Under the pieces are notes generated by a model. It had not been told where the DNA came from. It saw only the letters and a list, made by a program, of their open reading frames with translations, and made no database searches. Source: a virus. Taken from it: 64,000 nt of DNA. A program made the position numbers and the translations under genes. Below are positions 1-64,000 of this stretch, piece after piece; position 1 is the stretch's first letter, and every line of letters starts with the position of its first letter. The stretch is taken from the IMG/VR virus record IMGVR_UViG_3300013212_000097, positions 1-64,000 of that record, one strand, 5' to 3'.

Positions 1-632
1 AGTGTAAGACCACGAAAGGAATTTACAATTGAATCTAATTCATCTTCAGTATATTGAGTCTTAAATTTATCTGCAAGATTTTTTCTTTGTGATGCTCTTT
101 TTAGCAAATCATTAATCTTTATTTTTATCTCAGATTTGCTAGGTAATGGGTAATCAAGAACAGGGAGAAATTTTTCCAATTCTGATGGTATCTCTAATGA
201 ATTGGAAATGATAACAAGAGTTTTATTTTCAGTAATAAATTGCTGAGAAAGATTCTTGATTTGCCTTATAATTCTTAATTCAATTTGATTCTTATAGTTA
301 TTGGAACCAAAAAATTTATTAAAATCTTTTACCACTAAAATTGCATATTTGTTTTTTGGAACAATAAGATCTTTAAACCAAGTAAGAATTTCATCTTGAT
401 CTAAAATTCTTTCATTTGATTTTACAGGTAGAAATTCTGGATATGAGGAGTGCAATCCAGATACTATATCCCATTGCAATAAATCCCAAGAAGGACTTGC
501 ATTTGAACACAATTCATCAATTGCATCAACAACTCTGTTTTCTTCTTGGGAGACAAGATAAATGATAGGTCTTTTTGATCTAATCAATAAATCAAGTTCT
601 TTAATTATTTCTTGGGAATCTAGTATATTCAT
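1..632 (-). CDS. Ycf46-like AAA ATPase, N-terminal part (runs off the window)
   Basis: The frame is open for about 210 residues from an ATG at 632 to the left edge. The N-terminus (IIKELDLLIRSKRP, then IIYLVSQEENRVVDAI) closely resembles the non-catalytic N-terminal region of Ycf46-type AAA proteins of cyanobacteria and phages. A hydrophobic strand YAILVVKDF near residue 100 follows, then an ISNSLEIP segment. The Walker A core would lie beyond the edge, so ATPase activity is inferred. Its ATG overlaps the stop of the upstream gene in an ATGA, suggesting translational coupling. Confidence 0.55.
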   Translation of the reverse strand, partial: MNILDSQEIIKELDLLIRSKRPIIYLVSQEENRVVDAIDELCSNASPSWDLLQWDIVSGLHSSYPEFLPVKSNERILDQDEILTWFKDLIVPKNKYAILVVKDFNKFFGSNNYKNQIELRIIRQIKNLSQQFITENKTLVIISNSLEIPSELEKFLPVLDYPLPSKSEIKIKINDLLKRASQRKNLADKFKTQYTEDELDSIVNSFRGLT

Positions 633-1462
633 TTTAAAAATTTATCGTATTTAAACCGTGGCTCTCCTGGGTAATCTTCTTCTCGCCACCATGTTTCTTT
701 GCTAAACTTCTTAGCTAAAAAAAACAAATCTCTCCAATTTAGCAAAGCAAATTCTGGTATGTAAGGAGAGCGAGATATTGATTTTTGAAATATATCAGAT
801 AATATCTTTTTCTCTTCAACAGTTCCAGACTCAAATTTAGCAAACAACTTAGATAATCCAGCAACTACATTGTCATAAGATATATCTTTTTGATGAATAA
901 AATAAGTGGCAGCAATAGGAATACCGTATTTTGCAAGAATTTCTTTTGATCTACCTTTATCATCCATGTCCTTAACTTCATTAAAAATATCAATCAAGCT
1001 AATATTAGCACTGGTAAGAACAACATCTTGATAGAACTTATTCAAGAACTTTCTTAGATTCATTAGTAAAAATGAACCTACTGACTGCAGTAAAACAGAG
1101 TTATTTAAGAAGCACCAATCGATAAACTTTTTAGTCCATATTTGTTTTGGCAGTTGGTTTTCTTCCATGAAATCAAATATTTCATTGATAAGTTTATTGT
1201 CAGAAACATATGTGATTTTGTATTTGCCTTTGAAGATTTTGTAATATTCTTCTGCAAAATAATCGACAAAATTCTTACTGGACCAATTTTCTACAGAATC
1301 AGGCAAAGTCTTATCGTTCTTCTCAACCAAAGTAGTTTTCTTTCTCCGTTTGTTAGCAGCAAAAGGATTAGAAAGTTCAGATTGTGAAGGTACAGGTTTA
1401 GAATAAATTGACGTAACCATTTCTACTGTGCTATCCGTTTTTTTAAGACTCATTTTAACCAT
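629..1462 (-). CDS. Hypothetical protein between the ATPase and recombination genes
   Basis: A 277-residue soluble protein that I do not recognise. It has a Lys/Thr-rich N-terminus, a largely helical middle, and a C-terminus rich in Trp, Lys and Asp. Two starts are possible: ATG at 1462 overlaps the upstream gene by 8 bases, while the in-frame ATG at 1453 leaves a single-base gap. Neither has a strong ribosome binding site. Position in the operon suggests a role in replication or recombination, but nothing in the sequence proves this. Confidence 0.75.
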   Translation of the reverse strand: MVKMSLKKTDSTVEMVTSIYSKPVPSQSELSNPFAANKRRKKTTLVEKNDKTLPDSVENWSSKNFVDYFAEEYYKIFKGKYKITYVSDNKLINEIFDFMEENQLPKQIWTKKFIDWCFLNNSVLLQSVGSFLLMNLRKFLNKFYQDVVLTSANISLIDIFNEVKDMDDKGRSKEILAKYGIPIAATYFIHQKDISYDNVVAGLSKLFAKFESGTVEEKKILSDIFQKSISRSPYIPEFALLNWRDLFFLAKKFSKETWWREEDYPGEPRFKYDKFLK

Positions 1463-2156
1463 CTATAAGAGATTTCTGTTCTTCTTGGATTACATCATAT
1501 GTTACAGGTATCATGTTTGCAATACCATCTTTTTTTGTAACCCTTATTATCTTGTTTGCTATTTTTCCAAAGATTTCTTGTCTGTGAGTGTTAAGGATTA
1601 ATTGCAAATCATTTTCTTCAACATGGTATTTGATAAACTCAATTAGATTTTCCATTTTGCTATCTGCAGACACCGCAGACCATGACTCATCTAAAATAAT
1701 AAATGCATCATGCTTCTTCATTTTAAGAAAAGCTAATCTGGTCAAAGCACTTGCCACTTCGAGTAATCCACCGCCACGATCATCTATTCCAGTAACAAGT
1801 TCTTCACCATTTGAAATGGATACAATTTCAAAAGTTATATTGTAACCGGATTTTTGACCTTGTTCTCTTTGTCCTTCATGTTTGTTAAACTGGACACGAT
1901 AATCATCTCCATAAATAAACTTAACACCCAAAGTTACAATACTTTCAATTGTTTCAATAGCTGAATCGCGAATTTCTGTTGCTTTAGAAATCATCATCAC
2001 TTCAGCTTTTTGGGTATAAGTCTTATCTGTTTTGAGTTTTTCAATTTGAGTATTTAACAAATCTAACCTAGCAACATCATTCTTTTTCTGTTTTTCAAGA
2101 TATTCTAAATGTCTGTCGATTTTATCGTACTTTTGCTTAAACTCTTTTAGTGTCAT
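1455..2156 (-). CDS. Rad50/SbcC-like ATPase, C-terminal half (split gp46)
   Basis: This 233-residue protein carries only the C-terminal ATPase half of a Rad50/SbcC/T4 gp46-type protein. A short coiled coil at residues 1-70 is followed by the signature motif (DRGGGLLEVASALTRLAF, from about 126), Walker B (AFIILDES, 151-158), a D-loop (SAVSADS) and an H-loop histidine in NTHRQE (near 191). There is no Walker A; that lies in the separate gene at 3394-4557. The two should associate to form the ATP-binding head that drives the Mre11 nuclease at 2411. The start overlaps the previous gene by 4 bases. Confidence 0.88.
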   Translation of the reverse strand: MTLKEFKQKYDKIDRHLEYLEKQKKNDVARLDLLNTQIEKLKTDKTYTQKAEVMMISKATEIRDSAIETIESIVTLGVKFIYGDDYRVQFNKHEGQREQGQKSGYNITFEIVSISNGEELVTGIDDRGGGLLEVASALTRLAFLKMKKHDAFIILDESWSAVSADSKMENLIEFIKYHVEENDLQLILNTHRQEIFGKIANKIIRVTKKDGIANMIPVTYDVIQEEQKSLIDG

Positions 2157-2410
2157 TCTGCGTTCTTTATCTCAGTAAGAATTAGTTCGGCTTCGTTTAA
2201 TTTTTCAACAAGAGTTTGATCAGTAGAGTCGTATAAACTTTGAAGCTTATTTACTCCAATGCCATATTTTGTTTTAACTTCTGTAGATGTGTTTTTGAAA
2301 TCAGTAAGAAGAACTTCAAGTTCTTTTTCCTTAATGTCCTTAACAGTTTCAGCTCGTGTGATTTCATCTCGTAAAGCTTTAATACGTTTGGTATAATCTG
2401 TGATATCCAT
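2153..2410 (-). CDS. Small coiled-coil protein between nuclease and ATPase half
   Basis: An 85-residue, charged, almost entirely helical protein with heptad-like spacing of Leu, Ile and Val. Its ATG abuts the stop of the nuclease gene with no gap, and its end overlaps the ATPase C-terminal half by 4 bases. By position and composition it could supply part of the coiled-coil arm of the split Rad50-like complex; that is inference. No other domain is visible. Confidence 0.8.
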   Translation of the reverse strand: MDITDYTKRIKALRDEITRAETVKDIKEKELEVLLTDFKNTSTEVKTKYGIGVNKLQSLYDSTDQTLVEKLNEAELILTEIKNAE

Positions 2411-3397
2411 TTATGCCTCTGTCTTTTTAGTATTGTTGCTAAACTTTATCATAGCATTTACAGCAATTTCAATCACTTCTTCTTCAACATCTCGTGCCTT
2501 TGCAAAATCCTTAATTGATTCGATTTTGTCTTCCAATGTTGTGTAAGACCATGTGCCAGATTGAAATGATGCAGTTTGCTTTACAAAATCCTTAAGCTCT
2601 TGCTTTACAGCTTTTTCTTCTTTGATTTCTTCCAGTCTGAAAACTTGTTCTGCTGGTAAGGCTGTTTTTAAAGGAATATATTCAATTTTGTATGTATTTC
2701 CGTCTAAATCATATTCCAACATTACAACATAGATGTCTCTTTCCAAATTATCTTTTTTAGCAGATGTTCTTCCTACAGCTCCTGGATTAATGAATATCTT
2801 GCCATCACTTCTTTCCTGAGACATAGGTGTGTGAATATGACCAGCAAATACAACTTGAGTATTTGGATGAAGAGGTAAATCCTTGAACATCGTAACTCGA
2901 TACATATTATTAGGCTTGTCTGATATAGCAGCATGACATGCCCAAATAACAGCAGGTTGTGTAGTCAAGAAACCCTTTTCTAGATTCTCTTCAATGTCTG
3001 GATTGAAATGAGCAAATGCTACGCTAAATTCAGCACAATAGTCCATTTTTTCAATAACATTTGCTTCAATCAAAGATCCCAAATCAGATTCCATAAGTGG
3101 ATATGAACTTTCGATGTCATGGTTACCCACAACTACAAATTTTCTAAATGACCAAGGTTCTCCATTTAGTTGGCTATGTAAATGTTTGATCAAGGTGTTT
3201 CTTGTTTTTGGTCCTGACAATCTGTGATCAAAAATATCGCCTAAATATATAATATAATCAACTTTATTAGCCTCTGCTATCTCTAAGGTTTCTAGAAATT
3301 TATTTGTTGATGTGAGCCAGTATTCATCAATTCTGTTGGCTGGATTTTTGTCTTTGCAATGGTTGTCACCCACTACCAGTGTTTTGATTTTTTTCAA
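2411..3397 (-). CDS. Mre11/SbcD-like nuclease (gp47-type)
   Basis: A calcineurin-like metallophosphoesterase of 328 residues with all the classical metal-binding motifs in order: D-x-H in VVGDNHCK (11-13), GDIFD (53-57), GNHD (91-94), a lone histidine in WACHAAIS (about 155) and GHIHTP (about 190). Length and helical C-terminus match phage gp47/SbcD subunits, which cut DNA ends together with a Rad50-type ATPase. It lies between the two halves of that ATPase, overlapping the N-terminal half by 4 bases, so stoichiometric co-translation is likely. Confidence 0.93.
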   Translation of the reverse strand: MKKIKTLVVGDNHCKDKNPANRIDEYWLTSTNKFLETLEIAEANKVDYIIYLGDIFDHRLSGPKTRNTLIKHLHSQLNGEPWSFRKFVVVGNHDIESSYPLMESDLGSLIEANVIEKMDYCAEFSVAFAHFNPDIEENLEKGFLTTQPAVIWACHAAISDKPNNMYRVTMFKDLPLHPNTQVVFAGHIHTPMSQERSDGKIFINPGAVGRTSAKKDNLERDIYVVMLEYDLDGNTYKIEYIPLKTALPAEQVFRLEEIKEEKAVKQELKDFVKQTASFQSGTWSYTTLEDKIESIKDFAKARDVEEEVIEIAVNAMIKFSNNTKKTEA

Positions 3398-4557
3398 ATT
3401 AATTCACCACCAAATTTATTACAAGTCTCACAGACAATCTTTTCATCAATTAAGATAGTTTTGATTCTCTCATATTCTTGCTTGTCAGCATCAATCTTCT
3501 TAATTAATTTTGTAATTTCATTTTTCTTATCGTCAATCAAAGTTTGTTGATCTAAGAAAAAATTAATAAACTTTTTCAATTCACTCAATTTATTTTTCAA
3601 TGATTCGATATCAGAAATTGATTGCACAAAATTTTCATCGCAAATGGCTTTAGCTTTTGAGATTTCAGCTTCAAGGTTTGCTTTGTTGTTGTTGTATTTA
3701 TTAACTATTTTTATGTATGAGGAGAGATTTTTAAACTTGTCTTCTAGAGTTTCTAATTCATCCAAATGATTAGACACTGAGTTTACAATTTTCTCACATT
3801 CGCTTATTGTGTTTGAAATTTCACGGTTGGAATCTTTTAATCTTTTAAGTTTATTTATATAACCGGAAATTTGATTGCAATCTTCCTCGATTAGAGTACA
3901 GCTTTCTAAAAGTTGTTCAAGGCTTGTTTTGTGAAGTAAATCAGTTTCCAAATCAGCATATTTTTCATCAATCTCAACTTTGAGTTGATCGTAATCTTTT
4001 GATTTTGATTTAAAAGATTTTTCAATAGAATTCACTTCGGAGCCAAGAATCTTTCCCACCTCTTCAAGATCTCCAATATTGAGAAGTTGAGATAAAGTTT
4101 TGGGCATAGATTGCGATGTCTGATCAATCAAAAATAATTTCTTCGATTGTTTAGCATAATACAAGGCTTTGTTTTCTTCATCTTTTGGCAAGTTAAGAAG
4201 AAAAGTATTTACAGCCTCGGGGTATTTTGTGCTAAAGTTTGAATATACAGTGAAGTTTTCATCTTCAGGATGTTTGAATTCAACTTTATTAACACTGTCG
4301 CCTTTGGAGCGTGATATTACTCTGCCATCTGTAAACTCAACTGTTACTTTGGCAAACTTAGCCTTTGTTAGTTTATTAACATAGGATGTGCCTGAAGACA
4401 TATTGTCAAGAACAAACATCAACGCTCTGACAAAAGCTGTTTTTCCACTGTCCGAAGTGCCAGTGATAATATTCGTACCAGGTTCAAGAGTAACAAATGT
4501 ATCTTTGTGATTAGCAAAGTTTTCTATCTTTACGCTTTTTATGTGATTTCCATTCAT
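3394..4557 (-). CDS. Rad50/SbcC-like ATPase, N-terminal half with zinc hook
   Basis: This 387-residue protein has a Walker A motif GTSDSGKT at residues 33-40, the short N-terminal beta domain typical of Rad50/SbcC, then a long coiled coil. It ends almost exactly at a CxxC (CETC, residues 376-379), the pattern of a Rad50 zinc hook. It has no Walker B or signature motif; those are in the gene at 1455-2156. The gene is therefore a Rad50 broken at the hook, with the Mre11 gene inserted downstream. The ATG overlaps the upstream gene in ATGA. Confidence 0.9.
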   Translation of the reverse strand: MNGNHIKSVKIENFANHKDTFVTLEPGTNIITGTSDSGKTAFVRALMFVLDNMSSGTSYVNKLTKAKFAKVTVEFTDGRVISRSKGDSVNKVEFKHPEDENFTVYSNFSTKYPEAVNTFLLNLPKDEENKALYYAKQSKKLFLIDQTSQSMPKTLSQLLNIGDLEEVGKILGSEVNSIEKSFKSKSKDYDQLKVEIDEKYADLETDLLHKTSLEQLLESCTLIEEDCNQISGYINKLKRLKDSNREISNTISECEKIVNSVSNHLDELETLEDKFKNLSSYIKIVNKYNNNKANLEAEISKAKAICDENFVQSISDIESLKNKLSELKKFINFFLDQQTLIDDKKNEITKLIKKIDADKQEYERIKTILIDEKIVCETCNKFGGELI

Positions 4558-5042
4558 TTCATCATGATATTATCCAATAAATCAGGAAAATGCAATTCTA
4601 TAAATTCGTCCTTGACTGAAGAAAGCATTTCATTTATTTCGCTGAGTTTTGGAATATAAATTTTATTTATTTGAGCTTCTTGGATAATAATTAACCCTCG
4701 CATTGAGCAACATTTTGATTGTTTTTGATCAATAAAAATTCTATTACACGATGCGCATGTAAATTTGCATTTTGAATACAAGGGTATTACTATTTGTGAC
4801 TCTGTATTTATATCATAAGATGAAAATGATAAATATGTTGAAGAATGATAATCTTTATTGTAATGGCATGTTTTCTTGATAATCTTACCTTCAGTTTCAA
4901 TTTCAATAATCTTTTTTTGTTTTATTTTATAATTATCACTGAAGGCAAATTTGTTGTCTGAAATTTTATATGGTTCTGCCACTTTTACCATAATTTCATT
5001 TTTGAATTTGGTGAATCTATATAAATGAGAAGGGGTGTTCAT
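4554..5042 (-). CDS. Zinc-ribbon-like hypothetical protein heading the recombination operon
   Basis: A 162-residue protein with a cysteine cluster in its middle (CKFTCASC followed by CC about 15 residues on), consistent with a bound metal. The rest is not recognised. It is the first gene of the leftward recombination operon and its 3' end overlaps the Rad50-like N-terminal half by 4 bases. The listed ATG at 5042 is two bases from the divergent gene's ATG; a later ATG at 4991 is an alternative start. Confidence 0.7.
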   Translation of the reverse strand: MNTPSHLYRFTKFKNEIMVKVAEPYKISDNKFAFSDNYKIKQKKIIEIETEGKIIKKTCHYNKDYHSSTYLSFSSYDINTESQIVIPLYSKCKFTCASCNRIFIDQKQSKCCSMRGLIIIQEAQINKIYIPKLSEINEMLSSVKDEFIELHFPDLLDNIMMK

Positions 5043-5043
5043 A

Positions 5044-5238
5044 ATGAAAATACTTATTGATAAAGATATGTTATTGATGGATTTATACGAGTTAAGAAAA
5101 CATGTTATGGAGGTAGCATTAATTTCCGATGATGCAAAAGAAGCAAAAGATAAGCTTGATAAAGTTGTTCAAATGATACAAACTTATCCTGATGCAGAAG
5201 TTACTTCATCATTCCCAAAAACGAGGCTAAAAAGATGA
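5044..5238 (+). CDS. Small helical hypothetical protein
   Basis: A 64-residue acidic, helix-rich protein, divergent from the recombination operon. An upstream GTG at 5035 is in frame, but AGAAGGGG at 5029-5034 plus the next bases sits at the right distance for the ATG at 5044, so I chose that start. It overlaps the next gene by 4 bases (ATGA). No family recognised. Confidence 0.65.
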   Translation: MKILIDKDMLLMDLYELRKHVMEVALISDDAKEAKDKLDKVVQMIQTYPDAEVTSSFPKTRLKR

Positions 5239-5477
5239 CACAAGTTCAATTAGATAAAATAATGAAGTTAGCAGAAAATGGCGAAATCTCTATAGCAGAA
5301 GTTGGAAAAATTTGCGGGGCTCTTTTAGAATCCAATAGCAGACATTTTAAAGAGATAAAATCTAAAATGAAATCTTTGGAAGAACAATTATCCAGTGTAG
5401 AAGAAAAGCTGGAAATGATTATTGAAAATCAAAGTCCAGCTTTTGGAATTATTGTTGAGGATGACGAGGAAGACTAA
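5235..5477 (+). CDS. Small coiled-coil acidic protein
   Basis: An 80-residue protein whose middle (residues 40-65) is a clear coiled coil and whose tail is acidic (VEDDEED). It is translationally coupled to the preceding small gene through ATGA. It converges with the gene at 5474, overlapping by 4 bases. No family recognised. Confidence 0.7.
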   Translation: MTQVQLDKIMKLAENGEISIAEVGKICGALLESNSRHFKEIKSKMKSLEEQLSSVEEKLEMIIENQSPAFGIIVEDDEED

Positions 5478-5950
5478 TCTTCCTCGTTTGCCTTTGTGTC
5501 TGCTAAATTTACTTCAATTCTGAATCGTTGATCAGTTTCGTAGCTTGCAAAAATACCAGTGCTTACTTGATAAACTTGGGTGCTACCAGTGTATGGACAT
5601 GTGATTGTGTAGTTTCCTTCATCATCAATTGCCATTTCACCAAGTTTGAGCTTATTTCTACTTTTTAGATTTTTGTCAGCATCAGAAGTAGTGTCGTAAT
5701 CAATATCAATTACTCCCAATGCTCGCTCACCCTCACTTGTAAGATCATCATCATCAAAATCATCTAATAAATCAATATCATCAATTGGAACTTCAATTTC
5801 AACTAGTTGTCCATCTTTTTCAACTGTTACTGTATGAAATTGAAAATTGTGCAAACTGCCACTAATCTCATTGATTTCACTAAATGCAGATTCTGTTTGC
5901 GCTAATGCAGTGGCAGCATCAGCAATTGTTCCACTTACTTTTCTTTCCAT
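5474..5950 (-). CDS. Acidic hypothetical protein
   Basis: A 158-residue protein with a strongly acidic central stretch (residues 55-75, including DDFDDDDL) between a helical N-terminus and a beta-rich C-terminus. A good ribosome binding site (AAAGGAT) precedes the ATG. Acidic composition would suit a DNA-mimic or an assembly chaperone, but no signature supports either. It lies downstream of the gene at 5964 on the same strand. Confidence 0.75.
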   Translation of the reverse strand: MERKVSGTIADAATALAQTESAFSEINEISGSLHNFQFHTVTVEKDGQLVEIEVPIDDIDLLDDFDDDDLTSEGERALGVIDIDYDTTSDADKNLKSRNKLKLGEMAIDDEGNYTITCPYTGSTQVYQVSTGIFASYETDQRFRIEVNLADTKANEED

Positions 5951-5963
5951 TGGTTTATCCTTT

Positions 5964-6818
5964 TTACTGAGATAATAAATTTGTTTCTGAAGTGATCAAT
6001 GAATGTAAAGAAAATTGCAATTCAATTGGATAGTTTAAGCCACCAATAGGAATAAATTTAAAACTTTCTTTTTTGTCTTTTTCAACATACATGACAACTG
6101 AATCAAATTTCTTACCAGCAGGCTTCATATCTGTTATGAATATTTTACCTTTGTTTTCAAAAATAATCAAACCTGATCCCCCTCTCGGAGAAAAAGAAAC
6201 TTTCAATATACCAGATTTTTTAGGGTTTATAACCACAACAATATCATTTCCATACTGACCCTTAATCGCTAATGGTATTGGATCTCCAAGACGAAAACTT
6301 GCCAGAATATCATAATCTACTTCTTTATTGATTTCAAAATAATATTTATTTTGATAAAAGGGCAAAGAAGACATTGTTTCATTTGATGATCCAAATTTGT
6401 AAATTATAGAATCATTTTTTTGAAAATCCCCTTCGATGATTCCTGATATTGTTTCTGATGGATTGAGCACACTCAAACAGTTTAAAATTGCATCAAGCGG
6501 CTTTGCATACATGAAATTTTTAGTTGCTACAGTTCCAGCTTTTTCAGGTGATTGATCTGAGTAAGATCCTTTCTTGAGATTCTTTACTGTTTTTAAAGTA
6601 TTGATAGTAAAACTTTGTTTTTTATCAGTTCCATTTTTGTAATGATAAAAATACCTTACTCTTGTATTTTGTTTATAATGATTCTTGTAGATAATTCCAG
6701 GTTTTTTTATTGTTTCTGGAGTATTCAAATAAACAAAATGAGTTGATGATGCGTGAAATAGATATAAAGCAGTCAAAAGAGCTTTAATTGATAAAAGAAA
6801 TTTAGTAAACAACGCCAT
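5964..6818 (-). CDS. Probable exported or membrane-anchored protein
   Basis: A 284-residue protein with a hydrophobic N-terminal segment (residues 1-25, LLSIKALLTALYLFHASS) that looks like a signal peptide or anchor, followed by beta-rich sequence. A strong GGGGGAG site lies just before the ATG. No recognised domain. It is divergently oriented from the 866-residue gene at 6931; the 112-base gap holds promoters for both. Confidence 0.75.
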   Translation of the reverse strand: MALFTKFLLSIKALLTALYLFHASSTHFVYLNTPETIKKPGIIYKNHYKQNTRVRYFYHYKNGTDKKQSFTINTLKTVKNLKKGSYSDQSPEKAGTVATKNFMYAKPLDAILNCLSVLNPSETISGIIEGDFQKNDSIIYKFGSSNETMSSLPFYQNKYYFEINKEVDYDILASFRLGDPIPLAIKGQYGNDIVVVINPKKSGILKVSFSPRGGSGLIIFENKGKIFITDMKPAGKKFDSVVMYVEKDKKESFKFIPIGGLNYPIELQFSLHSLITSETNLLSQ

Positions 6819-6930
6819 TGTTATCTCCCCCTAAAATAACCTTAACATTAAAATATTATTCGAGTTTGTAGGGCTAGAACACTGTATTTGAGAAAAAAAC
6901 AGATAGTGTATATTATTTACAGGGATAAAA

Positions 6931-9531
6931 ATGTTCAATTTCAAAAAATTCGCTAACGATTTAAACTTTGCAGAAAAAGTAGATATCAAATCTATTCCCG
7001 GTACTTTAGAGCAAAAAGTAGAATGGGTTAAAAATTGGTTTTTAAGAAATGGTGTTGAACTTAGTGTTCAAGATGCATATGCAATGCTTGGACATGTGCC
7101 ACTTGGACCAGAAGCTCAACATTTAGAGAAATATAGAGCGAATATTAATCAACTTCGTGATTTGGCTGGAGATGCGCTGAAGCAAATTGTTTTATCTCAA
7201 AGACCTGACCTACAACAAAGAGTTATGAACGGTGATAAAGATGCCAAAAAGGAACTTGATAGATTAATCTATGTCACAGTGTCCAGTAAACTTGGCTCAA
7301 TTGTCGAGCACACCATACAACTTGCAAATCAAAAATTTATACCAGAATTGGTCAAACTTCATTCTTCTTCAACAAGAACACTTCAAGATGTCGATGAATT
7401 GAGAAAATATGATTCTCCAGAAGAAATCGCAACTATACAAAACTTTATCAGTGAAGAGATCATGAGACTGAAAAATGAAACTAACACTAAATTCTTAAGG
7501 ATTTGGGAATATTTCAATAAGTCAAATCCTGATTTAACTCTTGATCATATGTTTTTTATTCTTCAAAATACAACAAATCAAATTCTCAAGAATGAAGATA
7601 TTTCATTATCTCCCGAAGACAAAGAAAACATCAAAGCTCAAGTGGTAGATTTATCCAAATCAGTTCAAAATATGAATAACTCAGGAGCAGTATGGGCAAG
7701 AATATTGTCATTGCATCCTGATGCTCCAAATGTTGAAGAATGGAAACAGTTTATTCCAGATGAATTAAAGGCAACTTGGAATATTATTGCAGTCTTACAA
7801 ACATTCCATAGACAACTTGAATACGAAGCTGTGCCTGTTAGAGTTGTTAGCAATGAAACTGGCAAAACAGAATTGCTAGATACAAGTTATTTATATTTTT
7901 ATCCTGGACTAAAACCTGATGGTACTAAGTTTGAATCAGATGCAGAAAAGAAGCAATTTGCATTAGATAGGCTTAGGGATTGTGTTGAAAATGGTTATGA
8001 AAATGAAAGAATATTTTCTGCACTAAGTATCACAATCAAAAAAGCTCCTAAAATTGATCAAACTGTTGTAGAAAATGCACCAGAAGATGAAGAACCATCC
8101 GAAGATTTGGAAATTTCTGAAGATACCAAGTCAGCTGAGCCAAAAGATAAAGATTCATCACTAATCAGATATTACTACAGATTTATTTGTACTAAATCTA
8201 CTAATACTGCAAGCTTAATGCAAGCAAATTCACAACTTGGTAGTTTCAGAAATGATTTAAGAGCTGCCGGATTAGGTCATGTGGCTGATTTATTATCAAA
8301 GGCATATGAAAAACAACCAGATCTTAGATACAGTGATTTGGATCTCATGTTCTTATCAGGAGAAGAAGGGAATATGATTAACGAACTTAGAGAAAATTAT
8401 AATCTAGATGCTATTCCTTTCCCTGTAAAGATTCCTTGCCCAGTTGACAATCCTACATCTGTAAGTAGATTTGAAATTGACTTTTTATTACCATGCGATA
8501 TTTTAGTTAGATTTAGAAAAAGATATCAAGAATTTATGGATGAAAATACTGGAGAAAAAACTAAAATTTTTCAAACTTTCCCAGTTGTTGAATCGCAAGT
8601 AATGTTTGTAGGTGAGTATTTTGGATACAGAAGAACCAAACCTTACTTTCCAAAATATACAGGAAGACCATGGGTAAAACCAAATGGAGATTTACCAGTC
8701 TATTCTTACAAAAAATCTGGAAAAACATACGATGTAAGACCTGGTGGATTTTGTAGATATTTGGAGTTTTACAAATTAAAAAGAGAATGGAAAGTTTTTA
8801 CCACTGAAATAATTGCAGACATTATGGGTACAAGGACTTTATCTTTAGATGACAGACATTTAGAGAAACCTACCCTATTAATGAGCGCATTGGATGAACA
8901 AGGTATAGTTTATCAATCTCCAAGATGTACTCCAGAAGTTGGATGTAAAGCTACAAAATTAATTGAAGAAACCCTGGGCAGAACTCCAGAAGTTGAAAAA
9001 ATCATTGATGAGAGATATTTGAGAGAAAATTTTGATTCTCCTAAAAATAGATGTTTAAGACTAGTTGATTGTTGTATTGCAAACTTAAAATTGACAACTG
9101 CCTTAGCAAGAACTAGAGATGAGTTTATTCCTGTTGATGATCCAAATAATTTCTTAGGAAAAGGCTTTAACAGGCAAACAATGTATGACCATCTTCAAGA
9201 AAAAAGACGCATTTTAGAAGAAATTAAAATGTTGGAAAAGATGCACCTTGATGATTTGGAAGATAGCGAAATATTACAAGATTTGCAATCAGCTAGAGCT
9301 AATTTAAAAGGATTTTATTCTTCTCCTATTTATGATTTCAAAATGAAGTTTGAAGAGATATGTGAAAATCCTAATGGTGAAATATACAAGAAATTGCAAA
9401 AATTTCAATCATTAAGAAATGAGATAGAATCTGAAACTCAAAAATATACTTTGTATGAATTAAGAGTAAAAATAGCTGAAATTGACAACACATTCCTTGC
9501 TGAAAGAATAAAAGACGATGAGGTCATATAA
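6931..9531 (+). CDS. Large hypothetical protein, candidate virion protein
   Basis: An 866-residue soluble protein with a helical N-terminal half, an acidic linker around residues 385-410 (EDEEPSEDLE) and a mixed C-terminal half with several Cys residues. I do not recognise a portal, protease or polymerase motif. It is followed without gap (TAATG overlap) by two paralogous genes of structural appearance, so a virion role is plausible. AGGGAT before the ATG serves as ribosome binding site. Confidence 0.8.
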   Translation: MFNFKKFANDLNFAEKVDIKSIPGTLEQKVEWVKNWFLRNGVELSVQDAYAMLGHVPLGPEAQHLEKYRANINQLRDLAGDALKQIVLSQRPDLQQRVMNGDKDAKKELDRLIYVTVSSKLGSIVEHTIQLANQKFIPELVKLHSSSTRTLQDVDELRKYDSPEEIATIQNFISEEIMRLKNETNTKFLRIWEYFNKSNPDLTLDHMFFILQNTTNQILKNEDISLSPEDKENIKAQVVDLSKSVQNMNNSGAVWARILSLHPDAPNVEEWKQFIPDELKATWNIIAVLQTFHRQLEYEAVPVRVVSNETGKTELLDTSYLYFYPGLKPDGTKFESDAEKKQFALDRLRDCVENGYENERIFSALSITIKKAPKIDQTVVENAPEDEEPSEDLEISEDTKSAEPKDKDSSLIRYYYRFICTKSTNTASLMQANSQLGSFRNDLRAAGLGHVADLLSKAYEKQPDLRYSDLDLMFLSGEEGNMINELRENYNLDAIPFPVKIPCPVDNPTSVSRFEIDFLLPCDILVRFRKRYQEFMDENTGEKTKIFQTFPVVESQVMFVGEYFGYRRTKPYFPKYTGRPWVKPNGDLPVYSYKKSGKTYDVRPGGFCRYLEFYKLKREWKVFTTEIIADIMGTRTLSLDDRHLEKPTLLMSALDEQGIVYQSPRCTPEVGCKATKLIEETLGRTPEVEKIIDERYLRENFDSPKNRCLRLVDCCIANLKLTTALARTRDEFIPVDDPNNFLGKGFNRQTMYDHLQEKRRILEEIKMLEKMHLDDLEDSEILQDLQSARANLKGFYSSPIYDFKMKFEEICENPNGEIYKKLQKFQSLRNEIESETQKYTLYELRVKIAEIDNTFLAERIKDDEVI

Positions 9532-10523
9532 TGTCTTTATTAACTTCAGATTACATAGCTAGTTGGTTTTTTCTGCAAAAAAAAGACTTTAGTGGTTTAG
9601 CACAAATATTACAACCTTATTATGTTCTTGAAAGCTTGGATTATAGCAAAAATGTTAGTACAGAAGCAGTTGATTTAATTCAAGGTGATGCTGGTGTTCA
9701 TGTAATCAATACTTCTGGAACAACATTTAAAACAACTATCAGTTCTGAAGCGTTGATTATAAAAGACGTTGATACCACCACTGTTCAGTACAGAGATATT
9801 TTTGATATCTTGCTAGAAGATTATTATGCTCTTCTGAACTATTTTTTTATTCCATCTACAGATTTGAATAATAATGGTGGAAATTCTAATGATTTATTCA
9901 GTGGAAACAAAGTTAGAATAGAAAATCTCTTCAATAATGCAACTATCACTATTGGACAAAAGATTTCATGCAATATTGATTACAATTGTGTGTATTCTAA
10001 TAAGTTTAATATTGCATATAATAATTATTCCGAAGGTTTACAGGGAGATTTTGATTTTATTGCTAGAACAGCAAGAAATTATGATTGTAGATTTTTCATA
10101 GACAATACTAATGATTATTATATAAAATCTGGCACTTTGACTATTAGCATGAGCCATAAACAAGTTTATATTGCAAATACTAAAAATTCTGTTCCATTTT
10201 ATTCTCCACAAGGATACAAAGTCACAGGCAGTATTACAGTATTGGTAAAAAACTTTGATTTTGAAAATATACCTACATATGGAAATATTTCTTTATTAGT
10301 AGGAGATAGATATTTAGAATTAGGTCAAGCTAGTATAAAATCAGAGTACAGCAGAAAACTCAATGCATCTGAAAGTGCATCAACCATGACAATTCAATTC
10401 ACTGGATATGCAAGATTGGGTGCTGGAATCAACAATTCTACATGGCTTACTTATTTCCAAAGCAAATTGGATCAAGAAAAGTTTACCAAAGTATTGCAAA
10501 AAATTAATGGATATCTATCATAA
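9531..10523 (+). CDS. Candidate virion protein, paralog 1
   Basis: A 330-residue, beta-rich, Asn/Tyr/Ser-rich protein. It shares with the next gene an opening (LLTSDYIASWF versus LLSPEYFGTWY) and a late motif (GYKVTGSITVLVK versus GYSISGDITLLIK), so the two are diverged tandem paralogs. Composition resembles tail or neck proteins, but no family is recognised. Coupled to the preceding gene by a one-base TAATG overlap and to the next in the same way. Confidence 0.82.
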   Translation: MSLLTSDYIASWFFLQKKDFSGLAQILQPYYVLESLDYSKNVSTEAVDLIQGDAGVHVINTSGTTFKTTISSEALIIKDVDTTTVQYRDIFDILLEDYYALLNYFFIPSTDLNNNGGNSNDLFSGNKVRIENLFNNATITIGQKISCNIDYNCVYSNKFNIAYNNYSEGLQGDFDFIARTARNYDCRFFIDNTNDYYIKSGTLTISMSHKQVYIANTKNSVPFYSPQGYKVTGSITVLVKNFDFENIPTYGNISLLVGDRYLELGQASIKSEYSRKLNASESASTMTIQFTGYARLGAGINNSTWLTYFQSKLDQEKFTKVLQKINGYLS

Positions 10524-11398
10524 TGCCACTCTTATCTCCTGAATATTTCGGCACATGGTATGTTATTACTTTGGATGGCAAAAGAAGAATTTTGCAATCT
10601 TATAGTGAAACATTAAATCTTGAATCTAGCAATGAAAAATCTGCTCTTGTAGGAGATATTGGAAAGCATATTGCTGACATTGGTCCATATCACTATGCAT
10701 TGACTTTGACCTCACCAATATTAATTTTAGAGCCCTATGGTGTTTTTTACGATGCTTTTGATATTGTCTTAGAAAATCTTGACAAGATACAGCAGCCTAT
10801 TACAGCTTCAAATATTTCAACTTATGAATATGTAATGCAAAGTGCATCAATTAATATTGCAACAGATGGTTCCAATGTATCTACACAGCTTGAATCATGG
10901 CAAGATTTTGCTGATACGAAAGAATATCGTCCAGCAGATGATTTCTTTTACGGTAGATTGGCAAAATTTTATGATATTTATTTTTCAATGTTTGGAAATG
11001 AATATTTAGTGCAAAGTGCCAATTTAAATGTAAGAGTAAATAATGATAAGCATTTTTACATTGCTGGAACGAATGATTTTCTTGGTAATCAAGTTCCCAA
11101 GTATTCTATAAATGGGTATTCAATTTCTGGTGATATTACATTATTAATAAAGCCTGATCAATATGAAACTTTGAAACTTTATAATGCTCAAAGTCCAGGC
11201 ATATTTAATGCATTAAAAGAATCTGTCAAACTAAAAGTTTTTTACAGACCCACTGGTGTAAACAGAGATAAAACAATTGATTTTGGAGACTTTGCTTTTA
11301 TGCCGAGCATTGAGTTATCTATCAGTCCAAATCAAATTATCACTGCCAAGATTAATTTCTACACCTTGTTTAGAAGAACCAGTGTTATCAATTACTAG
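10523..11398 (+). CDS. Candidate virion protein, paralog 2
   Basis: A 291-residue paralog of the preceding gene, sharing its N-terminal opening and the GYSISGDITLLIK motif near residue 200. Beta-rich with few charged runs. Start codon overlaps the stop of paralog 1 (TAATG). Ends in TAG at 11396-11398. A tail-tube or neck role is a guess from tandem duplication and composition. Confidence 0.82.
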   Translation: MPLLSPEYFGTWYVITLDGKRRILQSYSETLNLESSNEKSALVGDIGKHIADIGPYHYALTLTSPILILEPYGVFYDAFDIVLENLDKIQQPITASNISTYEYVMQSASINIATDGSNVSTQLESWQDFADTKEYRPADDFFYGRLAKFYDIYFSMFGNEYLVQSANLNVRVNNDKHFYIAGTNDFLGNQVPKYSINGYSISGDITLLIKPDQYETLKLYNAQSPGIFNALKESVKLKVFYRPTGVNRDKTIDFGDFAFMPSIELSISPNQIITAKINFYTLFRRTSVINY

Positions 11399-11947
11399 TT
11401 GTATAACCCATATATGGAAGATATTCACCGTATTGATTTATCTGAACACGAAGATAAACTAAAAGCATTAGAAAATTTACAAGACGGTGAGTTGATACTC
11501 AAGTTTGCAATTCCTGGCAGACCTTCAACCAAAAAAACTTCACAAAGAGTAGTAAGACGAGGTGGTTTTACTAAAATTTTACCTTCTCTTTTGTATGAAA
11601 AATATGAAAAGCATTGTAAAACATTTTGTGAAGATGCATGGAAACATCATAATCTTCCACCTATTGATTGCGGTATCGGAATCAAAATCAAAGTTTATTT
11701 AGATTCTTGGATTGTTGGTGATGAATGCGGTTATCAACAAGCGCATGGAGACATAATTCAGGCTCATGGAATCATAGAAAACGATATGTGGATTCATTGG
11801 ATTGATAAAAATGAAAACATGATTTTTTATGATAAAGAAAATCCAAGAATTGAAATTGAAATATGTAGACACAGACATGCCAAGGAAACTTTTAGGGAAG
11901 ATCAAAGAATAAAGGAAGCAAAGAAGCTTGCAAAAATAAAGAAATGA
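11399..11947 (+). CDS. RusA-like Holliday junction resolvase
   Basis: A 182-residue protein matching the RusA layout: an N-terminal strand with IPGRPSTKK, then a central acidic block HGDIIQAHGIIENDMW that corresponds to the family's D-x-D...D metal site, then a strand ending PRIEIEI. RusA-type enzymes cut four-way junctions during recombination and packaging. The first possible start is TTG at 11399; an in-frame ATG at 11414 is the alternative. A second RusA-like gene lies at 48098. Confidence 0.72.
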   Translation: MYNPYMEDIHRIDLSEHEDKLKALENLQDGELILKFAIPGRPSTKKTSQRVVRRGGFTKILPSLLYEKYEKHCKTFCEDAWKHHNLPPIDCGIGIKIKVYLDSWIVGDECGYQQAHGDIIQAHGIIENDMWIHWIDKNENMIFYDKENPRIEIEICRHRHAKETFREDQRIKEAKKLAKIKK

Positions 11948-12444
11948 AATGGTATGTTTATATTGCTAGAGATGATGAAAATATTGTCGAAGGCATTTGC
12001 AATGATTTGATAGCTGAAGACAATTTGCTAAACTATGAAAATGATTGGGCTACAAATTATAAGATTGTATGGTTTCTAGAAACAAAAAATAAAATAGATG
12101 CACTTTCAAAGCTGAAGTCTATATCTATCCTGTCTCTAGAAGAAAAATTAGATTTAATATCTGAATCTAAGAAAATTATTATCATGTCTGAAAATCATGA
12201 CATTGATAAAGAAAAATATCCCTTAGTGGTAAATTTAAAATGTACATTGGAAATTATTAATTTCTTCAATGAACTTCCAGAGCTTTGGAAACTTAATGAT
12301 TTATATCTTGAAAATGTAGCCGAATATCTAGCTATAAGAAGAAGTCAAGTCATGAATGTAAAACTTTGGGACATCTCAATTGATTCATCCAAATATGTTG
12401 GAATTATCACTAGAGAAAAATTTTACCCTATTATTAAATACTAA
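11944..12444 (+). CDS. Degenerate GIY-YIG-like protein
   Basis: A 166-residue protein whose first 80 residues follow the UPF0213/GIY-YIG pattern (MKWYVYIAR, then GICNDL, then YKIVWFLETKNKIDALSKLKSI). Residues needed for catalysis look lost: the second Tyr is replaced (VEG for YTG), and the Arg and Glu of the family are not in place. The last 80 residues are unrecognised. It overlaps the RusA-like gene by 4 bases, so it may be a non-catalytic partner. Family call is by eye only. Confidence 0.5.
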   Translation: MKWYVYIARDDENIVEGICNDLIAEDNLLNYENDWATNYKIVWFLETKNKIDALSKLKSISILSLEEKLDLISESKKIIIMSENHDIDKEKYPLVVNLKCTLEIINFFNELPELWKLNDLYLENVAEYLAIRRSQVMNVKLWDISIDSSKYVGIITREKFYPIIKY

Positions 12445-12470
12445 AAGCGGACCGAAGTCCGCTTCTAATA
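12445..12470. terminator. Bidirectional terminator
   Basis: A perfect 8-bp stem AAGCGGAC/GTCCGCTT with a CGAA loop (12445-12464), between convergent genes. Runs of A and T flank it loosely. Confidence 0.8.
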
Positions 12471-12488
12471 TTTTGAGTTTTATGACAA

Positions 12489-12815
12489 CTAAGCTGGAAC
12501 AATAAAGTGTGGCTCAGTGTCAGAGATGGAAAATTCACCCTTAACACCAAGAGGCTCAATCAGATCCTTCATTCGCTCTTGAAGTGCAACAGTGTTCTCA
12601 TTCAAGGAATCATTGATTAGATTCAAGCGCTCTTGTGCCTGTTGAAGCTGTGCTGCATACTGCTGCGCAACATTGACAAACTCAAGAACATCAGCCTTCT
12701 GAGCCTTCAACTCAAGAATTGACTGACGCATAGCTACTAGCTCAAGATAATCCTCATGAGAAATTGTTGGGTTGTCTCCACCCTCAACCTCTGATACTAC
12801 GTTCTCTTCACTCAT
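12489..12815 (-). CDS. Coiled-coil hypothetical protein
   Basis: A 108-residue protein with an acidic N-terminus and a long coiled coil at residues 25-90, rich in Gln, Ala and Leu. AGAGGT lies upstream of the ATG. Its codons are richer in G and C than those of its neighbours, which may reflect high expression or separate origin. It stands alone between convergent and divergent genes. No family recognised. Confidence 0.78.
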   Translation of the reverse strand: MSEENVVSEVEGGDNPTISHEDYLELVAMRQSILELKAQKADVLEFVNVAQQYAAQLQQAQERLNLINDSLNENTVALQERMKDLIEPLGVKGEFSISDTEPHFIVPA

Positions 12816-12947
12816 TTTTTGGTTAACCTCTAACGATCATTTGATCTTTTTTATGATACCCACAAAATATCATATTGTCAATTATTGACTATGTTGTTCA
12901 TCCGTGGTATATTTCAAAAGTATTTATACAACAAATAAGGATATCAA

Positions 12948-13634
12948 ATGAAAGAAGTTACAATTGCACCATCTGATTTTGCATTTTTATATAGCGAATC
13001 ACCTTGGGCTTTTCATCAGAAATATATCTCAGGTATTAGGAGACCACCACTAATCCTTCCTAAGATTTTTAATGTAATTGATGGTGCAATTAAAGAATCC
13101 TATGCTGATGAAGATTTCTCCAAAATATCTAAAAATCTTCCTCCTGCTACCCTTCGTACATCTTCAAAATGGGTAAAATCTAAACCTATTATCAATCCAG
13201 ATTACGATTTATCTGTTCAAATTATTGGCAAGATCGATGGTTACCTTGAATATTCTGATGGCAATGTATCTATTATTGATTTCAAAACAAGTGAGATCAA
13301 TGAAGAATTTGCACAAAAATATAACTTGCAACTTCATTCATATTGTTATTCTGTGATGAATCCTGATAATAGCAATTGTTTACATCTTGAAAATGTTACA
13401 GATCCAGGTTTGTTGATTTTTGAGCCTAAAAAGTTTATGATTGACCATGACTGTAAAGCTGGGCTTAAGGGCAACTTGAAATGGATGTCTTTTAAACTTG
13501 ATATTGATTTTTTCACAAATTTTATCAAGAATGAAGTGATCCCATTATTATCTGGTCCAGAACCTAAACCGCCAGTAGAAGATCCTTATTGGAAATATTT
13601 ACAACAATTTGGATTTGAATACGAACAGGAATAA
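12948..13634 (+). CDS. PD-(D/E)XK nuclease, RecB/Cas4-like
   Basis: A 228-residue protein with the RecB-type nuclease core: GKIDGYLE (Asp near residue 90), IIDFKTS (D-x-K near 104-106) and the following QLHSYCYS helix (QxxxY motif). The four cysteines of iron-sulfur Cas4 enzymes are not present. Such nucleases trim DNA ends in replication or recombination. A ribosome binding site AAGGATAT precedes the ATG. It stands as a single gene with its own upstream region. Confidence 0.82.
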   Translation: MKEVTIAPSDFAFLYSESPWAFHQKYISGIRRPPLILPKIFNVIDGAIKESYADEDFSKISKNLPPATLRTSSKWVKSKPIINPDYDLSVQIIGKIDGYLEYSDGNVSIIDFKTSEINEEFAQKYNLQLHSYCYSVMNPDNSNCLHLENVTDPGLLIFEPKKFMIDHDCKAGLKGNLKWMSFKLDIDFFTNFIKNEVIPLLSGPEPKPPVEDPYWKYLQQFGFEYEQE

Positions 13635-13684
13635 ACAATCTAGTATAAGAAGAAGACATTGAATATCTCAAAATGGAGTGTAGA

Positions 13685-14761
13685 ATGTCTTCTTTTTTAT
13701 TTGATCTGGTTAGCAAAGCAAAACAACTTGATATTGAAGGCAATTATGTCGAAGCTGACAGAGTGTATGAGAATCTTAAGAAAATTGCTAACACTGAAAA
13801 CCATTTTGATTCTCGTGTTGTAATTAGTCAATCTAATATTAATCAAATGGAAAGATTTGAATGGTTGACACAGCCTGGTTCTGCTGATTATATTGCGGGT
13901 ACAGAATTGGTTAGTCGAGATAAATCGTTTAATCAAGATCCTACTAATGCAAAACATCAAGCATTAAATTATGTTAATGCTATCGTAAATTCATTAAGCA
14001 GAATTTTGGATATGAATATTGCATATAAATCAAATGGAAAGGATAAAAAACATGGTTTTAATTTGACTCCAGATGTAAAGAAAAAACTTGAAGAAGCTCG
14101 AAAAGAATATAGAAAATGTAAAGAATTACTTGAAAAAGTACAAATTGGAGCTAATAGAGATAATTTTAATATACCTGATAGATTCGCTGAAGGTCAAATA
14201 AATATCAGTTCTATAGACCAAAATCAACATGTTTCTGCAATCTTTACAGTAGGAACAGCTATAAGAAATTTGCTTAGAGGTTTACTTGAAGGTGCTGTCC
14301 AAGATGCTTTGAAACAACTTACATTTTCAGAAGTAGCACTCAAACAAGCAATAGAGCCAAGTTTGAAATTGCCTCCAGATTATGAAGCTGCAAAAGAAAA
14401 TGCTCAAAATGCTTTCGGACATAGTGATGCTGCAGGAAGTGTAAATCCTGCTGGTTATAAAGAGCCTAGTTCATGGAAAGAAAAAAGAATGCCTGATTCA
14501 CCACCTGATATTTTTGGTGCAACAGTTGGTGGGAGCAAGGCAGCTATTAATTCAGGTTTTGATAAATTAAATAATACTGATGATTCTCAATTTTTAAACA
14601 TTTATCAAGGTGAAATTGAAACGATTGAAAATGCATTTATTGCCAATGAAGGCAAATTGACAGGGCAAGAAAAAGCAAAATATCAAAGAGAAATGAAGAG
14701 TTTGGAAGATAGATATTACACTCTTCTGTACAAAGACAAAGAAAAACCATTCGTAGATTAG
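13685..14761 (+). CDS. Hypothetical protein with N-terminal KIA-type helical module
   Basis: A 358-residue protein. GGAG at 13675-13678 is correctly spaced for the ATG at 13685; an ATG at 13673 would overlap that site, so I rejected it. Residues 1-35 (LVSKAKQLDIEGNYVEADRVYENLKKIA) match the two-helix module found in the genes at 19675 and 52.7-56.3 kb. The rest is helical and not recognised. Possibly a virion or assembly protein, given its abundance of Gln, Asn and Ala. Confidence 0.78.
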   Translation: MSSFLFDLVSKAKQLDIEGNYVEADRVYENLKKIANTENHFDSRVVISQSNINQMERFEWLTQPGSADYIAGTELVSRDKSFNQDPTNAKHQALNYVNAIVNSLSRILDMNIAYKSNGKDKKHGFNLTPDVKKKLEEARKEYRKCKELLEKVQIGANRDNFNIPDRFAEGQINISSIDQNQHVSAIFTVGTAIRNLLRGLLEGAVQDALKQLTFSEVALKQAIEPSLKLPPDYEAAKENAQNAFGHSDAAGSVNPAGYKEPSSWKEKRMPDSPPDIFGATVGGSKAAINSGFDKLNNTDDSQFLNIYQGEIETIENAFIANEGKLTGQEKAKYQREMKSLEDRYYTLLYKDKEKPFVD

Positions 14762-14770
14762 GAATATATT

Positions 14771-14821
14771 ATGTCTGCTCAAGTTAACAAATTACATGAC
14801 AGATTTCTTAGTGATGATTAA
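14771..14821 (+). CDS. 16-codon peptide, possibly for translational coupling
   Basis: A 16-residue reading frame (MSAQVNKLHDRFLSDD) preceded by GGAATA and ending in TAA, whose last base is the first base of the next ATG. Its good start context and TAATG junction suggest it is translated, perhaps to deliver ribosomes to the next gene. Too short for any family call. Confidence 0.4.
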   Translation: MSAQVNKLHDRFLSDD

Positions 14822-15396
14822 TGCTTTTAGATGTAGAAATTAATAAATTATATAATTATGATTTTTATGGATGCAAAGATAAAAAAGAAAAGCTTCTTAA
14901 ATCTTTAAAATCCTTAGATCTTGAACTTGAATCTTTTGGTGTTTTCAATTTGATTGACCAAAAGATTTCTTCTTTTAATATTCAAGACAATAATATTCAA
15001 AATATTAATAAGCTTAATATTGATGATGTTCTTATAGAATCTAATATTTGGTTGCATTCCCAACTTGATTCATTGTTTTATTCTAAATATTCCAGACAAA
15101 GTAGATATTTATTTAAAGATGGCAGTATAACACCAGAACTTCCAGCACATTATAAATTTGATCAATTAATTGCTGCTAATTTTGGCTACAAGAGCGATAA
15201 TTCTTTATTCGTACCCATTTGGTCTAACACTATAAGAATATCTAAAAATACTGCAGAATTGGTTTATTTTCCATCCCCTGAACAAACAAAAACTCTTTTG
15301 TCTTTGAATATAAATAATTATATAGTCAAAAATATACATGTTCAGGATATCTTTGATGTATTAGTTGATAAATTGCCAACTTTCCATTCATCTTGA
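14821..15396 (+). CDS. Hypothetical protein
   Basis: A 191-residue protein rich in Ile, Asn, Leu and Lys with no recognised domain. It shares one base with the stop of a tiny upstream frame. Its last 30 codons overlap the promoter region of the oxygenase gene at 15416. Confidence 0.7.
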   Translation: MLLDVEINKLYNYDFYGCKDKKEKLLKSLKSLDLELESFGVFNLIDQKISSFNIQDNNIQNINKLNIDDVLIESNIWLHSQLDSLFYSKYSRQSRYLFKDGSITPELPAHYKFDQLIAANFGYKSDNSLFVPIWSNTIRISKNTAELVYFPSPEQTKTLLSLNINNYIVKNIHVQDIFDVLVDKLPTFHSS

Positions 15397-15409
15397 TTGT
15401 TTGTATAAT
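15381..15409 (+). promoter_or_regulatory. Promoter for a leaderless oxygenase transcript
   Basis: TTTCCA at 15381, a 17-base spacer and TATAAT at 15404-15409. The hexamer ends six bases before the ATG at 15416, so transcription would begin at the start codon. Confidence 0.6.
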
Positions 15410-15415
15410 GTTTGC

Positions 15416-16201
15416 ATGGATATAAATTTTGGAGATGTTTTTGAACAAGAAAAGAAGTGGAAAAACGCTCAACCTTACCATCATGTCGTAATAGACAATT
15501 TTCTTCCTATAGACATTGCTAACAAAGTCGCTCAGGAATTCCCTGATGTAAATAGTGATTTTTGGTACGAGTATGCAAATCCATTAGAGATCAAGAAGAC
15601 ATGCTCTGATTGGAATAAGTTTCCGCCATCAATCTATCAAGTATTTACAGCATTGATGAACAGACAAGTGGTTGAAGTTTTGTCTTTTTTCACTGGAAAA
15701 AACTTGATGGCAGATTCTGGTTTGCATGGTGGTGGACTTCATTGCCATAAGGATGGAGGAAAGCTAAATACTCATCTAGATTATTCTATTCATCCAAAGA
15801 TCAACATGCAGCGCAAAGTAAACATCATTGTCTATGTAACTAAAGATTGGGATCCAGCATGGGATGGAGCATTAGGATTGTGGGATAACGACAATTCTGA
15901 TGGTGTTGACAAACCTGGTAATCTTGTTCAGAAAATAGAGTGCAAGTTTAACAGAGCTGTGATCTTTGATACAACAATGCATTCCTGGCATGGTTTACCA
16001 GATCCAGTTCTTTGTCCAGAGGGTAAATCAAGAAATTCTTTAGCAACATATTACTTGTGTGATCCACCACAAGATGTTGACCCAAGAGGTAAGGCTCTTT
16101 ATGCTCCTAGTGAGAATCAAAAAGGCGATTCTCATATTGAAGAGTTGATCCGTAAGCGAGCTAATCTACAAACATTCTCAGAGGTTTATAAAACAAAATA
16201 A
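15416..16201 (+). CDS. 2-oxoglutarate/Fe(II)-dependent oxygenase
   Basis: A 261-residue prolyl-4-hydroxylase-like oxygenase. The H-x-D pair is HLD (120-122), the distal His lies in SWHGLP (about 187) and the 2OG-binding Arg in SRNSLATYY (about 206). These enzymes hydroxylate proteins, sugars or small molecules. It is followed directly by a family 2 glycosyltransferase (TAATG), suggesting a joint role in glycan synthesis. Start chosen at 15416 because a TATAAT ends six bases before it; an earlier ATG at 15365 lies inside the previous gene. Confidence 0.85.
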   Translation: MDINFGDVFEQEKKWKNAQPYHHVVIDNFLPIDIANKVAQEFPDVNSDFWYEYANPLEIKKTCSDWNKFPPSIYQVFTALMNRQVVEVLSFFTGKNLMADSGLHGGGLHCHKDGGKLNTHLDYSIHPKINMQRKVNIIVYVTKDWDPAWDGALGLWDNDNSDGVDKPGNLVQKIECKFNRAVIFDTTMHSWHGLPDPVLCPEGKSRNSLATYYLCDPPQDVDPRGKALYAPSENQKGDSHIEELIRKRANLQTFSEVYKTK

Positions 16202-16914
16202 TGGTAACTTTAGATATTATTATGACTGGTTTCACAGGAAGTGATGAAATCAGAGAAATGACAGAAAGATCTATTAGATCTTTGCGTGAATCTGAAGGTT
16301 CAGAAAATTTTAATATTATTTTTCTTGAATCAAATCAAGAATCAACTCATAAGTATGATGTTGATCATCAGATCCACCCAGATTTTTCATATCATTGTAA
16401 CAAGTATTACAATATTGGAGTTCAGTATGCAACTTCTGATTTCACAGGTATTGTAAACAATGACACTTATTTTTACAAAAACTGGTGGACAAAAATGCAT
16501 GCTGCTATGGAAAAACATTCTTTAGATTCAGCATCTCCAAGAAGTCCAGTCGAGCAATTTGGTCTTATTGCACAATGTGAAATGAAGCATAGATTTACAC
16601 CTCCAACTAGAGTAGTTGAGGGTTTTCTTGCTGCGTACACATTCTGCGGTTGGTGTTGGGTAATTAGAAAAGAAGTAAGAGAATGGCTTTTTCCAGTTGA
16701 TGAGCAATTTTCATTCTATTACAACGATAATGATGTAGCCATGCATCTTAAGGATCGTGGATGTAAGCATGCATTGGTTGCTGGTTCATTAGTGGAACAT
16801 TATGGTCAAAAATCACACAAGGCATTACATGACCGTGGTGAATATTACAAGCATACTTTTGGGCTAGAAAAGAACTTTGTTGGTAAATGGAAACACATAT
16901 TTGACAAGCTATAA
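16201..16914 (+). CDS. Family 2-like glycosyltransferase, paralog 1
   Basis: A 237-residue GT-A-type transferase. The acidic metal/nucleotide-binding position is VNNDT (about residue 83) in GIVNNDTYFYKNWW, and the acceptor side has FYYNDNDVAMHLKDRG. It shares this architecture with the gene at 17894 (NNDVLYDENWW and FYFNDDDMVMRLKEK), so the two are paralogs. The sugar and acceptor are unknown. Coupled to the oxygenase gene by a TAATG overlap. Confidence 0.82.
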   Translation: MVTLDIIMTGFTGSDEIREMTERSIRSLRESEGSENFNIIFLESNQESTHKYDVDHQIHPDFSYHCNKYYNIGVQYATSDFTGIVNNDTYFYKNWWTKMHAAMEKHSLDSASPRSPVEQFGLIAQCEMKHRFTPPTRVVEGFLAAYTFCGWCWVIRKEVREWLFPVDEQFSFYYNDNDVAMHLKDRGCKHALVAGSLVEHYGQKSHKALHDRGEYYKHTFGLEKNFVGKWKHIFDKL

Positions 16915-16940
16915 AAAAACCCCCTTTTCAGGGGGTTTTT
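16914..16940. terminator. Bidirectional terminator
   Basis: AAAAACCCCC/GGGGGTTTTT stem with a TTTTCA loop between two convergent genes. Confidence 0.92.
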
Positions 16941-16942
16941 CT

Positions 16943-17848
16943 TTACCAGGTTGGTTTACTCAAATCAGATAAGAAATATTCAGCTACACCCTTTGTAGTA
17001 TTGTATTTCATAAAGTGAGCTACAATTTCACTCTGGAAATATTCATATTCTCTATCTAAATATTTAGGCTCATTGCGGAAGAAGAATTCAATCTTTGTCA
17101 TTAGAGCCTTAGGTGCTCTTGTCATAACAAATCTTGGGCTATTAGCAACATTTAAGAAAATAGGAACACATCCATTACCAATAATTTCCCAATGACGAAG
17201 ACAATCCCAACCTGCCTTTGACATTGTATATGCATACTTGGAAACTTGATAATCTTGGTAATAAGGTCCCTCATCCTTGAAAACATATGTCTTCCTATCT
17301 CGTGGATCAACATGTGCCATTCTCTTTTCTTTCTTTGTGTCAGTGACAACATTGAAAGTTGGAAAACCAAAACCAATTTGATTTACTTTGCCAAAGAACT
17401 CCTGATATTCGCCATTATTTTCCCAGATACATTCACGCTTAAAATAACGAGCGCCTTCTCTTATCAATGGATGGAATTTAGTGTTGTCTTCGCCATCTAC
17501 AAAAACAACTTTTTCCTTATCATAATTCTCTAAAACTGTGTCTAAATAATCCTGACATCGCCATACGCTTCCGTATACAACATAGTCGAAGTACTTGTTT
17601 TTGATTTTCTTTAAGATATCTTCACGATCTGTGTCATCAGGATCTAAAGTTCGAGTTACAGTAAATCCTTTACCATATTGATTTCGAGCTTCTTGATAAG
17701 GAAAATCCTTGTAAATATGGATTCTTGGGTTTACATCAACTACATCTGCGCCAAAAAGTTCTTTCAATCCGATAAACAAACAGTCATCCTGGTAATCAAC
17801 CATGTCAATGGGCTTACCAGCTTTTTTTGATATATACAGAATTTTCAT
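16943..17848 (-). CDS. Glycosyltransferase-like protein
   Basis: A 301-residue protein. The segment SKYAYTMSKAGWDCLRHWE followed by GNGCVPIF (about residues 205-235) resembles the nucleotide-sugar binding end of exostosin-like and related GT-B transferases. The N-terminus (MKILYISKKAG) looks like a Rossmann strand. GAGGTAAT precedes the ATG and a TATAAT lies further upstream. Neighbouring glycosyltransferases support a glycan role; the family call is tentative. Confidence 0.65.
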   Translation of the reverse strand: MKILYISKKAGKPIDMVDYQDDCLFIGLKELFGADVVDVNPRIHIYKDFPYQEARNQYGKGFTVTRTLDPDDTDREDILKKIKNKYFDYVVYGSVWRCQDYLDTVLENYDKEKVVFVDGEDNTKFHPLIREGARYFKRECIWENNGEYQEFFGKVNQIGFGFPTFNVVTDTKKEKRMAHVDPRDRKTYVFKDEGPYYQDYQVSKYAYTMSKAGWDCLRHWEIIGNGCVPIFLNVANSPRFVMTRAPKALMTKIEFFFRNEPKYLDREYEYFQSEIVAHFMKYNTTKGVAEYFLSDLSKPTW

Positions 17849-17893
17849 AAATTACCTCACATCTATTATACATTTTTTTTGTACAATTAGAGT

Positions 17894-18583
17894 ATGAAAA
17901 ATGTCGATTTAGATGTTGTTATCACCACAAATTCAAAAAATAGTGACCTTTGGACCATGACTCACAATGCTATAAAGTCTTTGAGAAATTGCATTGGTGG
18001 AGAAAATTTTAATATAATAGTTGTTGAAACAAACACAAATGCTGAAGAATTTCCAGAATCTGACATTACAATTAAACCAAATGAACCATTTCAAATTAAT
18101 AAATTTTACAATTTGGGTGCTGATCATTGTCAAGGTGATTATTTGCTAGTGACAAATAATGATGTTTTGTATGATGAGAATTGGTGGGTTCAAATGAAAA
18201 AATCATTTATTGACAATAATCTTGATACCGCATGTCCGCAAGTTACAAATGAACAACCAGACATTTACAATAAATGGTTTAAACAAAAAAATACATTTAA
18301 AAATCTCGAAGGATATGAATGGTTCTTTGGACAGGCATGGCTAATTACCAAAGATGTCAAAGATTGGTTATTTCCGTTAGATGAAAATATTCATTTTTAT
18401 TTTAATGATGATGATATGGTAATGAGACTTAAAGAAAAAAATTGCAAACATCACCTTGTTTACAAGTCAAAAATGCAACATTTCCAAGCTAAGTCACACC
18501 ACATTCTTAAAGAAGAAGGAAGATACCAACAAGTTACCTGGGGAACAAAACAATATTTTGATTCAAAGTGGAACAAGTCCTAA
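17894..18583 (+). CDS. Family 2-like glycosyltransferase, paralog 2
   Basis: A 229-residue paralog of the gene at 16201, with VTNNDVLYDENWW near residue 85 and FYFNDDDMVMRLKEK near 175. TACAAT at 17882-17887 ends six bases before the ATG, so the transcript appears leaderless. It lies divergent to the glycosyltransferase-like gene at 16943 and converges with the next gene, overlapping by 4 bases. Confidence 0.82.
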   Translation: MKNVDLDVVITTNSKNSDLWTMTHNAIKSLRNCIGGENFNIIVVETNTNAEEFPESDITIKPNEPFQINKFYNLGADHCQGDYLLVTNNDVLYDENWWVQMKKSFIDNNLDTACPQVTNEQPDIYNKWFKQKNTFKNLEGYEWFFGQAWLITKDVKDWLFPLDENIHFYFNDDDMVMRLKEKNCKHHLVYKSKMQHFQAKSHHILKEEGRYQQVTWGTKQYFDSKWNKS

Positions 18584-19146
18584 TAATCTAAAATTGAATA
18601 ACAAATATCAACTTCATAGTCTTGGCAATGATCCACAAGTTTGTCCAATACATGAAGTTGATTGAGTACATTTTTGTTCACAAAGTTTATATCATCTGCA
18701 AAAGTCAACTTTTCTTTTGCACTATTTATTTTGTTTCTCAATGATGCTGGAAAAATGACACCTTCTTTTTTAAGATCTAAAATAAAAAGTATTGGATGAA
18801 TAAAATCTTCGCAAACTTCTACTTTCAAATCAGAACTATTAATGTCACATGAAAATAATTGAAATTCATACGTTGTATAGTCCAAATCAAAAATAACATA
18901 ACCTTTGCAATGGTCATGGTCAAAGTTCTTTTCAAATTTAAAGCCATTTTCTTCAAGTAATCTTTCCCATTCTTTTATTGTTCTTCGATTATTTACTTCA
19001 ATATTATCTGACAATAAAATACTAGAAATAGAATTGAATTTTGCTGGTTTTATTAATTGTGCTTTCCATAATATTGTTCCAGAAGAAATATTGGAAGACT
19101 TAAGATCCAATATTGCTGGCTTAAATAATAAATATTTGTAGTTCAT
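18580..19146 (-). CDS. Hypothetical protein
   Basis: A 188-residue soluble protein with no recognised domain. TATAAT at 19154-19159 (read on the minus strand) ends seven bases before the ATG, the leaderless pattern seen at many isolated genes here. It converges with the glycosyltransferase at 17894. Confidence 0.7.
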   Translation of the reverse strand: MNYKYLLFKPAILDLKSSNISSGTILWKAQLIKPAKFNSISSILLSDNIEVNNRRTIKEWERLLEENGFKFEKNFDHDHCKGYVIFDLDYTTYEFQLFSCDINSSDLKVEVCEDFIHPILFILDLKKEGVIFPASLRNKINSAKEKLTFADDINFVNKNVLNQLHVLDKLVDHCQDYEVDICYSILDY

Positions 19147-19167
19147 TTATTTTATTATAAAAGAGTA

Positions 19168-19626
19168 TTAATCTATTTTGTAAGTTTCATCAAACTCTTG
19201 TCTTGCAATTCTATATACTTCAGCAAAATTGGGACATGGGGATACAATCATATCTCCAGTTTTCAAGACCATATTTCTGCCCCAGGAGGCTACAAATTCC
19301 ATATCACTACCTTGATATACAGTTGCCTTTACTTTGCCCTTAGGTTTCAAAATATGTCCGTTTTCAGTTTGATATAAAAAATCATATCTTTGAATACACA
19401 TTTCTTCTGTTACAATATATTCTTCTTGAGATTGTGTATTGAGATTTTTAAGCACAAAATCACCTTCTTTGGCATAGTTTGTTGTTTCTAAACCATCTGA
19501 GGTCCAAGTTTCTATAAACTCACCAGATGTGGCTTTTCTAGCATAAACTAAAGATGTCTTAGAATATATCTTCCCTTGTGATTCAATACAGGGAAAGAAC
19601 ATTTCATAGGCTTCTTTTTGGTTCAT
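19168..19626 (-). CDS. PGDYG-like small protein with two repeats
   Basis: A 152-residue protein with two related units: AKEGDFVLKN followed by EYIV near residue 50-70, and LKTGDMIVSP followed by NFAEVYRIARQEFDETY at the C-terminus. The pattern (GD-[FM]-[VI], then Y-x-[VI], then F-x-x-x-Y) resembles the PGDYG family of small phage and plasmid proteins of unknown function. Family call is by eye. A TATACT lies immediately upstream. Confidence 0.6.
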   Translation of the reverse strand: MNQKEAYEMFFPCIESQGKIYSKTSLVYARKATSGEFIETWTSDGLETTNYAKEGDFVLKNLNTQSQEEYIVTEEMCIQRYDFLYQTENGHILKPKGKVKATVYQGSDMEFVASWGRNMVLKTGDMIVSPCPNFAEVYRIARQEFDETYKID

Positions 19627-19674
19627 ACAGTATATATTCTAATAAGAAGATTCTATTTCTTATGAGGTTACATT

Positions 19675-20037
19675 GTGAATTCTAAATTATTATTAAAAAT
19701 AATCAAAACAGCAAATGCATTAGACATTTTCGAAGAGTATCATGCAGCCAATTGTTTAACAAAAATAGCTACTAAAATTACTCAAATGGACTTCGATACT
19801 GAAAACTCATTTACAGAATGTGATAGCTTGATGTACGATCCATTAATGATGAGATACAAAATGATGTTGGAAGAAGATTCAACTAATATTGATCAAGAAA
19901 TAGAACAAAAATTAATTGAAAAATTGAACAAATGTTTATTTGGAACAAGATTAGATGGCAATGGAGAATATGTTCTCAAAGATTTGCTCAATGATAAATA
20001 TGGCACAAAATATTCAATGATTTTAGAAAATCTATAA
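19675..20037 (+). CDS. Small protein with KIA-type helical module
   Basis: A 120-residue protein starting at GTG, preceded by GAGG at 19663. Residues 1-35 (LLKIIKTANALDIFEEYHAANCLTKIA) match the two-helix module of the cluster at 52.7-56.3 kb. The remaining 85 residues are acidic and helical and not recognised. Followed by a strong terminator. Confidence 0.75.
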   Translation: MNSKLLLKIIKTANALDIFEEYHAANCLTKIATKITQMDFDTENSFTECDSLMYDPLMMRYKMMLEEDSTNIDQEIEQKLIEKLNKCLFGTRLDGNGEYVLKDLLNDKYGTKYSMILENL

Positions 20038-20072
20038 CAATAAAAACCCTCGCATTGCGGGGGTTTTTATTG
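20038..20072 (+). terminator. Intrinsic terminator
   Basis: AATAAAAACCC...GGGTTTTTATT stem with a short GC-rich apex (TCGCATTGCGG), followed by T residues. Confidence 0.88.
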
Positions 20073-20105
20073 TTTTAAACAGAATATTTCAATTAGGGGA
20101 AATTA

Positions 20106-20255
20106 ATGAAAAGTAAAATTTCTGCATTGGATATTATTATTTGTTTAGTGGTTTTAGTAACGATGGTTTTGATATTTGTACCTTTTTATTTATATTCAAG
20201 AACAATGAATCATAAACCAAATTATGATTTGAAGAATTTGAAACTTTATAAATAA
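20106..20255 (+). CDS. Small single-span membrane protein
   Basis: A 49-residue frame with an AGGGGA site seven bases before the ATG. Residues 8-30 form one membrane segment (IIICLVVLVTMVLIFVPFY), followed by a short polar, basic tail. It lies between two terminators, so it is a stand-alone transcript. Function unknown; small phage membrane proteins of this type include holin-like and superinfection-related peptides. Confidence 0.7.
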   Translation: MKSKISALDIIICLVVLVTMVLIFVPFYLYSRTMNHKPNYDLKNLKLYK

Positions 20256-20282
20256 AAAGACCCTGATTACTCAGGGTCTTTT
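20255..20282. terminator. Bidirectional terminator
   Basis: Perfect 12-bp stem AAAAGACCCTGA/TCAGGGTCTTTT with TTAC loop. It contains the end of the small membrane gene and the stop codon of the opposing gene. Confidence 0.93.
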
Positions 20283-20839
20283 GTGAAATCAAATTTTTGT
20301 TGACCAGTATTTATGTCATCTAAAGACTTAGTGCTATCAAATCCGTAAAGAAAAATATTTCTCAGTGAATTTAATTCTTTTTTTGACAAATCAAGCTTTA
20401 AAAATTTGACCAAAGTATCAAATCGTTCTTCAAGTTCATCAGGAGTAGATATAGCGTTATGAAGAGCAAACATACCACTATCCATACCTAAAGAATATGC
20501 TTCAGGACCAAAGCCAAATTTATCGTAAAGTAAGCCTCTATATGAGCTGTTATATTTAAAATAGTTTTCAAATATAGTGTTTGTGATATGAAAGAATAAC
20601 AATAATTTATTGTCTATTTCTAAGGAATCAAAATACTCTTTAGCCTTTTGCTTATATTGTTCCAAAGCTTCTTCTTCAATTTCCAAAAATTCTTTATATT
20701 CATCTGAATTTAAATAATCACTGAACGACTTATATGTTTTGCCATTCTTTTCAACTGGATTAGGATTCTTCACCATTGGATTACCTGTGCTTTCACGAAT
20801 AGAATCTTCTTTACGTTGTTTGACTTCTTCCCATGTCAT
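20267..20839 (-). CDS. Hypothetical protein
   Basis: A 190-residue protein with a charged helical N-terminal half and an acidic end. Its stop codon lies inside the terminator hairpin. The next gene upstream ends 4 bases before its ATG, so the two form one transcript. No family recognised. Confidence 0.72.
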   Translation of the reverse strand: MTWEEVKQRKEDSIRESTGNPMVKNPNPVEKNGKTYKSFSDYLNSDEYKEFLEIEEEALEQYKQKAKEYFDSLEIDNKLLLFFHITNTIFENYFKYNSSYRGLLYDKFGFGPEAYSLGMDSGMFALHNAISTPDELEERFDTLVKFLKLDLSKKELNSLRNIFLYGFDSTKSLDDINTGQQKFDFTKDPE

Positions 20840-20843
20840 AGAA

Positions 20844-21461
20844 TTACACTTTTGCCACTAATGATTCAATGTTATTCAAATCTGTATATGGAATATCCCA
20901 ATTCCAAAATTCCATTCCAGGTCTTCTTGCTTTCTTGAAATAGGACTCGTTTATTAATGATTTTTCAAAAAACCCCATTACAGCAATTTTAGCAAATTTA
21001 TTTTCTCTATCATCATTGAGAACATATGCTGCAATATAAATATCATTTCTAAGCTCAAGGCGATTTGTTGGATTTGCCCCTTTTGTTGCTTTAATTAAAA
21101 GTGCTCCATGATCTGTAATGGCAGTTTTTACATCTGTTGGGAAGCCATTTATGATAAAATCTGTTGCATCTCCACCTACTTTATATGTAATATTTACAGA
21201 AAGATCTAGTATTTTAGCCACAGCCATCTCTCCAAGAAGTCCACTTCTTTCTGCAAGATAAGGATCCTTTTCATTATTGACCATACCTCTACCCCAAGGT
21301 CCTTGTCTATTGTTTGCCCACATTAGTTTGGCAAAATCTTCACATTCTTTGTATTCAGTGGGATTAATATCAACTACAGCTGCTTGAACATTTGTTTTCA
21401 AACGTTTGCATTCAATTGATTCAAATCTTAGGTTACACACTTCGGGTTTATAAAGGTTCAT
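20844..21461 (-). CDS. PD-(D/E)XK-like protein
   Basis: A 205-residue protein with a restriction-endonuclease-like signature: GLLGEMAVAKIL (Glu near 93), then GGDATDFIINGFPTDVKTA, giving D...D-x-K around residues 112-122. It could be a nuclease or an inactive relative; substrate unknown. Start set at 21461 because TATAAT ends six bases before that ATG with TTGCCG 18 bases further up. A longer frame to 21506 would run through the promoter. Confidence 0.68.
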   Translation of the reverse strand: MNLYKPEVCNLRFESIECKRLKTNVQAAVVDINPTEYKECEDFAKLMWANNRQGPWGRGMVNNEKDPYLAERSGLLGEMAVAKILDLSVNITYKVGGDATDFIINGFPTDVKTAITDHGALLIKATKGANPTNRLELRNDIYIAAYVLNDDRENKFAKIAVMGFFEKSLINESYFKKARRPGMEFWNWDIPYTDLNNIESLVAKV

Positions 21462-21467
21462 GATTAT

Positions 21468-21497
21468 ATTATACCAACGAAGTAAGTATATCGGCAA
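21468..21497 (-). promoter_or_regulatory. Promoter for the leaderless PD-(D/E)XK-like gene
   Basis: On the minus strand: TTGCCG (21497-21492), an 18-base spacer ending in GG, TATAAT (21473-21468), then six bases to the ATG. It sits inside the end of the FeoA-like gene. Confidence 0.72.
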
Positions 21498-21699
21498 TAT
21501 GAACACATTCAGCTTCTTCTTTTCGCAAGGCTATAGCTGAATTTCGACAGTTTATAACCATCATCCCTGTGATATTTTTACTGGTGATTTTAATCATACA
21601 TCCAGGGTTAAATCCCAACTCAGCTAACCTGTTCCTATATTGCCCTGAGATATTAATAATCTCATACTCAATACCAGGGATTCCATCAGAAAGTATCAT
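21469..21699 (-). CDS. FeoA-like SH3-fold protein
   Basis: A 76-residue protein matching FeoA: LSDGIPGIEYEI, RLAELGFNPGCMI and IALRKEEAECVHI in the family's order. FeoA domains assist the ferrous iron transporter FeoB or serve as metal-sensor tails; no FeoB or iron regulator is visible here. GGTGG precedes the ATG at 21699, so I prefer it to the ATG at 21717, which overlaps the upstream gene. A free FeoA in a phage is unusual. Confidence 0.85.
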   Translation of the reverse strand: MILSDGIPGIEYEIINISGQYRNRLAELGFNPGCMIKITSKNITGMMVINCRNSAIALRKEEAECVHIADILTSLV

Positions 21700-21700
21700 A

Positions 21701-22150
21701 TTACCACCAAAGTCCAAACCATAAACTAGTTAAATATTCGAGACCTTTTTTAGCATTTATCAATCTTTCTTTTTCAAGTTCTAAAGATGAGACATCATTG
21801 TCATTTAAATAATACTCTTCAAATGATTTGATAATAAAGTTTAGTTTTTCGTTGAAAGATTCTTCAGTTTCTCCAGAAGGAACTCCATTGTTTACCTGAA
21901 TGAATCTTTTCAATCTAGGAAGTAAAAATAAAGCTATTGTTTTATCAAGATGACATGTTTCTGTATCATCGAAGCCTTGCTCATCTCTTTGTTTTTTGTA
22001 ATGCTCTAGCTTTTTGGGATCATCCTTGTAACATTCTTCAGCAAGGCTAAAACAAACATTTTTATTTGCTTCTGTATTTGTAGATAATTGCAAGCAATCT
22101 TTTGATTTCTTCTGGGTCGATTTTGATTTGTTTTGGCTCATCTTTATCAC
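21701..22150 (-). CDS. Conserved phage-type hypothetical protein
   Basis: A 149-residue protein. A Lys/Ser-rich N-terminus is followed by DDTETCHLDKTIALFLLPRL (about 62-81), which I recognise as a recurrent motif in phage proteins of unknown function, and ends in an aromatic tail. It overlaps the membrane gene upstream by 4 bases. Confidence 0.75.
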   Translation of the reverse strand: MIKMSQNKSKSTQKKSKDCLQLSTNTEANKNVCFSLAEECYKDDPKKLEHYKKQRDEQGFDDTETCHLDKTIALFLLPRLKRFIQVNNGVPSGETEESFNEKLNFIIKSFEEYYLNDNDVSSLELEKERLINAKKGLEYLTSLWFGLWW

Positions 22151-22338
22151 TCATTCTCTATCTTTTCAGCTTTTTTGCAATATGCCATACCGTTTCTCAA
22201 TGCCCATACAGCAAATGCTCCAAGTAAAAAATCTCCAGGTAAAGTGTTGTAAGTACGCCATGTGTGTAAGGTTATTAAGACACAAATAGTGTTCCAAACA
22301 AAACCAGCAGCTTTATTATTGTCAATTTTGTTTTCCAT
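22147..22338 (-). CDS. Small membrane protein
   Basis: A 63-residue protein with two hydrophobic stretches (about 11-26 and 33-48) and a charged tail. TACAAT lies 8 bases before the ATG, immediately after the terminator of the preceding transcript. Function unknown. Confidence 0.7.
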   Translation of the reverse strand: MENKIDNNKAAGFVWNTICVLITLHTWRTYNTLPGDFLLGAFAVWALRNGMAYCKKAEKIENE

Positions 22339-22357
22339 AGTTGTTATTGTATCACAA

Positions 22358-22383
22358 AAAAAGGGGCTTTGCAGCCCCTTTTT
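22358..22383. terminator. Bidirectional-looking terminator
   Basis: AAAAAGGGGCT/AGCCCCTTTTT stem with a short TTGC loop, at the end of the methyltransferase gene. Confidence 0.92.
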
Positions 22384-23512
22384 AAAATGTGAGAATCTTT
22401 ATTGACTCATTGATTTCTAAAACTTGTTTTCTAATCTCTTCATCAAAAAAACTATTCTTCAAAATCAATACTGGATTATCATAATTTTTCAATATACTTG
22501 GTGATTTTATTTGAAGATTGGTTCCATACAATCTTTTTTCTTGTTTATTAGGGTCATTGTCTAATAAATATTTAATTTTATTTTGATCTAACCCCAATGA
22601 AATTAAAAATTGTGATGTCACATGACCACCAAACATAAAAACACCATCGTAATCAGACGAATTATTAAAATCATCAATAAATGATTTTATGTCTTTGAAA
22701 TAATCAAGATATAAATTTTTATATTCTAAATATTTAGAAGAATCATATGCAGTATGTTTTGGATCAGTTTTTTCAACACAGTAAAAGACATTGTATCCGT
22801 CTGCATAATAAGTTTTTTCAACTATTTTAAATCCATGTGATTCAAATAATTTCGATAAAAAATATTCGTCAATATGAAATGTATGCTCAAAATGCAATGA
22901 GTTAGTAATTCTTTTATTGAGAAATAATTCAAAATTTGGCAATGAAAAAATCATATAGCCATTTTCATTCAATCTACTGTGGCAATTTTTCAAGAATGAA
23001 TTGACATCTATAACATGTTCAATCAAATGCGAATGAACTACTAAATCATATTTTGTTTCATCTAAATATTGGTCATCAAAAAATGAATTAATAATCTTGA
23101 CATTATCGTTTACATGTTTAGCATGTGGATCAATAATTGTCCATTCTATTTCATTGTTTTTAGACAAGCAGTTATTGGCTAAAATTCCACTGTAACCACC
23201 AATTTCAAGAACTTTCTTTTTATCAAATTTTAGTAAAAAATCAGCCAATGCTTCATGATGTTTTTTCCAAATTTGACCAATTGTTCCAGGATTATGGCTT
23301 TTTAAATAAACAATGCTCAAATCAATCAATGGATTAATTTGAACCATCCCTGTTGATTTACTAATTTGGAAATTTAAATCAATAAAAATGTCGTCTTCTT
23401 GTGAATTTTCAGATGCACCCATAAAAACAGGAAAGTTCTTTATAGAATATAAAAGTTCTAAATCTTGTGCTCCTGAGATAACATCATTGTTTCTTGCGTA
23501 TGTTATATTCAT
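22382..23512 (-). CDS. C-methyltransferase-like SAM-dependent enzyme
   Basis: A 376-residue protein with a central SAM-binding domain: VLEIGGYSGILA (motif I, about 100-111), TIIDPHA, then LVVHSHLIEHV and a FEHTFHID segment. The last 100 residues (FMFGGHVTSQFLISLGL, then YLLDNDPNKQ) resemble the C-terminal Rossmann domain of sugar C-methyltransferases of the NovU type. A role in sugar modification fits the nearby glycosyltransferases. The N-terminal zinc-binding cysteines typical of the family are not visible. Confidence 0.78.
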   Translation of the reverse strand: MNITYARNNDVISGAQDLELLYSIKNFPVFMGASENSQEDDIFIDLNFQISKSTGMVQINPLIDLSIVYLKSHNPGTIGQIWKKHHEALADFLLKFDKKKVLEIGGYSGILANNCLSKNNEIEWTIIDPHAKHVNDNVKIINSFFDDQYLDETKYDLVVHSHLIEHVIDVNSFLKNCHSRLNENGYMIFSLPNFELFLNKRITNSLHFEHTFHIDEYFLSKLFESHGFKIVEKTYYADGYNVFYCVEKTDPKHTAYDSSKYLEYKNLYLDYFKDIKSFIDDFNNSSDYDGVFMFGGHVTSQFLISLGLDQNKIKYLLDNDPNKQEKRLYGTNLQIKSPSILKNYDNPVLILKNSFFDEEIRKQVLEINESIKILTF

Positions 23513-23515
23513 ATT

Positions 23516-23752
23516 TTAATTACTTATAAAGTAAGGGCATTTTTGGTATCCAGCCCCATCTCGAACCCATCCATTACCCATACAAGATTCTTTGCCTTTG
23601 CCTTTGCATTCACAAAAACCGATTGGCTTACCATGACGAATAATTATATTTTCAATCTTTGATTGTTCCTCAGGAGTAAGATTTAAGAATTCAGCCACTG
23701 AACCCACTTGAAATCCTGCAGATTCTAATTTATTTTTCTTATCTTCAATCAT
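23516..23752 (-). CDS. Small protein with HTH-like N-terminus and Cys-rich tail
   Basis: A 78-residue protein. Residues 10-35 (AGFQVGSVAEFLNLTPEE) resemble the start of small XRE-type helix-turn-helix proteins. The C-terminus has CECKGKGKESC...C, a DnaJ-like zinc-binding pattern. The ATG overlaps the end of the interrupted gene upstream, so the two were probably co-translated. Confidence 0.65.
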   Translation of the reverse strand: MIEDKKNKLESAGFQVGSVAEFLNLTPEEQSKIENIIIRHGKPIGFCECKGKGKESCMGNGWVRDGAGYQKCPYFISN

Positions 23753-23957
23753 CAGAGTTTACTTTTTGAGCTTTAATAGTCACACGATAAGCCACTTTTT
23801 CTTCTTCAAAACAATATCTTAATGAATCCAGAAATTCTTTTCTATCATTGTAATAAAGTTTCTAAAGCATTTTTACCATTTCTTTTTCTGATACTTCTGA
23901 ATCTTCATCAGCAGTAATATCAATATCAAAAGACAAGTTTAATCTATATTTAGCCAT
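23745..23957 (-). pseudogene. Small gene interrupted by an in-frame TAG
   Basis: The frame starts at ATG 23957 and reads MAKYRLNLSFDIDITADEDS, meets TAG at 23864-23862 (codon 32), and continues in frame for 38 codons (KLYYNDRKEFLDSLRYCFEE and more) to TGA at 23745. The two halves read as one coherent small phage protein, and the downstream end still overlaps the next gene's ATG. Either a nonsense mutation or amber readthrough explains this. Other genes here end normally in TAG, so general recoding is unlikely. Confidence 0.6.
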
Positions 23958-23971
23958 TTCTGTCCCTAAAA

Positions 23972-24012
23972 TACGTGCGGTTACGTGCGATTTGCGAGCG
24001 ATTACGTGCGGT
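23972..24012. repeat. GC-rich tandem repeats, four units
   Basis: Four adjacent 10-11 base units built on TACGTGCGGT (three close copies and one variant, TTGCGAGCGAT) in an otherwise AT-rich stretch between two minus-strand genes. Possible binding sites for a regulator. Confidence 0.7.
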
Positions 24013-24026
24013 TATTCTACTATTTC

Positions 24027-24239
24027 TCAGTCATCATCTTTCATTATATCATGGAAGATTTCTTGAAATTTATATTGTGCTTCTTGTGGGCAATCAACAT
24101 TTCTGAAATAGTACCAGCATAGAGCAGGAGAATATTGTACCCAAAAACCGTTAGATTCAATATACGCACCTGGATCCCATTTAGACATACGGATCCTTTT
24201 GCCAGATTTAAGTAGAGATAAAGCTTCGATTCCAGTCAT
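24027..24239 (-). CDS. DUF2829/Tad2-like protein 1
   Basis: A 70-residue protein with the family's opening (TGIEALSLLKSGKRIRMSKWDPGAYIE) but a weak ending: the usual D-[LI]-x-[AS]-x-[DE]-W is reduced to DIMKDDD. DUF2829 proteins include Tad2, which binds the gcADPR signals of Thoeris defence. This is the last of a tandem run and is coupled to the next copy by ATGA. Confidence 0.68.
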   Translation of the reverse strand: MTGIEALSLLKSGKRIRMSKWDPGAYIESNGFWVQYSPALCWYYFRNVDCPQEAQYKFQEIFHDIMKDDD

Positions 24240-24454
24240 TCCACTACCTCCCAGAAGTCAGACATCAAATCTTTAGGAGTAAGATCTAGAGATGAGCGAT
24301 ATTGCGTTCTACATACTTCTCCATCTAAGACTTCGTAGAAATCAAAAGTGTTATCTTCCTTGTCGTAGATTAGATAGGCAGTTTTGCTTTCCCAATTGGT
24401 TTTACGCACACGCTTGCCAGCCATTAATGAATCAACTACTTCAGAAAATTTCAT
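24236..24454 (-). CDS. DUF2829/Tad2-like protein 2
   Basis: A 72-residue protein with both family ends: FSEVVDSLMAGKRVRKTNW at the start and DLMSDFWEVVE at the C-terminus. Length fits single-domain DUF2829 proteins. By the known activity of Tad2 it may bind nucleotide signals; specificity cannot be read from sequence. Confidence 0.75.
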   Translation of the reverse strand: MKFSEVVDSLMAGKRVRKTNWESKTAYLIYDKEDNTFDFYEVLDGEVCRTQYRSSLDLTPKDLMSDFWEVVE

Positions 24455-24469
24455 TCCAGCATCTCCAAA

Positions 24470-24736
24470 TCATTCTTCTTCTACCTTTTTGTTAGCGTCA
24501 ACAATATGGTCTGGATCCCAAATATCAATATCCCAATCATTAGCAATTATATCATGGGGGTATAAATCAAGACCTACAGATGCCAATTCATATCTTTTTT
24601 CAATGTCATCTGGATAATTTACAAACACAAAACAATTGTCATTTTTGTCATAAAAGATATAGTTGTTATTTTCCCAACCAGTTCTTGAGATTGGTTTACC
24701 TTCCATCAAAGCATCAATTACTTCAGTAAATTTCAT
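24470..24736 (-). CDS. DUF2829/Tad2-like protein 3
   Basis: An 88-residue copy: FTEVIDALMEGKPISRTGW at the N-terminus, DIIANDWDIDIW near residue 70, then an acidic tail. GGAG within the end of the preceding gene is spaced seven bases before the ATG at 24736; a TTG one codon earlier is less likely. Confidence 0.73.
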   Translation of the reverse strand: MKFTEVIDALMEGKPISRTGWENNNYIFYDKNDNCFVFVNYPDDIEKRYELASVGLDLYPHDIIANDWDIDIWDPDHIVDANKKVEEE

Positions 24737-24739
24737 CAA

Positions 24740-24961
24740 CTATCTCCCAACTATCTCCCAATCATCTTCTAAAAAATCACCATTATCAAGACAGTCAAAA
24801 AAACTTATATATTCATCAAACTCAGGGTCATCAGGTACAGACTCTGGAATAGTTTTGTTAAAAATAGAAAAATAAGCTTTACATTTAACATCTGGGTCCC
24901 ATGATTCACGTCTCATTGTAAAGCCTTCTTCTAATTTGCTCAATGCTTCTTTGCCTGTCAT
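24740..24961 (-). CDS. DUF2829/Tad2-like protein 4
   Basis: A 73-residue copy with TGKEALSKLEEGFTMRRESWDP at the start and FLEDDWEIVG at the end. Opening residues (TG-x-EALS) are closest to copy 1, suggesting recent duplication. It runs directly into copy 3. Confidence 0.72.
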   Translation of the reverse strand: MTGKEALSKLEEGFTMRRESWDPDVKCKAYFSIFNKTIPESVPDDPEFDEYISFFDCLDNGDFLEDDWEIVGR

Positions 24962-24969
24962 TTTTTATT

Positions 24970-25182
24970 TTAAGCTTTTGGCTCAAAACTATAAGAAGCA
25001 TTAGGGTCGAGAATTAATACATCTGCTTTGACCCAAATGTTCTCAGTCACATTTTCATCGCAGAAACAAGACTCAAAATTTTCATCCAAGATTCTCCATT
25101 TTGAAAAGCCTTTTTCATGCTTTTGAATAATGATAAAACCCATTTTCAACTTATATAAAATATCAAAAGAAATATTAAACAT
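24970..25182 (-). CDS. Small hypothetical protein, paralog of 25236
   Basis: A 70-residue protein. FDILYKLKMGFIIIQKHEK and the ending LILDPNASYSFEP align with SDVIEKFNDGYFLIVKEKD and LILPMEAEYTFKK in the gene at 25236, so these are diverged paralogs interleaved with the Tad2-like genes. No known family. Its ATG directly follows the stop of an 18-codon frame. Confidence 0.68.
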   Translation of the reverse strand: MFNISFDILYKLKMGFIIIQKHEKGFSKWRILDENFESCFCDENVTENIWVKADVLILDPNASYSFEPKA

Positions 25183-25239
25183 TTATTCCACTATCTCCCA
25201 TTCATCTTTAAAGATATTAAGTAAAACTCTTATAATCAC
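25183..25239 (-). pseudogene. 18-codon remnant of a DUF2829/Tad2-like C-terminus
   Basis: A short frame from GTG 25239 to TAA 25183 ends LLNIFKDEWEIVE, which matches the closing motif of the neighbouring Tad2-like proteins. The GTG overlaps the previous gene's stop (GTGA) and the TAA touches the next ATG. It looks like the leftover end of a deleted copy, possibly kept as a coupling peptide. Confidence 0.5.
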
Positions 25240-25454
25240 ACTGATTCTTCAAGTTTCTTAAACGTATACTCTGCTTCCATTGGTAAAATAAGATATTTAA
25301 TTGTCATCCAACCAGTGGTGCCTGTTTTATGTTTACATCTGTTTTGCAAATGCCCATCTTTAACTCGCCACACTGTTAACAAATCTTTTTCTTTAACAAT
25401 TAAAAAATATCCATCATTAAATTTTTCAATCACATCTGATGGAATAGGTAACAC
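25236..25454 (-). CDS. Small hypothetical protein, paralog of 24970
   Basis: A 72-residue paralog of the gene at 24970 with the same length and the same hydrophobic pattern. No known family. It overlaps the gene upstream by one base. Confidence 0.68.
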   Translation of the reverse strand: MLPIPSDVIEKFNDGYFLIVKEKDLLTVWRVKDGHLQNRCKHKTGTTGWMTIKYLILPMEAEYTFKKLEESV

Positions 25455-25723
25455 TAATCTACCTCGAAGCTTTTTCTAAAAGTTTCTCTTACATTTTTAT
25501 CCCAAAGTAATTCAGATGCAAAGCCAATAGTGCCAGAGTCAAAATGAACCCACACTGTTTTGCTATCATCAGACATACTTACTTCAATAATATCATCTTT
25601 GTCGTATTGAAATTCTTCGCAGAAAATATGGGAAATTTGATGAAGATATTTTCTGAATCTGACAAAACTATAGATACGACCTCTTACATATTCTTCGCCG
25701 TAAATTTTTGGATCAGTGTTCAT
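25454..25723 (-). CDS. Small hypothetical protein
   Basis: An 89-residue protein with an Arg/Tyr/Phe-rich N-terminal half and a VWVHFDSGTIGF segment near residue 60. No family recognised. It overlaps the 287-residue gene upstream by 11 bases. Confidence 0.65.
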   Translation of the reverse strand: MNTDPKIYGEEYVRGRIYSFVRFRKYLHQISHIFCEEFQYDKDDIIEVSMSDDSKTVWVHFDSGTIGFASELLWDKNVRETFRKSFEVD

Positions 25724-26576
25724 TTCTGTCTTTCAAAATCTGCTCTTGCTGATTGTTGACTTCAGCTACGACATCTACAACTTCCCAATCATCAGCAATT
25801 AAATCTAAATAAATAATCTTGCCATATCTAGCATATTTACCAACACCCCAATCAGCATGCCAACTTTTACGTCTGATTGTTTTACCAGCATAAAGATCGT
25901 CCAATACATCTTTGAAAGTTTTATTAGGAACAATAACCCAATCCTCAGCAAAAAGATCTACGGTTGTTATTGTAGATTCAGCATGGTCGTATTTTTTTGG
26001 AAATAAAGTAAGGCTTGGACTGCCTTCTCTTGAAACCATTTTGCCAGATTCAATCATCTTTATAGCCCAGTTCATATCTCTTTTAAGCTCGATGTTATTC
26101 TCTTTAGCAAAATCATCAAAATTGCTTCCTATATGCTTGTTTTCAATTGCATAAGGTAAATAATCTTCACCTGGGTCTAAGGAATAAGGAAATTTAGTCT
26201 TTACCAATTCACCAGCCTTCCAAGTTTTATTATGATATTGTCTGTAGGTGATGGCATCTATTTCTTTTCCCCATTCTTGAGTTTCAAAATAGTAAATATA
26301 AGTTTTCTTATCTACATAAGCGAAACTGTATTTACGCCAGTGTGTCCCATTAGAACGTGGATCTTCTTCTACCATGCTGTCATTATAGATATAACAGCCA
26401 TGTATGAACATCATATCTAAAGCAGCCTGAAAATTATATTCAGCATTTTCAATATTAAAATCATAAAACATGCTTACACACTTAACATTCATACCTTTGC
26501 CTGTGCGCTTCTCAAACTCACGTATTTTATTGTGATAATAATCTTTTTGACTTTTAGGCGATTTGTCCACGAGCAT
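25713..26576 (-). CDS. Fusion protein with two C-terminal DUF2829/Tad2-like units
   Basis: A 287-residue protein. The first about 165 residues are unrecognised (Tyr/Lys/Asp-rich). Then two family units follow: MNWAIKMIESGKMVSREG closing with DLFAEDWVIV, and FKDVLDDLYAGKTIRRKSWHA closing with DLIADDWEVVD. Only single-domain members are typical, so a long fused form is notable. It lies at the head of the Tad2-like run. Confidence 0.75.
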   Translation of the reverse strand: MLVDKSPKSQKDYYHNKIREFEKRTGKGMNVKCVSMFYDFNIENAEYNFQAALDMMFIHGCYIYNDSMVEEDPRSNGTHWRKYSFAYVDKKTYIYYFETQEWGKEIDAITYRQYHNKTWKAGELVKTKFPYSLDPGEDYLPYAIENKHIGSNFDDFAKENNIELKRDMNWAIKMIESGKMVSREGSPSLTLFPKKYDHAESTITTVDLFAEDWVIVPNKTFKDVLDDLYAGKTIRRKSWHADWGVGKYARYGKIIYLDLIADDWEVVDVVAEVNNQQEQILKDRNEH

Positions 26577-26799
26577 CCTCCAATGCAGAAATTAATTTAT
26601 CAAGTTCTTCTTTATCTAAAACAACTAAATCTGAGTAAGCGAATCCATTAAGAAGAATTTTCAATCTTTTCTTCCAATGCAACTTACCATCATTAAAACC
26701 ATAATTCCAAAGTGAAATGTCTACAGTTTTTGATTCTATGTCTGGGCGTACATGCAAAGAATGGCATAAACAGTCGCAGTTGATTATAGTTGATTCCAT
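26554..26799 (-). CDS. Small hypothetical protein heading the Tad2-like operon
   Basis: An 81-residue protein with a CDCLCHSLHVRPDIE opening and VDISLWNYGF, a pattern I associate with small phage proteins of unknown role. TATGAT, preceded by GG, ends six bases before the ATG, making this the leaderless first gene of the minus-strand run 26.8 to 24.0 kb. Confidence 0.72.
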   Translation of the reverse strand: MESTIINCDCLCHSLHVRPDIESKTVDISLWNYGFNDGKLHWKKRLKILLNGFAYSDLVVLDKEELDKLISALEDARGQIA

Positions 26800-26819
26800 T
26801 TTAATATCATACCATAAAA

Positions 26820-26853
26820 AAATGAACTTGTAAGTATTTCTTACAAGTTCATT
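26820..26853 (-). terminator. Terminator of the FN3 gene
   Basis: A 14-bp perfect stem AATGAACTTGTAAG/CTTACAAGTTCATT with a 5-base loop, followed on the minus strand by a T run and then directly by the next promoter. Confidence 0.92.
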
Positions 26854-26875
26854 AGAATAAAGAAAGAACTATTAT

Positions 26876-29548
26876 CTAAAACAATTTTACATTAGGGAAG
26901 CTTGTCAATACTTCAAATCCCATATTGTCCCAATGACGTTCATCAGCAAAAGGTCTGAAGTTAATCCAATATGAGTTATCTGGTTGCCAAGTTCTTTGTT
27001 CACCAATTTCATTCCATGTGTGATAGATTAAGTGAGTGTAGTTGACATTAATTTCATCAAACGGAAAGTCAACAGGTAATGGAGAATCAGCAACTAAATA
27101 TCCATCTTCTGTTACTACAACTCTGTTCTTCGAAACATATAAATCAAACTTCACTCTTCTGTCTAATCCTTGCCATGTTCTATTCAAAGGAAAATCTCTT
27201 CTGTCAACACTTGGTCTAAAGAAAATTTCACCTTCATATTTACCAGAAACAGCATTCATAGTAGATCTGTATATGATTGCTCCTGAACGGTTAGTGGAAT
27301 AAGTATCCATCAATTTATTTAACGATGCTTTTGATGTTTCTTTAATCCACCAGTTATTAGGATTAAAATCAATGTCATCAATCATCTTGAATGTTTGAGG
27401 AGTCCATTCATATTCAGCCGCACCACCAAATTCAGCAAATCTAATCCAGCCATGTTTAGGAGAATAGTTTGATTCTAAATTAAAAGATGGAAATTTATTA
27501 CCATCAAAAAACTTAGATGATAGCTTGGCATTAACATCATTTCCATTTTGAACAACAGAATTAGTAACAAATGTACCAACCTTATATTCAGTGAGATTGT
27601 TGATATTTCTAAAAGGAGCTGGGTAAGAATAAATACTACCTCTATCAGCAAACTTTACTGGTACTGAATAAGATTTTCTTGAACCATCAGGATTGTAGCC
27701 AGTGTCAACATTAATAGTATGAACACCAGCATTTATAGCCCATCTGAATAATTTTCCAGATTTAGTATTCATATCAATTTTGTCTGCTGCTTTACCAGAA
27801 TAAACTGTTTCTCCGGCTGGCAATAATAAAACATCACACCATCTTCTTCCAGAGAAGTGTGGGTCAACTTCAAATGTAACGTGTAATACCTTATCTCCAG
27901 CAATATTTGCAGATTTCTTTGGAGACATCAGCATGACACCATTACTTAAGTGTGCCCAACCAGGAACAGGTAAAGAAGCACCATCATAAATAGTGTCCAT
28001 AAAGTGAGAACCCATCAAGAACACAGTAGAATGGTTTGTGTCTAAATCATCTAAAAAGAAATTCCATTTATCATTTTCAAACCATTTCAAAAATAAATCA
28101 CTTCTGTCCCACCATTGAGAACCTGGACCACCTATTCTGTTTGTTACAATTTCAGGCTTTTGTGGTAATTGAACTATAGGCTGAAAATCTCTAAAGTTAT
28201 CAAAGAAAACTTGTTCTCCAGTTAGTTTTCTTTCAACAGTGATAACTTTGTATGGATTTGATCTTGCTACTACATTAGGTACATTAGATGGATCACCATG
28301 ACCATTAACTGCAGCGTGGATTTCACCATTAGGACCATTTGCGCCAGGACCTATCACTCCATCTATTTTTTGATAAGGACCAAATTTGTCAAGAGCTTCT
28401 ACAATAAGATTGTAAGATTGATTTGAAATAAGACCATTCATTTCAATCATGTTAAATCCAGAAGAATATTTGACAGAATTTGGTTTACCTTCTACGTAAA
28501 CTCTATAATCGATAGCACCTGGAACATAATCAAATTTCACTACAACACTATCGTCATTAGGTTCGTAACTAGTAATATTGATAGGAGTTGATGATAAAAC
28601 TTTAGGACCAAAAGCAGTGGTAATTTCAACAACTGGACCTAATGTTTCTTGAACTTTAAATTGATCCATGTTAACTGAACCAATTTGATATTTGTAAGTT
28701 TTACCAGAAACGACATTTGTATCAATGTAATATTGAGACCATAGTCCTGAGCAAACTTTTACTCCATCTCTATAAACATTATAAGCACTTGGAGCATCTT
28801 GACCCCAAACTTGTTGATCTTGCCATTTAATAAAGTTTCTAGGTCTACCGCTATTCCATTCAGGATTTACAGCATATTTTCCAGGAGTGGATGGAGGATT
28901 TGTTCTCCAGCCAAAGTTGTAATTTGGTGCCCAACTTCCTCTTGCCATACCTAAATTAGATGGTAAAGATTCTAAGCCATATTTATCAACAGCACTAACT
29001 GTATATGTCCATTGATCTTGGAAAATCAATTTATTTACAGTAAAAGAATTAGTATTTGATGTGCCAATCTTATAATCATATCTATAAATATTATATGACA
29101 CTGCATCTGGGCTTGGTTCCCATTGTAAAACATCAAAAGGTCCGCCATCCCAAAACCCAAATGTTCTTAAGTTAGTAGGAGCTTCTGGATTTTTAGTGGC
29201 AAACTTGGGAATTGTAACCTTAACGGGCAGAGATAATTGCAAGTTGCCACTAGGTACTAAACCGCCTACTTGATAAATGTAAGACTTGTTATTCAATACT
29301 GCACGATCAATGTGAATATTTTCATTATTGGTGAGTAAAGTAAGTTGTTTTCCATCTCGGACAATGCGATATCGAGTGCATTTAGGAATTAAATTCCACT
29401 TCATTACAACGTGAAATTTTGAGTTATTTCCTGTACAAAAACATTGTTCGACATTAGCAGTGAAATTTTTCACTTGCGGTGGCTTTTGTGCTAAACACAA
29501 ATTTGCCACAAAAAAGAACAAGATAAATAAAACAATAGCTTTCTTCAT
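26876..29548 (-). CDS. Secreted fibronectin type III repeat protein
   Basis: An 890-residue protein with a Sec signal peptide (MKKAIVLFILFFFVANLCLA, cleaved near residue 20). Several FN3-like units follow (repeating YNIYRYD/YNVYRDG and WTYTVSAVDKYGLES patterns) over about residues 25-420. The last 400 residues are beta-rich, Trp-rich and may bind or cleave carbohydrate. ATG 29548 is chosen over GTG 29554 because GGGGAGG sits seven bases before it. Phages rarely encode such large exported proteins; a host-derived gene is likely. Confidence 0.78.
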   Translation of the reverse strand: MKKAIVLFILFFFVANLCLAQKPPQVKNFTANVEQCFCTGNNSKFHVVMKWNLIPKCTRYRIVRDGKQLTLLTNNENIHIDRAVLNNKSYIYQVGGLVPSGNLQLSLPVKVTIPKFATKNPEAPTNLRTFGFWDGGPFDVLQWEPSPDAVSYNIYRYDYKIGTSNTNSFTVNKLIFQDQWTYTVSAVDKYGLESLPSNLGMARGSWAPNYNFGWRTNPPSTPGKYAVNPEWNSGRPRNFIKWQDQQVWGQDAPSAYNVYRDGVKVCSGLWSQYYIDTNVVSGKTYKYQIGSVNMDQFKVQETLGPVVEITTAFGPKVLSSTPINITSYEPNDDSVVVKFDYVPGAIDYRVYVEGKPNSVKYSSGFNMIEMNGLISNQSYNLIVEALDKFGPYQKIDGVIGPGANGPNGEIHAAVNGHGDPSNVPNVVARSNPYKVITVERKLTGEQVFFDNFRDFQPIVQLPQKPEIVTNRIGGPGSQWWDRSDLFLKWFENDKWNFFLDDLDTNHSTVFLMGSHFMDTIYDGASLPVPGWAHLSNGVMLMSPKKSANIAGDKVLHVTFEVDPHFSGRRWCDVLLLPAGETVYSGKAADKIDMNTKSGKLFRWAINAGVHTINVDTGYNPDGSRKSYSVPVKFADRGSIYSYPAPFRNINNLTEYKVGTFVTNSVVQNGNDVNAKLSSKFFDGNKFPSFNLESNYSPKHGWIRFAEFGGAAEYEWTPQTFKMIDDIDFNPNNWWIKETSKASLNKLMDTYSTNRSGAIIYRSTMNAVSGKYEGEIFFRPSVDRRDFPLNRTWQGLDRRVKFDLYVSKNRVVVTEDGYLVADSPLPVDFPFDEINVNYTHLIYHTWNEIGEQRTWQPDNSYWINFRPFADERHWDNMGFEVLTSFPNVKLF

Positions 29549-29602
29549 TTCCACACCTCCCCAGGTTATTTTTTTTGAATGTGAGCTATTGTTTTATTCT
29601 TG
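29519..29602 (-). promoter_or_regulatory. Long inverted repeat enclosing the RBS and start codon of the FN3 gene
   Basis: AGCTATTGTTTTAT at 29584-29597 and its exact complement at 29527-29540 (inside codons 3-7) form a 14-bp stem, extended by CAAGA/TCTTG after a 3-base bulge. The 43-base loop holds GGGGAGG and the ATG. Such a structure could control translation. Confidence 0.65.
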
Positions 29603-29619
29603 ATTTAATGGGTTCCTAC

Positions 29620-29850
29620 TTAAAGATGAGATTCAAAGTCATCATCAATAACATCCCAAGCGTATCCCGAGTTATCTAAAATATGAAGATTATTCTTAAT
29701 ATATTCATTAAAGTCAGGGTAATATAAATTTTCTAAAGAATCATAAATACTATTCTCTTTTAAGTAAATATAATAATCTTTTGTCCATGATTTCATCTGG
29801 ATTTTATAGCCAGCTTTTAAAAATACTAATATTCTTGAAAATAAAAACAT
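29620..29850 (-). CDS. Small protein distantly like DUF2829
   Basis: A 76-residue protein. ILVFLKAGYKIQMKSWTKDY resembles the DUF2829 opening (L-x-x-G-x-x-[IV]-x-x-x-x-W), and a DVIDDDFE segment stands near the C-terminus in place of the usual DW motif. Membership is uncertain. GGGAAAAAT precedes the ATG. Confidence 0.55.
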   Translation of the reverse strand: MFLFSRILVFLKAGYKIQMKSWTKDYYIYLKENSIYDSLENLYYPDFNEYIKNNLHILDNSGYAWDVIDDDFESHL

Positions 29851-29899
29851 TTTATTTTATTTTTCCCAATACAAATACACACATTGTATACCTCGATAA

Positions 29900-30160
29900 T
29901 TAATATGATAAATGAGCGGTAGCAATTCCATTTGGAATTTTAGAAACAGAACCTACCCATTCTGTTCCTTCAAATGATAATGGAAAATAAACTCTATTTT
30001 TTGTCCACACTGTAAATGGAGCTCCTTCGATAACATTAGAATCATTATCAAAATAATAATCTAACCATTTACCATCAGATGGAGCCATCATAACAATATT
30101 TTTCCATGAGTCATTTTGAATTTGAAATTCTTCTTCTAATAATTTTCTCCAAGTAGTCAT
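29900..30160 (-). CDS. Conserved phage-type small protein
   Basis: An 86-residue protein with GAPFTVWTKNRVYFPLSF followed by GTEWVGSVSKIP, a motif recurring in small phage and bacterial proteins of unknown function. It stands divergently from the gene at 30205. Confidence 0.65.
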   Translation of the reverse strand: MTTWRKLLEEEFQIQNDSWKNIVMMAPSDGKWLDYYFDNDSNVIEGAPFTVWTKNRVYFPLSFEGTEWVGSVSKIPNGIATAHLSY

Positions 30161-30204
30161 AATATCTCCATATATATTTTACCGAATGTATGTATAAAAA
30201 TTCT

Positions 30205-31362
30205 ATGATCCTTTTTGTCAATGTAAAAATCACTAACATCAGAATACACAAATTAATGGGTTGGAATTTAAGAAAATGTGATTGGATGCCAGAAGATGAT
30301 CGGTTAGACACATTTAAATATGCATTGGCAAGTCTGAATGAATTAAGTAGTTTGTTTAGTAAAATTTATATTTTTGCATCTTTAGAAGATGATTTCAAAG
30401 ATAGAAAAGATGAATTTAAATCTTTTTGCAAAAAAACTTTTGCAGAAAATATGGACAAAGTCTTCATAGGAGATAGAAGAATTAATTCTATATCAGACTG
30501 GAGAGAAATTTATCCTCAAATATTTCATGATGAAAAAGAAGTGATTCTTTTTGTAGGAAATGATGATCATATTTTTTTAGATAGTAATCTGGAAACAATG
30601 AAGGGTCTTGAAAGACAATTGAAAAATGATCCAGACCCGATGGCGTTTTCTATCTATGCACATTACCCTGAGTGTAGCAGATTTATGATGCTAAATAATG
30701 CAGTATCCACTGATGATCCAAACATCATGAAAGCTAAACTTTCAAGTAATGATTTTTCATTTCAAATGTTTAAAGCTGCAAGACTTAAAACCACAATATT
30801 TGAAATTGATTTTCCAATAAATGCAAGAGCACACAGATTTGATGAAGTAAGCTCTGAAATTACAAACAGTCCAATAGGTCATAAATACAAATCAACTTGT
30901 TATTATCCTCTCAAGGAACAATTTAGACATTATGATGGATATGGTCATGTTGGTTATTTCAATAACAATTTTCCAGCGTTAAATATCCCTATTGGATTTT
31001 TTGAAAATAACATAAAAATTAAATATGGATATAGACAAAGAGTGCAAAACTACACAAATATAAATCCTAAAGCACCATTTTTATATGCTCATGATAAAAA
31101 AGGAACAGATTACAGATTTTATATTGGACCAAACAATGATTTGTCAGATATTCCAATGGTTTTCAAATCAAGAATCAGTGAAATAGATTATAATCCAGAG
31201 TTAAACTTTGATGAATTGAAAAAATACAGGAATAAAAATTTCATAAAATTAACAAGATGTAAAATATTTTGTAAAATTCTTGGAAAATTTATTCCTGGTG
31301 TTTATGAAAATGATTATGAAAATGTCATTCCTTTAGAGAATCTGCAGCATTTACTTCTATAG
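30205..31362 (+). CDS. Glycosyltransferase-like hypothetical protein
   Basis: A 385-residue protein. ILFVGNDDHIFLDS near residue 113 resembles the acidic nucleotide-sugar site of GT-A enzymes, with helical flanks and many aromatic residues. No firm family. TATAAA ends six bases before the ATG at 30205, so I prefer this start to the ATG at 30190. It converges with the Fic gene, overlapping by 6 bases. Confidence 0.55.
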   Translation: MILFVNVKITNIRIHKLMGWNLRKCDWMPEDDRLDTFKYALASLNELSSLFSKIYIFASLEDDFKDRKDEFKSFCKKTFAENMDKVFIGDRRINSISDWREIYPQIFHDEKEVILFVGNDDHIFLDSNLETMKGLERQLKNDPDPMAFSIYAHYPECSRFMMLNNAVSTDDPNIMKAKLSSNDFSFQMFKAARLKTTIFEIDFPINARAHRFDEVSSEITNSPIGHKYKSTCYYPLKEQFRHYDGYGHVGYFNNNFPALNIPIGFFENNIKIKYGYRQRVQNYTNINPKAPFLYAHDKKGTDYRFYIGPNNDLSDIPMVFKSRISEIDYNPELNFDELKKYRNKNFIKLTRCKIFCKILGKFIPGVYENDYENVIPLENLQHLLL

Positions 31363-31953
31363 TTTCAAAGAAGTGAAATCAAATGACATGCCATTCCAAT
31401 ATGAATTTCTAAATTCTTGTATGGAATCATAATATTCAAATCTATCATCAAATTGAAAAATCACTGGATCGTAGCCAAGTTCAACCAATACTTTATTAAA
31501 AAGTAATCTGCCAGTTCGACCATTGCCATCTATAAAAGGATGCACCACTTCAAACATATGATGCGATGCCCATGCAATATTATAGGCAGATTTCTTGTCC
31601 TGACATGAATCCATCCATTTTCTAGTACATTCATACCATTGCATCATTAAAGAAGGCAATAATACAAATTTAGGACACATATCTATGCCTATCCAAACAG
31701 ATGTTGTTCTGTATTGCCCACTCATATTACAATCTTCAAAAAATGGAATACCTTTTGTCAAAAGTCTATGAACATCTAAAGGGGTGGATTCTTTCAATTC
31801 AAAATCACTAGACAATGCAAAATTCAATGCACTCATATGATTTTCAAACATGGGGCAGCCACTAGAATTTCCTAGATACCCAGGTTGAGGATCTATACGG
31901 TTGCTCTCACTTACAAAAAGCTCTTTCCAATTTAAAAACTCAGGATTATTCAT
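31357..31953 (-). CDS. Fic-domain protein
   Basis: A 198-residue protein with the complete Fic motif HPFIDGNGRTGR at residues 138-149. Fic enzymes usually transfer AMP or related groups to protein side chains. No clear inhibitory helix ([ST]xxxE[GN]) is visible in or next to the gene. GGTATAAT (TATAAT at 31965-31960) ends six bases before the ATG, a leaderless arrangement. Likely targets are host proteins, by analogy only. Confidence 0.9.
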   Translation of the reverse strand: MNNPEFLNWKELFVSESNRIDPQPGYLGNSSGCPMFENHMSALNFALSSDFELKESTPLDVHRLLTKGIPFFEDCNMSGQYRTTSVWIGIDMCPKFVLLPSLMMQWYECTRKWMDSCQDKKSAYNIAWASHHMFEVVHPFIDGNGRTGRLLFNKVLVELGYDPVIFQFDDRFEYYDSIQEFRNSYWNGMSFDFTSLKL

Positions 31954-32049
31954 AATTTAATTATACCATGATAAAGCATAAAAGAATTATTATGTTATGT
32001 TTAGAATATTATCATGGTTTCATGAAGGGTATTGATTCAATCTAAAAAC

Positions 32050-32080
32050 AAAGGTGTCTTTTTGATGCCTTTATTTTTTT
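32050..32080 (+). terminator. Hairpin with T run upstream of the methyltransferase promoter
   Basis: AAAGGTGTC/GATGCCTTT stem with two wobble pairs and a T5 loop, followed by seven T. No plus-strand gene ends nearby, so it may terminate an unseen short RNA. Confidence 0.5.
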
Positions 32081-32092
32081 AAATCTGTAAGG

Positions 32093-32098
32093 TATAAT
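32093..32098 (+). promoter_or_regulatory. -10 element of a leaderless methyltransferase gene
   Basis: GGTATAAT with the hexamer ending five bases before the ATG at 32104. No convincing -35. Confidence 0.6.
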
Positions 32099-32103
32099 CT
32101 CTC

Positions 32104-32868
32104 ATGCACGAATACAAAAATCTAGATTGCCTTGAATATCTAAAGACATTACCGGACAATTCTGTAGATCTAATTCTCACTGATCCGCCTTATTTCATTG
32201 GCTATGATGGTGGAAGAGGATGGGACAAACAATGGACTTCAGATGAAACCTATTTGATTTGGTGTCAATCATGGTCAAATGAATGTTCTAGGGTGCTTAA
32301 ATCAAATAGAATGATGTGTGTGTTTGGTACTTTGAAATATAATACTTTCCTAAGATATAAACTAGAAATTCTTGACAAACTTCCTAATTTTCATGCTCAA
32401 AATGAAATTATTTGGTCTTATAATTGGGGTGGAAGAAATAAAACTAATTTTTCTAGAAAGCATGAATATATTTGGTGCTACTCAAAAGAAAAAACTTTCT
32501 TATTCAATGATGATGCTGTGAGAAAAGAAAGAAAGCAAAAGATTAATATTCGTACAGGAGAAGAATATGATAAAGGCACTATTCCAACTTGTGTTTGGGA
32601 AAAAAATAATCACACCACTTCAAAAGAATATTGTAACTGGCACCCAACACAAAAACCATTAGAGATTTTAGAAAGATTAATTAAAGCATATACAAAAACT
32701 GGAGATGTTGTTTTAGATCTTTTTGCTGGTTCTGCATCTGTGATGATTGCATGTGAAAACAATGAAAGACTTTTTAAGGGATGTGAAATGGACAATGAAT
32801 ATTATGAAAAATCCATTGCCAGATATACAACTCTTACTGGAAAAGGATTCAATATTAAAGAATCTTAA
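32104..32868 (+). CDS. DNA N4/N6 methyltransferase, beta class
   Basis: A 254-residue enzyme with DPPY at residues 27-30 (motif IV, catalytic), HPTQKP before motif I, and LDLFAGSAS near residue 210 (motif I), the circularly permuted order of beta-class enzymes. The N-terminal LDCLEYLKTLPDNSVDLI is typical. It would methylate adenine or cytosine amino groups; with no cognate nuclease nearby, protecting phage DNA from host restriction is the likely role. Confidence 0.93.
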   Translation: MHEYKNLDCLEYLKTLPDNSVDLILTDPPYFIGYDGGRGWDKQWTSDETYLIWCQSWSNECSRVLKSNRMMCVFGTLKYNTFLRYKLEILDKLPNFHAQNEIIWSYNWGGRNKTNFSRKHEYIWCYSKEKTFLFNDDAVRKERKQKINIRTGEEYDKGTIPTCVWEKNNHTTSKEYCNWHPTQKPLEILERLIKAYTKTGDVVLDLFAGSASVMIACENNERLFKGCEMDNEYYEKSIARYTTLTGKGFNIKES

Positions 32869-32915
32869 TAGGAAATTATTAAGATATATTGTATTATATA
32901 ATTAGAGCATTGAAG

Positions 32916-32944
32916 CCCTATTCTTTTTTGAATAGGGTTTTTTT
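32916..32944 (+). terminator. Intrinsic terminator
   Basis: CCCTATTC/GAATAGGG stem, T6 loop, followed by seven T. Ends the methyltransferase transcript. Confidence 0.93.
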
Positions 32945-32962
32945 ATTTGGGGAGGTGTACTT

Positions 32963-33202
32963 ATGAAACTAAACTTTGAAAAAATTGGGTTTTATTTATT
33001 GTTGGTGTTAATCAGTGGTAGTATTGGATATGCTTTGAAACCCGCAGAGCAAGTTGATCAAAAAGAACTTGAAAGAAAATATCAAAATCAACAACAAGTA
33101 TGCACTGCTGCCATACACATGATGCAAGATTTTTCTAAAAAGAACTATTATCAGTCTAAGACTAAAAAAGAGTGGGCAATTGAAAGAATGATGAGTAGAT
33201 AA
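32963..33202 (+). CDS. Small membrane-anchored protein
   Basis: A 79-residue protein with one N-terminal membrane segment (about 8-25) and a basic, coiled-coil-like soluble tail. GGGGAGGTG precedes the ATG. Topology (N-in, short anchor, helical tail) is like that of spanin or Rz-type subunits, but no lysis genes are adjacent, so function is open. Confidence 0.72.
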   Translation: MKLNFEKIGFYLLLVLISGSIGYALKPAEQVDQKELERKYQNQQQVCTAAIHMMQDFSKKNYYQSKTKKEWAIERMMSR

Positions 33203-33209
33203 AATAAAA

Positions 33210-33238
33210 TTGACATGCAAGTGTAAGAGCGGTAATAT
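33210..33238 (+). promoter_or_regulatory. Consensus promoter, leaderless
   Basis: TTGACA (33210-33215), 17-base spacer ending in CGG, TAATAT (33233-33238), then six bases to the ATG at 33245. Confidence 0.82.
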
Positions 33239-33244
33239 TATTTC

Positions 33245-33472
33245 ATGAAAGAAAATCAATTAAAATTCTTGAGCTTTTTATGTTTAATGTTAGGCTTCAC
33301 TTCTATCATTGCTTCTATTGCAATTTGGTATCTCACTGGTGGCAAAACCCCTGAACTTCAAGCCCACGCAGAAAGATTTGGTATCTTTGTAGGTCTATGG
33401 GCACCTACTTTCATGATCTTATCTAATAGATTTGATCGATATGCAGAAAGTATAAATGAAAAATCAAGCTAA
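33245..33472 (+). CDS. Small membrane protein
   Basis: A 75-residue protein with two hydrophobic segments (about 9-30 and 45-60) and a charged tail. A near-perfect promoter places transcription start at the ATG, so the message is leaderless. It overlaps the next tiny membrane gene. Confidence 0.75.
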   Translation: MKENQLKFLSFLCLMLGFTSIIASIAIWYLTGGKTPELQAHAERFGIFVGLWAPTFMILSNRFDRYAESINEKSS

Positions 33473-33545
33473 ATTAGTAAATTTCATATTTAGTTTTGTA
33501 GTTGCATTTGCGATTATCACAATTCTAAAAGTTGCATGTGATTAG
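33456..33545 (+). CDS. 29-residue membrane peptide
   Basis: A short frame overlapping the end of the previous gene by 17 bases in another phase. It reads one membrane helix (FIFSFVVAFAIITILKVA) with short polar ends. Its end overlaps the promoter of the tRNA cluster. Translation is likely but unproved. Confidence 0.5.
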   Translation: MKNQAKLVNFIFSFVVAFAIITILKVACD

Positions 33546-33559
33546 AATTATGGTATAAT
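33532..33559 (+). promoter_or_regulatory. Promoter of the tRNA cluster
   Basis: TTGCAT (33532-33537), 16-base spacer ending TGG, TATAAT (33554-33559), ten bases before the first tRNA. Confidence 0.82.
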
Positions 33560-33569
33560 AATTTTGTAG

Positions 33570-33643
33570 CGCGGGATGGAGCAGTTTGGTAGCTCGGTAG
33601 TCTCATAAATTACAGGTCGAGGGTTCGAATCCCTCTCCCGCAC
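33570..33643 (+). tRNA. Initiator tRNA-fMet (CAU)
   Basis: A complete cloverleaf with loop CTCATAA. It has two hallmarks of bacterial initiators: C1 faces A72 (mismatch) and the D-stem carries A11-U24. The third hallmark, three G-C pairs at the base of the anticodon stem, is absent (A-U, G-U, U-A instead). Position 73 is C and the CCA end is not encoded. Confidence 0.9.
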
Positions 33644-33648
33644 GATGG

Positions 33649-33929
33649 TCCAACTTAGCTCAGCGGTAGAGCAATCGGCTGTAAACAGATAGCAGCTTAT
33701 TAGAGTAATTTAATATAGAAAATTGTCGAAATTCAGTGAAAACTAAGTCGAAAGATATGTCAACACTGAGCCAAGCCTGTAAGGGAAGGTGCAGAGACTA
33801 TAATGACGACATCCTACTAGGTAATGCTAAGGATGATGGTATAGTCCAGACTACAAACAGATTATCTGGTAGTGAAAACTATAGTAGTAAGTAACCGATC
33901 GGTCGCTGGTTCGATCCCAGCAGTTGGAG
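33649..33929 (+). tRNA. tRNA-Asn (GUU) split by a group I intron
   Basis: Exons 33649-33682 and 33892-33929. The acceptor stem TCCAACT/AGTTGGA is perfect and G73 fits Asn. Joining after CTGT and before TAACCGAT gives a 7-base loop CTGTTAA with anticodon GTT. The unspliced sequence read straight through would look like a Tyr anticodon but gives no cloverleaf. Confidence 0.87.
33683..33891 (+). ncRNA. Group I intron in the tRNA-Asn anticodon
   Basis: A 209-base intron without an ORF. The last exon base is U and the last intron base is G, as required. Exon GGCTGT (33677-33682) pairs with the internal guide GCAGCT (33692-33697), giving the obligatory U-G wobble at the 5' splice site. Core-like segments (AGAGACTATA and TATAGTCCAG) follow. 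It lies between anticodon positions 35 and 36. Confidence 0.87.
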
Positions 33930-33933
33930 TTTT

Positions 33934-34006
33934 GGTCTGTTAGTCGAGTGGTTAAGATGTCTCCCTTTCACGGAGAAGACCAGGGGTTCGATCCCCCTAC
34001 AGACTA
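33934..34006 (+). tRNA. tRNA-Glu (UUC)
   Basis: Acceptor GGTCTGT/ACAGACT with a G-U first pair, anticodon stem TCTCC/GGAGA, loop CTTTCAC with anticodon TTC, and a normal T-arm (GGTTCGATCC). CCA is not encoded. Confidence 0.9.
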
Positions 34007-34011
34007 TAATG

Positions 34012-34043
34012 ACTCTTTTGCTTAATTGCAAAGGAGTTTTTTT
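34012..34043 (+). terminator. Terminator of the first tRNA group
   Basis: ACTCTTTTGC/GCAAAGGAGT stem (one wobble) with TTAATT loop followed by seven T. Confidence 0.85.
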
Positions 34044-34102
34044 ATTTAAGTACGTATAATAATAATGGTGTTCAGTTCGAATGAATGTCATTAGGAGAAT
34101 TT

Positions 34103-34858
34103 ATGAGAAATTGTTTAAAATGCAACAATAAAATTCCATTTAGTATGGTTATAGATGGAAAAGTAAGAAAATTTGATAAAAGAAAATATTGTTTGGATTG
34201 TTCACCTTTCGGATTACATAACACAAGAAGTTTGCAAAATGATGACACAAGAGTTGTTATGAAGATTTGTGAAATTTGTGAAAGAGAATATCAAGGTGGA
34301 CATAGAAAACATAAAGATAAATGTGGTAGATGCTATAGTTTAGCCTATAGGACTAAAACAAAAGAAAGAGCTATTGAATATAAAGGTGGAGCTTGTTCAG
34401 TTTGTGGTTATAAAAAATATATTGGCTCTTTGCATTTTCATCACGTATATCCAGAAACTAAATCATTTAATATCGGTGAAATTAATTTTAGAAAATTTGA
34501 CCTTATTGTTGATGAATTAGATAAGTGCATTTTAGTGTGCTCTAACTGCCACGGAGAAATACACGCTGGGCTTGTTGATGCTAAAGAAATTTTTAATTTT
34601 CAACAAGCAACATTTCCAAAATATATTAAAGAAATAAAACCAGAAAAATTCTATCAACCCGTCATAAAAATCTCAAGAAGACCAGATAAAGAAATTTTGC
34701 AAAAATTAGTCTGGGAAATGTCTTGTGTAAAGATTGGAGAAATGTATGGAGTAAGTGATAATGCTGTCAATAAATGGTGCAAAATCTATGGTATTTCTAA
34801 ACCTGGCAGAGGAGATTGGGAAAAACTTAAGGCTGGAAAAATTGACAAACCTGAATAA
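34103..34858 (+). CDS. HNH endonuclease, homing type
   Basis: A 251-residue protein. It has N-terminal CxxC pairs, a middle zinc-finger region, and the HNH core FHHVYPETKSFN with ILVCSNCHGEIH (about residues 113-155). A C-terminal helix-turn-helix (KIGEMYGVSDNAVNKW) would read DNA. AGGAGA precedes ATG 34103, so the upstream ATG at 34085 is rejected. Its place among tRNAs next to a group I intron suggests a free-standing homing enzyme. Confidence 0.88.
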   Translation: MRNCLKCNNKIPFSMVIDGKVRKFDKRKYCLDCSPFGLHNTRSLQNDDTRVVMKICEICEREYQGGHRKHKDKCGRCYSLAYRTKTKERAIEYKGGACSVCGYKKYIGSLHFHHVYPETKSFNIGEINFRKFDLIVDELDKCILVCSNCHGEIHAGLVDAKEIFNFQQATFPKYIKEIKPEKFYQPVIKISRRPDKEILQKLVWEMSCVKIGEMYGVSDNAVNKWCKIYGISKPGRGDWEKLKAGKIDKPE

Positions 34859-34885
34859 ATGGGTACAATCTAAATGTAAGAATAT

Positions 34886-34957
34886 TCCCCTGTAGTGAAA
34901 CTGGCATCACATCAGTTTTTGGAGCTGAAATTCCTTGATCGTACTGAGGCGGGGGAA
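34886..34957 (+). tRNA. tRNA-Gln (UUG)
   Basis: Acceptor TCCCCTG/CGGGGGA with the U1-A72 pair typical of tRNA-Gln, D-stem GTGA/TCAC, anticodon stem TCAGT/GCTGA and loop TTTTGGA (anticodon TTG). The T-loop is ATCGTAC instead of the TTCGANN consensus, so function may be reduced. A TACAAT lies upstream near 34864. Confidence 0.7.
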
Positions 34958-34969
34958 TCTTACTAATTT

Positions 34970-35043
34970 GCCTCTGTAGCTCAAAGGTATAGCAATGGTT
35001 TTGTAAACCATTTTAATTGCAAGTTTGATTCTTGTCGGAGACT
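34970..35043 (+). tRNA. tRNA-Thr (UGU)
   Basis: Acceptor GCCTCTG/CGGAGAC with one C-A mismatch, anticodon stem ATGGT/ACCAT and loop TTTGTAA (anticodon TGT). The T-loop reads TTTGATT, with U at the normally invariant C56. Slightly degenerate, like its neighbour. Confidence 0.78.
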
Positions 35044-35066
35044 TCCTCTATTTATGGAAAAATACA

Positions 35067-35288
35067 ATGTCACTTAGCGAAGCTTTAATTGATTTAAAAC
35101 AAAATAAGATTATAAGAAGAATTCATTCAAACACTTCTTATAGCTTTGATGTTAATACCAAAAAGTTTGGTATGATGATAAAATACAATGTTCACGAAGG
35201 TGTGAAGTATGATATCAAATATGCAGAACGAGATACTATTAGTTTTTATGCTGATGATCTTTTGGCTGACGATTGTATAGTAGAATAA
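35067..35288 (+). CDS. DUF2829/Tad2-like protein 5
   Basis: A 73-residue protein: SLSEALIDLKQNKIIRRIHSN at the start and DDLLADDCIVE at the end, the DUF2829 ends except that the closing Trp is Cys. The start at 35067 is used because earlier in-frame codons lie inside the tRNA-Thr gene. It stands apart from the main run at 24-26.6 kb. Confidence 0.72.
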   Translation: MSLSEALIDLKQNKIIRRIHSNTSYSFDVNTKKFGMMIKYNVHEGVKYDIKYAERDTISFYADDLLADDCIVE

Positions 35289-35642
35289 ATGACAAAAGTA
35301 CAAGCCGACGAAATTAAAAATAGAATAGAAGATATAAACAAAAGATATGCTCCTATTAAATTAAGATTTGGTATGTATCCAAGTCTTCATCCTTATGATG
35401 ATGACAATTGGTTTGTAACTATAGTTTACAATTACACTGAAAATGAATGGATGACATTTTTTGGTATGATTCATAGTTACGCTCAAGTGATGGATCAACT
35501 TTCAGGATATGGGTTTGCAATGGAAGCAGTGCAAGCTTACAATGAAGAATATGGTTCATTAAATCTAGACAAAACTCCACCAAAAGAAAATGTTCAATCT
35601 GAAAGAGTTCCTGAGTCTGATGAATGGTGGCATCAGTCATAA
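35289..35642 (+). CDS. Hypothetical protein
   Basis: A 117-residue acidic protein with an aromatic-rich middle (NWFVTIVYNYTENEW). No family recognised. It begins directly after the stop of the Tad2-like gene, so the two are co-transcribed. Confidence 0.72.
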   Translation: MTKVQADEIKNRIEDINKRYAPIKLRFGMYPSLHPYDDDNWFVTIVYNYTENEWMTFFGMIHSYAQVMDQLSGYGFAMEAVQAYNEEYGSLNLDKTPPKENVQSERVPESDEWWHQS

Positions 35643-35659
35643 TGTGATATAATAAACAT

Positions 35660-35815
35660 ATGAACGAAACTATTTTATTATCAATTTTATTTGCTTTAGT
35701 AGCAATTTTATTCGTCATGTTATTTGTCATAATTTTTCAGATTAAAAAAATCTTGAAATCTTACGATAATAATTTTGAAACATTGAATAAAAAGACAGCG
35801 AAAATTGTGGAGTAG
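35660..35815 (+). CDS. Small membrane protein
   Basis: A 51-residue frame with one strong membrane segment (residues 5-27) and a helical, charged tail. TATAAT at 35648-35653 ends six bases before the ATG: leaderless. Function unknown. Confidence 0.68.
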   Translation: MNETILLSILFALVAILFVMLFVIIFQIKKILKSYDNNFETLNKKTAKIVE

Positions 35816-35817
35816 AT

Positions 35818-35955
35818 ATGAATATTATTACTGCAACTTGGATTAACTGTTCTATTATTTTTGTATCTGTTATGGCATTTTCTCTCTATATGAATTATCG
35901 TTTAAATAGATTGATTAAGATGTTGGACGGTTTGATTACAGATAGACCCGAATAA
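35818..35955 (+). CDS. Small membrane protein
   Basis: A 45-residue frame with one membrane segment (about 5-24) and a basic tail, two bases after the previous stop. The pair of adjacent small membrane genes recalls paired holin or spanin genes, but nothing specific is seen. Confidence 0.62.
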   Translation: MNIITATWINCSIIFVSVMAFSLYMNYRLNRLIKMLDGLITDRPE

Positions 35956-35958
35956 ACT

Positions 35959-36276
35959 ATGAATGAACGCGAGTGGGTTGAAAAAATTAAAAAAGAATGT
36001 GTATTGAATATTGGTAATTTTGACACTAAATATGCTATTCAATTAATTGGTAGATCTGGAAGTAAAATTGGAATTGTTTCTTTAAATAAAAAATTCACAA
36101 GTGTGGATATTATTGACAAAGAAAAATATGAAAAGTTTTATGACAATTTCTATTCAAGAAATAATAAAGAAGCTCGTGTCCCATTAGTTATCGATTATCA
36201 TTTACAACATACGATTGGTAAAAATGGTTTTAATGAACTTTGGAATTTTTACTACAAAAAAATAAAGCCAAAGTGA
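35959..36276 (+). CDS. Hypothetical protein
   Basis: A 105-residue basic protein with no recognised domain, three bases downstream of the small membrane gene and in the same transcript. Confidence 0.7.
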   Translation: MNEREWVEKIKKECVLNIGNFDTKYAIQLIGRSGSKIGIVSLNKKFTSVDIIDKEKYEKFYDNFYSRNNKEARVPLVIDYHLQHTIGKNGFNELWNFYYKKIKPK

Positions 36277-36289
36277 AAAGGAAAATATT

Positions 36290-36562
36290 ATGGATGTAAC
36301 TACACAAATATTGACATGGATTCTTGTCCTGCTTATTGCATATGGTTGTGCAGTTTGGGCAAATAGAAAAGGTTATAGTTTTTGGATTTGGTTGTTTGGT
36401 GGAAGTTTACTGGGAGCTGTAACTCTTTTATTCATGCCTAATGTAAATGATTTAGAAGAAGATAAACGAGCCAAGCAAATTAACACTGGAAATACTGCTG
36501 GAATTATATTAGCAGTTGCATCATTTGTTTGGGGATTCGCTCAAGGGGTTTACAAGCCTTAA
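36290..36562 (+). CDS. Small membrane protein with three segments
   Basis: A 90-residue protein with hydrophobic segments at about 6-23, 30-48 and 69-86. The central NRKGYSFWIWLFGGSLLGA pattern is common in small bacterial membrane proteins of unknown role. AAAGGAAAATATT precedes the ATG. A strong terminator follows. Confidence 0.72.
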   Translation: MDVTTQILTWILVLLIAYGCAVWANRKGYSFWIWLFGGSLLGAVTLLFMPNVNDLEEDKRAKQINTGNTAGIILAVASFVWGFAQGVYKP

Positions 36563-36563
36563 C

Positions 36564-36593
36564 AAAAAAGGGGAGATTTTCTCCCCTTTTTTT
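36564..36593. terminator. Bidirectional terminator
   Basis: AAAAAAGGGGAGA/TCTCCCCTTTTTT stem with a short TTT loop between convergent genes. Confidence 0.93.
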
Positions 36594-36999
36594 AATCATC
36601 ACATTCTATATAATATCCATCATCATCTGGAAGAGTTACATTATCTTCTATTTTTGCACTAAAAAAACAATATGACAAGCTTGAGTGAGCAATCAATAGT
36701 TTCATAAATGTTTCATATAAAGAAGAATCTGTGCAATAAGGTGTGTGAAATTGAAGTACTTTGTCATAATTTAAAAGAATAAATTGTTGATTATTAATAC
36801 TCACAATATAAAATTTATTTAGACTTGTATCAACGGAAAATGCTTGAAGTCCTGGAACATTTTTCTTAAGCATTTCCCAATCTACTCCTAGATTGTTTTG
36901 AGCTGGAAAAATACTTCTTCCCCATTCTTTCAATGTGAAGATTTTTTCAATATCATATGAAGATTGTCTTGGTAAATTGTAAATATCTTTTATTTTCAT
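36592..36999 (-). CDS. Hypothetical protein
   Basis: A 135-residue protein, acidic at the C-terminus (DDDGYYIECDD). Start placed at ATG 36999 because GGTATAAT lies just upstream (hexamer ends nine bases before it); the longer frame to 37092 runs through the tRNA-Arg promoter. No family recognised. Confidence 0.65.
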   Translation of the reverse strand: MKIKDIYNLPRQSSYDIEKIFTLKEWGRSIFPAQNNLGVDWEMLKKNVPGLQAFSVDTSLNKFYIVSINNQQFILLNYDKVLQFHTPYCTDSSLYETFMKLLIAHSSLSYCFFSAKIEDNVTLPDDDGYYIECDD

Positions 37000-37026
37000 T
37001 TCACTAATATTATACCTAAGAAGTGT

Positions 37027-37054
37027 TTGACATTGATGAAAAAGTTGGTATAAT
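37027..37054 (+). promoter_or_regulatory. Consensus promoter of tRNA-Arg
   Basis: TTGACA (37027-37032), 16-base spacer ending TTGG, TATAAT (37049-37054). It faces away from the GGTATAAT of the minus-strand gene about 40 bases to the left. Confidence 0.88.
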
Positions 37055-37088
37055 AGTTTTGTAAGTTGAAATGATGGCATTTGAATAT

Positions 37089-37162
37089 GCACCAGTAGCT
37101 CAGTTGGATAGAGTAGCAGGTTTCTACCCTGTTTGTCGGGGGTTCGAATCCCTCCTGGTGTA
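37089..37162 (+). tRNA. tRNA-Arg (UCU)
   Basis: Acceptor GCACCAG/CTGGTGT (G-U first pair), D-arm GCTC/GAGT, anticodon stem GCAGG/CCTGT, loop TTTCTAC with anticodon TCT, normal T-arm. CCA not encoded. It reads AGA, a codon used heavily here. Confidence 0.92.
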
Positions 37163-37167
37163 TTATA

Positions 37168-37199
37168 ATATCCCCTAATGAAAATTAGGGGATATTTTG
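37168..37199 (+). terminator. Terminator of tRNA-Arg
   Basis: Perfect 12-bp stem ATATCCCCTAAT/ATTAGGGGATAT with GAAA loop, then TTTTG. Confidence 0.9.
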
Positions 37200-37223
37200 T
37201 TTATGTTCTAGAATATATTCTTT

Positions 37224-37886
37224 ATGTGGTACAAAAAAGCTAAATTTGATTCTGAAATTGATAATATAAATAAAACAAATGATCCTGATAGTCTCTATGG
37301 AGCAATGACAGGATATATTTTTTCAATCAAGCAAAAAACCTCTGATTTGCAAAAAATATCAGATGCACTTAGAAGTTATAAAAATAAGTTAGTTGTTGAA
37401 GGTAAATTCCCTACACAGGAAATTGAAGATGCCTATGATTCAATTGTTTATAGTGAAAATTTACCCTCAAATGATGAAAAGTCTGAGACTATAAATGACA
37501 CAGGTGATTTAAATTTTAAAAAACCACTTGAAGGTGAAATCACTTCAAATTTTGGACCTAGAGATGCTCCTATGGAAGGTGCATCTAAAAACCATCAAGG
37601 TCTTGATATTGATGGAGAAGAAGGCGATTATGTTGTAGCTTCTGAAAGTGGCACAGTTACGCATGCTGGTCCTAAAGGTAGCTATGGCAATTTGGTGATT
37701 ATTGATCATGGTGGCGGTTATGAAACTTATTATGCACACTTGAGTAATGTTGATGTTCGTGTTGATGAAGAAGTGATGCAAGATAGAGTAATTGGAAAAG
37801 TAGGGAAAACAGGACGTGCTACAGGTTCACATCTACATTTTGAACTGCGAAAAAATGGAACACCCATTTCTCCACCTTTCAGCTAA
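37224..37886 (+). CDS. MWY-tagged M23 peptidase
   Basis: A 220-residue protein. After MWYKKA and about 100 helical residues comes a complete LytM/M23 domain: H124 and D128 in NHQGLDID, AH at 171-172, and HLH at 203-205 in GSHLHFEL. M23 enzymes cut peptidoglycan cross-bridges. No signal peptide is seen, so it would act from the virion or after lysis begins. First of ten genes with the MWY opening. Confidence 0.92.
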   Translation: MWYKKAKFDSEIDNINKTNDPDSLYGAMTGYIFSIKQKTSDLQKISDALRSYKNKLVVEGKFPTQEIEDAYDSIVYSENLPSNDEKSETINDTGDLNFKKPLEGEITSNFGPRDAPMEGASKNHQGLDIDGEEGDYVVASESGTVTHAGPKGSYGNLVIIDHGGGYETYYAHLSNVDVRVDEEVMQDRVIGKVGKTGRATGSHLHFELRKNGTPISPPFS

Positions 37887-37893
37887 TACAATA

Positions 37894-37916
37894 CCCCCTC
37901 TTGCAGGGGGTTTTTT
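37894..37916 (+). terminator. Intrinsic terminator
   Basis: CCCCCT/(G)CAGGGGG stem with a short loop followed by six T. Confidence 0.88.
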
Positions 37917-37940
37917 CTTTTAAAATAGAATAATTGACTT

Positions 37941-38441
37941 ATGTGGTATAAATTTGCATCTCAGAGCTTAAATTTTGATAACGATCCAATAATTACAAGA
38001 ATTGAGAAAATTAGTAATGAGATTGCTAGTGCTGCTCAATCAGTGTATGACAGCTGGGATCCAAATAATTACAATTCTGAAGAAGAATATAGACATGCCT
38101 GGGGTGTTGGTGGAATTTGTAACGATATAGCTCAGAAAATAGCTGAGGTTGTTAATAAAGAATTTCCAGAATTTACAGTTCTCACTCAAAATTCAGAAGG
38201 CGAACATTGTAATCATGAATTTGTTCAACTTGTTATAACTTCCAATGAAGCGTTTGATTTTCCAGTTGATAGCGATGAAGAAGAGATTGTTGATGTGTAT
38301 GACATTGATATACCTTATTCATGTTATGAAATATGTAATAGTTATTATGAATTTACACGAATCAAAGATGTCAAACTTTCAGGTGATAGTGTCAGTATTC
38401 ATAAACATAGACAATATTTAGCAGATATAAGAGAGTATTAA
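37941..38441 (+). CDS. MWY-tagged protein with possible Cys-His-Asp triad
   Basis: A 166-residue protein opening MWYKFA. GGICNDIAQKIAEVV (Cys near 61), CNHEFVQLV (His near 92) and VYDIDIPYSCYE (Asp near 117-119) fall in the order and setting of transglutaminase-like or papain-like folds. Family membership is tentative. It is followed after one base by another MWY gene. Confidence 0.62.
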   Translation: MWYKFASQSLNFDNDPIITRIEKISNEIASAAQSVYDSWDPNNYNSEEEYRHAWGVGGICNDIAQKIAEVVNKEFPEFTVLTQNSEGEHCNHEFVQLVITSNEAFDFPVDSDEEEIVDVYDIDIPYSCYEICNSYYEFTRIKDVKLSGDSVSIHKHRQYLADIREY

Positions 38442-38442
38442 G

Positions 38443-38952
38443 ATGTGGTATAGAATTGTTTTAGCAACATTTGGAATTCACCCTAAAGAAAAAGAAGCTG
38501 TTGAATTTTATGGAGTCACTGACAATCCACAACTTGCTGGTTATATCTTGAGTGATGGAAGATTTCTTGATTATTCTGAGGGAGGATATGAAAGATCTTT
38601 AGACCACAGAAATATTGAAAATATAATGGACGACCCCGAAGAATCCAAGGGCAGTAGATACAGTGATTACGTAGAACCATTCATGAAAATGACAGGAGCT
38701 ATAAGAGCGTCAAATTATGGCTGTTGGGATTTAGATATTTTCACCCCACCAACAGCTGAACAAATGAGAACTATAGTAAGCCATCATAATAAGGTATTTG
38801 ACCGTCGTAATATGGATGGCGATGGCTATTTCCCAGATTTTCATATAAAGGTTGACCCATTAGGGATTAAAGAAACAATACCTAATGCAACAAAAGAAGC
38901 TGTAAGCAATAAGTTATTATCTATAAGGAACCAATTGCTAAATGTGGTATAG
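38443..38952 (+). CDS. MWY-tagged hypothetical protein
   Basis: A 169-residue protein opening MWYRIV. YILSDGRFLDYSEGGYERSL with DHRNI (about 36-65) is a pattern I have seen in large-phage proteins of unknown function. Its stop codon lies inside the first codons of the next MWY gene (12-base overlap, ATGTGGTATAG). Confidence 0.7.
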   Translation: MWYRIVLATFGIHPKEKEAVEFYGVTDNPQLAGYILSDGRFLDYSEGGYERSLDHRNIENIMDDPEESKGSRYSDYVEPFMKMTGAIRASNYGCWDLDIFTPPTAEQMRTIVSHHNKVFDRRNMDGDGYFPDFHIKVDPLGIKETIPNATKEAVSNKLLSIRNQLLNVV

Positions 38953-39269
38953 AATTTCTCAATCTTTGTTTAATCAAACTTCTGAAATTAATGAAGAATG
39001 GTTGCAAAGACATCAAGTTCAAAAAGAGGGTGATAAATATGTTTTTTATCATGGCTCTAGAATTGATTTTAATGTATTCATTATTAGCCACCACACCTGA
39101 AGAAGCAACAGACTTTGGCGACACTAATTTTTTCAATGATAGAAGAAAATCTCTTATAATTTACAAAGTATTAGTTTCTCCTGAAGAAATAGTTCCTGGA
39201 TATTGGGCATCATTAATTAACAATCATCCTGTAAGTGTTTTATATAAAATTAAAAAGAAAGTAAAATAA
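38941..39269 (+). pseudogene. MWY-tagged gene with a probable frameshift
   Basis: From ATG 38941 the frame reads MWYRISQSLF and, near residue 40, YVFYHGSRIDF, an ADP-ribosyltransferase-like opening, then stops at TGA near 39110. Another frame continues from about 39070 (ATTPEEATDFGDTNFF onward) to 39269. The two parts make sense only joined. A T6 run at 39042-39047 lies before the switch. I see no canonical slippery site, so decay or a read error is more likely than programmed shifting. Confidence 0.55.
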
Positions 39270-39270
39270 A

Positions 39271-41091
39271 ATGTGGTACAAACTTGCGCAAAATGTAGAG
39301 AGAGCTTACGAAACACTTAAAACTAAAGGTGTAAGCGAAGACACAATTAACAAACTTCAACAATTAACTGATATTCCCCTCAGAGGTAAATATATTGGCG
39401 CATTGATGCAAAACCCATCTATGCCTTGGAATGAGTTAGAAGAAAAATTTAGTCCTAAACAAGAAATGAAAGTGTCAATCCAAGAAATCAGATACTTGTT
39501 TGATTTGAAAAGAATGCTCTCAGGTTCTTATTTGCCCGAAGAACCAAAAGCTAATTTTTATAGGTGGGTAGACAGAGTAGCTTTGCCTTCATATAGACCC
39601 AATCAGCATAATCCAGAAAATTACACTTATCCAAAATTTTCACAAATGCCAAATCCTATATATAGTATTCAAAGAGAATTAGATCATGTATATGATTGGT
39701 ATTGTGAATATATGGATGAAAATCCAAGATTCAACATTTTTTCTATGTCTCTTGATAATGCATTACAAGCAAGCGATGAATGGCATGAAGAACTTGCTAA
39801 TCAAACAACTGGAAGTAAATTTACAAAAATTAAGAAACAAAATGGGAAGATTGTTGACCCCAATGTTGTAATGGTGTTTGATGAAGACACAATCAACTCA
39901 CTTGGATTATCAAAAGAATATGTTGATTGGATGATTGTAAAACTTACAGTTGAAACTGATTTCCGGTTAGAAGCTGGCATTATGGGTCACTGTTTAGGAA
40001 CAAATAGATACTTTGATAAGTATGAAAAGGGTGGTTGTGAGATCTACTCATTAAGAGATGAATCAAATCAACCTCACACAACTATTGAAATTATACCACC
40101 TGACACTGTTGAACAAATACAGGGAAAAGGCGATAGAACACCAAAGTCTGATTATTTAAAATTAGTCCAACATTGGGTAATTGCAAACAACTTCTATTCA
40201 TCAAGCAAAGAACATGATCCTTATTTAGATTTTAGAACAGGTATGGGCGAAGAAAGAGCACTTGAAGCTATTTTTGAATATAGGAATCCATATCATGATG
40301 AAGATGCAGTAGATCTTTTAGGCGTTCCAATCAGACCACCATCAATAAATGACGAAGATTTCTTAAGTGAATTCAACTTGGATCATTTTATTGATCAAGT
40401 TGGAGTTAATAATAATGGTCACTACAAAACTTATCAAGAAATTCCTGATGATGATAAATTTGATGAGTTGGTAAATTTTTTAGGCAATTTATATATTGAA
40501 CACGACATCAAGTTATTAAGAGAATATGCAAGTCAAACACGTCCTTTAGGAACTGAAAGAAAGGCAGTCGTAGATAAACTTAAAACTATATATGTTAGAG
40601 ATAATTTCGAATATGCATTGTCAAAAGAATTGGATTTTGTTAAAGATTATAGAGATGTTAAAGTTGATGATGAATTTGGTGCTGCAAAAGAAACGAATTT
40701 TACTAACAAAAGCCCTGATGAAATTAACCAGATAGCTCAACAACCTTTTATGAGAAAAGATGCAAGGGGTTATGGTGAATTACGTGAATATGACGGAGTT
40801 TACGATGTATATCCAGTTCATTTCTATAATGCTTTGTATGATTATATCCGAAAAAATTTACCAAGAGAATTTTTTGATTTAGCTAATAAACTTTCTTTGG
40901 GATTAGATTTGCCGAATATCACTTCAGATTATATAATTGAAAGAGAAAAACAATATATGGGTTCTTTGGGTAGAGGAGGCAGAAGAGGCAGACAATTAGC
41001 TTTATTTGACACTGAACTTAACATTCCAGATGAAGAAAAAGAATGGATTTATGCTTTCAATAATAAAAGACACAGATTGGCGAGAAAGTAA
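39271..41091 (+). CDS. MWY-tagged PcfJ-like protein A
   Basis: A 606-residue protein opening MWYKLAQN. The middle (MGHCLGTN, then EIYSLRDESNQPHTTIEI and QIQGKGDR, about 237-290) matches the PcfJ-like pattern of plasmid and phage proteins: H-C, YSLRD, TIE, QxxGK. A QLALF sequence near residue 573 fits the sliding-clamp-binding consensus. It is a tandem paralog of the next gene, identical over the first 30 bases and several bases before the ATG. Function unknown. Confidence 0.82.
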   Translation: MWYKLAQNVERAYETLKTKGVSEDTINKLQQLTDIPLRGKYIGALMQNPSMPWNELEEKFSPKQEMKVSIQEIRYLFDLKRMLSGSYLPEEPKANFYRWVDRVALPSYRPNQHNPENYTYPKFSQMPNPIYSIQRELDHVYDWYCEYMDENPRFNIFSMSLDNALQASDEWHEELANQTTGSKFTKIKKQNGKIVDPNVVMVFDEDTINSLGLSKEYVDWMIVKLTVETDFRLEAGIMGHCLGTNRYFDKYEKGGCEIYSLRDESNQPHTTIEIIPPDTVEQIQGKGDRTPKSDYLKLVQHWVIANNFYSSSKEHDPYLDFRTGMGEERALEAIFEYRNPYHDEDAVDLLGVPIRPPSINDEDFLSEFNLDHFIDQVGVNNNGHYKTYQEIPDDDKFDELVNFLGNLYIEHDIKLLREYASQTRPLGTERKAVVDKLKTIYVRDNFEYALSKELDFVKDYRDVKVDDEFGAAKETNFTNKSPDEINQIAQQPFMRKDARGYGELREYDGVYDVYPVHFYNALYDYIRKNLPREFFDLANKLSLGLDLPNITSDYIIEREKQYMGSLGRGGRRGRQLALFDTELNIPDEEKEWIYAFNNKRHRLARK

Positions 41092-41097
41092 AATAAA

Positions 41098-43311
41098 ATG
41101 TGGTACAAACTTGCGCAAAATGCAGAAAAAGCTTTTGAAACACTTAAAACAAAAGGTGTGAGCCAAGAAAATATTTCCAAGCTTGAAGAGATGACAGATC
41201 TTGCTTTGAGAGGAAAATATATTGGAGCATTAATGCAAAACCCATTAATGCCTTGGAATCAATTGGAAGAAAAATTCACTACTAAAAAAACCAATAATCT
41301 TTCAGTTCAAGAAATGAGATTACTTGGTGAAATAGATACTTTAGTTACAAATTCTAATCTTCCAGAAGATCAACAAGCTAATTTTTATAAATGGGTAGAT
41401 AGAGTAGCAATTCCTTCCTATAGACCAAATCAATTTGATCCAGAAAAGTATATTTATCCTAAGTTTTCTGGTGCATACAATCCAGTGTTTGAAATAGAAA
41501 GAGAAATTAATCATATTTTTGACTGGTATGTTAATCATATTGATCAAAACCCCAGATTTAATATTTTCTCAATGTCTCTTGATAATGCATTGCAAGCAAG
41601 CGACAGATGGCACGAAGAACTTGCAAATCAAACATCTACAAGAACTTTCTCTAAGATAAAGAAAGAAAATGGACAGATTGTAGATCCTAATGTAGTAAAA
41701 GTTTTTGATAGAGATACTCTTGAAAAAATTGGATTACCTGAAAAATATCAAGGCTGGATGATTGTAAAACTTACTGAAGAAAATGATTTTGAGATAGAGG
41801 CAGATATTATGGGTCACTGCCTAGCAACAAATAATTACTTTTATCAATATGAAAAAGGCTATATTGAAATCTACTCTTTGCGTGATGAATCTAATCAACC
41901 ACATGTAACAATTGAAATTGTTTTGCCAGACAAAGTTAAGCAAATACAAGGCAAAGGTGAAAAAAGACCAAAAGATGATTACTTGAAATTAGTTCAACAA
42001 TGGATATATCAAGGAAATTATTATTCAAATGATAGTAGTCATGATCATGAATTGCATTTTAGAACAGGTTTTGATGAAAACAGTGCATTAGAATCTATAC
42101 AAGAATATTTAAATCCATATTTTGATGAAGAATCAACTGACGATTTAGGTGTCCCTTTAAGACCGATTACTGTAGATGAAGATGAATTTGTTGAAGAATT
42201 TGATATTGACTATTTGATAGATAAAATAGGACAAAAAAGTGGTGGATATTATAATGATCCAGAATTTTACAAATCATCTGAAGAAATTAATTATGATGCA
42301 TTTGAAGAATTAATTTCTTTTATTGGAGAAATGTTCATTCACCACGATATTAATTACTTAAAAGAATATGCAAAAGAAACTCGTCCATTAGGTATTAATC
42401 AAAAAGAAATCAAAGCTAAGCTTAAAATCGAAGTTGTTAAGGATCACTTAATGACTTATATTAATGAAGAATTAGAGCAGATTACTTACCCACAAAGTAG
42501 AAAATTCAGAGAAGAAGATTTAGGTCCTGCAAGATCTTTTAACTTTAAAGATAAAAATCCAGGAGAAATAGACGAAATAGCAATGTCGTCATATCGTAGA
42601 GAACCTAAACGTGGTAGAGCTAAATTTGATGAAGATGGTGAAAGAATACTTAAACAATATAATGGAATCTACGATGTATATTCAGTTTACTTTGCAGATG
42701 AGTTGTATGAGTATATGTTAAAAAATCTTCCATCTGAGTTTTATGGATTAGCTAATAAAATCGGATTGAATTTAGATTTATCACCTGTTACCCCAAGTTC
42801 TGTTGTGGAATTTAACAATGAATACAGAGACTTCTACCAAGGAAGAAATAGACAGTTAGAATTATTTGATTCTAACTCTAATGTATCTCCCGAAAAATGG
42901 ATTTATGCCTTTAATCATAAAAAGTTTAGATTAGCAACATTACAAGACGAGGGACTGTCTGATTTTGGCTACAATGATTTATTCAAACCTTCTAAAGATA
43001 TATCTAACAAACAAATATTAGAAAATATCAAAGATTTTTATATTAGCAAGTGCTTGCAAACAATTAAATCTGAAGGACCTGATCCTGATTATGTTGGCAA
43101 TTATTTTGCAGACATAACTGAAGAACTGCATTTAATGTGGGAAGAATATATAGACGACATAAAAAAAGGCGATATTACTTCTTTGAAGAATGTTATTGAA
43201 ATTGCTTTAAGCTACGAATCAACACTTTCCAAAGACTCAAATGAATATGAAAAATTGTCTGAAATGATTTCATCAGGCAACATAGCAGTAGTGATAAAGA
43301 GAGATTTATAA
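41098..43311 (+). CDS. MWY-tagged PcfJ-like protein B
   Basis: A 737-residue paralog of the preceding gene, alike from MWYKLAQNAEK to the KWIYAFNHKKFRLA segment near residue 615, then extended by about 120 acidic residues. PcfJ-like motifs: MGHCLATN, EIYSLRDESNQPHVTIEI and QIQGKGEK. QLELF near 585 matches the clamp-binding consensus. Joined to the next gene by TAATG. Confidence 0.82.
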   Translation: MWYKLAQNAEKAFETLKTKGVSQENISKLEEMTDLALRGKYIGALMQNPLMPWNQLEEKFTTKKTNNLSVQEMRLLGEIDTLVTNSNLPEDQQANFYKWVDRVAIPSYRPNQFDPEKYIYPKFSGAYNPVFEIEREINHIFDWYVNHIDQNPRFNIFSMSLDNALQASDRWHEELANQTSTRTFSKIKKENGQIVDPNVVKVFDRDTLEKIGLPEKYQGWMIVKLTEENDFEIEADIMGHCLATNNYFYQYEKGYIEIYSLRDESNQPHVTIEIVLPDKVKQIQGKGEKRPKDDYLKLVQQWIYQGNYYSNDSSHDHELHFRTGFDENSALESIQEYLNPYFDEESTDDLGVPLRPITVDEDEFVEEFDIDYLIDKIGQKSGGYYNDPEFYKSSEEINYDAFEELISFIGEMFIHHDINYLKEYAKETRPLGINQKEIKAKLKIEVVKDHLMTYINEELEQITYPQSRKFREEDLGPARSFNFKDKNPGEIDEIAMSSYRREPKRGRAKFDEDGERILKQYNGIYDVYSVYFADELYEYMLKNLPSEFYGLANKIGLNLDLSPVTPSSVVEFNNEYRDFYQGRNRQLELFDSNSNVSPEKWIYAFNHKKFRLATLQDEGLSDFGYNDLFKPSKDISNKQILENIKDFYISKCLQTIKSEGPDPDYVGNYFADITEELHLMWEEYIDDIKKGDITSLKNVIEIALSYESTLSKDSNEYEKLSEMISSGNIAVVIKRDL

Positions 43312-44111
43312 TGTGGTACAAATTAGCTATCACTAAAGTTGATCCTTCTGGTCAAATCAACATGGATTTCTCTGGTAAAAACAACTACCCAGTAAACCCT
43401 GGAGAAAAACCAAAGCCTTTTGATTTGAATAATCTTAAGTTTGAGGTTGTTCAGGAAGATCCAATTGAATATCCAGAAGAATATACTTTGTATGCCTTGT
43501 TAAATGATGGAAGAAAATTAGGTTACATTTATTTTGAAGCTCCTGATAATTCTGATACAGCTGACATAAAATACACATCAATTTACGAATATCCTACATC
43601 TTTAGGCAAAGAAAAATGGGAAAAGCCTGTAAATCCAGAAGATAAAACTAAATCTCAATTTGTTGAAGAATTAAAAAATGCTGGTTACTTAGTTGATGAT
43701 TCTTCAGTTACTAGAACTGATTGGGGTATTGGGAAAACATTGTATCAAGAATTGAAAAAATTTCTTCAGGAAAACAAACCAAACATAAAATTTGTCACTG
43801 GAAAAGTTCATTCCAAAGAAGCATTTTGGGCAAGATATAAAGGACTTGGTTTTCCAGTAGAAGCTTTAGATCCCTATCAATCTTATAATAAAGAAATTAA
43901 TGAAAAACATTCTTATTTGTCTGAAGAAGAAAAACTTAAGATGATCAGAAATATGGCTAATGAATTAGGAAGTTCTTCATTTGATTCAAGTGGACGTTCA
44001 GATGCGCCAAAATGGGAATTTAATGTTAAGAATAAGATTGAAAATTTACCATCTGAAAAAGAAATAAATATTGATTCCGAAAATCTTTCTTTATTCGACG
44101 AGGCAAAGTAA
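43311..44111 (+). CDS. MWY-tagged GNAT-like protein
   Basis: A 266-residue protein opening MWYKLA. RTDWGIGKTLYQELKKFL (about 140-157) resembles the acetyl-CoA-binding R/Q-x-x-G-x-G/A loop and helix of GNAT acetyltransferases, and AFWARYKGLGFP fits the closing element, but an insertion separates the early strands. The C-terminus LSLFDEAK resembles the QLxLF region of the PcfJ-like neighbours. TAATG overlaps on both sides. Confidence 0.68.
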   Translation: MWYKLAITKVDPSGQINMDFSGKNNYPVNPGEKPKPFDLNNLKFEVVQEDPIEYPEEYTLYALLNDGRKLGYIYFEAPDNSDTADIKYTSIYEYPTSLGKEKWEKPVNPEDKTKSQFVEELKNAGYLVDDSSVTRTDWGIGKTLYQELKKFLQENKPNIKFVTGKVHSKEAFWARYKGLGFPVEALDPYQSYNKEINEKHSYLSEEEKLKMIRNMANELGSSSFDSSGRSDAPKWEFNVKNKIENLPSEKEINIDSENLSLFDEAK

Positions 44112-45742
44112 TGTGGTACAGATTTGCAGGTTTACAAGACGAAGTAGAAAAGTTACGCATTCAAGGCATAAATGAACTTATTTTAGCCTTATTTTCGGAT
44201 CCAAAATATGATAATGCGTCTAAAGGTAAAATGCTAGGTGCTATCAAGCAAAATCCAAATATTTCAATAGAAGAATTAAGAAATCTTTCTATGCAAAACA
44301 AACCAACAAAAGGAGAGCAATTTATTTTAGCTCGTTTTGAAAATGAAAGATTCAAAAACTGGTTTTTTCATAAATTGAAAAGTTGGAGAATTCAACCTGC
44401 AAAACCTGATGGAGAATATGATCACAACACTCCAAAAGAAAACCTTGGAGAACATGCAAATTTTACAGAACTAGCTATCCACATGCAAGATTTTGTAAAT
44501 AATATTGAAATTAATGATCCCGATTATAATTTAGGTTTAAGATCTTGGGAGGAAGTAGTTCAAGATACAGATCAATGGGAATCAATGTTGCAAGGTAGAG
44601 GCTCAAGTAAATTTTATAATCCAGCTGACAGAAATGAAATAATGAAATACCCAGATGGCTGGAGTATGGTAGAAGTGATTTCTGAAAATGATTTAGACGT
44701 AGAAGGCGCAAAAATGCACCACTGTGTTGCTGGGTATTGGGAACAAGTAAGAAAAGGCAACACTAATATTTATTCCTTGAGAGACCCTGGAAATCAACCA
44801 CATGTAACAATAGAAGTGGTTGGTGATAAAGTAAAACAAGTCAAAGGGCATAATAATAAAAAAATTACAGAAGATGATTTAGTAGAAAAAATTAAAGAGT
44901 TCTTTGAAAGCCAGGATGATATTGAAAAAGATATCAGACATAATCCAATAGAGGGTCATTTTGAAAATTGGGAAGATGGAATATATTGGACTTATGACCC
45001 AACTGAAATAGATTACAATATTCACAGATCTACATATGGTCCAGAAGAATATGAATTTGATGATCTCGATGATGATGGTCCTGAAGATTTTAACATATTT
45101 GGTATCAATTCACCAGTATTTTCATATAAAAAATTCAGTGAAGGAAATTTATATCAGGCTAGTATGACAGATATTACAACTAATGTTGTAGATTCGATTA
45201 ACAATGGTTTAAGTAAAAACAGAAGCGCATATAATTATGGGGATAGAAAAGAATATACTATCGAAGATTATGATTTAGACGATTACTCTGATAAAATATA
45301 CGAAGGATTAGTGGCTAAAGCTAATTTAGCCTTAACACAACGTCCAATGGCTCATGATTTTGGAAAATATTTGGATGCTAGACATTTTCTTGAAGTGTCT
45401 ACAAAAGAATATGAAAGCATGAAAGAAAAATATCAAGAAGATTCACCTGCTGAAGATTTTGCAACATGGTATCAAAATCAACCTGAATTTTTGTGGTTCA
45501 TTATTGCAGAAAAAATTCAAGAATGGTTTGAAAAGAGTGATTTTGCATTTAAATTCAAAGACATAAGAGGCGAAGAGTTTAAATTGCCTTCTGGATATAA
45601 AAAATGGTGGTATGGCGGAGAAGAATCGGAAAATATCACTCCTTTCATCAATACTAAGGAAATTAGAGAAACAGTGTTAAAAGATGATGAAAAATTTGCA
45701 TCATACAATAATAATAATTACAGAAAAAATTGGGTAAAGTGA
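44111..45742 (+). CDS. MWY-tagged PcfJ-like protein C
   Basis: A 543-residue protein opening MWYRFAG. MHHCVAGY, then IYSLRDPGNQPHVTIEV and QVKGHNNKK (about 200-255), is the best PcfJ-like match in the window. An acidic region follows, then an unrecognised C-terminus. It converges with the minus-strand MWY gene. Confidence 0.82.
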   Translation: MWYRFAGLQDEVEKLRIQGINELILALFSDPKYDNASKGKMLGAIKQNPNISIEELRNLSMQNKPTKGEQFILARFENERFKNWFFHKLKSWRIQPAKPDGEYDHNTPKENLGEHANFTELAIHMQDFVNNIEINDPDYNLGLRSWEEVVQDTDQWESMLQGRGSSKFYNPADRNEIMKYPDGWSMVEVISENDLDVEGAKMHHCVAGYWEQVRKGNTNIYSLRDPGNQPHVTIEVVGDKVKQVKGHNNKKITEDDLVEKIKEFFESQDDIEKDIRHNPIEGHFENWEDGIYWTYDPTEIDYNIHRSTYGPEEYEFDDLDDDGPEDFNIFGINSPVFSYKKFSEGNLYQASMTDITTNVVDSINNGLSKNRSAYNYGDRKEYTIEDYDLDDYSDKIYEGLVAKANLALTQRPMAHDFGKYLDARHFLEVSTKEYESMKEKYQEDSPAEDFATWYQNQPEFLWFIIAEKIQEWFEKSDFAFKFKDIRGEEFKLPSGYKKWWYGGEESENITPFINTKEIRETVLKDDEKFASYNNNNYRKNWVK

Positions 45743-45746
45743 TAAA

Positions 45747-48089
45747 TTAATATTCGTTATCATCAAAATCCATAAACATCATGTATTTTTCTTCAATATA
45801 ATCTTGTACTGGTTCGCCTAATAATCTTCTGCTAAATTCTTCTTTAATGTCTCTAAATTGCGCCATAGTAACTGTTGAATTAATTCCAAGATCATCAGCT
45901 TCCATATTGTGAAATTTATCAGCAGGTCTCATACTTAAGAGTTGCATTGCTTTTTGTCTTGTTATTGTGGCATTAGGATCAACTGGCAATGCTGGCGCTG
46001 GCTGAATCTTTCTTTGAACAGGATAAAGTCCAGGGAATCTCTTTTTCAAAACTGCCTGTAAGTTTTCGTTAGCAATTGCTTTTAGAACTTGTGTCTTGTT
46101 ATCTCTGGCATAAGCATATGCATCAGGATTGCTAGCTATAGCATTTTTTTGATCTTCAGATGCATCTTGAGCAAATTCAATTGTGAATTTGTCAGATTTG
46201 ATAAGCATATGAACGAATGTTTCTTCATTCATCAAACTAGCAGGTATTTCCAGTATTGAGTTTACATTCTCAATAATAATCTCAAATACTCCTTCAAGAC
46301 CTAATTCTCCAGAAGCATCTATAACTTCTCTAGGTAAATCATTAATGACATATGATTCTGATAAAAGACCTTGAGCATACAATTGAAAAGCTATGTTGAA
46401 ATCATAACTATCATAAGGATCATCTGACATTGCAGCAACAACTGTACCAAACTGATTGATTCTTTCATTTTCTTCTATGTCAGATCCATAGTTATAAACA
46501 TTGAATTCATCATCAGTATTGTATTTACCACCTAATACTTTTACTGATATAAGATTGTTCTTGATACATTCAAAAACAAAATCAGGTGTCAACACTTCTT
46601 TCGTGAGATATAAAGGCTTTTCTATTTTGTATTCATTTGACAATATAGATTCTTGCACTTTTTGTATTGCTTCCTGAATATCAATTTTGCCTATGATAGC
46701 CTTTTCAAAGAAATCTAAATCCATTTCTTGTTTTGCAAAAGCATCAATAATACTATCAGTGTCAAATAAAGATTGGAATTTTTCTCTTGCAATTTCACTG
46801 AAAGATGGCATAAGATTTTGAAGTTCATCTATACTAAATAATTCAAAAAATCTATAATCAAAAGTAAAGTCTGAAGTGAATATTTTCTCTGAAATAAACT
46901 TTTTGGCATATTCTTTCATCTCTGGATTAATATCAAAATTAGAAATGCCAAGTCTTGGAAAATTGCCAACAAAACTTTGAATATATCTTCCCAGCACTGT
47001 GTAAACTTTGTATTTTACAATCTCATCAAAATCTTCTTGGTTAAAACCTGAACTTACAGAGCCTAATAGTTTATTTCTAATTCTATTTTTATTTAATGCA
47101 GGGTCTTTTTTAATAACTGCTACTATTTCAGCTGGTAAATATGTATTTGATGAAATAAGATTTAATAAATCACCAAATACATTTTTTCTTTCGTACATGA
47201 ACATAAATTGTGCAAATGTAAGATCATGCATTCTAAGAACGTATGCTTCTTTGTCACTGTACGAGAGATCCATAAACCAAGATAAACTTTTGTTTTGCTT
47301 TGAAAATCTTCTTTTGTTATCATCTTCTTCTGGTGACAATGGTCTAGGAGCAAAATCTTCTTTTTTAATTTCGCCACCAGAAACATCACTCAAATATTGG
47401 AAATAACCATCAATACTTTTTCCATAATTTTTACCATTGACAACTAAATTAGCCATCAATTTATCACCAGTCTCATTTATTTCATCAGTGATTTGAATGC
47501 CTGCTGGTCTTACGTCAATTGCAACTTTTCTAAATGGATAACTTCTATTAGGATCTTCAACTATGTAAAAATTACTAGATTCATCGTATCTGTATTTTAA
47601 GAACATTCCAGTGGAACGATCACCAATACACCATGATGTGCCTACACAAGTTTTTTCAGATTCATCATAAGTTTTTGGATTGAATATTTTGATTTTTTCA
47701 TTAGTTATGACAGGCTCCAAATCTTGAGTGGCTGCCATATCTTTTTTAGGTTTTAATTGAGAATCTAAATAATCTACATGTTCAACAATAGCCTCAAAAT
47801 CATCAAAATCAACTTCATCAAAAGCAGATTTTATTTCAAGAGAATTTTTTGAAACTTTTGTGGTAATAACATTTTTTTGTTTTAAATTAAATAATTTTTC
47901 AGATAAATGTGAAAGAGCTAAAGTTGTTTCAATAGAATCTCTGTTATCTGCAACAATATAACAATATGCAAGTTCTAATTGAATGTTGGTTGGCGCATTT
48001 TCAATTACTTCTGGAACAGGCAAAGGAGAAAGAAATTTTTGAATTTGAGCAGAGGCAGATACGATTATTTTTGAAAACTTATACCACAT
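45747..48089 (-). CDS. MWY-tagged large protein with PcfJ-like WC motif
   Basis: A 780-residue protein opening MWYKFS, the only MWY gene on this strand. TCVGTSWCIGDRST (about 147-160) followed by FYIVED and KVAIDV resembles the Cys-centred motif of PcfJ-like phage proteins in a diverged form. The long C-terminal part is helical and repetitive (spaced aspartate-rich helices). Role unknown; the tag on both strands argues against simple read-in from a shared leader. Confidence 0.75.
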   Translation of the reverse strand: MWYKFSKIIVSASAQIQKFLSPLPVPEVIENAPTNIQLELAYCYIVADNRDSIETTLALSHLSEKLFNLKQKNVITTKVSKNSLEIKSAFDEVDFDDFEAIVEHVDYLDSQLKPKKDMAATQDLEPVITNEKIKIFNPKTYDESEKTCVGTSWCIGDRSTGMFLKYRYDESSNFYIVEDPNRSYPFRKVAIDVRPAGIQITDEINETGDKLMANLVVNGKNYGKSIDGYFQYLSDVSGGEIKKEDFAPRPLSPEEDDNKRRFSKQNKSLSWFMDLSYSDKEAYVLRMHDLTFAQFMFMYERKNVFGDLLNLISSNTYLPAEIVAVIKKDPALNKNRIRNKLLGSVSSGFNQEDFDEIVKYKVYTVLGRYIQSFVGNFPRLGISNFDINPEMKEYAKKFISEKIFTSDFTFDYRFFELFSIDELQNLMPSFSEIAREKFQSLFDTDSIIDAFAKQEMDLDFFEKAIIGKIDIQEAIQKVQESILSNEYKIEKPLYLTKEVLTPDFVFECIKNNLISVKVLGGKYNTDDEFNVYNYGSDIEENERINQFGTVVAAMSDDPYDSYDFNIAFQLYAQGLLSESYVINDLPREVIDASGELGLEGVFEIIIENVNSILEIPASLMNEETFVHMLIKSDKFTIEFAQDASEDQKNAIASNPDAYAYARDNKTQVLKAIANENLQAVLKKRFPGLYPVQRKIQPAPALPVDPNATITRQKAMQLLSMRPADKFHNMEADDLGINSTVTMAQFRDIKEEFSRRLLGEPVQDYIEEKYMMFMDFDDNEY

Positions 48090-48097
48090 GATATGTT

Positions 48098-48466
48098 TTA
48101 TTCTACAGGTTCATAGGAAATTCTTACCAAAGGATCTCCTGATATATACAAATATCTTACATGAACATTTTCAATATATCTTGATGTATCATCTGGAAAT
48201 ATTTCAGCTCTCACTAAAAGATCAATTAATGGCTTGGCTAAATTATCAATATCATTTTTTTGTCTCCATAAATGATTAGCCATCACAAGCAATTCAACAT
48301 TTACTGGAAACTGTTTAGCAGGCAACATATCCTGGATTACAACTGGGAGATTTTTGTCAATCCATGCATTATATTTTCTAGATTTCACCATTTTTCCACG
48401 AGCAATTGGAACATACATTTGATTTGCAGAAAAAGGTTTATTTACAATGCACGATGTCTTTTGCAT
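48098..48466 (-). CDS. RusA-like Holliday junction resolvase (second copy)
   Basis: A 122-residue RusA protein with the signature NDIDNLAKPLIDLLVRAEIF and PDD (the Asp triad of the active site), and a preceding basic strand region. Start chosen at ATG 48466, six bases after a TATAAA; the frame opens further up at TTG 48481 and ATG 48469. It is the clearer of the two RusA-like genes in the window. Confidence 0.88.
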   Translation of the reverse strand: MQKTSCIVNKPFSANQMYVPIARGKMVKSRKYNAWIDKNLPVVIQDMLPAKQFPVNVELLVMANHLWRQKNDIDNLAKPLIDLLVRAEIFPDDTSRYIENVHVRYLYISGDPLVRISYEPVE

Positions 48467-48517
48467 CATGAATTTATACAAGTCAAATGCAGAATTTATT
48501 TTTCTTGAAAAAAAAGA

Positions 48518-48523
48518 TATAAT
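48518..48523 (+). promoter_or_regulatory. -10 element of a leaderless gene
   Basis: TATAAT ending five bases before the ATG at 48529; divergent to the RusA-like promoter. Confidence 0.62.
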
Positions 48524-48528
48524 AGATT

Positions 48529-48897
48529 ATGCAAGACAAAAGTTATTGGTTATTTTATGTTTTTGTAGAATGTATGATTTACAACAATAGATCATTTTGC
48601 GAAGATGATTTCAAAGCATTATTAGATTCTCAAAGATTAAGTCAAATAAAAATGAACTTCAATGATGAAGTTAAAGACTTTGTAGATGAATGTAAAATAT
48701 TAGATGATATAGATTATGAACTTAACAAAAACAATTACTGGATGCCAAAAAATAACATTATAAATCACGACTATAATTTGAAAACTATTATTCAAGATTT
48801 GCGACTGGATTTAGAGTTAGAACATGCAAATAATGATTTTTATGATTCTTCTTGCGATATAGTGCAAAAAATAAACAACTATTTACATTTTCTATAA
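48529..48897 (+). CDS. Hypothetical protein
   Basis: A 122-residue acidic protein with an aromatic N-terminus (YWLFYVFVECMIY) and helical remainder. No family recognised. Leaderless by the position of its TATAAT; ends at a strong terminator. Confidence 0.68.
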   Translation: MQDKSYWLFYVFVECMIYNNRSFCEDDFKALLDSQRLSQIKMNFNDEVKDFVDECKILDDIDYELNKNNYWMPKNNIINHDYNLKTIIQDLRLDLELEHANNDFYDSSCDIVQKINNYLHFL

Positions 48898-48926
48898 ACC
48901 CTTGAATAAAGGGTTTTTCTTTTTAA
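48896..48926 (+). terminator. Intrinsic terminator
   Basis: AAACCCTT/AAGGGTTT stem followed by a T-rich tail. Confidence 0.88.
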
Positions 48927-48944
48927 CATGCAAAAAATATATGT

Positions 48945-49691
48945 ATGTGGTACAGAACAGTTATAGCTCAAATATCTGATGTTGATCAATTTAATTTAGA
49001 TGCTGAGAAATATAATAAAATGCTTGAGGAAAAAGCAAAAAAAACTCAACCTAAAAAAACAACAAAACCTGTAATAAAACCTGTCACTAAACCAGAATTA
49101 ACAACTGAACCTATAAGCCCAAAACCCAAACCTGTAGCGCCAAAACCAATTGCGCCAACCTCTAATCCTTCAAAACCAAACAACTTCAAAAATATAATAA
49201 ATAACTTAGTAGAACTTGAAGGCGGAAAATCCAATTTATCTTATGATAAAGGCGGTAAAACAAATTTAGGTATCACACAATATACCTATAACAATTGGAA
49301 TAAAAAACACAATAAACCACTTAAAGATGTTTATAAGATAACAAGACAAGAAGCAGATCAAATTTACAAAGAAGAATATTGGAACATTATAAAAGGTGAC
49401 CAACTACCACCAAATGTTGCGCACATTATGCTTTCACAAGCTCTTCTTGATGGTCCACAAGATTCAATAAGACTTGTACAAAAATTATTAGGTTTAAAAG
49501 TGGATGGAATTATGGGTTCTGACACTTTAAACAAAATAAAAAGACTCACTGTCAACGGAGACATAAAACTAGCCAAAGCAATAGCAAATAAACAAATTTA
49601 TAGACTAAAAACTGATGAAGATGCTGATAAATTTGGTAAAGGCTGGAATAATAGAGTTCAAAAAGTAATGAAAAAATTTAAAGGAAAATAA
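48945..49691 (+). CDS. MWY-tagged endolysin, GH108-type with peptidoglycan-binding domain
   Basis: A 248-residue protein opening MWYRTV. A Pro/Lys-rich linker (about 30-78) is followed by the GH108 catalytic region: LEGG with Glu92, DKGGKTNLGI, then a Tyr/Glu-rich helix. The C-terminal half (GLKVDGIMGSDTLNKI) is a PG-binding-3-type domain. It should cleave glycan strands at lysis or entry. No signal peptide is seen. Last of the MWY genes in order. Confidence 0.9.
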   Translation: MWYRTVIAQISDVDQFNLDAEKYNKMLEEKAKKTQPKKTTKPVIKPVTKPELTTEPISPKPKPVAPKPIAPTSNPSKPNNFKNIINNLVELEGGKSNLSYDKGGKTNLGITQYTYNNWNKKHNKPLKDVYKITRQEADQIYKEEYWNIIKGDQLPPNVAHIMLSQALLDGPQDSIRLVQKLLGLKVDGIMGSDTLNKIKRLTVNGDIKLAKAIANKQIYRLKTDEDADKFGKGWNNRVQKVMKKFKGK

Positions 49692-49865
49692 ATGGATAAA
49701 AGAAAATCTTTATTATCGCCTGAGCAAGAAAAACTCTTGTCTAAATTTCAAAATAATCTTGGTGATAAATCTGCATCGCTAGAAAATAATCAGAATACAA
49801 ATAAAAAAGCAAATTCTAATGGAATGAAACCTAACATTAGAAGAAGCGGCAGTAGAGGGAAATAA
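49692..49865 (+). CDS. Small basic hypothetical protein
   Basis: A 57-residue polar protein rich in Asn, Lys and Ser, with a basic tail (IRRSGSRGK). It starts at the base after the endolysin stop, so it is in the same transcript. Probably disordered. Function unknown. Confidence 0.62.
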   Translation: MDKRKSLLSPEQEKLLSKFQNNLGDKSASLENNQNTNKKANSNGMKPNIRRSGSRGK

Positions 49866-49873
49866 TTTTTAAA

Positions 49874-50845
49874 ATGCAAATCTATGGAAAATTTTCACAA
49901 CTAATTATAGAAGCATATAGAAATCCAAATTTTAGATTTGCTGAAGAACCTTCGCCTGAACCAGAGCCAGAAATAGTAGCACCTACAGCGTTAAATTATC
50001 CTGGTTTGTTTGCAAGAATGCAAAGTTTAGAAGATGATAAAAAACTTAGCATCTATATGAATTTAAAAAGAGCACAGACAAAATTAAAACTAAAATATAA
50101 TATTGATTCACTATTACCAATAAAATTAGATTCAACTAAATCTCCAGCTGAATATAGTGACAATTCAAATTCCAACACTGATGAAAAAATACAAACATAT
50201 TTTTATAGAGTGTTTGCATATTTAGTTGATTATTTTGAAAATGAAGCTTCATCTGCTCCTACAAGTGAATCTACATCGTCATCAGAATCAGAAGAGTCAA
50301 ATCCATTTGCAGTGACTGATCCATCAACTGATTCAAGTTCTAGTGAAACATCAGCTACAACCGAAACTACATCAAGTGGCGAAACAACATCTACAACTAG
50401 TTCAGATACATCGGAAGAACTTGCTGAGAATATCCCACCAATTACAATTAAAGTAAGTGGTAAAGAATATTCGCCAGCCAAATCTATCACACTTGTTAAA
50501 AGAGTAAATTTAATTGGCAGTAATCGAAATAGTGCTATAGTCTTAGATGATGATTCCGTCACTGATTATAATTGCTTCATCCAATTTGAAAATGAAAAAT
50601 GGAAATTATCGAAATTTAATGATTCATATTTAACTATAAACGGAAATATTGTTGATGAATTCTTTGAGTTGAACGTTGGCGATTATTTTGTTCCAGGCAC
50701 TAAGGAGACATATATATTATCGGTGGAGAGGATAGGAACTGATAGTGGTGGATTCTCTGGTGAAAGTGCACCAAGTAGTGGTGGATTCTTTGGTGATGGT
50801 GGTGGAAGCGGTGGTGGCTTTGGTGGTAGAAGAAGATCATTATAA
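49874..50845 (+). CDS. FHA-like domain protein with Ser/Thr-rich linker
   Basis: A 323-residue protein. An N-terminal helical region (1-125) is followed by a low-complexity Ser/Thr/Glu linker (about 126-185), then an FHA-like domain (LIGSNRNSAIVLDDDSVTDY, then WKLSKFNDSYLTINGN, 215-265) and a Gly-rich, Arg-ended tail. FHA domains bind phosphothreonine; the conserved Arg of the GR motif is SN here, so binding is uncertain. Confidence 0.72.
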   Translation: MQIYGKFSQLIIEAYRNPNFRFAEEPSPEPEPEIVAPTALNYPGLFARMQSLEDDKKLSIYMNLKRAQTKLKLKYNIDSLLPIKLDSTKSPAEYSDNSNSNTDEKIQTYFYRVFAYLVDYFENEASSAPTSESTSSSESEESNPFAVTDPSTDSSSSETSATTETTSSGETTSTTSSDTSEELAENIPPITIKVSGKEYSPAKSITLVKRVNLIGSNRNSAIVLDDDSVTDYNCFIQFENEKWKLSKFNDSYLTINGNIVDEFFELNVGDYFVPGTKETYILSVERIGTDSGGFSGESAPSSGGFFGDGGGSGGGFGGRRRSL

Positions 50846-50872
50846 AGGTATAATAATATTGAGGTAAAAAAA

Positions 50873-51220
50873 ATGAAAATCTTAATCCCTTTTGTCGTAT
50901 TACTTAACGCAACAACAGTTCATTCAGTAATTAAGTTTGAACAATTCAAATTTTCTGGAGCTAAATATTTTACACTTACTGGCACAAACAGAGTGGATCA
51001 TGTTTACGACAGATTAAGAGATGTTCTTTCATCCGATGCTAAATCTGATCATGTCTCAACTAAGAAAGTCAATGGAGCCTGGTGCGTGACAGTGAAAGAT
51101 AATGTATTTGTAACTGTTACTTCTACAGACTCAATGTTCCATAAAACAGCACCAAAGAAACTTGCTGAAACTTGGGCTTTCAATCTTAAGTCTAATCTTG
51201 ATTCTGTAAAACCAAGATAA
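50873..51220 (+). CDS. Exported small protein
   Basis: A 115-residue protein with a short hydrophobic N-terminus (ILIPFVVLLNATTVHS) that may be a signal peptide. The mature part has NGAWCVTVKDNVFVTVTSTDSMFHKTAPKKLAETWAFNL, resembling secreted bacterial proteins of unknown function that pair a VTVTxxDA stretch with a closing W-A-x-N-L. GGTATAAT and GAGG lie upstream. Confidence 0.65.
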   Translation: MKILIPFVVLLNATTVHSVIKFEQFKFSGAKYFTLTGTNRVDHVYDRLRDVLSSDAKSDHVSTKKVNGAWCVTVKDNVFVTVTSTDSMFHKTAPKKLAETWAFNLKSNLDSVKPR

Positions 51221-51235
51221 TCTCGGACTGGTTAA

Positions 51236-51272
51236 CAAAAAAAAGATGCGCTGTTTTGGCGCATCTTTTTTT
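51236..51272. terminator. Bidirectional terminator
   Basis: AAAGATGCGC/GCGCATCTTT stem with A and T runs outside, between convergent genes. Confidence 0.93.
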
Positions 51273-51287
51273 ATGTCTAACCATTCC

Positions 51288-52256
51288 TTATCTTACAGGA
51301 TTGCCAAACTGATCAAGAATACTTTGCCCAGTTGGGTAATAGCTTTTACCCCATAAGAAATTGTTTGGATTGATTGTTGTATCAAACTTGAAGAACTTTG
51401 CATGACCATCTGCAAATACATAATTAGAACCACCAGTGTGTCTGCCTGGTTCCATAAAACGAGTGTGATATCCAGTATCCGCTGATACAGATCTGCAACC
51501 ACCTGTGCCGTTTGAACTTGTTGAATCTGATCCACCACCCCAACCAAGAGCGCCTTCAGCTTCAAACTTTGTGATTGCAAAGATTGGACCTGTTGCATCT
51601 GCAAAGTTCTGTCCAGCCCACTGACCGCCACTTGCTGTACGCATCATGGCGTTAACTGGTCTGTGACTCTTATTGCGCTTTTCAGTATTAAGTTGACCAG
51701 TTGAACCAAGAAGGATGCAGTTGAGGTTACTGGTCATTTCTGCAATAGCAATAACATCTGCAGGAGCATCAACAGAAGCGATTGCAACAATGTTTGGTGC
51801 ATCTTGTGGACCACGCTTACGCGGAAGAACTGCAGAGTTTGGAATGTAAGAAAGACGAGGAACTTGTGCTTCACAACCAAGTGTCACAACATCTAACCAG
51901 TTTGCACATGGTGGGTTGTCAGGACGAACACCCTTGTTAGGATCTGATGGACAAACCCAAACTTGCTCATTCTTGATATAAGGATGAATCATAGCTGTGA
52001 AGTGGACATAACCACCAGAAGAACCACCATTAGTAGTAGCAGTATTGTTCTTATAGAAATAAGCAGTTGGATAAGTCTCATCATAATCTTGGGTATACAT
52101 CATGAGACCTAAACCAATTTGCTTTTCATTTGACAAACAACTAGCAGAACGAGCCTTGTCACGAGCCTGTGCAAAAACAGGGAAGAGGATAGCTGCCAAA
52201 ATCGCAATGATAGCGATGACAACAAGTAATTCAATTAAAGTAAAAGCTTTTTTCAT
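51288..52256 (-). CDS. Prepilin-like protein with H-X9-DG C-terminus
   Basis: A 322-residue protein. [20 protein letters not shown] is a class III prepilin leader with cleavage expected before Phe5, followed by [13 protein letters not shown] and [21 protein letters not shown]. The C-terminal [17 protein letters not shown] is the H-X9-DG motif of DUF1559-type proteins, abundant in Armatimonadota and Planctomycetota. Its codons are richer in G and C than those of its neighbours, fitting recent transfer from a host. AAGGAAAT precedes the ATG. Confidence 0.92.
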
Positions 52257-52347
52257 TTTTTTATTTCCTTTTATTTAGGACCAAAATATTATTCCCAATT
52301 TAAAAGAGAGAAATATTAAGAACTATTTAATATAAGGATTTAAAAAA

Positions 52348-52593
52348 CTAAGGCATTTGATTGCTAGTCCAATCAGGACCAGAAAGAATAGCTAAAATCT
52401 CTTCGTAAGTGTACAAATCAGTTTTTGTTGTAAGAGCATCAACACAAGGTGGAACAGTGGGACCATCCCATTTGACAAATGTTTTTAAACCATCAACTGA
52501 TTTTCTAACAGTGTCAACACTAGTCTCCAAAACTTGAGTAAAATCAATCAAGTTTAATTCACTAACATCAAAAATAACAAAAGTTCTATCCAT
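52348..52593 (-). CDS. Small hypothetical protein
   Basis: An 81-residue protein opening MDRTFVIFDVSELNLIDF, with a PCVDALTTKTDLYTYEEILAI stretch. GAGGTAAGG precedes the ATG. No family recognised, but the shape resembles small conserved phage proteins. Confidence 0.7.
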   Translation of the reverse strand: MDRTFVIFDVSELNLIDFTQVLETSVDTVRKSVDGLKTFVKWDGPTVPPCVDALTTKTDLYTYEEILAILSGPDWTSNQMP

Positions 52594-52720
52594 AAAAACC
52601 TTACCTCATATGTAGAATAATATAGATTATATACAGCATACTTAAAAACAAATAAAAGGTAATAATCCTAATACAAAAGAAATTCTATATATTATAAGTG
52701 GAATTCGATAAAAAATAAAT

Positions 52721-53290
52721 ATGAATATAAACATTTTAGTGAAAATAGCGCAAACCTTAGATCAACAAAAAAAATATAAATTAGTTGACAAAATTACTAC
52801 AGCCATGATGCAAAAAGAAAGTATGATTTTCTTACTCAAAGTAATAGAAGATGCCTTTAACTTTAATGCATTAGTAAAAGCACTAAATAATTTTTATGAT
52901 CAAAGAGATTTAAATTACCTTATAAGTGAAAATGGATTAAGAACATATAAAAAATTGCCCACTGATTATCAAACATCTGAAGTATTGTGGAATCACACCC
53001 TTGAAGATTTAGAAAATTTATACAAACCAATAAAATCTCTAAATGAAAAAGTGACAATATCTGGCACTTATCTTAACAATGCACCAATAAAAATGGATGG
53101 CGAATCTCTCAACTACTATGAAATAAAAGAAAAACTTTTAGCCCTATGCACCGAAATTGAAAATTTCCACTCATCGTTATTCGAAGCACATCAGAAAATG
53201 AAAAAACCACTAAGCGATTTAGAAGAACAATTGACCCGAAATACAATCGAAGAGATGGAAAATTCTAACGATCCAATACCAGAGGAATAA
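52721..53290 (+). CDS. Protein with KIA-type helical module
   Basis: A 189-residue helical, acidic protein. Residues 1-33 (LVKIAQTLDQQKKYKLVDKITTAMM) match the two-helix module shared across this cluster. The rest is not recognised. It is the first of a rightward cluster of similar genes. Confidence 0.72.
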   Translation: MNINILVKIAQTLDQQKKYKLVDKITTAMMQKESMIFLLKVIEDAFNFNALVKALNNFYDQRDLNYLISENGLRTYKKLPTDYQTSEVLWNHTLEDLENLYKPIKSLNEKVTISGTYLNNAPIKMDGESLNYYEIKEKLLALCTEIENFHSSLFEAHQKMKKPLSDLEEQLTRNTIEEMENSNDPIPEE

Positions 53291-53291
53291 T

Positions 53292-53636
53292 ATGAATAAA
53301 TTTATCAAAGTAGCATTACTAGAAAATAAAGAACGTCTCGACGCTCAAGAAACACAATTAGAAGAAGTGAGAACAAACAAAACATACACTTCAATTAATG
53401 ATGCACTTGAACAACAACACAAAAATATCAATAAGTCAATAACAGAATCACTAAACAAAAAATTCAATGATCCTGATAATGAATTCTTTGAGAACTTGTT
53501 AGATCAAGCTGGTTTATATTCAAGACAATATAACAAAAACAATAAAACCTTGGGATTTATGGTGGATTCAACCAACAAAGGTGTGGACGAAAGACATATC
53601 CAAGAAAAACTCAAGGAAAGACACACAAATAAGTAA
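53292..53636 (+). CDS. Helical hypothetical protein
   Basis: A 114-residue charged, helical protein opening MNKFIKVALLENKERLDAQE, a weaker match to the cluster's N-terminal module. It starts one base after the previous stop. No family recognised. Confidence 0.68.
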   Translation: MNKFIKVALLENKERLDAQETQLEEVRTNKTYTSINDALEQQHKNINKSITESLNKKFNDPDNEFFENLLDQAGLYSRQYNKNNKTLGFMVDSTNKGVDERHIQEKLKERHTNK

Positions 53637-53873
53637 TTATAAATTAGAATACCACATATCTAATATCTTACAAATCAAAATAAAAGACAATAAAATATTC
53701 GATAAAAAAACATAAGCTAATTTGTAAGACTTTGTCTTTTCATTAATATACTTCCAACAATAATAACCACTTACCCACAAACAAAAGTTATATAAAAACC
53801 AAGATTCAAAATTGTTCGCTGTATATGCAAAATAGGCATAAATAATAAACTCTATACCGAAAATAGTAAACAT
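53637..53873 (-). CDS. Small membrane protein
   Basis: A 78-residue aromatic-rich protein with two or three hydrophobic segments (about 4-20, 24-40, 53-72). It faces against the surrounding genes. Function unknown. Confidence 0.6.
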   Translation of the reverse strand: MFTIFGIEFIIYAYFAYTANNFESWFLYNFCLWVSGYYCWKYINEKTKSYKLAYVFLSNILLSFILICKILDMWYSNL

Positions 53874-53902
53874 AATATTTTTATAAAAGATGCAGGCTTT
53901 TT

Positions 53903-54820
53903 ATGGATAACAGACAAATAATATCATCTCTCAATGAACTCGCTAATGAACTTGATCAATGCGGTCAATACAAATTTAGTGAAGAGATTGACAATTTAAT
54001 AAGAATAGCTATATTACATGGTCATGGACCTAAATTAAGATATAACCATCCAGCGGTAGGTGACCTCAAAAGAAAAGAGCTAGAACCACTACCGCCACAA
54101 AATTTAATAGAAAAAGTATTTCAAGAATTCGCTGGATATGGAAAACCATTACCAAAATCATTTTATGATTTTTTAAATCCATTAGAATGGAATATTGATG
54201 ATTTTCTTGATGATGTCCTACAATATTATAAAGAAGATAATACTATAAGTATGGATTTTATTAAACTTATTACATCTTCTTCCGAATTTGTAAAAAAATT
54301 AGACTTAAATCTGAAAAATAGAAACAAAATACCTGTGTTTGAGCCTGTTTATACTTTTCAGGAAAAACCAGAAGTTTTCAAAAAAATTCTACAAGAGGGT
54401 GAAAACGAACTTATAAAATCATTGGAAAAAGAATTCAAAAAATTAAAAGAATTAATTGTTTATAATCCAAACACTAGAATAAATAAAGTGGTACCTGCTC
54501 TGCTAGAAATTAGAGAATTATTACCACCTAAATTCTTAGCATATGTAGAAGCTGTAAATGAATGGTTAGATTATCAAAATAATGCTGAAAATGAAATGTT
54601 TGAAAAACAAGACATGCTTCATGATAACTTTAGATCAGAAGCCCGCGCTAGAGAAGAATTAGAGAATCGTCTAAATCCAAAAGAAGAAGAAGAAAAATGG
54701 TCAGTGCTTTCAAAATACACAATCAATAAACTTTACAAAATAGCCAACTCATTAGATGAAGCTAATCTTTATAAACAAGCTAGCTCAGTTACTAATCTTA
54801 TGAAAAGAATAGCAAAATAA
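53903..54820 (+). CDS. Protein with KIA-type modules at both ends
   Basis: A 305-residue helical protein. Both ends carry the module: IISSLNELANELDQCGQYKF at the N-terminus and INKLYKIANSLDEANLYKQASS with VTNLMKRIA at the C-terminus. The middle contains PPQNLIEKVFQEFAGYGKPLP and is not recognised. Two copies in one protein show that the module is a separable unit. Confidence 0.75.
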   Translation: MDNRQIISSLNELANELDQCGQYKFSEEIDNLIRIAILHGHGPKLRYNHPAVGDLKRKELEPLPPQNLIEKVFQEFAGYGKPLPKSFYDFLNPLEWNIDDFLDDVLQYYKEDNTISMDFIKLITSSSEFVKKLDLNLKNRNKIPVFEPVYTFQEKPEVFKKILQEGENELIKSLEKEFKKLKELIVYNPNTRINKVVPALLEIRELLPPKFLAYVEAVNEWLDYQNNAENEMFEKQDMLHDNFRSEARAREELENRLNPKEEEEKWSVLSKYTINKLYKIANSLDEANLYKQASSVTNLMKRIAK

Positions 54821-54877
54821 AAGGAAATGATAATTCCTAAACAGAATTAATCAATCAAACCCTATATAGGAAACATT

Positions 54878-55324
54878 ATGAATAAAAGACAAATTATATC
54901 TTCTTTGAACAAGATAGCAAATGAACTCGACTCAGCATCATTGTTCGTAGAAGCAAACACTGTTACCAAAGTGATGACAAAAATTGCTCAAGCACCAAGC
55001 GATTTTACAGGCGATTTTACCTCCAAATATGATTCTAAAGAAATAGGAAGAAATATTGTCAAAAGCTTATCAGAATTAATTATCAAAAAGCTACAAGGTA
55101 AAGAAGAAGCAAGACAATATTTTAGTGGTGGTAATTTACAATCATTTGTATTAGATATTTTAGATAAATCTATTGAAGATTATAAAGAAGCTATGCAACA
55201 AATGGAATTAATGCTTGAGAAATATCAAACAGGTTTTAATGAACCTGATTATAAAATACTCAATGGTCTAATAAATAATTGGAAAAGTTATAAAAATGCA
55301 CAAAGTAGGGAGATGGGATTATGA
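54878..55324 (+). CDS. Protein with KIA-type helical module
   Basis: A 148-residue protein opening IISSLNKIANELDSASLFVEA with VTKVMTKIA: the clearest example of the module, nearly identical in the next gene. The remainder is helical and unrecognised. Its stop overlaps the next ATG in ATGA. Confidence 0.75.
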   Translation: MNKRQIISSLNKIANELDSASLFVEANTVTKVMTKIAQAPSDFTGDFTSKYDSKEIGRNIVKSLSELIIKKLQGKEEARQYFSGGNLQSFVLDILDKSIEDYKEAMQQMELMLEKYQTGFNEPDYKILNGLINNWKSYKNAQSREMGL

Positions 55325-55521
55325 ATAAAAAGCAAATTATAGCATCTTTAAACAAGATAGCTAACGAATTAGACTCAGCTTTATTGTTTGTGGAAGCTAA
55401 TACAATCACAAAAGTGATGGTAAAAGTGGCTGATGATATGGATATGGATTCTGATGTGGATCCGAGAGATAGTTTACTTACCCCACAACAAAAAGCAGAT
55501 GTATCAAGAGGAAACATTTAG
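55321..55521 (+). CDS. Short protein with KIA-type module, possibly truncated
   Basis: A 66-residue protein: the module (IIASLNKIANELDSALLFVEA) then 30 acidic residues. A different frame is open from within its end (about 55490) through the next gene, so this may be the N-terminal part of a gene broken by a frameshift. Its 5' half is closely similar in DNA to the preceding gene. Confidence 0.6.
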   Translation: MNKKQIIASLNKIANELDSALLFVEANTITKVMVKVADDMDMDSDVDPRDSLLTPQQKADVSRGNI

Positions 55522-55580
55522 AGGGAATATTCAAAATACTTAAACAATATTTTAATAAAAAATTTGGTCATCTTTCTGGC

Positions 55581-55817
55581 GTGAATAGATCATTTGTAAT
55601 TTTAATGGGAAAAACTTATTATATGAATAATGCATCTGATCAAAGACAAATTAAAGAATTTTATGAATGGAAAACCCGAAATCACGAACCAGGTCTTGAC
55701 ATGGAAAGTGACATAAATGTTGAAGTGCTAAAAATGATTAATTTTTTAGATGGTTTTCAACAAGAACATGGCACTCCAGATGAAATCATGAAAGATTATG
55801 TTAACGCTCTAAGATAA
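55581..55817 (+). CDS. Small protein, possible C-terminal part of the preceding gene
   Basis: A 78-residue frame with a GTG start and no good ribosome binding site. The same frame is open upstream to about 55490, overlapping the previous gene. This and the weak start suggest a frameshifted continuation, not an independent gene. No family recognised. Confidence 0.5.
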   Translation: MNRSFVILMGKTYYMNNASDQRQIKEFYEWKTRNHEPGLDMESDINVEVLKMINFLDGFQQEHGTPDEIMKDYVNALR

Positions 55818-55820
55818 AAA

Positions 55821-56309
55821 ATGAATAAAAGACAAATTATAGCATCACTTGCAAATGTAGCTGAAAGCTTTGAAAACAGCCATGAAATTCTTTTAGCTAA
55901 TGAAATTAATCTCTTAATGACTAAGTTAGCAGAAAAAGAAGAAGACTGCCCAGAAGCAACACAAAACGTCAAACTAAACCTTAAAAATAGACAAAAAGGT
56001 ATTGATGAACAAGGTTATGGACCAGCAGACCCTTCACAACCTAATGACAAATTCTGGAAAAAGAAAATGGAAATGTGGAAAGTAGATGAGCTGTCAGAAG
56101 TGAAGAACATGCTTTGTGGAAACTGTGCTGCATTTGATATCACTTCAAAAACATTGGACTGTATAGAAAAAGGCATAGGAGAAGAAGCCACAGAAACCAT
56201 AAACGCTGGAAAACTTGGCTACTGTAAATTTCTCAAATTCAAATGCGCATCCAAAAGAACTTGCGATGCTTGGGTGACAGGCGGACCAATCACTGACAAA
56301 AAGAAATAA
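55821..56309 (+). CDS. KIA-type module fused to a conserved Cys-rich phage protein
   Basis: A 162-residue protein. The N-terminal 40 residues carry the module (IIASLANVAESFENSHEILLA). The rest matches a protein I recall from T4-like and cyanophages: NVKLNLKNRQKGIDEQGYG, PNDKFW, MLCGNCAAFD, LGYC and TCDAWVTGGPI, with cysteines that probably bind metal. In relatives this domain stands alone, so the module has been added. Confidence 0.82.
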   Translation: MNKRQIIASLANVAESFENSHEILLANEINLLMTKLAEKEEDCPEATQNVKLNLKNRQKGIDEQGYGPADPSQPNDKFWKKKMEMWKVDELSEVKNMLCGNCAAFDITSKTLDCIEKGIGEEATETINAGKLGYCKFLKFKCASKRTCDAWVTGGPITDKKK

Positions 56310-56310
56310 C

Positions 56311-56343
56311 AAAAAAAGGGAGAATAAAATCTCCCTTTTTTTA
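56311..56343. terminator. Bidirectional terminator
   Basis: AAAAAAGGGAGA/TCTCCCTTTTTT stem, between convergent genes, overlapping the stop of the small minus-strand gene. Confidence 0.93.
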
Positions 56344-56502
56344 TATCTTGTCAATCTTCTTTAATTCATATAATAAATTCCCAATCACATAATTAGGTAT
56401 GTTTATCATATCTGCAACCAATGCTCTCAACGCATCATTCTTCAAAACAACCAACGCAATCTTTAAAATAATATTCTGATAATCTTTAGATAAGTTTTCC
56501 AT
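56341..56502 (-). CDS. Small conserved phage-type protein
   Basis: A 53-residue frame: MENLSKDYQNIILKIALVV, then LKNDALRALVADMINIPNYV and a Lys-rich end. I recognise the pattern from other phages, without known function. GGGGATTATAGA before the ATG gives a fair ribosome binding site. Its stop lies in the shared terminator. Confidence 0.7.
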   Translation of the reverse strand: MENLSKDYQNIILKIALVVLKNDALRALVADMINIPNYVIGNLLYELKKIDKI

Positions 56503-56582
56503 TCTATAATCCCCTAATGCAAAATTTATCTTTTATTTTTTATTGACTATAGTTTCTTTCAATAATTTAGATTTTTATCCTA

Positions 56583-57280
56583 TTAAAATTACTTAACAAT
56601 AACCAGCCAAAAAGGATGGTTATAAATTCCCAATTTCGAAAAATCTAAGCCACCCCCCCTATACTCCAAAATTACTTAACATAAACCAGACAAAAGGGAT
56701 GGTTGTTTTTTTTTTTTTTTTTTTAAATTTAACCACCCCCCCCTCAATCACAAAAATTTATAATTTTAAACTTGACAAAAGGGATGGTTAGTTTTTCTGG
56801 AAAATGAAAAAATCTAAGCCACCCCCCCTATACTCCAAATAAATTTGTTACCACTAATGTCTCATAATGTAATGTGTTTCTATAAGGCATACCGTAATGA
56901 TCCAAAGCTACATGATAAATAAATAAAATATAATTACAATCCTTCAATTGTAAATCATAATCATAATCCATGTTACCAAATGATACAGTTTTATTTTCTT
57001 CTAAATGCATAGATAAAACATAAGACAAAAACTCTTCTTTGAATATTTGTAAACCATCTGTCATATAAATATTTTCCCAAAATTATTAATATATACCAGG
57101 GCAAAAAGGATGGTTATTCCTGGGGGAAATTGAAAAAACTTAACCACCCCCCCCCATACCTAAAAAAATAGCCCTCGATAGATGAAGGCATGTGCTTTTT
57201 AATTGACGGGGGTGCGGATCCAGATGGGACCCAAAATGTTTTACCACCCCCCCTACCTGGAGAATTACCACCCCCCTATA
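56583..57280. repeat. Intergenic repeat family with long C tracts
   Basis: Units built on AAAAGGGATGGTT, AT-rich sequence, then AACCACCCCCCC (C runs of 6-9 bases) recur at about 56604, 56695, 56778 and 57100, with two further C runs near 57245 and 57270. A block ending TATACTCCAAA is duplicated at 56641-56670 and 56811-56839. GGATGGTT and AACCACCC are near-complementary, so each unit can fold. A T run of over 20 bases begins near 56706. Apart from the gene at 56828, nothing coding is seen. Confidence 0.75.
56828..57064 (-). CDS. Small hypothetical protein inside the repeat region
   Basis: A 78-residue protein with no recognised domain. Its TAG stop is supplied by the CTATACTCC part of one repeat copy, so the gene's end has been shaped by the repeat. 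Confidence 0.65.
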   Translation of the reverse strand: MTDGLQIFKEEFLSYVLSMHLEENKTVSFGNMDYDYDLQLKDCNYILFIYHVALDHYGMPYRNTLHYETLVVTNLFGV

Positions 57281-57282
57281 CA

Positions 57283-57642
57283 CTATAAACAATACTGTAC
57301 AGGTATATGATTATAACATAACAATGACATAGAAGCTAAAGAATTATATTTATCATCCCTAACCACTGGATTATCTAAACAAAATATATCTTCCCTGTAA
57401 ATAGTTTTCCAAATATGTTTAGCTACATCTGGCTCCACTATTATTATTGTATCATGTTCTTGGATAGGAAGATACTTAATCTCTTTTATATTGTAGGTTT
57501 TAATGCTCAAATCTTTATGCAAATCTACAGGCTGCTTGTCAACTACTAATCTTGCTGCAAAGCCTTGTGGGAATATTGTTTGCCATTGATTGTTTATCCA
57601 CAATGCAATCACATGGTCTGTCTTATTTAGTATCTTTACCAT
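57283..57642 (-). CDS. Small hypothetical protein
   Basis: A 119-residue protein. ILNKTDHVIALWIN followed by FPQGFAARLVV resembles small phage proteins that open with INLTPHxI and an I-P-S-G-x-x-A-R segment. Function unknown. It closely follows the repeat region. Confidence 0.68.
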   Translation of the reverse strand: MVKILNKTDHVIALWINNQWQTIFPQGFAARLVVDKQPVDLHKDLSIKTYNIKEIKYLPIQEHDTIIIVEPDVAKHIWKTIYREDIFCLDNPVVRDDKYNSLASMSLLCYNHIPVQYCL

Positions 57643-57701
57643 TCTTCCATGCCATATATAATATCACACAAGTCCACATTGCAACACATAATAATAAAGT
57701 A

Positions 57702-57974
57702 TTAACCACAATCCCTAAAATATTCATACTTGCCACCTGTTTCACTGGATGCTATAGCTAACATTTCTTCCCAGGTACAATAATAGCCTACCATAGTGTT
57801 TAACACTTTGGAAACTATTTCCCATTTTCTAGCAGTGTGTTCATCTTTAAATACAGCTAGGGCATCACCATCTTTGAACTTAGCATGCTTGCCATTTAAA
57901 GGATTTACAAATAAGAATACATCTGGGGGTAATGGTAATCTATTTTGTAATTCAATAGGGAGTTCTTTCAACAT
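57702..57974 (-). CDS. Small hypothetical protein
   Basis: A 90-residue protein opening MLKELPIELQNRLPLPPDVFL, with WEEMLAIASSETGG near the end. GGTATAAT lies right before the ATG (three-base gap) with TTGGCA 15 bases above. No family recognised. Confidence 0.68.
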   Translation of the reverse strand: MLKELPIELQNRLPLPPDVFLFVNPLNGKHAKFKDGDALAVFKDEHTARKWEIVSKVLNTMVGYYCTWEEMLAIASSETGGKYEYFRDCG

Positions 57975-58014
57975 TTAATTATACCGTAAAATAATTTTTG
58001 CCAAACATATATGT

Positions 58015-58098
58015 CGTGGTAAAAAACAGAATACCACGCGAAATTTTTTTGTCAAATTAAAAAATTAAATAAAAAACCCTTGACTTTTGTCAAGGGAG
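58015..58098. repeat. Intergenic hairpin element, copy 1 (variant)
   Basis: Hairpin CGTGGTA/TACCACG (58015-58038), then TTGTCAAATTAA and an A-rich run, then CCCTTGAC/GTCAAGGG (terminator of the gene to the right). Same architecture as the copies below with a different stem sequence. Confidence 0.65.
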
Positions 58099-58105
58099 AT
58101 GGTAG

Positions 58106-58258
58106 TTAGTCGATTACATCCCAGCCTTCAGGACATGGGCTTTCTTCTTCTTCTTCAATGTCCAAGTCTTCATCCACAAAGTCTTCCAACAAGTCTAGTG
58201 GGTCAATGTCTACGCTAGGGAAGATTCGTGCTTCCATTTCTGCTTCTAAGTAATCCAT
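58106..58258 (-). CDS. Small acidic protein
   Basis: A 50-residue, very acidic protein (five Glu in a row) ending CPEGWDVID. GGAGATAGGATA precedes the ATG and TATACT lies further upstream. Acidic size and charge would suit an inhibitor of a DNA-binding host protein, a guess only. Confidence 0.68.
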   Translation of the reverse strand: MDYLEAEMEARIFPSVDIDPLDLLEDFVDEDLDIEEEEESPCPEGWDVID

Positions 58259-58308
58259 TATCCTATCTCCTTACTAGTAGTATAATCCAAGCTTCCTATA
58301 TTGTCAAA

Positions 58309-58614
58309 TTATTTCTTTACTATAATAGGAAAATCTTTGTTACTGCTGAATTCTTCAAAACCTTTGTCGGTAATAATAACTTGGTACAAATGGTTTGTAT
58401 CACCAACAGTGTATTCCAATGTGCTGGAAAGCTTTACAATGTTATCTGTCTTAATAAGTGGTTGCATGGCTTCTACTACAAACATTCGCAAGTTTTCAAT
58501 TGTAAGATTGTAGATATAAGATGTTTCAAGGTTAGCATGAAATTCATTGGTCTTTTCAGGTGTTGCCACGCACACTACCATAGACTTTATAATCGGTTTC
58601 AGTTCAAGCTTCAT
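58309..58614 (-). CDS. Small hypothetical protein
   Basis: A 101-residue protein with no recognised domain. TATACT ends six bases before the ATG; the surrounding GATATACTTAAT is nearly repeated at the gene at 59403, so the two promoters are related. Confidence 0.7.
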   Translation of the reverse strand: MKLELKPIIKSMVVCVATPEKTNEFHANLETSYIYNLTIENLRMFVVEAMQPLIKTDNIVKLSSTLEYTVGDTNHLYQVIITDKGFEEFSSNKDFPIIVKK

Positions 58615-58683
58615 GGATTAAGTATATCCCAAGATACACTATATGCAAGTTAATTAGTGTAATATTTTTTTATAAAATATACC

Positions 58684-58712
58684 TTGCTTTTGGGTAAACT
58701 AGGCTGTAATAT
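58684..58712 (+). promoter_or_regulatory. Promoter, leaderless
   Basis: TTGCTT (58684-58689), 17-base spacer, TAATAT (58707-58712), six bases to the ATG at 58719. Confidence 0.78.
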
Positions 58713-58718
58713 ATAGAC

Positions 58719-58919
58719 ATGAACAGTAACACTAAAGTTGAAGTTGAAGAGCCAACCGGTCAGATGCATTTTTTCAAGTTGGGACAAATTGGAGTCAATG
58801 AATCGATGTCCGAAGCAGATATCATTGCTCGCTTAGGTCGGAGCATCTACACGGATAAGTTCAAGTATACTTATCACCAATCACACAACCTGCTACTAGT
58901 CAAAACCCTAGCAGGCTAG
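58719..58919 (+). CDS. Small hypothetical protein
   Basis: A 66-residue protein (HFFKLGQIGVNESMSEADII, then ARLGRSIYTDKFKYTYHQ). No family recognised. Leaderless by promoter position. Confidence 0.72.
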   Translation: MNSNTKVEVEEPTGQMHFFKLGQIGVNESMSEADIIARLGRSIYTDKFKYTYHQSHNLLLVKTLAG

Positions 58920-58922
58920 TTA

Positions 58923-59047
58923 CCACATCCCTTGTCAAAAGTCAAGGGATATTTTTTTATTTTTTTAATTTGACAGTTATAAAAATCGGCGGTTTTTGCT
59001 GCTACCGCCGAAAAATATTTTCAGCAAATTTATTTTTTTCCTTGACA
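58923..59047. repeat. Intergenic hairpin element, copy 2 (full, inverted)
   Basis: Terminator ATCCCTTGTC/GTCAAGGGAT, A/T-rich run with AATTTGACA, central hairpin TCGGCGGT/ACCGCCGA (58986-59011), then AGCAAATTTATTTTTTTCC. Lies between convergent transcripts. Confidence 0.78.
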
Positions 59048-59066
59048 ATATTGTTAAACTATGATA

Positions 59067-59084
59067 GCTCCCCTTTCGGGGAGC
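59067..59084. terminator. Short GC-rich hairpin before two small minus-strand genes
   Basis: GCTCCCC/GGGGAGC with TTTC loop, then CTTTT on the plus strand. Confidence 0.7.
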
Positions 59085-59090
59085 CTTTTA

Positions 59091-59225
59091 TCAGATTGTT
59101 TCCAAGTAATCTTTAGCAGTAGTTTCAGAGTTGAAGTATTTAACAATCTGGTAATTTCCATCTTCCATCACTTGCACAACGTACCAGAATTTGTCATTAC
59201 AGTTGAATTGGAAAAGTTTGTACAT
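59091..59225 (-). CDS. Small hypothetical protein
   Basis: A 44-residue frame (MYKLFQFNCNDKFWYVVQVM, then EDGNYQIVKYFNSETTAKDY). Looks like a small beta-alpha phage protein. Its ATG shares a base with the preceding stop (TAATG). Confidence 0.62.
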   Translation of the reverse strand: MYKLFQFNCNDKFWYVVQVMEDGNYQIVKYFNSETTAKDYLETI

Positions 59226-59317
59226 TACTTCTTCTCTTTATTTAAAGTCAGGGTTGACAGCAGACCGAGAAACAAAACAACGATTCCGAAAATGTTCAAA
59301 ATGATGATTGGATTCAT
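59225..59317 (-). CDS. 30-residue membrane peptide
   Basis: One membrane helix (IIILNIFGIVVLFLGLLS) and a Lys-rich tail. TATAAT ends six bases before the ATG: leaderless. Coupled to the next gene by TAATG. Confidence 0.58.
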   Translation of the reverse strand: MNPIIILNIFGIVVLFLGLLSTLTLNKEKK

Positions 59318-59372
59318 GTTTATATTATAAGCCAAAGATAAGGGTAATGCAAATTATATTTTAAATTAAAAG

Positions 59373-59394
59373 TCCCTTGATGTAAATCAAGGGA
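59373..59394. terminator. Hairpin terminator
   Basis: TCCCTTGAT/ATCAAGGGA with GTAA loop. Confidence 0.8.
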
Positions 59395-59402
59395 TATAGT
59401 GT

Positions 59403-59567
59403 TTAGTCTTCTTGGAAGTGCTGAGATTCACAGTAGGAATCCCATCTTTCATATGCAAGTGAAAGAGCATTTTCCATCAGGTCTTCTTGTGACATCTCAG
59501 GGTCTTGCTTTGACAGTTCCTGATAGGCTTGGGTGACGAAGAGTGAAAACATTGGGTGGTCGTTCAT
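59403..59567 (-). CDS. Small acidic protein
   Basis: A 54-residue helical acidic protein (MNDHPMFSLFVTQAYQELSK onward). TATACT ends six bases before the ATG. No family recognised. Confidence 0.65.
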   Translation of the reverse strand: MNDHPMFSLFVTQAYQELSKQDPEMSQEDLMENALSLAYERWDSYCESQHFQED

Positions 59568-59680
59568 GTATTAAGTATATCCTATATTCTACTTATTGCA
59601 AGTAATTCAGATAATGTAGATCTACAATTATTTTTTCTCCTAAGTGTGGCATTATGGTGTAAATTTGGTATACTGATGTC

Positions 59681-59935
59681 ATGAGCAAGATATACCGAAT
59701 GATTTTAGGTCAAGACCCTACCAGCACAAGACCGATTGGGACTGAAAAAACTCTTAAGGAAGCAAAAGAATATATCTTATCTCGTGCATACAACAATGAT
59801 TATTGTGCAATCTATGTAGCAGACAATGAAAACCCTGCTGGCGAATTGGTTGGACGTTGGATTGTAAAGAATAAGAAGCTTACATCGTTTGAAAAAAAAT
59901 CAAAACCAATTGATTATAAAAAAGTAATATTTTGA
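59681..59935 (+). CDS. Small hypothetical protein
   Basis: An 84-residue protein opening MSKIYRMILGQDPTSTRPIG, with a helical middle (LKEAKEYILSRAY) and a GRWIVKN strand. GGTATACT ends six bases before the ATG with TGGCAT 16 bases above. No family recognised. Confidence 0.72.
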   Translation: MSKIYRMILGQDPTSTRPIGTEKTLKEAKEYILSRAYNNDYCAIYVADNENPAGELVGRWIVKNKKLTSFEKKSKPIDYKKVIF

Positions 59936-59957
59936 CAGTTATATATAAGGTGAAACT

Positions 59958-60203
59958 ATGAACAAACACAACGGCTGGTACAACAAGATGACTTGGCATA
60001 TCAATGTTTCCTATATGGGAGCAATGGAAGATATGGTAAAGGCTGGCGGAACAAGTGATATCAAATGGCACATCCAGAATGAATTAACAAAAGGCTTGTC
60101 CAGAGAACAGCGAGACATAATGTGGTGTTCTTTTGAACTGATTGACTGGGACGTTCTCATTGAAAGAGCCACAGAGAATGTTGAAAAGGAAAAGGCAGCT
60201 TGA
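59958..60203 (+). CDS. Small hypothetical protein
   Basis: An 81-residue protein with a Trp-rich composition (NGWYNKMTWHINVSYMGAME). AAGGTGAAACT before the ATG. Second gene of this short transcript. No family recognised. Confidence 0.72.
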   Translation: MNKHNGWYNKMTWHINVSYMGAMEDMVKAGGTSDIKWHIQNELTKGLSREQRDIMWCSFELIDWDVLIERATENVEKEKAA

Positions 60204-60251
60204 GATATGATGCAAACTGCATAGCACTACCATATGTTTGAATAGTTGTCA

Positions 60252-60272
60252 AGCTCCCCCGCAAGGGGAGCT
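60252..60272 (+). terminator. Hairpin terminator
   Basis: AGCTCCCC/GGGGAGCT stem with a short loop, after the two plus-strand genes. Confidence 0.72.
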
Positions 60273-60287
60273 ATCACACTTTAATGT

Positions 60288-60416
60288 GTTTGTCAAGAAA
60301 AAAAATAAATTTGCTAAAAATATTAGTCGGCGGTACTAGCCGGAAATACCGCCGATTTTTGTTCTTGTCAAATTAAATAATTTAATAAAAAACCCTTGAC
60401 TTTAAATCAAGGGCTG
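60288..60416. repeat. Intergenic hairpin element, copy 3 (full)
   Basis: TTGTCAAGAAAAAAAATAAA and a TTTGCT box, hairpin TCGGCGGTA/TACCGCCGA (60326-60354), TTGTCAAATTAA with an A/T run, then the CCCTTGAC terminator. Lies between convergent transcripts. Confidence 0.8.
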
Positions 60417-60432
60417 TGGTAAAATGTAAGGT

Positions 60433-60909
60433 TTAGGCTAGAGACTCTATATTCTCTACGCTCACCGCTACAAAAAGTGCTTGACCTTTTTCTTCGGTCT
60501 CCTCCTTGGAGGGCTTGGTAGCATATTCTGATGCTAGCAGAGCGTCCTTGACATCATCAAGGTTTACAGGCTCACCGTTGCGATACCATTGTGCCTTGGA
60601 TGGATTTCCAGTCACGCACACTGGCAGGTAGAGGTTGCCATTCTTAACATTACGCCAAAAGCGCATACCTTCAATCTCAATGGATTCCGCCCAAACTGGC
60701 ATCATTGGCGTATCACGCTCTCCGGCTACTACAGCATCCTTCACAGGCTTGCGGTTGGAATATTCTGCCAGCATACCTTGGAATACCGATACTTTGGTGA
60801 TGTTATCTGCAACGCCCTTGCGAACCTTGCCGGGACGGTTTACCTTCACAGAGTAGAATGAACCGCCTTGCTTTGCGGTCAGGATTCGTGCGATTTCAGT
60901 TACGTTCAT
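60433..60909 (-). CDS. Hypothetical protein, GC-richer than neighbours
   Basis: A 158-residue protein with an N-terminal TAKQGGSFYSVKVNRP and an acidic C-terminus. Composition is richer in G and C than the left part of the window, as for other genes in this region. AGGGGAT precedes the ATG and TATACT lies above it. No family recognised. Confidence 0.75.
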   Translation of the reverse strand: MNVTEIARILTAKQGGSFYSVKVNRPGKVRKGVADNITKVSVFQGMLAEYSNRKPVKDAVVAGERDTPMMPVWAESIEIEGMRFWRNVKNGNLYLPVCVTGNPSKAQWYRNGEPVNLDDVKDALLASEYATKPSKEETEEKGQALFVAVSVENIESLA

Positions 60910-60990
60910 TGTATTATCCCCTCTAACAATAGTAGTATACGGCAGGTTTTACCCAAAGTCAAATATATTAAGGTAATAAACTAGAGTTGA

Positions 60991-61326
60991 TTATTTGTTG
61001 CAACCTTTCACAAGGGTTTTGAATTCGTAGATGTATGTGGTTTCAATCTCATATGCACCAGACTCCTCAATGGCTTTCTTGAGAGCCTGTGCCGATACCT
61101 CAGTCATCATCTCTTTTTGCACCATGGAATTTACGGCTTTGATTACATGGGTTGCAAGAAACTGAAACCTTATCATTGTGGGGATTGTCACTTTTGTATG
61201 AATGAGATGAGGAACCTTGAAAGGCTCTACAAGGAACTCTTCCAGATTGTCGATATCTGGACAGAACTCCATATCTACCGACTTTGTCGCATCAAACAAA
61301 CTAACCGTCTTAAGTGTTTCTACCAT
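60991..61326 (-). CDS. Hypothetical protein
   Basis: A 111-residue protein ending ETTYIYEFKTLVKGCNK. AAGGGAGATAG precedes the ATG and TATAAT lies upstream. No family recognised. Confidence 0.75.
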   Translation of the reverse strand: MVETLKTVSLFDATKSVDMEFCPDIDNLEEFLVEPFKVPHLIHTKVTIPTMIRFQFLATHVIKAVNSMVQKEMMTEVSAQALKKAIEESGAYEIETTYIYEFKTLVKGCNK

Positions 61327-61467
61327 GTCTCTATCTCCCTTACGCTATTATTATATCGTAATTACACTATATAGCAAAAAAAAGTGTAAAAACATTATAA
61401 CTATATCTTAAGTATTTAGTATCATGCTTATTTTAGTTTGTCAAGCACTACCACATAAAAAAATATT

Positions 61468-61592
61468 TGTCAAGAAAAAAAATAAATTTGACAGATATAT
61501 TTATCGGCGGTAAATACGGTTAAAACCGCCGCATTTTATTTTTGTCAAATTAAAAAATTAAATAAAAAAACCCTTGACAGGAGCCAAGGGAT
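61468..61592. repeat. Intergenic hairpin element, copy 4 (full)
   Basis: TTGTCAAGAAAAAAAATAAA, TTTGACA, hairpin TCGGCGGT/ACCGCCG (61504-61531), TTGTCAAATTAA, A/T run, CCCTTGAC...CAAGGG. The rest of the gap to its left shows no gene. Confidence 0.8.
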
Positions 61593-61610
61593 GTGATAGA
61601 TGGGAGGTGG

Positions 61611-61979
61611 TTACTCTGCTGGTGGCAGGGTAACTTTGAGAATGGTTTGCAGAGCGTACAGGGTATCTCTGGTAGCACGGATGGTATTCTCAGATTGTGA
61701 CAGTTTAGACTTTGCTATGATAATCTTGGTTTCTGCAACCTGTACAGACTTTACATCTTCCACCAGCAATGTGGCAAGGTGTGCTTTGCGGGTTGCTTCG
61801 TTTGAACCTTGCACAAGACCATCTGCGTAAAGGGTTGCGGTCTTGGATTCAAGCATATTTTCTGCGTCAAGCTTCTCAAGTGTGAGAGTTGTAACCAAAG
61901 CTTGATTCTTGTTTACAACCAAGGTCTGCTTGGCGATGTTGTCGATTGAGGTGGTGAGTTGGTCAATAAGTGTTTGCAT
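61611..61979 (-). CDS. Coiled-coil hypothetical protein
   Basis: A 122-residue, nearly all-helical protein with heptad-like repeats and few aromatic residues. GGAGAAG precedes the ATG. No family recognised. Its base composition is richer in G and C than the left part of the window. Confidence 0.75.
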   Translation of the reverse strand: MQTLIDQLTTSIDNIAKQTLVVNKNQALVTTLTLEKLDAENMLESKTATLYADGLVQGSNEATRKAHLATLLVEDVKSVQVAETKIIIAKSKLSQSENTIRATRDTLYALQTILKVTLPPAE

Positions 61980-62129
61980 AGTGTCTTCTCCGTCTGTGAT
62001 GTCTTATTATAAGCCAAGTTTCTACCATATGCCAATGAATTGGATAAAGATTTAAATAATTGTTTATTACCTTAAATGCTGGCAAGCTCGTGTAAATTTG
62101 ATATACTTAAGGCGTAAGGGAGAACGGTG

Positions 62130-62339
62130 ATGACAAGAACAAAGATGACGTTTGAAGACAAGACATATGCGCGTGAGATGTTTCTCCAAGAGTATATGAT
62201 TCGAACAGAAGTGTATCTGGAATTTGACTTTCACAATGAACAGTCTAGAATCACGCTTATCAAACAAGCACACCAAGAATTGAAAGAAAAGCTTAAGAAG
62301 GTTGATGAAGAGTACAAGGCTATCAACGCAGGTAAGTAA
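62130..62339 (+). CDS. Small helical protein
   Basis: A 69-residue charged helical protein. AAGGGAGAACGGTG sets the ATG at 62130; a GTG one codon earlier is part of the same context. TATACT lies near 62102. No family recognised. Confidence 0.72.
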   Translation: MTRTKMTFEDKTYAREMFLQEYMIRTEVYLEFDFHNEQSRITLIKQAHQELKEKLKKVDEEYKAINAGK

Positions 62340-62396
62340 TCGCTGGCTATGTCCCCTGAAACATGGGGACATTCTTCCAATATAATAGGTGATATA

Positions 62397-62612
62397 ATGT
62401 CAAAGTATACTAAAGTTTTCTTCTCTGTTGCTGTTGTATGTCAAATAATCTTGTTGGCTGTGCTTAATGACTCTAAAGTTACAAATAACACTTATAATAT
62501 TGAATTTTCTACTTTATTTACGATTATAACGTGTTCTGTAGCATCAATGTTGTATATTTTTGTTGGTTTTGCATCTTATAACCAAGATAAACAATTTGCT
62601 AATATAAAGTAA
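62397..62612 (+). CDS. Small membrane protein
   Basis: A 71-residue protein with two membrane segments (about 6-22 and 38-58). AGGTGAT precedes ATG 62397. The longer frame from 62349 would run through a hairpin (TGTCCCC/GGGGACA) at 62349-62371, so it is rejected. Function unknown. Confidence 0.68.
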   Translation: MSKYTKVFFSVAVVCQIILLAVLNDSKVTNNTYNIEFSTLFTIITCSVASMLYIFVGFASYNQDKQFANIK

Positions 62613-62626
62613 ACAGTTGCCCTATC

Positions 62627-62720
62627 ATGAGCCTTGACAAAAGTCAAGGCTTTTTGGCTTTAAAAAATAAATTTGACAAAAATATTTTTCGGGGGTTTTC
62701 TGGCTAGTACCCCCGAGAAT
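62627..62720. repeat. Intergenic hairpin element, copy 5 (variant stem)
   Basis: Terminator AGCCTTGAC/GTCAAGGCT, AAATTTGACA, hairpin TCGGGGGT/ACCCCCGA (62689-62716). Relative to other copies, one C-G pair in the stem is swapped to G-C on both arms, keeping pairing. Confidence 0.78.
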
Positions 62721-62725
62721 TGGTT

Positions 62726-62893
62726 TTAGCAAAAAAAAGAATCGCCAGAATTTTTATCCTGACGATTTTTGTGTTTTAGTTTGCGATTGTATTTTGATTT
62801 ATCTTTAAAAGTTGTGGGTCTCATCTGGCTGGCTCTCATCATTTCTGTACCAGATGCAATGTTTAAGTCTTCAACATACTTTTTGCGTTTCAT
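62726..62893 (-). CDS. Small basic protein
   Basis: A 55-residue, strongly basic protein (MKRKKYVEDLNIASGTEMMR, then RPTTFKDKSKYNRKLKHKNR). The Lys/Arg-rich RPxTFKDKxKYNRK pattern recurs in small phage proteins. It overlaps the gene upstream by 23 bases. Probably nucleic-acid binding, by charge only. Confidence 0.68.
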   Translation of the reverse strand: MKRKKYVEDLNIASGTEMMRASQMRPTTFKDKSKYNRKLKHKNRQDKNSGDSFFC

Positions 62894-63170
62894 TCAGCAC
62901 CTCTAAGTAATTTCCGTTAGTTGCATGACGATTGAAAATATCAACAAATGTTTTATATTGACATTCTTGTATTGAATATTTCAGATTAAATATATCATGA
63001 TATGGTGTATCTATCAGTCTTTTGGCGATATATTTAATTAGTAAATTGTTTGCTGTTTTATCTAAGTGAATTCCTGTTACATCTTCAATGAGCATATCAA
63101 AAGTATTTATATCAAACTGGTCAACGCCTAAACCGTCATTGCTTACCCAGAAAACCATTACGCAAGACAT
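62871..63170 (-). CDS. Hypothetical protein
   Basis: A 99-residue protein with no recognised domain. AAGGTGG lies nine bases before ATG 63170; an ATG at 63176 is too close to it. It overlaps the membrane gene upstream. Confidence 0.65.
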   Translation of the reverse strand: MSCVMVFWVSNDGLGVDQFDINTFDMLIEDVTGIHLDKTANNLLIKYIAKRLIDTPYHDIFNLKYSIQECQYKTFVDIFNRHATNGNYLEVLNETQKVC

Positions 63171-63393
63171 AATCATTTTCCACCTTGTTTAATTTTCGAT
63201 TCTTGTAATATTTAAATCCAACATAATCAAGAAAAATCACTGCTACAATTGCTGATGTGATAAAAGGCATCTCTAAACTGAAATGAAATGCTCCGTTGAA
63301 ATCAAAAGTTGAATTGATATACAGCAAATACAATGCAAATGCACGAGTAAAATAAGATAAGATGTTAATTAGTTTGAGAATTTTTGTTGTCAT
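63136..63393 (-). CDS. Small membrane protein
   Basis: An 85-residue protein with two membrane segments (about 8-25 and 43-60) and a basic tail. It overlaps both neighbours on the same strand, so the three are co-translated. Function unknown. Confidence 0.68.
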   Translation of the reverse strand: MTTKILKLINILSYFTRAFALYLLYINSTFDFNGAFHFSLEMPFITSAIVAVIFLDYVGFKYYKNRKLNKVENDYVLRNGFLGKQ

Positions 63394-63610
63394 TTATATC
63401 TACCTGAAATCCATAACACCATTTATTGTTATCTAAACGAAATACTACACGATTTTCTCTTACAGTGTTCAAATCTACTTCATTGACATTATTTCCATAT
63501 TTTTCTTCTGGAGCATCTGTTATTTCAATTCCTGTAATTTTAGCATCAATTGGTGGAGCAGTTCCCCAAGAGCCACGCCATGTGACGTTGTCGCCTATTT
63601 TTATTTTCAT
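63365..63610 (-). CDS. Conserved small phage-type protein
   Basis: An 81-residue protein: IKIGDNVTWRGSWGTAPPIDAK followed by a KYGNNVNEVD segment and KWCYGFQV. The WRGSWGT opening recurs in small phage proteins of unknown function. TACAAT ends five bases before the ATG: leaderless. Confidence 0.7.
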   Translation of the reverse strand: MKIKIGDNVTWRGSWGTAPPIDAKITGIEITDAPEEKYGNNVNEVDLNTVRENRVVFRLDNNKWCYGFQVDINDNKNSQTN

Positions 63611-63686
63611 GACGTATTGTATCGGAATATATCAAAAAAGCAAGTGTAAAACAGATAATGTATAGAGGGATATCAGATAGAAAAAA

Positions 63687-63708
63687 ACCTTGACTAAATG
63701 TCAAGGTC
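63687..63708. terminator. Hairpin terminator
   Basis: ACCTTGAC/GTCAAGGT with a short loop; A run on one side. Confidence 0.8.
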
Positions 63709-63714
63709 TTCAAA

Positions 63715-63852
63715 TCAATCAAAAATGTAACCGGAGAGACCAAATCTTTTCACAGATTGTTTCAAACCAGCTATTGTTGTTGTGCTAGTGTAAAGCACAT
63801 TGTTCACGTAGAGATTAAACATCCCAAATTCTATCTTGACTATTCCTACCAT
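63715..63852 (-). CDS. Small hypothetical protein
   Basis: A 45-residue frame (MVGIVKIEFGMFNLYVNNVL, then a Thr-rich turn and GLKQSVKRFGLSGYIFD). TAAAAT ends six bases before the ATG. No family recognised. Confidence 0.58.
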   Translation of the reverse strand: MVGIVKIEFGMFNLYVNNVLYTSTTTIAGLKQSVKRFGLSGYIFD

Positions 63853-63900
63853 GACATTATTTTATCATGCTCTAAGTGCTGAATCAAACAAACATTTTAC

Positions 63901-63928
63901 TTGCATATGAGGATTTACCTGATATACT
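63901..63928 (+). promoter_or_regulatory. Promoter of the last gene
   Basis: TTGCAT (63901-63906), 16-base spacer, TATACT (63923-63928), followed by AAGGAG and an ATG at 63948. Confidence 0.8.
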
Positions 63929-63947
63929 ATAACCAAGGAGAAAAGTT

Positions 63948-64000
63948 ATGTCTGATAAAATCACTGTTCAGTCTGTGCAGAGCATGGACAATCTTTCAAG
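63948..64000 (+). CDS. Start of a gene running off the window
   Basis: AAGGAG lies seven bases before the ATG. Only the first 17 residues (MSDKITVQSVQSMDNLS) are visible; no call is possible. Confidence 0.6.
   Translation, partial: MSDKITVQSVQSMDNLS

Follow-up and report, generated by a model that had tools for sequence, protein, structure and literature searches.

A short N-terminal peptide on unrelated proteins of giant uncultured phages as a probable capsid-loading tag

Bacteriophage T4 directs unrelated proteins (IPI-III and Alt) into its capsid by a short N-terminal peptide, the capsid targeting sequence of about 10 residues, and an ADP-ribosyltransferase is among the cargo (PMC9026906, PMC5512222). 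Ten residues suffice for targeting, and cleavage then follows (PMC9026906). A short motif is common to T4 cargo and core proteins, where it is a cleavage motif with the gp21 consensus L/I-x-E. Polyvalent proteins combine 2 to 15 domains in one polypeptide and are effectors delivered with the DNA (Iyer et al. 2017, PMC5512222). In the jumbo phages phiKZ and SPN3US the propeptides of head cargo are removed by the head protease, and the SPN3US site logo favours Ser at P1' (PMC10052503); these phages cleave after Glu, and their propeptides are family-specific and 20-254 residues long.

The window, that is, the whole 64,000-nt stretch analysed, comes from a group of uncultured giant phages in which about 1 gene in 25 begins with the consensus M-W-Y-[KR]-x-[A/S]-(Q), a single seven-residue tag on unrelated proteins. 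From the sequences we consider it probable that this peptide is a short capsid-loading tag of a jumbo-phage lineage, which would be cut by a protease and whose cargo would be injected. To our knowledge the tag has no sequence similarity to the T4 capsid targeting sequence. The motif is nowhere mentioned as a tag in the literature searched, where two text matches to 'MWYK' were unrelated by title.

All ten MWY[KR] starts given in the initial annotation are present in the window, each encoded as ATG-TGG-TAY before a Lys or Arg codon (Table 1). Nine open intact ORFs, while the tenth, which had been placed at 38941, starts at 38942 in a frame that breaks after residue 52, the remainder lying in another frame (38991-39269); an intact 112-aa version is found in a relative (L001/G001). 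The genes at 39271, 41098 and 44111, the only paralogues among the ten, are PcfJ-like and the ten therefore represent eight unrelated families. The M23, GH108 and PcfJ calls hold by Pfam matches, the GNAT call for the 43311 protein is supported by its fold, and one copy does lie on the minus strand. W2 and Y3 are invariant in the family of the 38443 protein, for which a fold search gave no match. The tag residues were unstructured in both structure models, with pLDDT below 50 for residues 1-3 of the 38443 protein and no structure over residues 1-9 of the 43311 protein.

Table 1. Genes of the window with MWY or helical N-terminal tags (positions within the window).
Feature	Position	Strand	Evidence or remark
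Helical-tag gene, weakest match	13673..14761	+	HMM E 4e-4
MWYKKA- tagged M23 peptidase, 220 aa	37224..37886	+	Pfam M23 2e-33
MWYKFA- tagged 166-aa protein	37941..38441	+	homologous to part of relatives' tagged GNAT-containing proteins
MWYRIV- tagged 169-aa protein	38443..38952	+	MWY[KR]xAQ in relatives
MWYRIS- tagged small YHGS-type protein (ADP-ribosyltransferase-like, by eye)	38942..39269	+	
MWYKLAQ- tagged PcfJ-like protein, 606 aa	39271..41091	+	cluster 0; PHROG 7484 weak
MWYKLAQ- tagged PcfJ protein, 737 aa	41098..43311	+	Pfam PcfJ 8e-7
MWYKLA- tagged GNAT-fold protein, 266 aa	43311..44111	+	fold match GCN5, best E 1.7e-4
MWYRFA- tagged PcfJ protein, 543 aa	44111..45742	+	Pfam PcfJ 3e-12
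MWYKFS- tagged 780-aa protein	45747..48089	-	cluster 17
MWYRTVIAQ- tagged GH108 lysozyme	48945..49691	+	Pfam GH108 6e-21
Helical-tag gene, MNINILVKIAQTLDQQKKY...	52721..53290	+	HMM E 1e-8
Helical-tag gene, MDNRQIISSLNELANELD...LIRIA	53903..54820	+	HMM E 7e-11
Helical-tag gene, MNKRQIISSLNKIANELD...TKIAQ	54878..55324	+	HMM E 2e-22
Helical-tag gene, MNKRQIIASLANVAES...TKLAE	55821..56309	+	HMM E 1e-9

When this record was examined together with 14 related ones, MWY was the commonest first tripeptide, opening 104 of 2,755 ORFs, compared with an internal background of 14 Met-Trp-Tyr in 13,999. This is an enrichment of approximately 38-fold (p ~6e-123), and the background rate in related phages that would have refuted the initial annotation does not occur. 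The 10 starts among about 100 ORFs of the window gave p ~1.6e-17 against the internal rate. A scan of the entire collection found M-W-Y-K-x-A-Q in 37 stretches and the W/Y-swapped control in 2. A chance origin was excluded by the internal-Met, reversed-pattern and W/Y-swap controls. A bacterial origin was also rejected, as 257 Gb of bacterial genomes contained 23 matches, about the number expected by chance, and those inspected were inside genes or out of frame. MWY starts were absent from two cultured relatives. The bodies of the 113 tagged proteins form 50 unrelated families, which contradicts descent from one another by duplication along the whole length. The tagged genes are clustered, with 37 adjacent pairs where 5 were expected.

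Conservation across the 113 proteins does not extend past residue 7. Position 6 is a residue other than Ala in about one third of the tags, and in place of a hydrophobic residue position 5 often has K, E or R. Glu does not rank with the frequent residues at position 7, and the tag does not follow the T4 gp21 consensus L/I-x-E. The earlier observation that both TAT and TAC encode the Tyr was confirmed and extends to other codons, the tags of relatives using all four Ala codons, AAA and AAG, and AGA, AGG and CGA. Some orthologues of tagged genes start with GTG and still encode WY[KR]. Because of these GTG-started copies and the varied codons, it is the peptide and not the DNA that is kept, and a DNA-level element or promoter was ruled out by the same two features and by the lack of any shared motif upstream of the tagged genes beyond A-richness. 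The variable arrays of tagged genes could suggest a recombination handle or frozen ancestry, in which a conserved gene start serves cargo swaps and the peptide has no role; this is highly improbable given that synonymous positions are not conserved, that WY[KR] survives the GTG starts and that tags also occur singly and on both strands.

A second N-terminal tag, helical and 25-40 residues long, carries the same [KR]-x-A motif. The two tags replace each other in four families, one swap having the junctions KAQ|DMSVP and LAQ|DMSVP, and the GH108 homologue in a related genome (G002) has a helical-type N-terminus where the window's lysozyme has MWY. A tblastn search of cultured phages with the helical tag gave no match, and adjacency of MWY and helical-tag genes was not above chance (11 pairs, 9.5 expected). 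In bacteria Trp and Tyr count among the classic destabilising residues, and a signal at the extreme N-terminus could, as an N-degron or through start-codon context, set the dose or timing of a protein class. We regard such a stability or translation signal as very unlikely, since the helical tag lacks Trp-Tyr, conservation of the MWY tag reaches Ala6 and Gln7, codons vary freely and the upstream region shows only A-richness.

Nine genomes have a head module in T4 order, with portal, protease, an acidic scaffold-like protein and major capsid protein. In all nine an MWY gene directly adjoins the gene for the portal, and the same cluster also contains a helical-tag gene. None of the eight MWY genes in a distant record (G009) is next to its portal. 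Among approximately 300 reduced tripeptide classes, scanned genome by genome, [KR][ILVMTF]A ranked first for enrichment in head-module proteins in 5/5 genomes; motif classes were picked after viewing head-protein N-termini, and the scan of all classes, which ranked the motif first, was made afterwards. The longer form [KR][ILVT]A[QS] was 10.5-fold over expectation in head-module proteins compared to 1.7-fold in other proteins, while the bodies of the cargo contained 5 where 5.1 were expected, a depletion that is suggestive only. As the end of the tag, [KR]-x-A-(Q/S), matches the top-enriched class of the head proteins, it may be the site of the maturation protease. Such a site would differ from those of T4 and of phiKZ and SPN3US, although the Q/S position recalls the Ser of the SPN3US logo. 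Comparison of the protease-domain sequence with solved structures gave no match.

The head module resembles those of Bacillus phage G and cluster C-type mycobacteriophages, unlike that of phiKZ and SPN3US. The closest cultured major capsid protein is that of phage G (47.5% identity), whose head proteins show a weak [KR]-x-A excess (rank 4 of 226). Unlike this lineage, phage G has neither MWY tags nor convincing helical tags in the first 400 kb of its sequence (492 ORFs).

The portal neighbour is also consistent with a virion tag that acts outside the head interior and is not cleaved off, for example by binding the portal, neck, tail tube or baseplate. Enzymes of the M23 and GH108 types often belong to phage tails, and an M23 domain lies inside the phage G tape-measure protein. 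We consider this unlikely, as the size and variety of the cargo do not suit tail-tip parts, and the protease, scaffold-like and other core genes also have the [KR]-x-A motif, which in one genome (G026) is concentrated in the head module.

The cargo of the tags includes an ADP-ribosyltransferase (ART-PolyVal, 2e-11), pyrophosphatase (InPase, 1e-44), GNAT, NUDIX, a SprT-like zincin and M23. The first five of these families are known from polyvalent proteins, and the set recurs as domains of multidomain proteins encoded near head or tail genes, and virion-associated, in Tunturi_5 and Mx1, and in the phage G tape measure. Here a single recognised domain is usual among the tagged proteins, the exceptions being NUDIX+HAD and CCA-type+HD. 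A tagged CCA-adding-like enzyme, DnaJ and HTH proteins are atypical as injected effectors. The short, hydrophobic Trp-Tyr with a basic residue at the N-terminus, in the genomes of jumbo phages, could instead be a localisation signal within the infected cell, for the membrane, a replication compartment or a phage nucleus. Phage tubulin occurs in some nucleus-forming jumbo phages and is not strictly defining. No tubulin-family gene (PF00091) was found in six records, which may be fragments, with the control positive in 13/14 genomes. Replication proteins conserved in nine genomes are untagged, and neither the swap with a 25-40-residue helix nor the presence in the head module fits localisation, which is thus distinctly improbable.

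Capsid targeting is favoured over the other readings because of the portal-adjoining gene, the shared [KR]-x-A motif and the virion-type cargo, which together support the likeness to a capsid-targeting sequence proposed in the initial annotation, where packaging, membrane contact or a common partner had been offered as possible roles. During prohead assembly the tag would bring separately made proteins into the core, and the head-maturation protease would then probably cut at its [KR]-x-A-(Q/S) end. The freed enzymes would be ejected with the DNA, and their targets would be the cell wall, transcription, translation and signalling of the host. The helical tag would do the same job for other cargo, and domains fused elsewhere in polyvalent virion proteins would here travel as separate proteins that carry a tag apiece. 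The system parallels T4 in gene order, in an ADP-ribosyltransferase among the putative cargo and in a motif common to cargo and core, putatively a cleavage motif here. It differs from T4 in its 50 putative cargo families, with as many as about 15 genes in a genome, and in its second, interchangeable tag, packaging here being predicted. We give an even chance to the fuller model of a two-ticket head loading, with MWY[KR]xAQ and an interchangeable helical tag, a new protease site and dozens of exchangeable injected single-domain effectors.

If true, capsid-targeting tags would have evolved outside the T4 group as well, using a different sequence and a different cleavage motif, and the splitting of polyvalent virion proteins into separate parts would be explained. 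The tagged proteins would correspond to polyvalent proteins in unlinked form, and the seven-residue tag would be usable for loading proteins into phage heads. The tags would be a readout of the whole injected proteome from sequence, and the injected effector set of an uncultured giant-phage group could be listed from gene starts, with about 50 effector families so far, mostly without known function.

The virus record is 65.9 kb long; the window covers 64 kb of it and has a G+C content of 32%. All ten ATG-TGG-TAY-[Lys/Arg] starts described in the initial annotation were present, but one position was off by one base and is 38942. Intact genes lie behind nine of the ten starts. The copy at 38942 has a broken frame, which may reflect faulty assembly or a true pseudogene. 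Only three of the ten tagged genes, all PcfJ-like, are paralogues and the remaining ones are unrelated. Five tRNA genes (Met, Glu, Gln, Thr, Arg) lie just upstream of the tagged array, at 33569–37163.

Alignment of 86 non-redundant starts gave the logo M, W, Y, R (39) or K (35), x, A (56) or S (12) and Q (32), with no conservation beyond position 7; Ala6 is missing in about a third of tags. The codons for Tyr, Lys, Arg, Ala and Gln all vary, and orthologues of tagged genes have a GTG start followed by the same WY[KR], with one possible case of TTG. Selection therefore acts on the peptide, and the proposal that peptide rather than DNA is conserved was borne out. Models of two window proteins, built from lineage alignments, have pLDDT values below 50 for the first three to nine residues and of 70–90 for most of the body.

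Background frequency was examined in 14 related records (about 2.5 Mb, several being jumbo phages of 300–379 kb), with ORFs called by length and overlap without a gene finder. Across these and the window's record MWY was the commonest first tripeptide (104 of 2,755 ORFs), followed by MNK and MKK, compared with 14 of 13,999 internal Met residues preceding Trp-Tyr, so that the tag exceeds background in related phages. The 12-base pattern gave 97 matches against 4 for a reversed control in 29 records, each picked for at least one match, and MWYKxAQ occurred in 37 stretches of the whole viral collection against 2 for a W/Y-swapped control. Two cultured phages whose capsid proteins are related, phage G (400 kb read) and Tunturi_5, have no MWY starts. 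The GC-rich contig 3300044997_001296 (L233, 56% G+C) encodes an MWYRLAQ-tagged protein like the portal-adjacent gene product, which suggests that the tag is independent of low G+C.

After removal of the first eight residues, 113 tagged proteins formed 50 clusters. Recognised domains were M23, GH108, PcfJ, ART-PolyVal, GNAT, InPase, NUDIX+HAD, SprT-like zincin, poly(A)/CCA-type polymerase+HD, HTH, AAA_33 kinase and DnaJ, with Pfam matches beginning as early as residue 12 (AAA_33 kinase) and 18 (NUDIX protein). The ART-PolyVal and InPase domains are of the polyvalent-protein kind, for which Iyer et al. (PMC5512222) report packaging and injection. The tagged ART, a protein on its own here, has homologues within larger proteins of two other phages. 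In Tunturi_5 it corresponds to the C-terminal part of gp321 (1,362 aa; SprT-like, 2'-5' ligase-like, ART-PolyVal and GNAT domains), whose gene is flanked by a head-tail connector gene and a minor tail gene. In Mx1 the homologue is a 1,479-aa protein (GNAT, ART-PolyVal, NUDIX) whose gene lies downstream of the MCP gene, at a distance of six genes; the NUDIX domain of this protein matches the tagged NUDIX. Tunturi_5 gp273 ends in a match to the tagged GNAT, and its neighbour gp272, which bears the annotation minor head protein, matches the tagged InPase. For the tagged M23 the match is in the tape measure of phage G. No MWY preceded the domain in the fused versions in the alignments examined.

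A second, helical tag was recognised by an HMM of N-termini such as MNKRQIIASLNKIANELD...TKIAQ, which matched 102 proteins, none of them with the MWY tag, and gave zero matches in reversed or internal stretches. [KR]-x-A occurs within the first 60 residues of 93 of the 102. In four families (two by HMM, two by eye) the MWY start of one member is replaced by a helical-type N-terminus in another, most clearly MWYRKAQ before DMSVPFY versus LLRIASKLDSLEQYKLADKFLKLAQ before DMSVPYY, with bodies 73% identical.

The head module of the related record G026 contains MCP, head-maturation protease, portal and large terminase (PHROGs), with the protease as the N-terminal part of a 1,379-aa protein. All nine genomes with this module have a tagged gene as the portal's direct neighbour (MWY in eight, GTG-WY in G004) and also a helical-tag gene within the cluster; the more distant G009 has MWY genes, none adjoining the portal. 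The G026 portal (L064:8118–10499) is unusual in being fused, at its C-terminus, to a restriction-endonuclease-like domain (MTES_1575/DUF559). When every protein was ranked by its content of [KR][TILVFM]A, the highest places went to the protease fusion, the acidic scaffold-like protein and further core genes. Among all reduced tripeptide classes, taken genome by genome, [KR][ILVMTF]A headed the list in all five genomes (z 7.2–9.7), the motif classes having been named only after head N-termini had been seen. Q and S are enriched directly after it, and [KR][ILVT]A[QS] was observed 118 times in head proteins against 11.3 expected, with a ratio of 1.7 elsewhere. The MWY tag ends in the same motif, and from this sequence likeness the shared [KR]-x-A is likely a maturation site. 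The protease-fusion proteins contain many such motifs, and their non-protease remainder may be a scaffold cut up during maturation.

Coordinates of features in the window and in the related head module
Feature	Location	Strand	Remarks
892-aa protein	window 26876–29554	minus	signal-peptide-like start; conserved in five of the records
ADP-ribosyltransferase-like tagged gene, broken frame	window 38942–39269		intact version in close relative L001
DUF1559/N_methyl pseudopilin, phage-encoded	window 51288–52256	minus	in eight of the records
Head-maturation protease fusion	L064:3855–7994 (G026) and homologues		protease occupies the N-terminal 250 residues; total length 1,379–1,451 aa

The pseudopilin is a protein type known from Armatimonadota and Planctomycetota-like bacteria and may point to the host. 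The 892-aa protein gave a weak rhamnogalacturonan-lyase-type match. By sequence appearance, the jumbo phages also encode DnaK-like, DnaJ-like and type II topoisomerase-like proteins (G026 299365–313392; stretches L076, L077).

In phage T4, ten residues suffice as a capsid targeting sequence, and the targeting residues differ from the processing residues (PMC9026906). The MWY tag differs from it in sequence and in its presumed cleavage motif. The tag's distribution and conservation, its interchange with the helical tag, its genomic context, the shared motif and the homologous domains are directly established, and from these we think that the tag is probably a capsid-loading propeptide working like that of T4. 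It would load cargo into the capsid and be cleaved off, and the cargo would then be ejected and act on the host.
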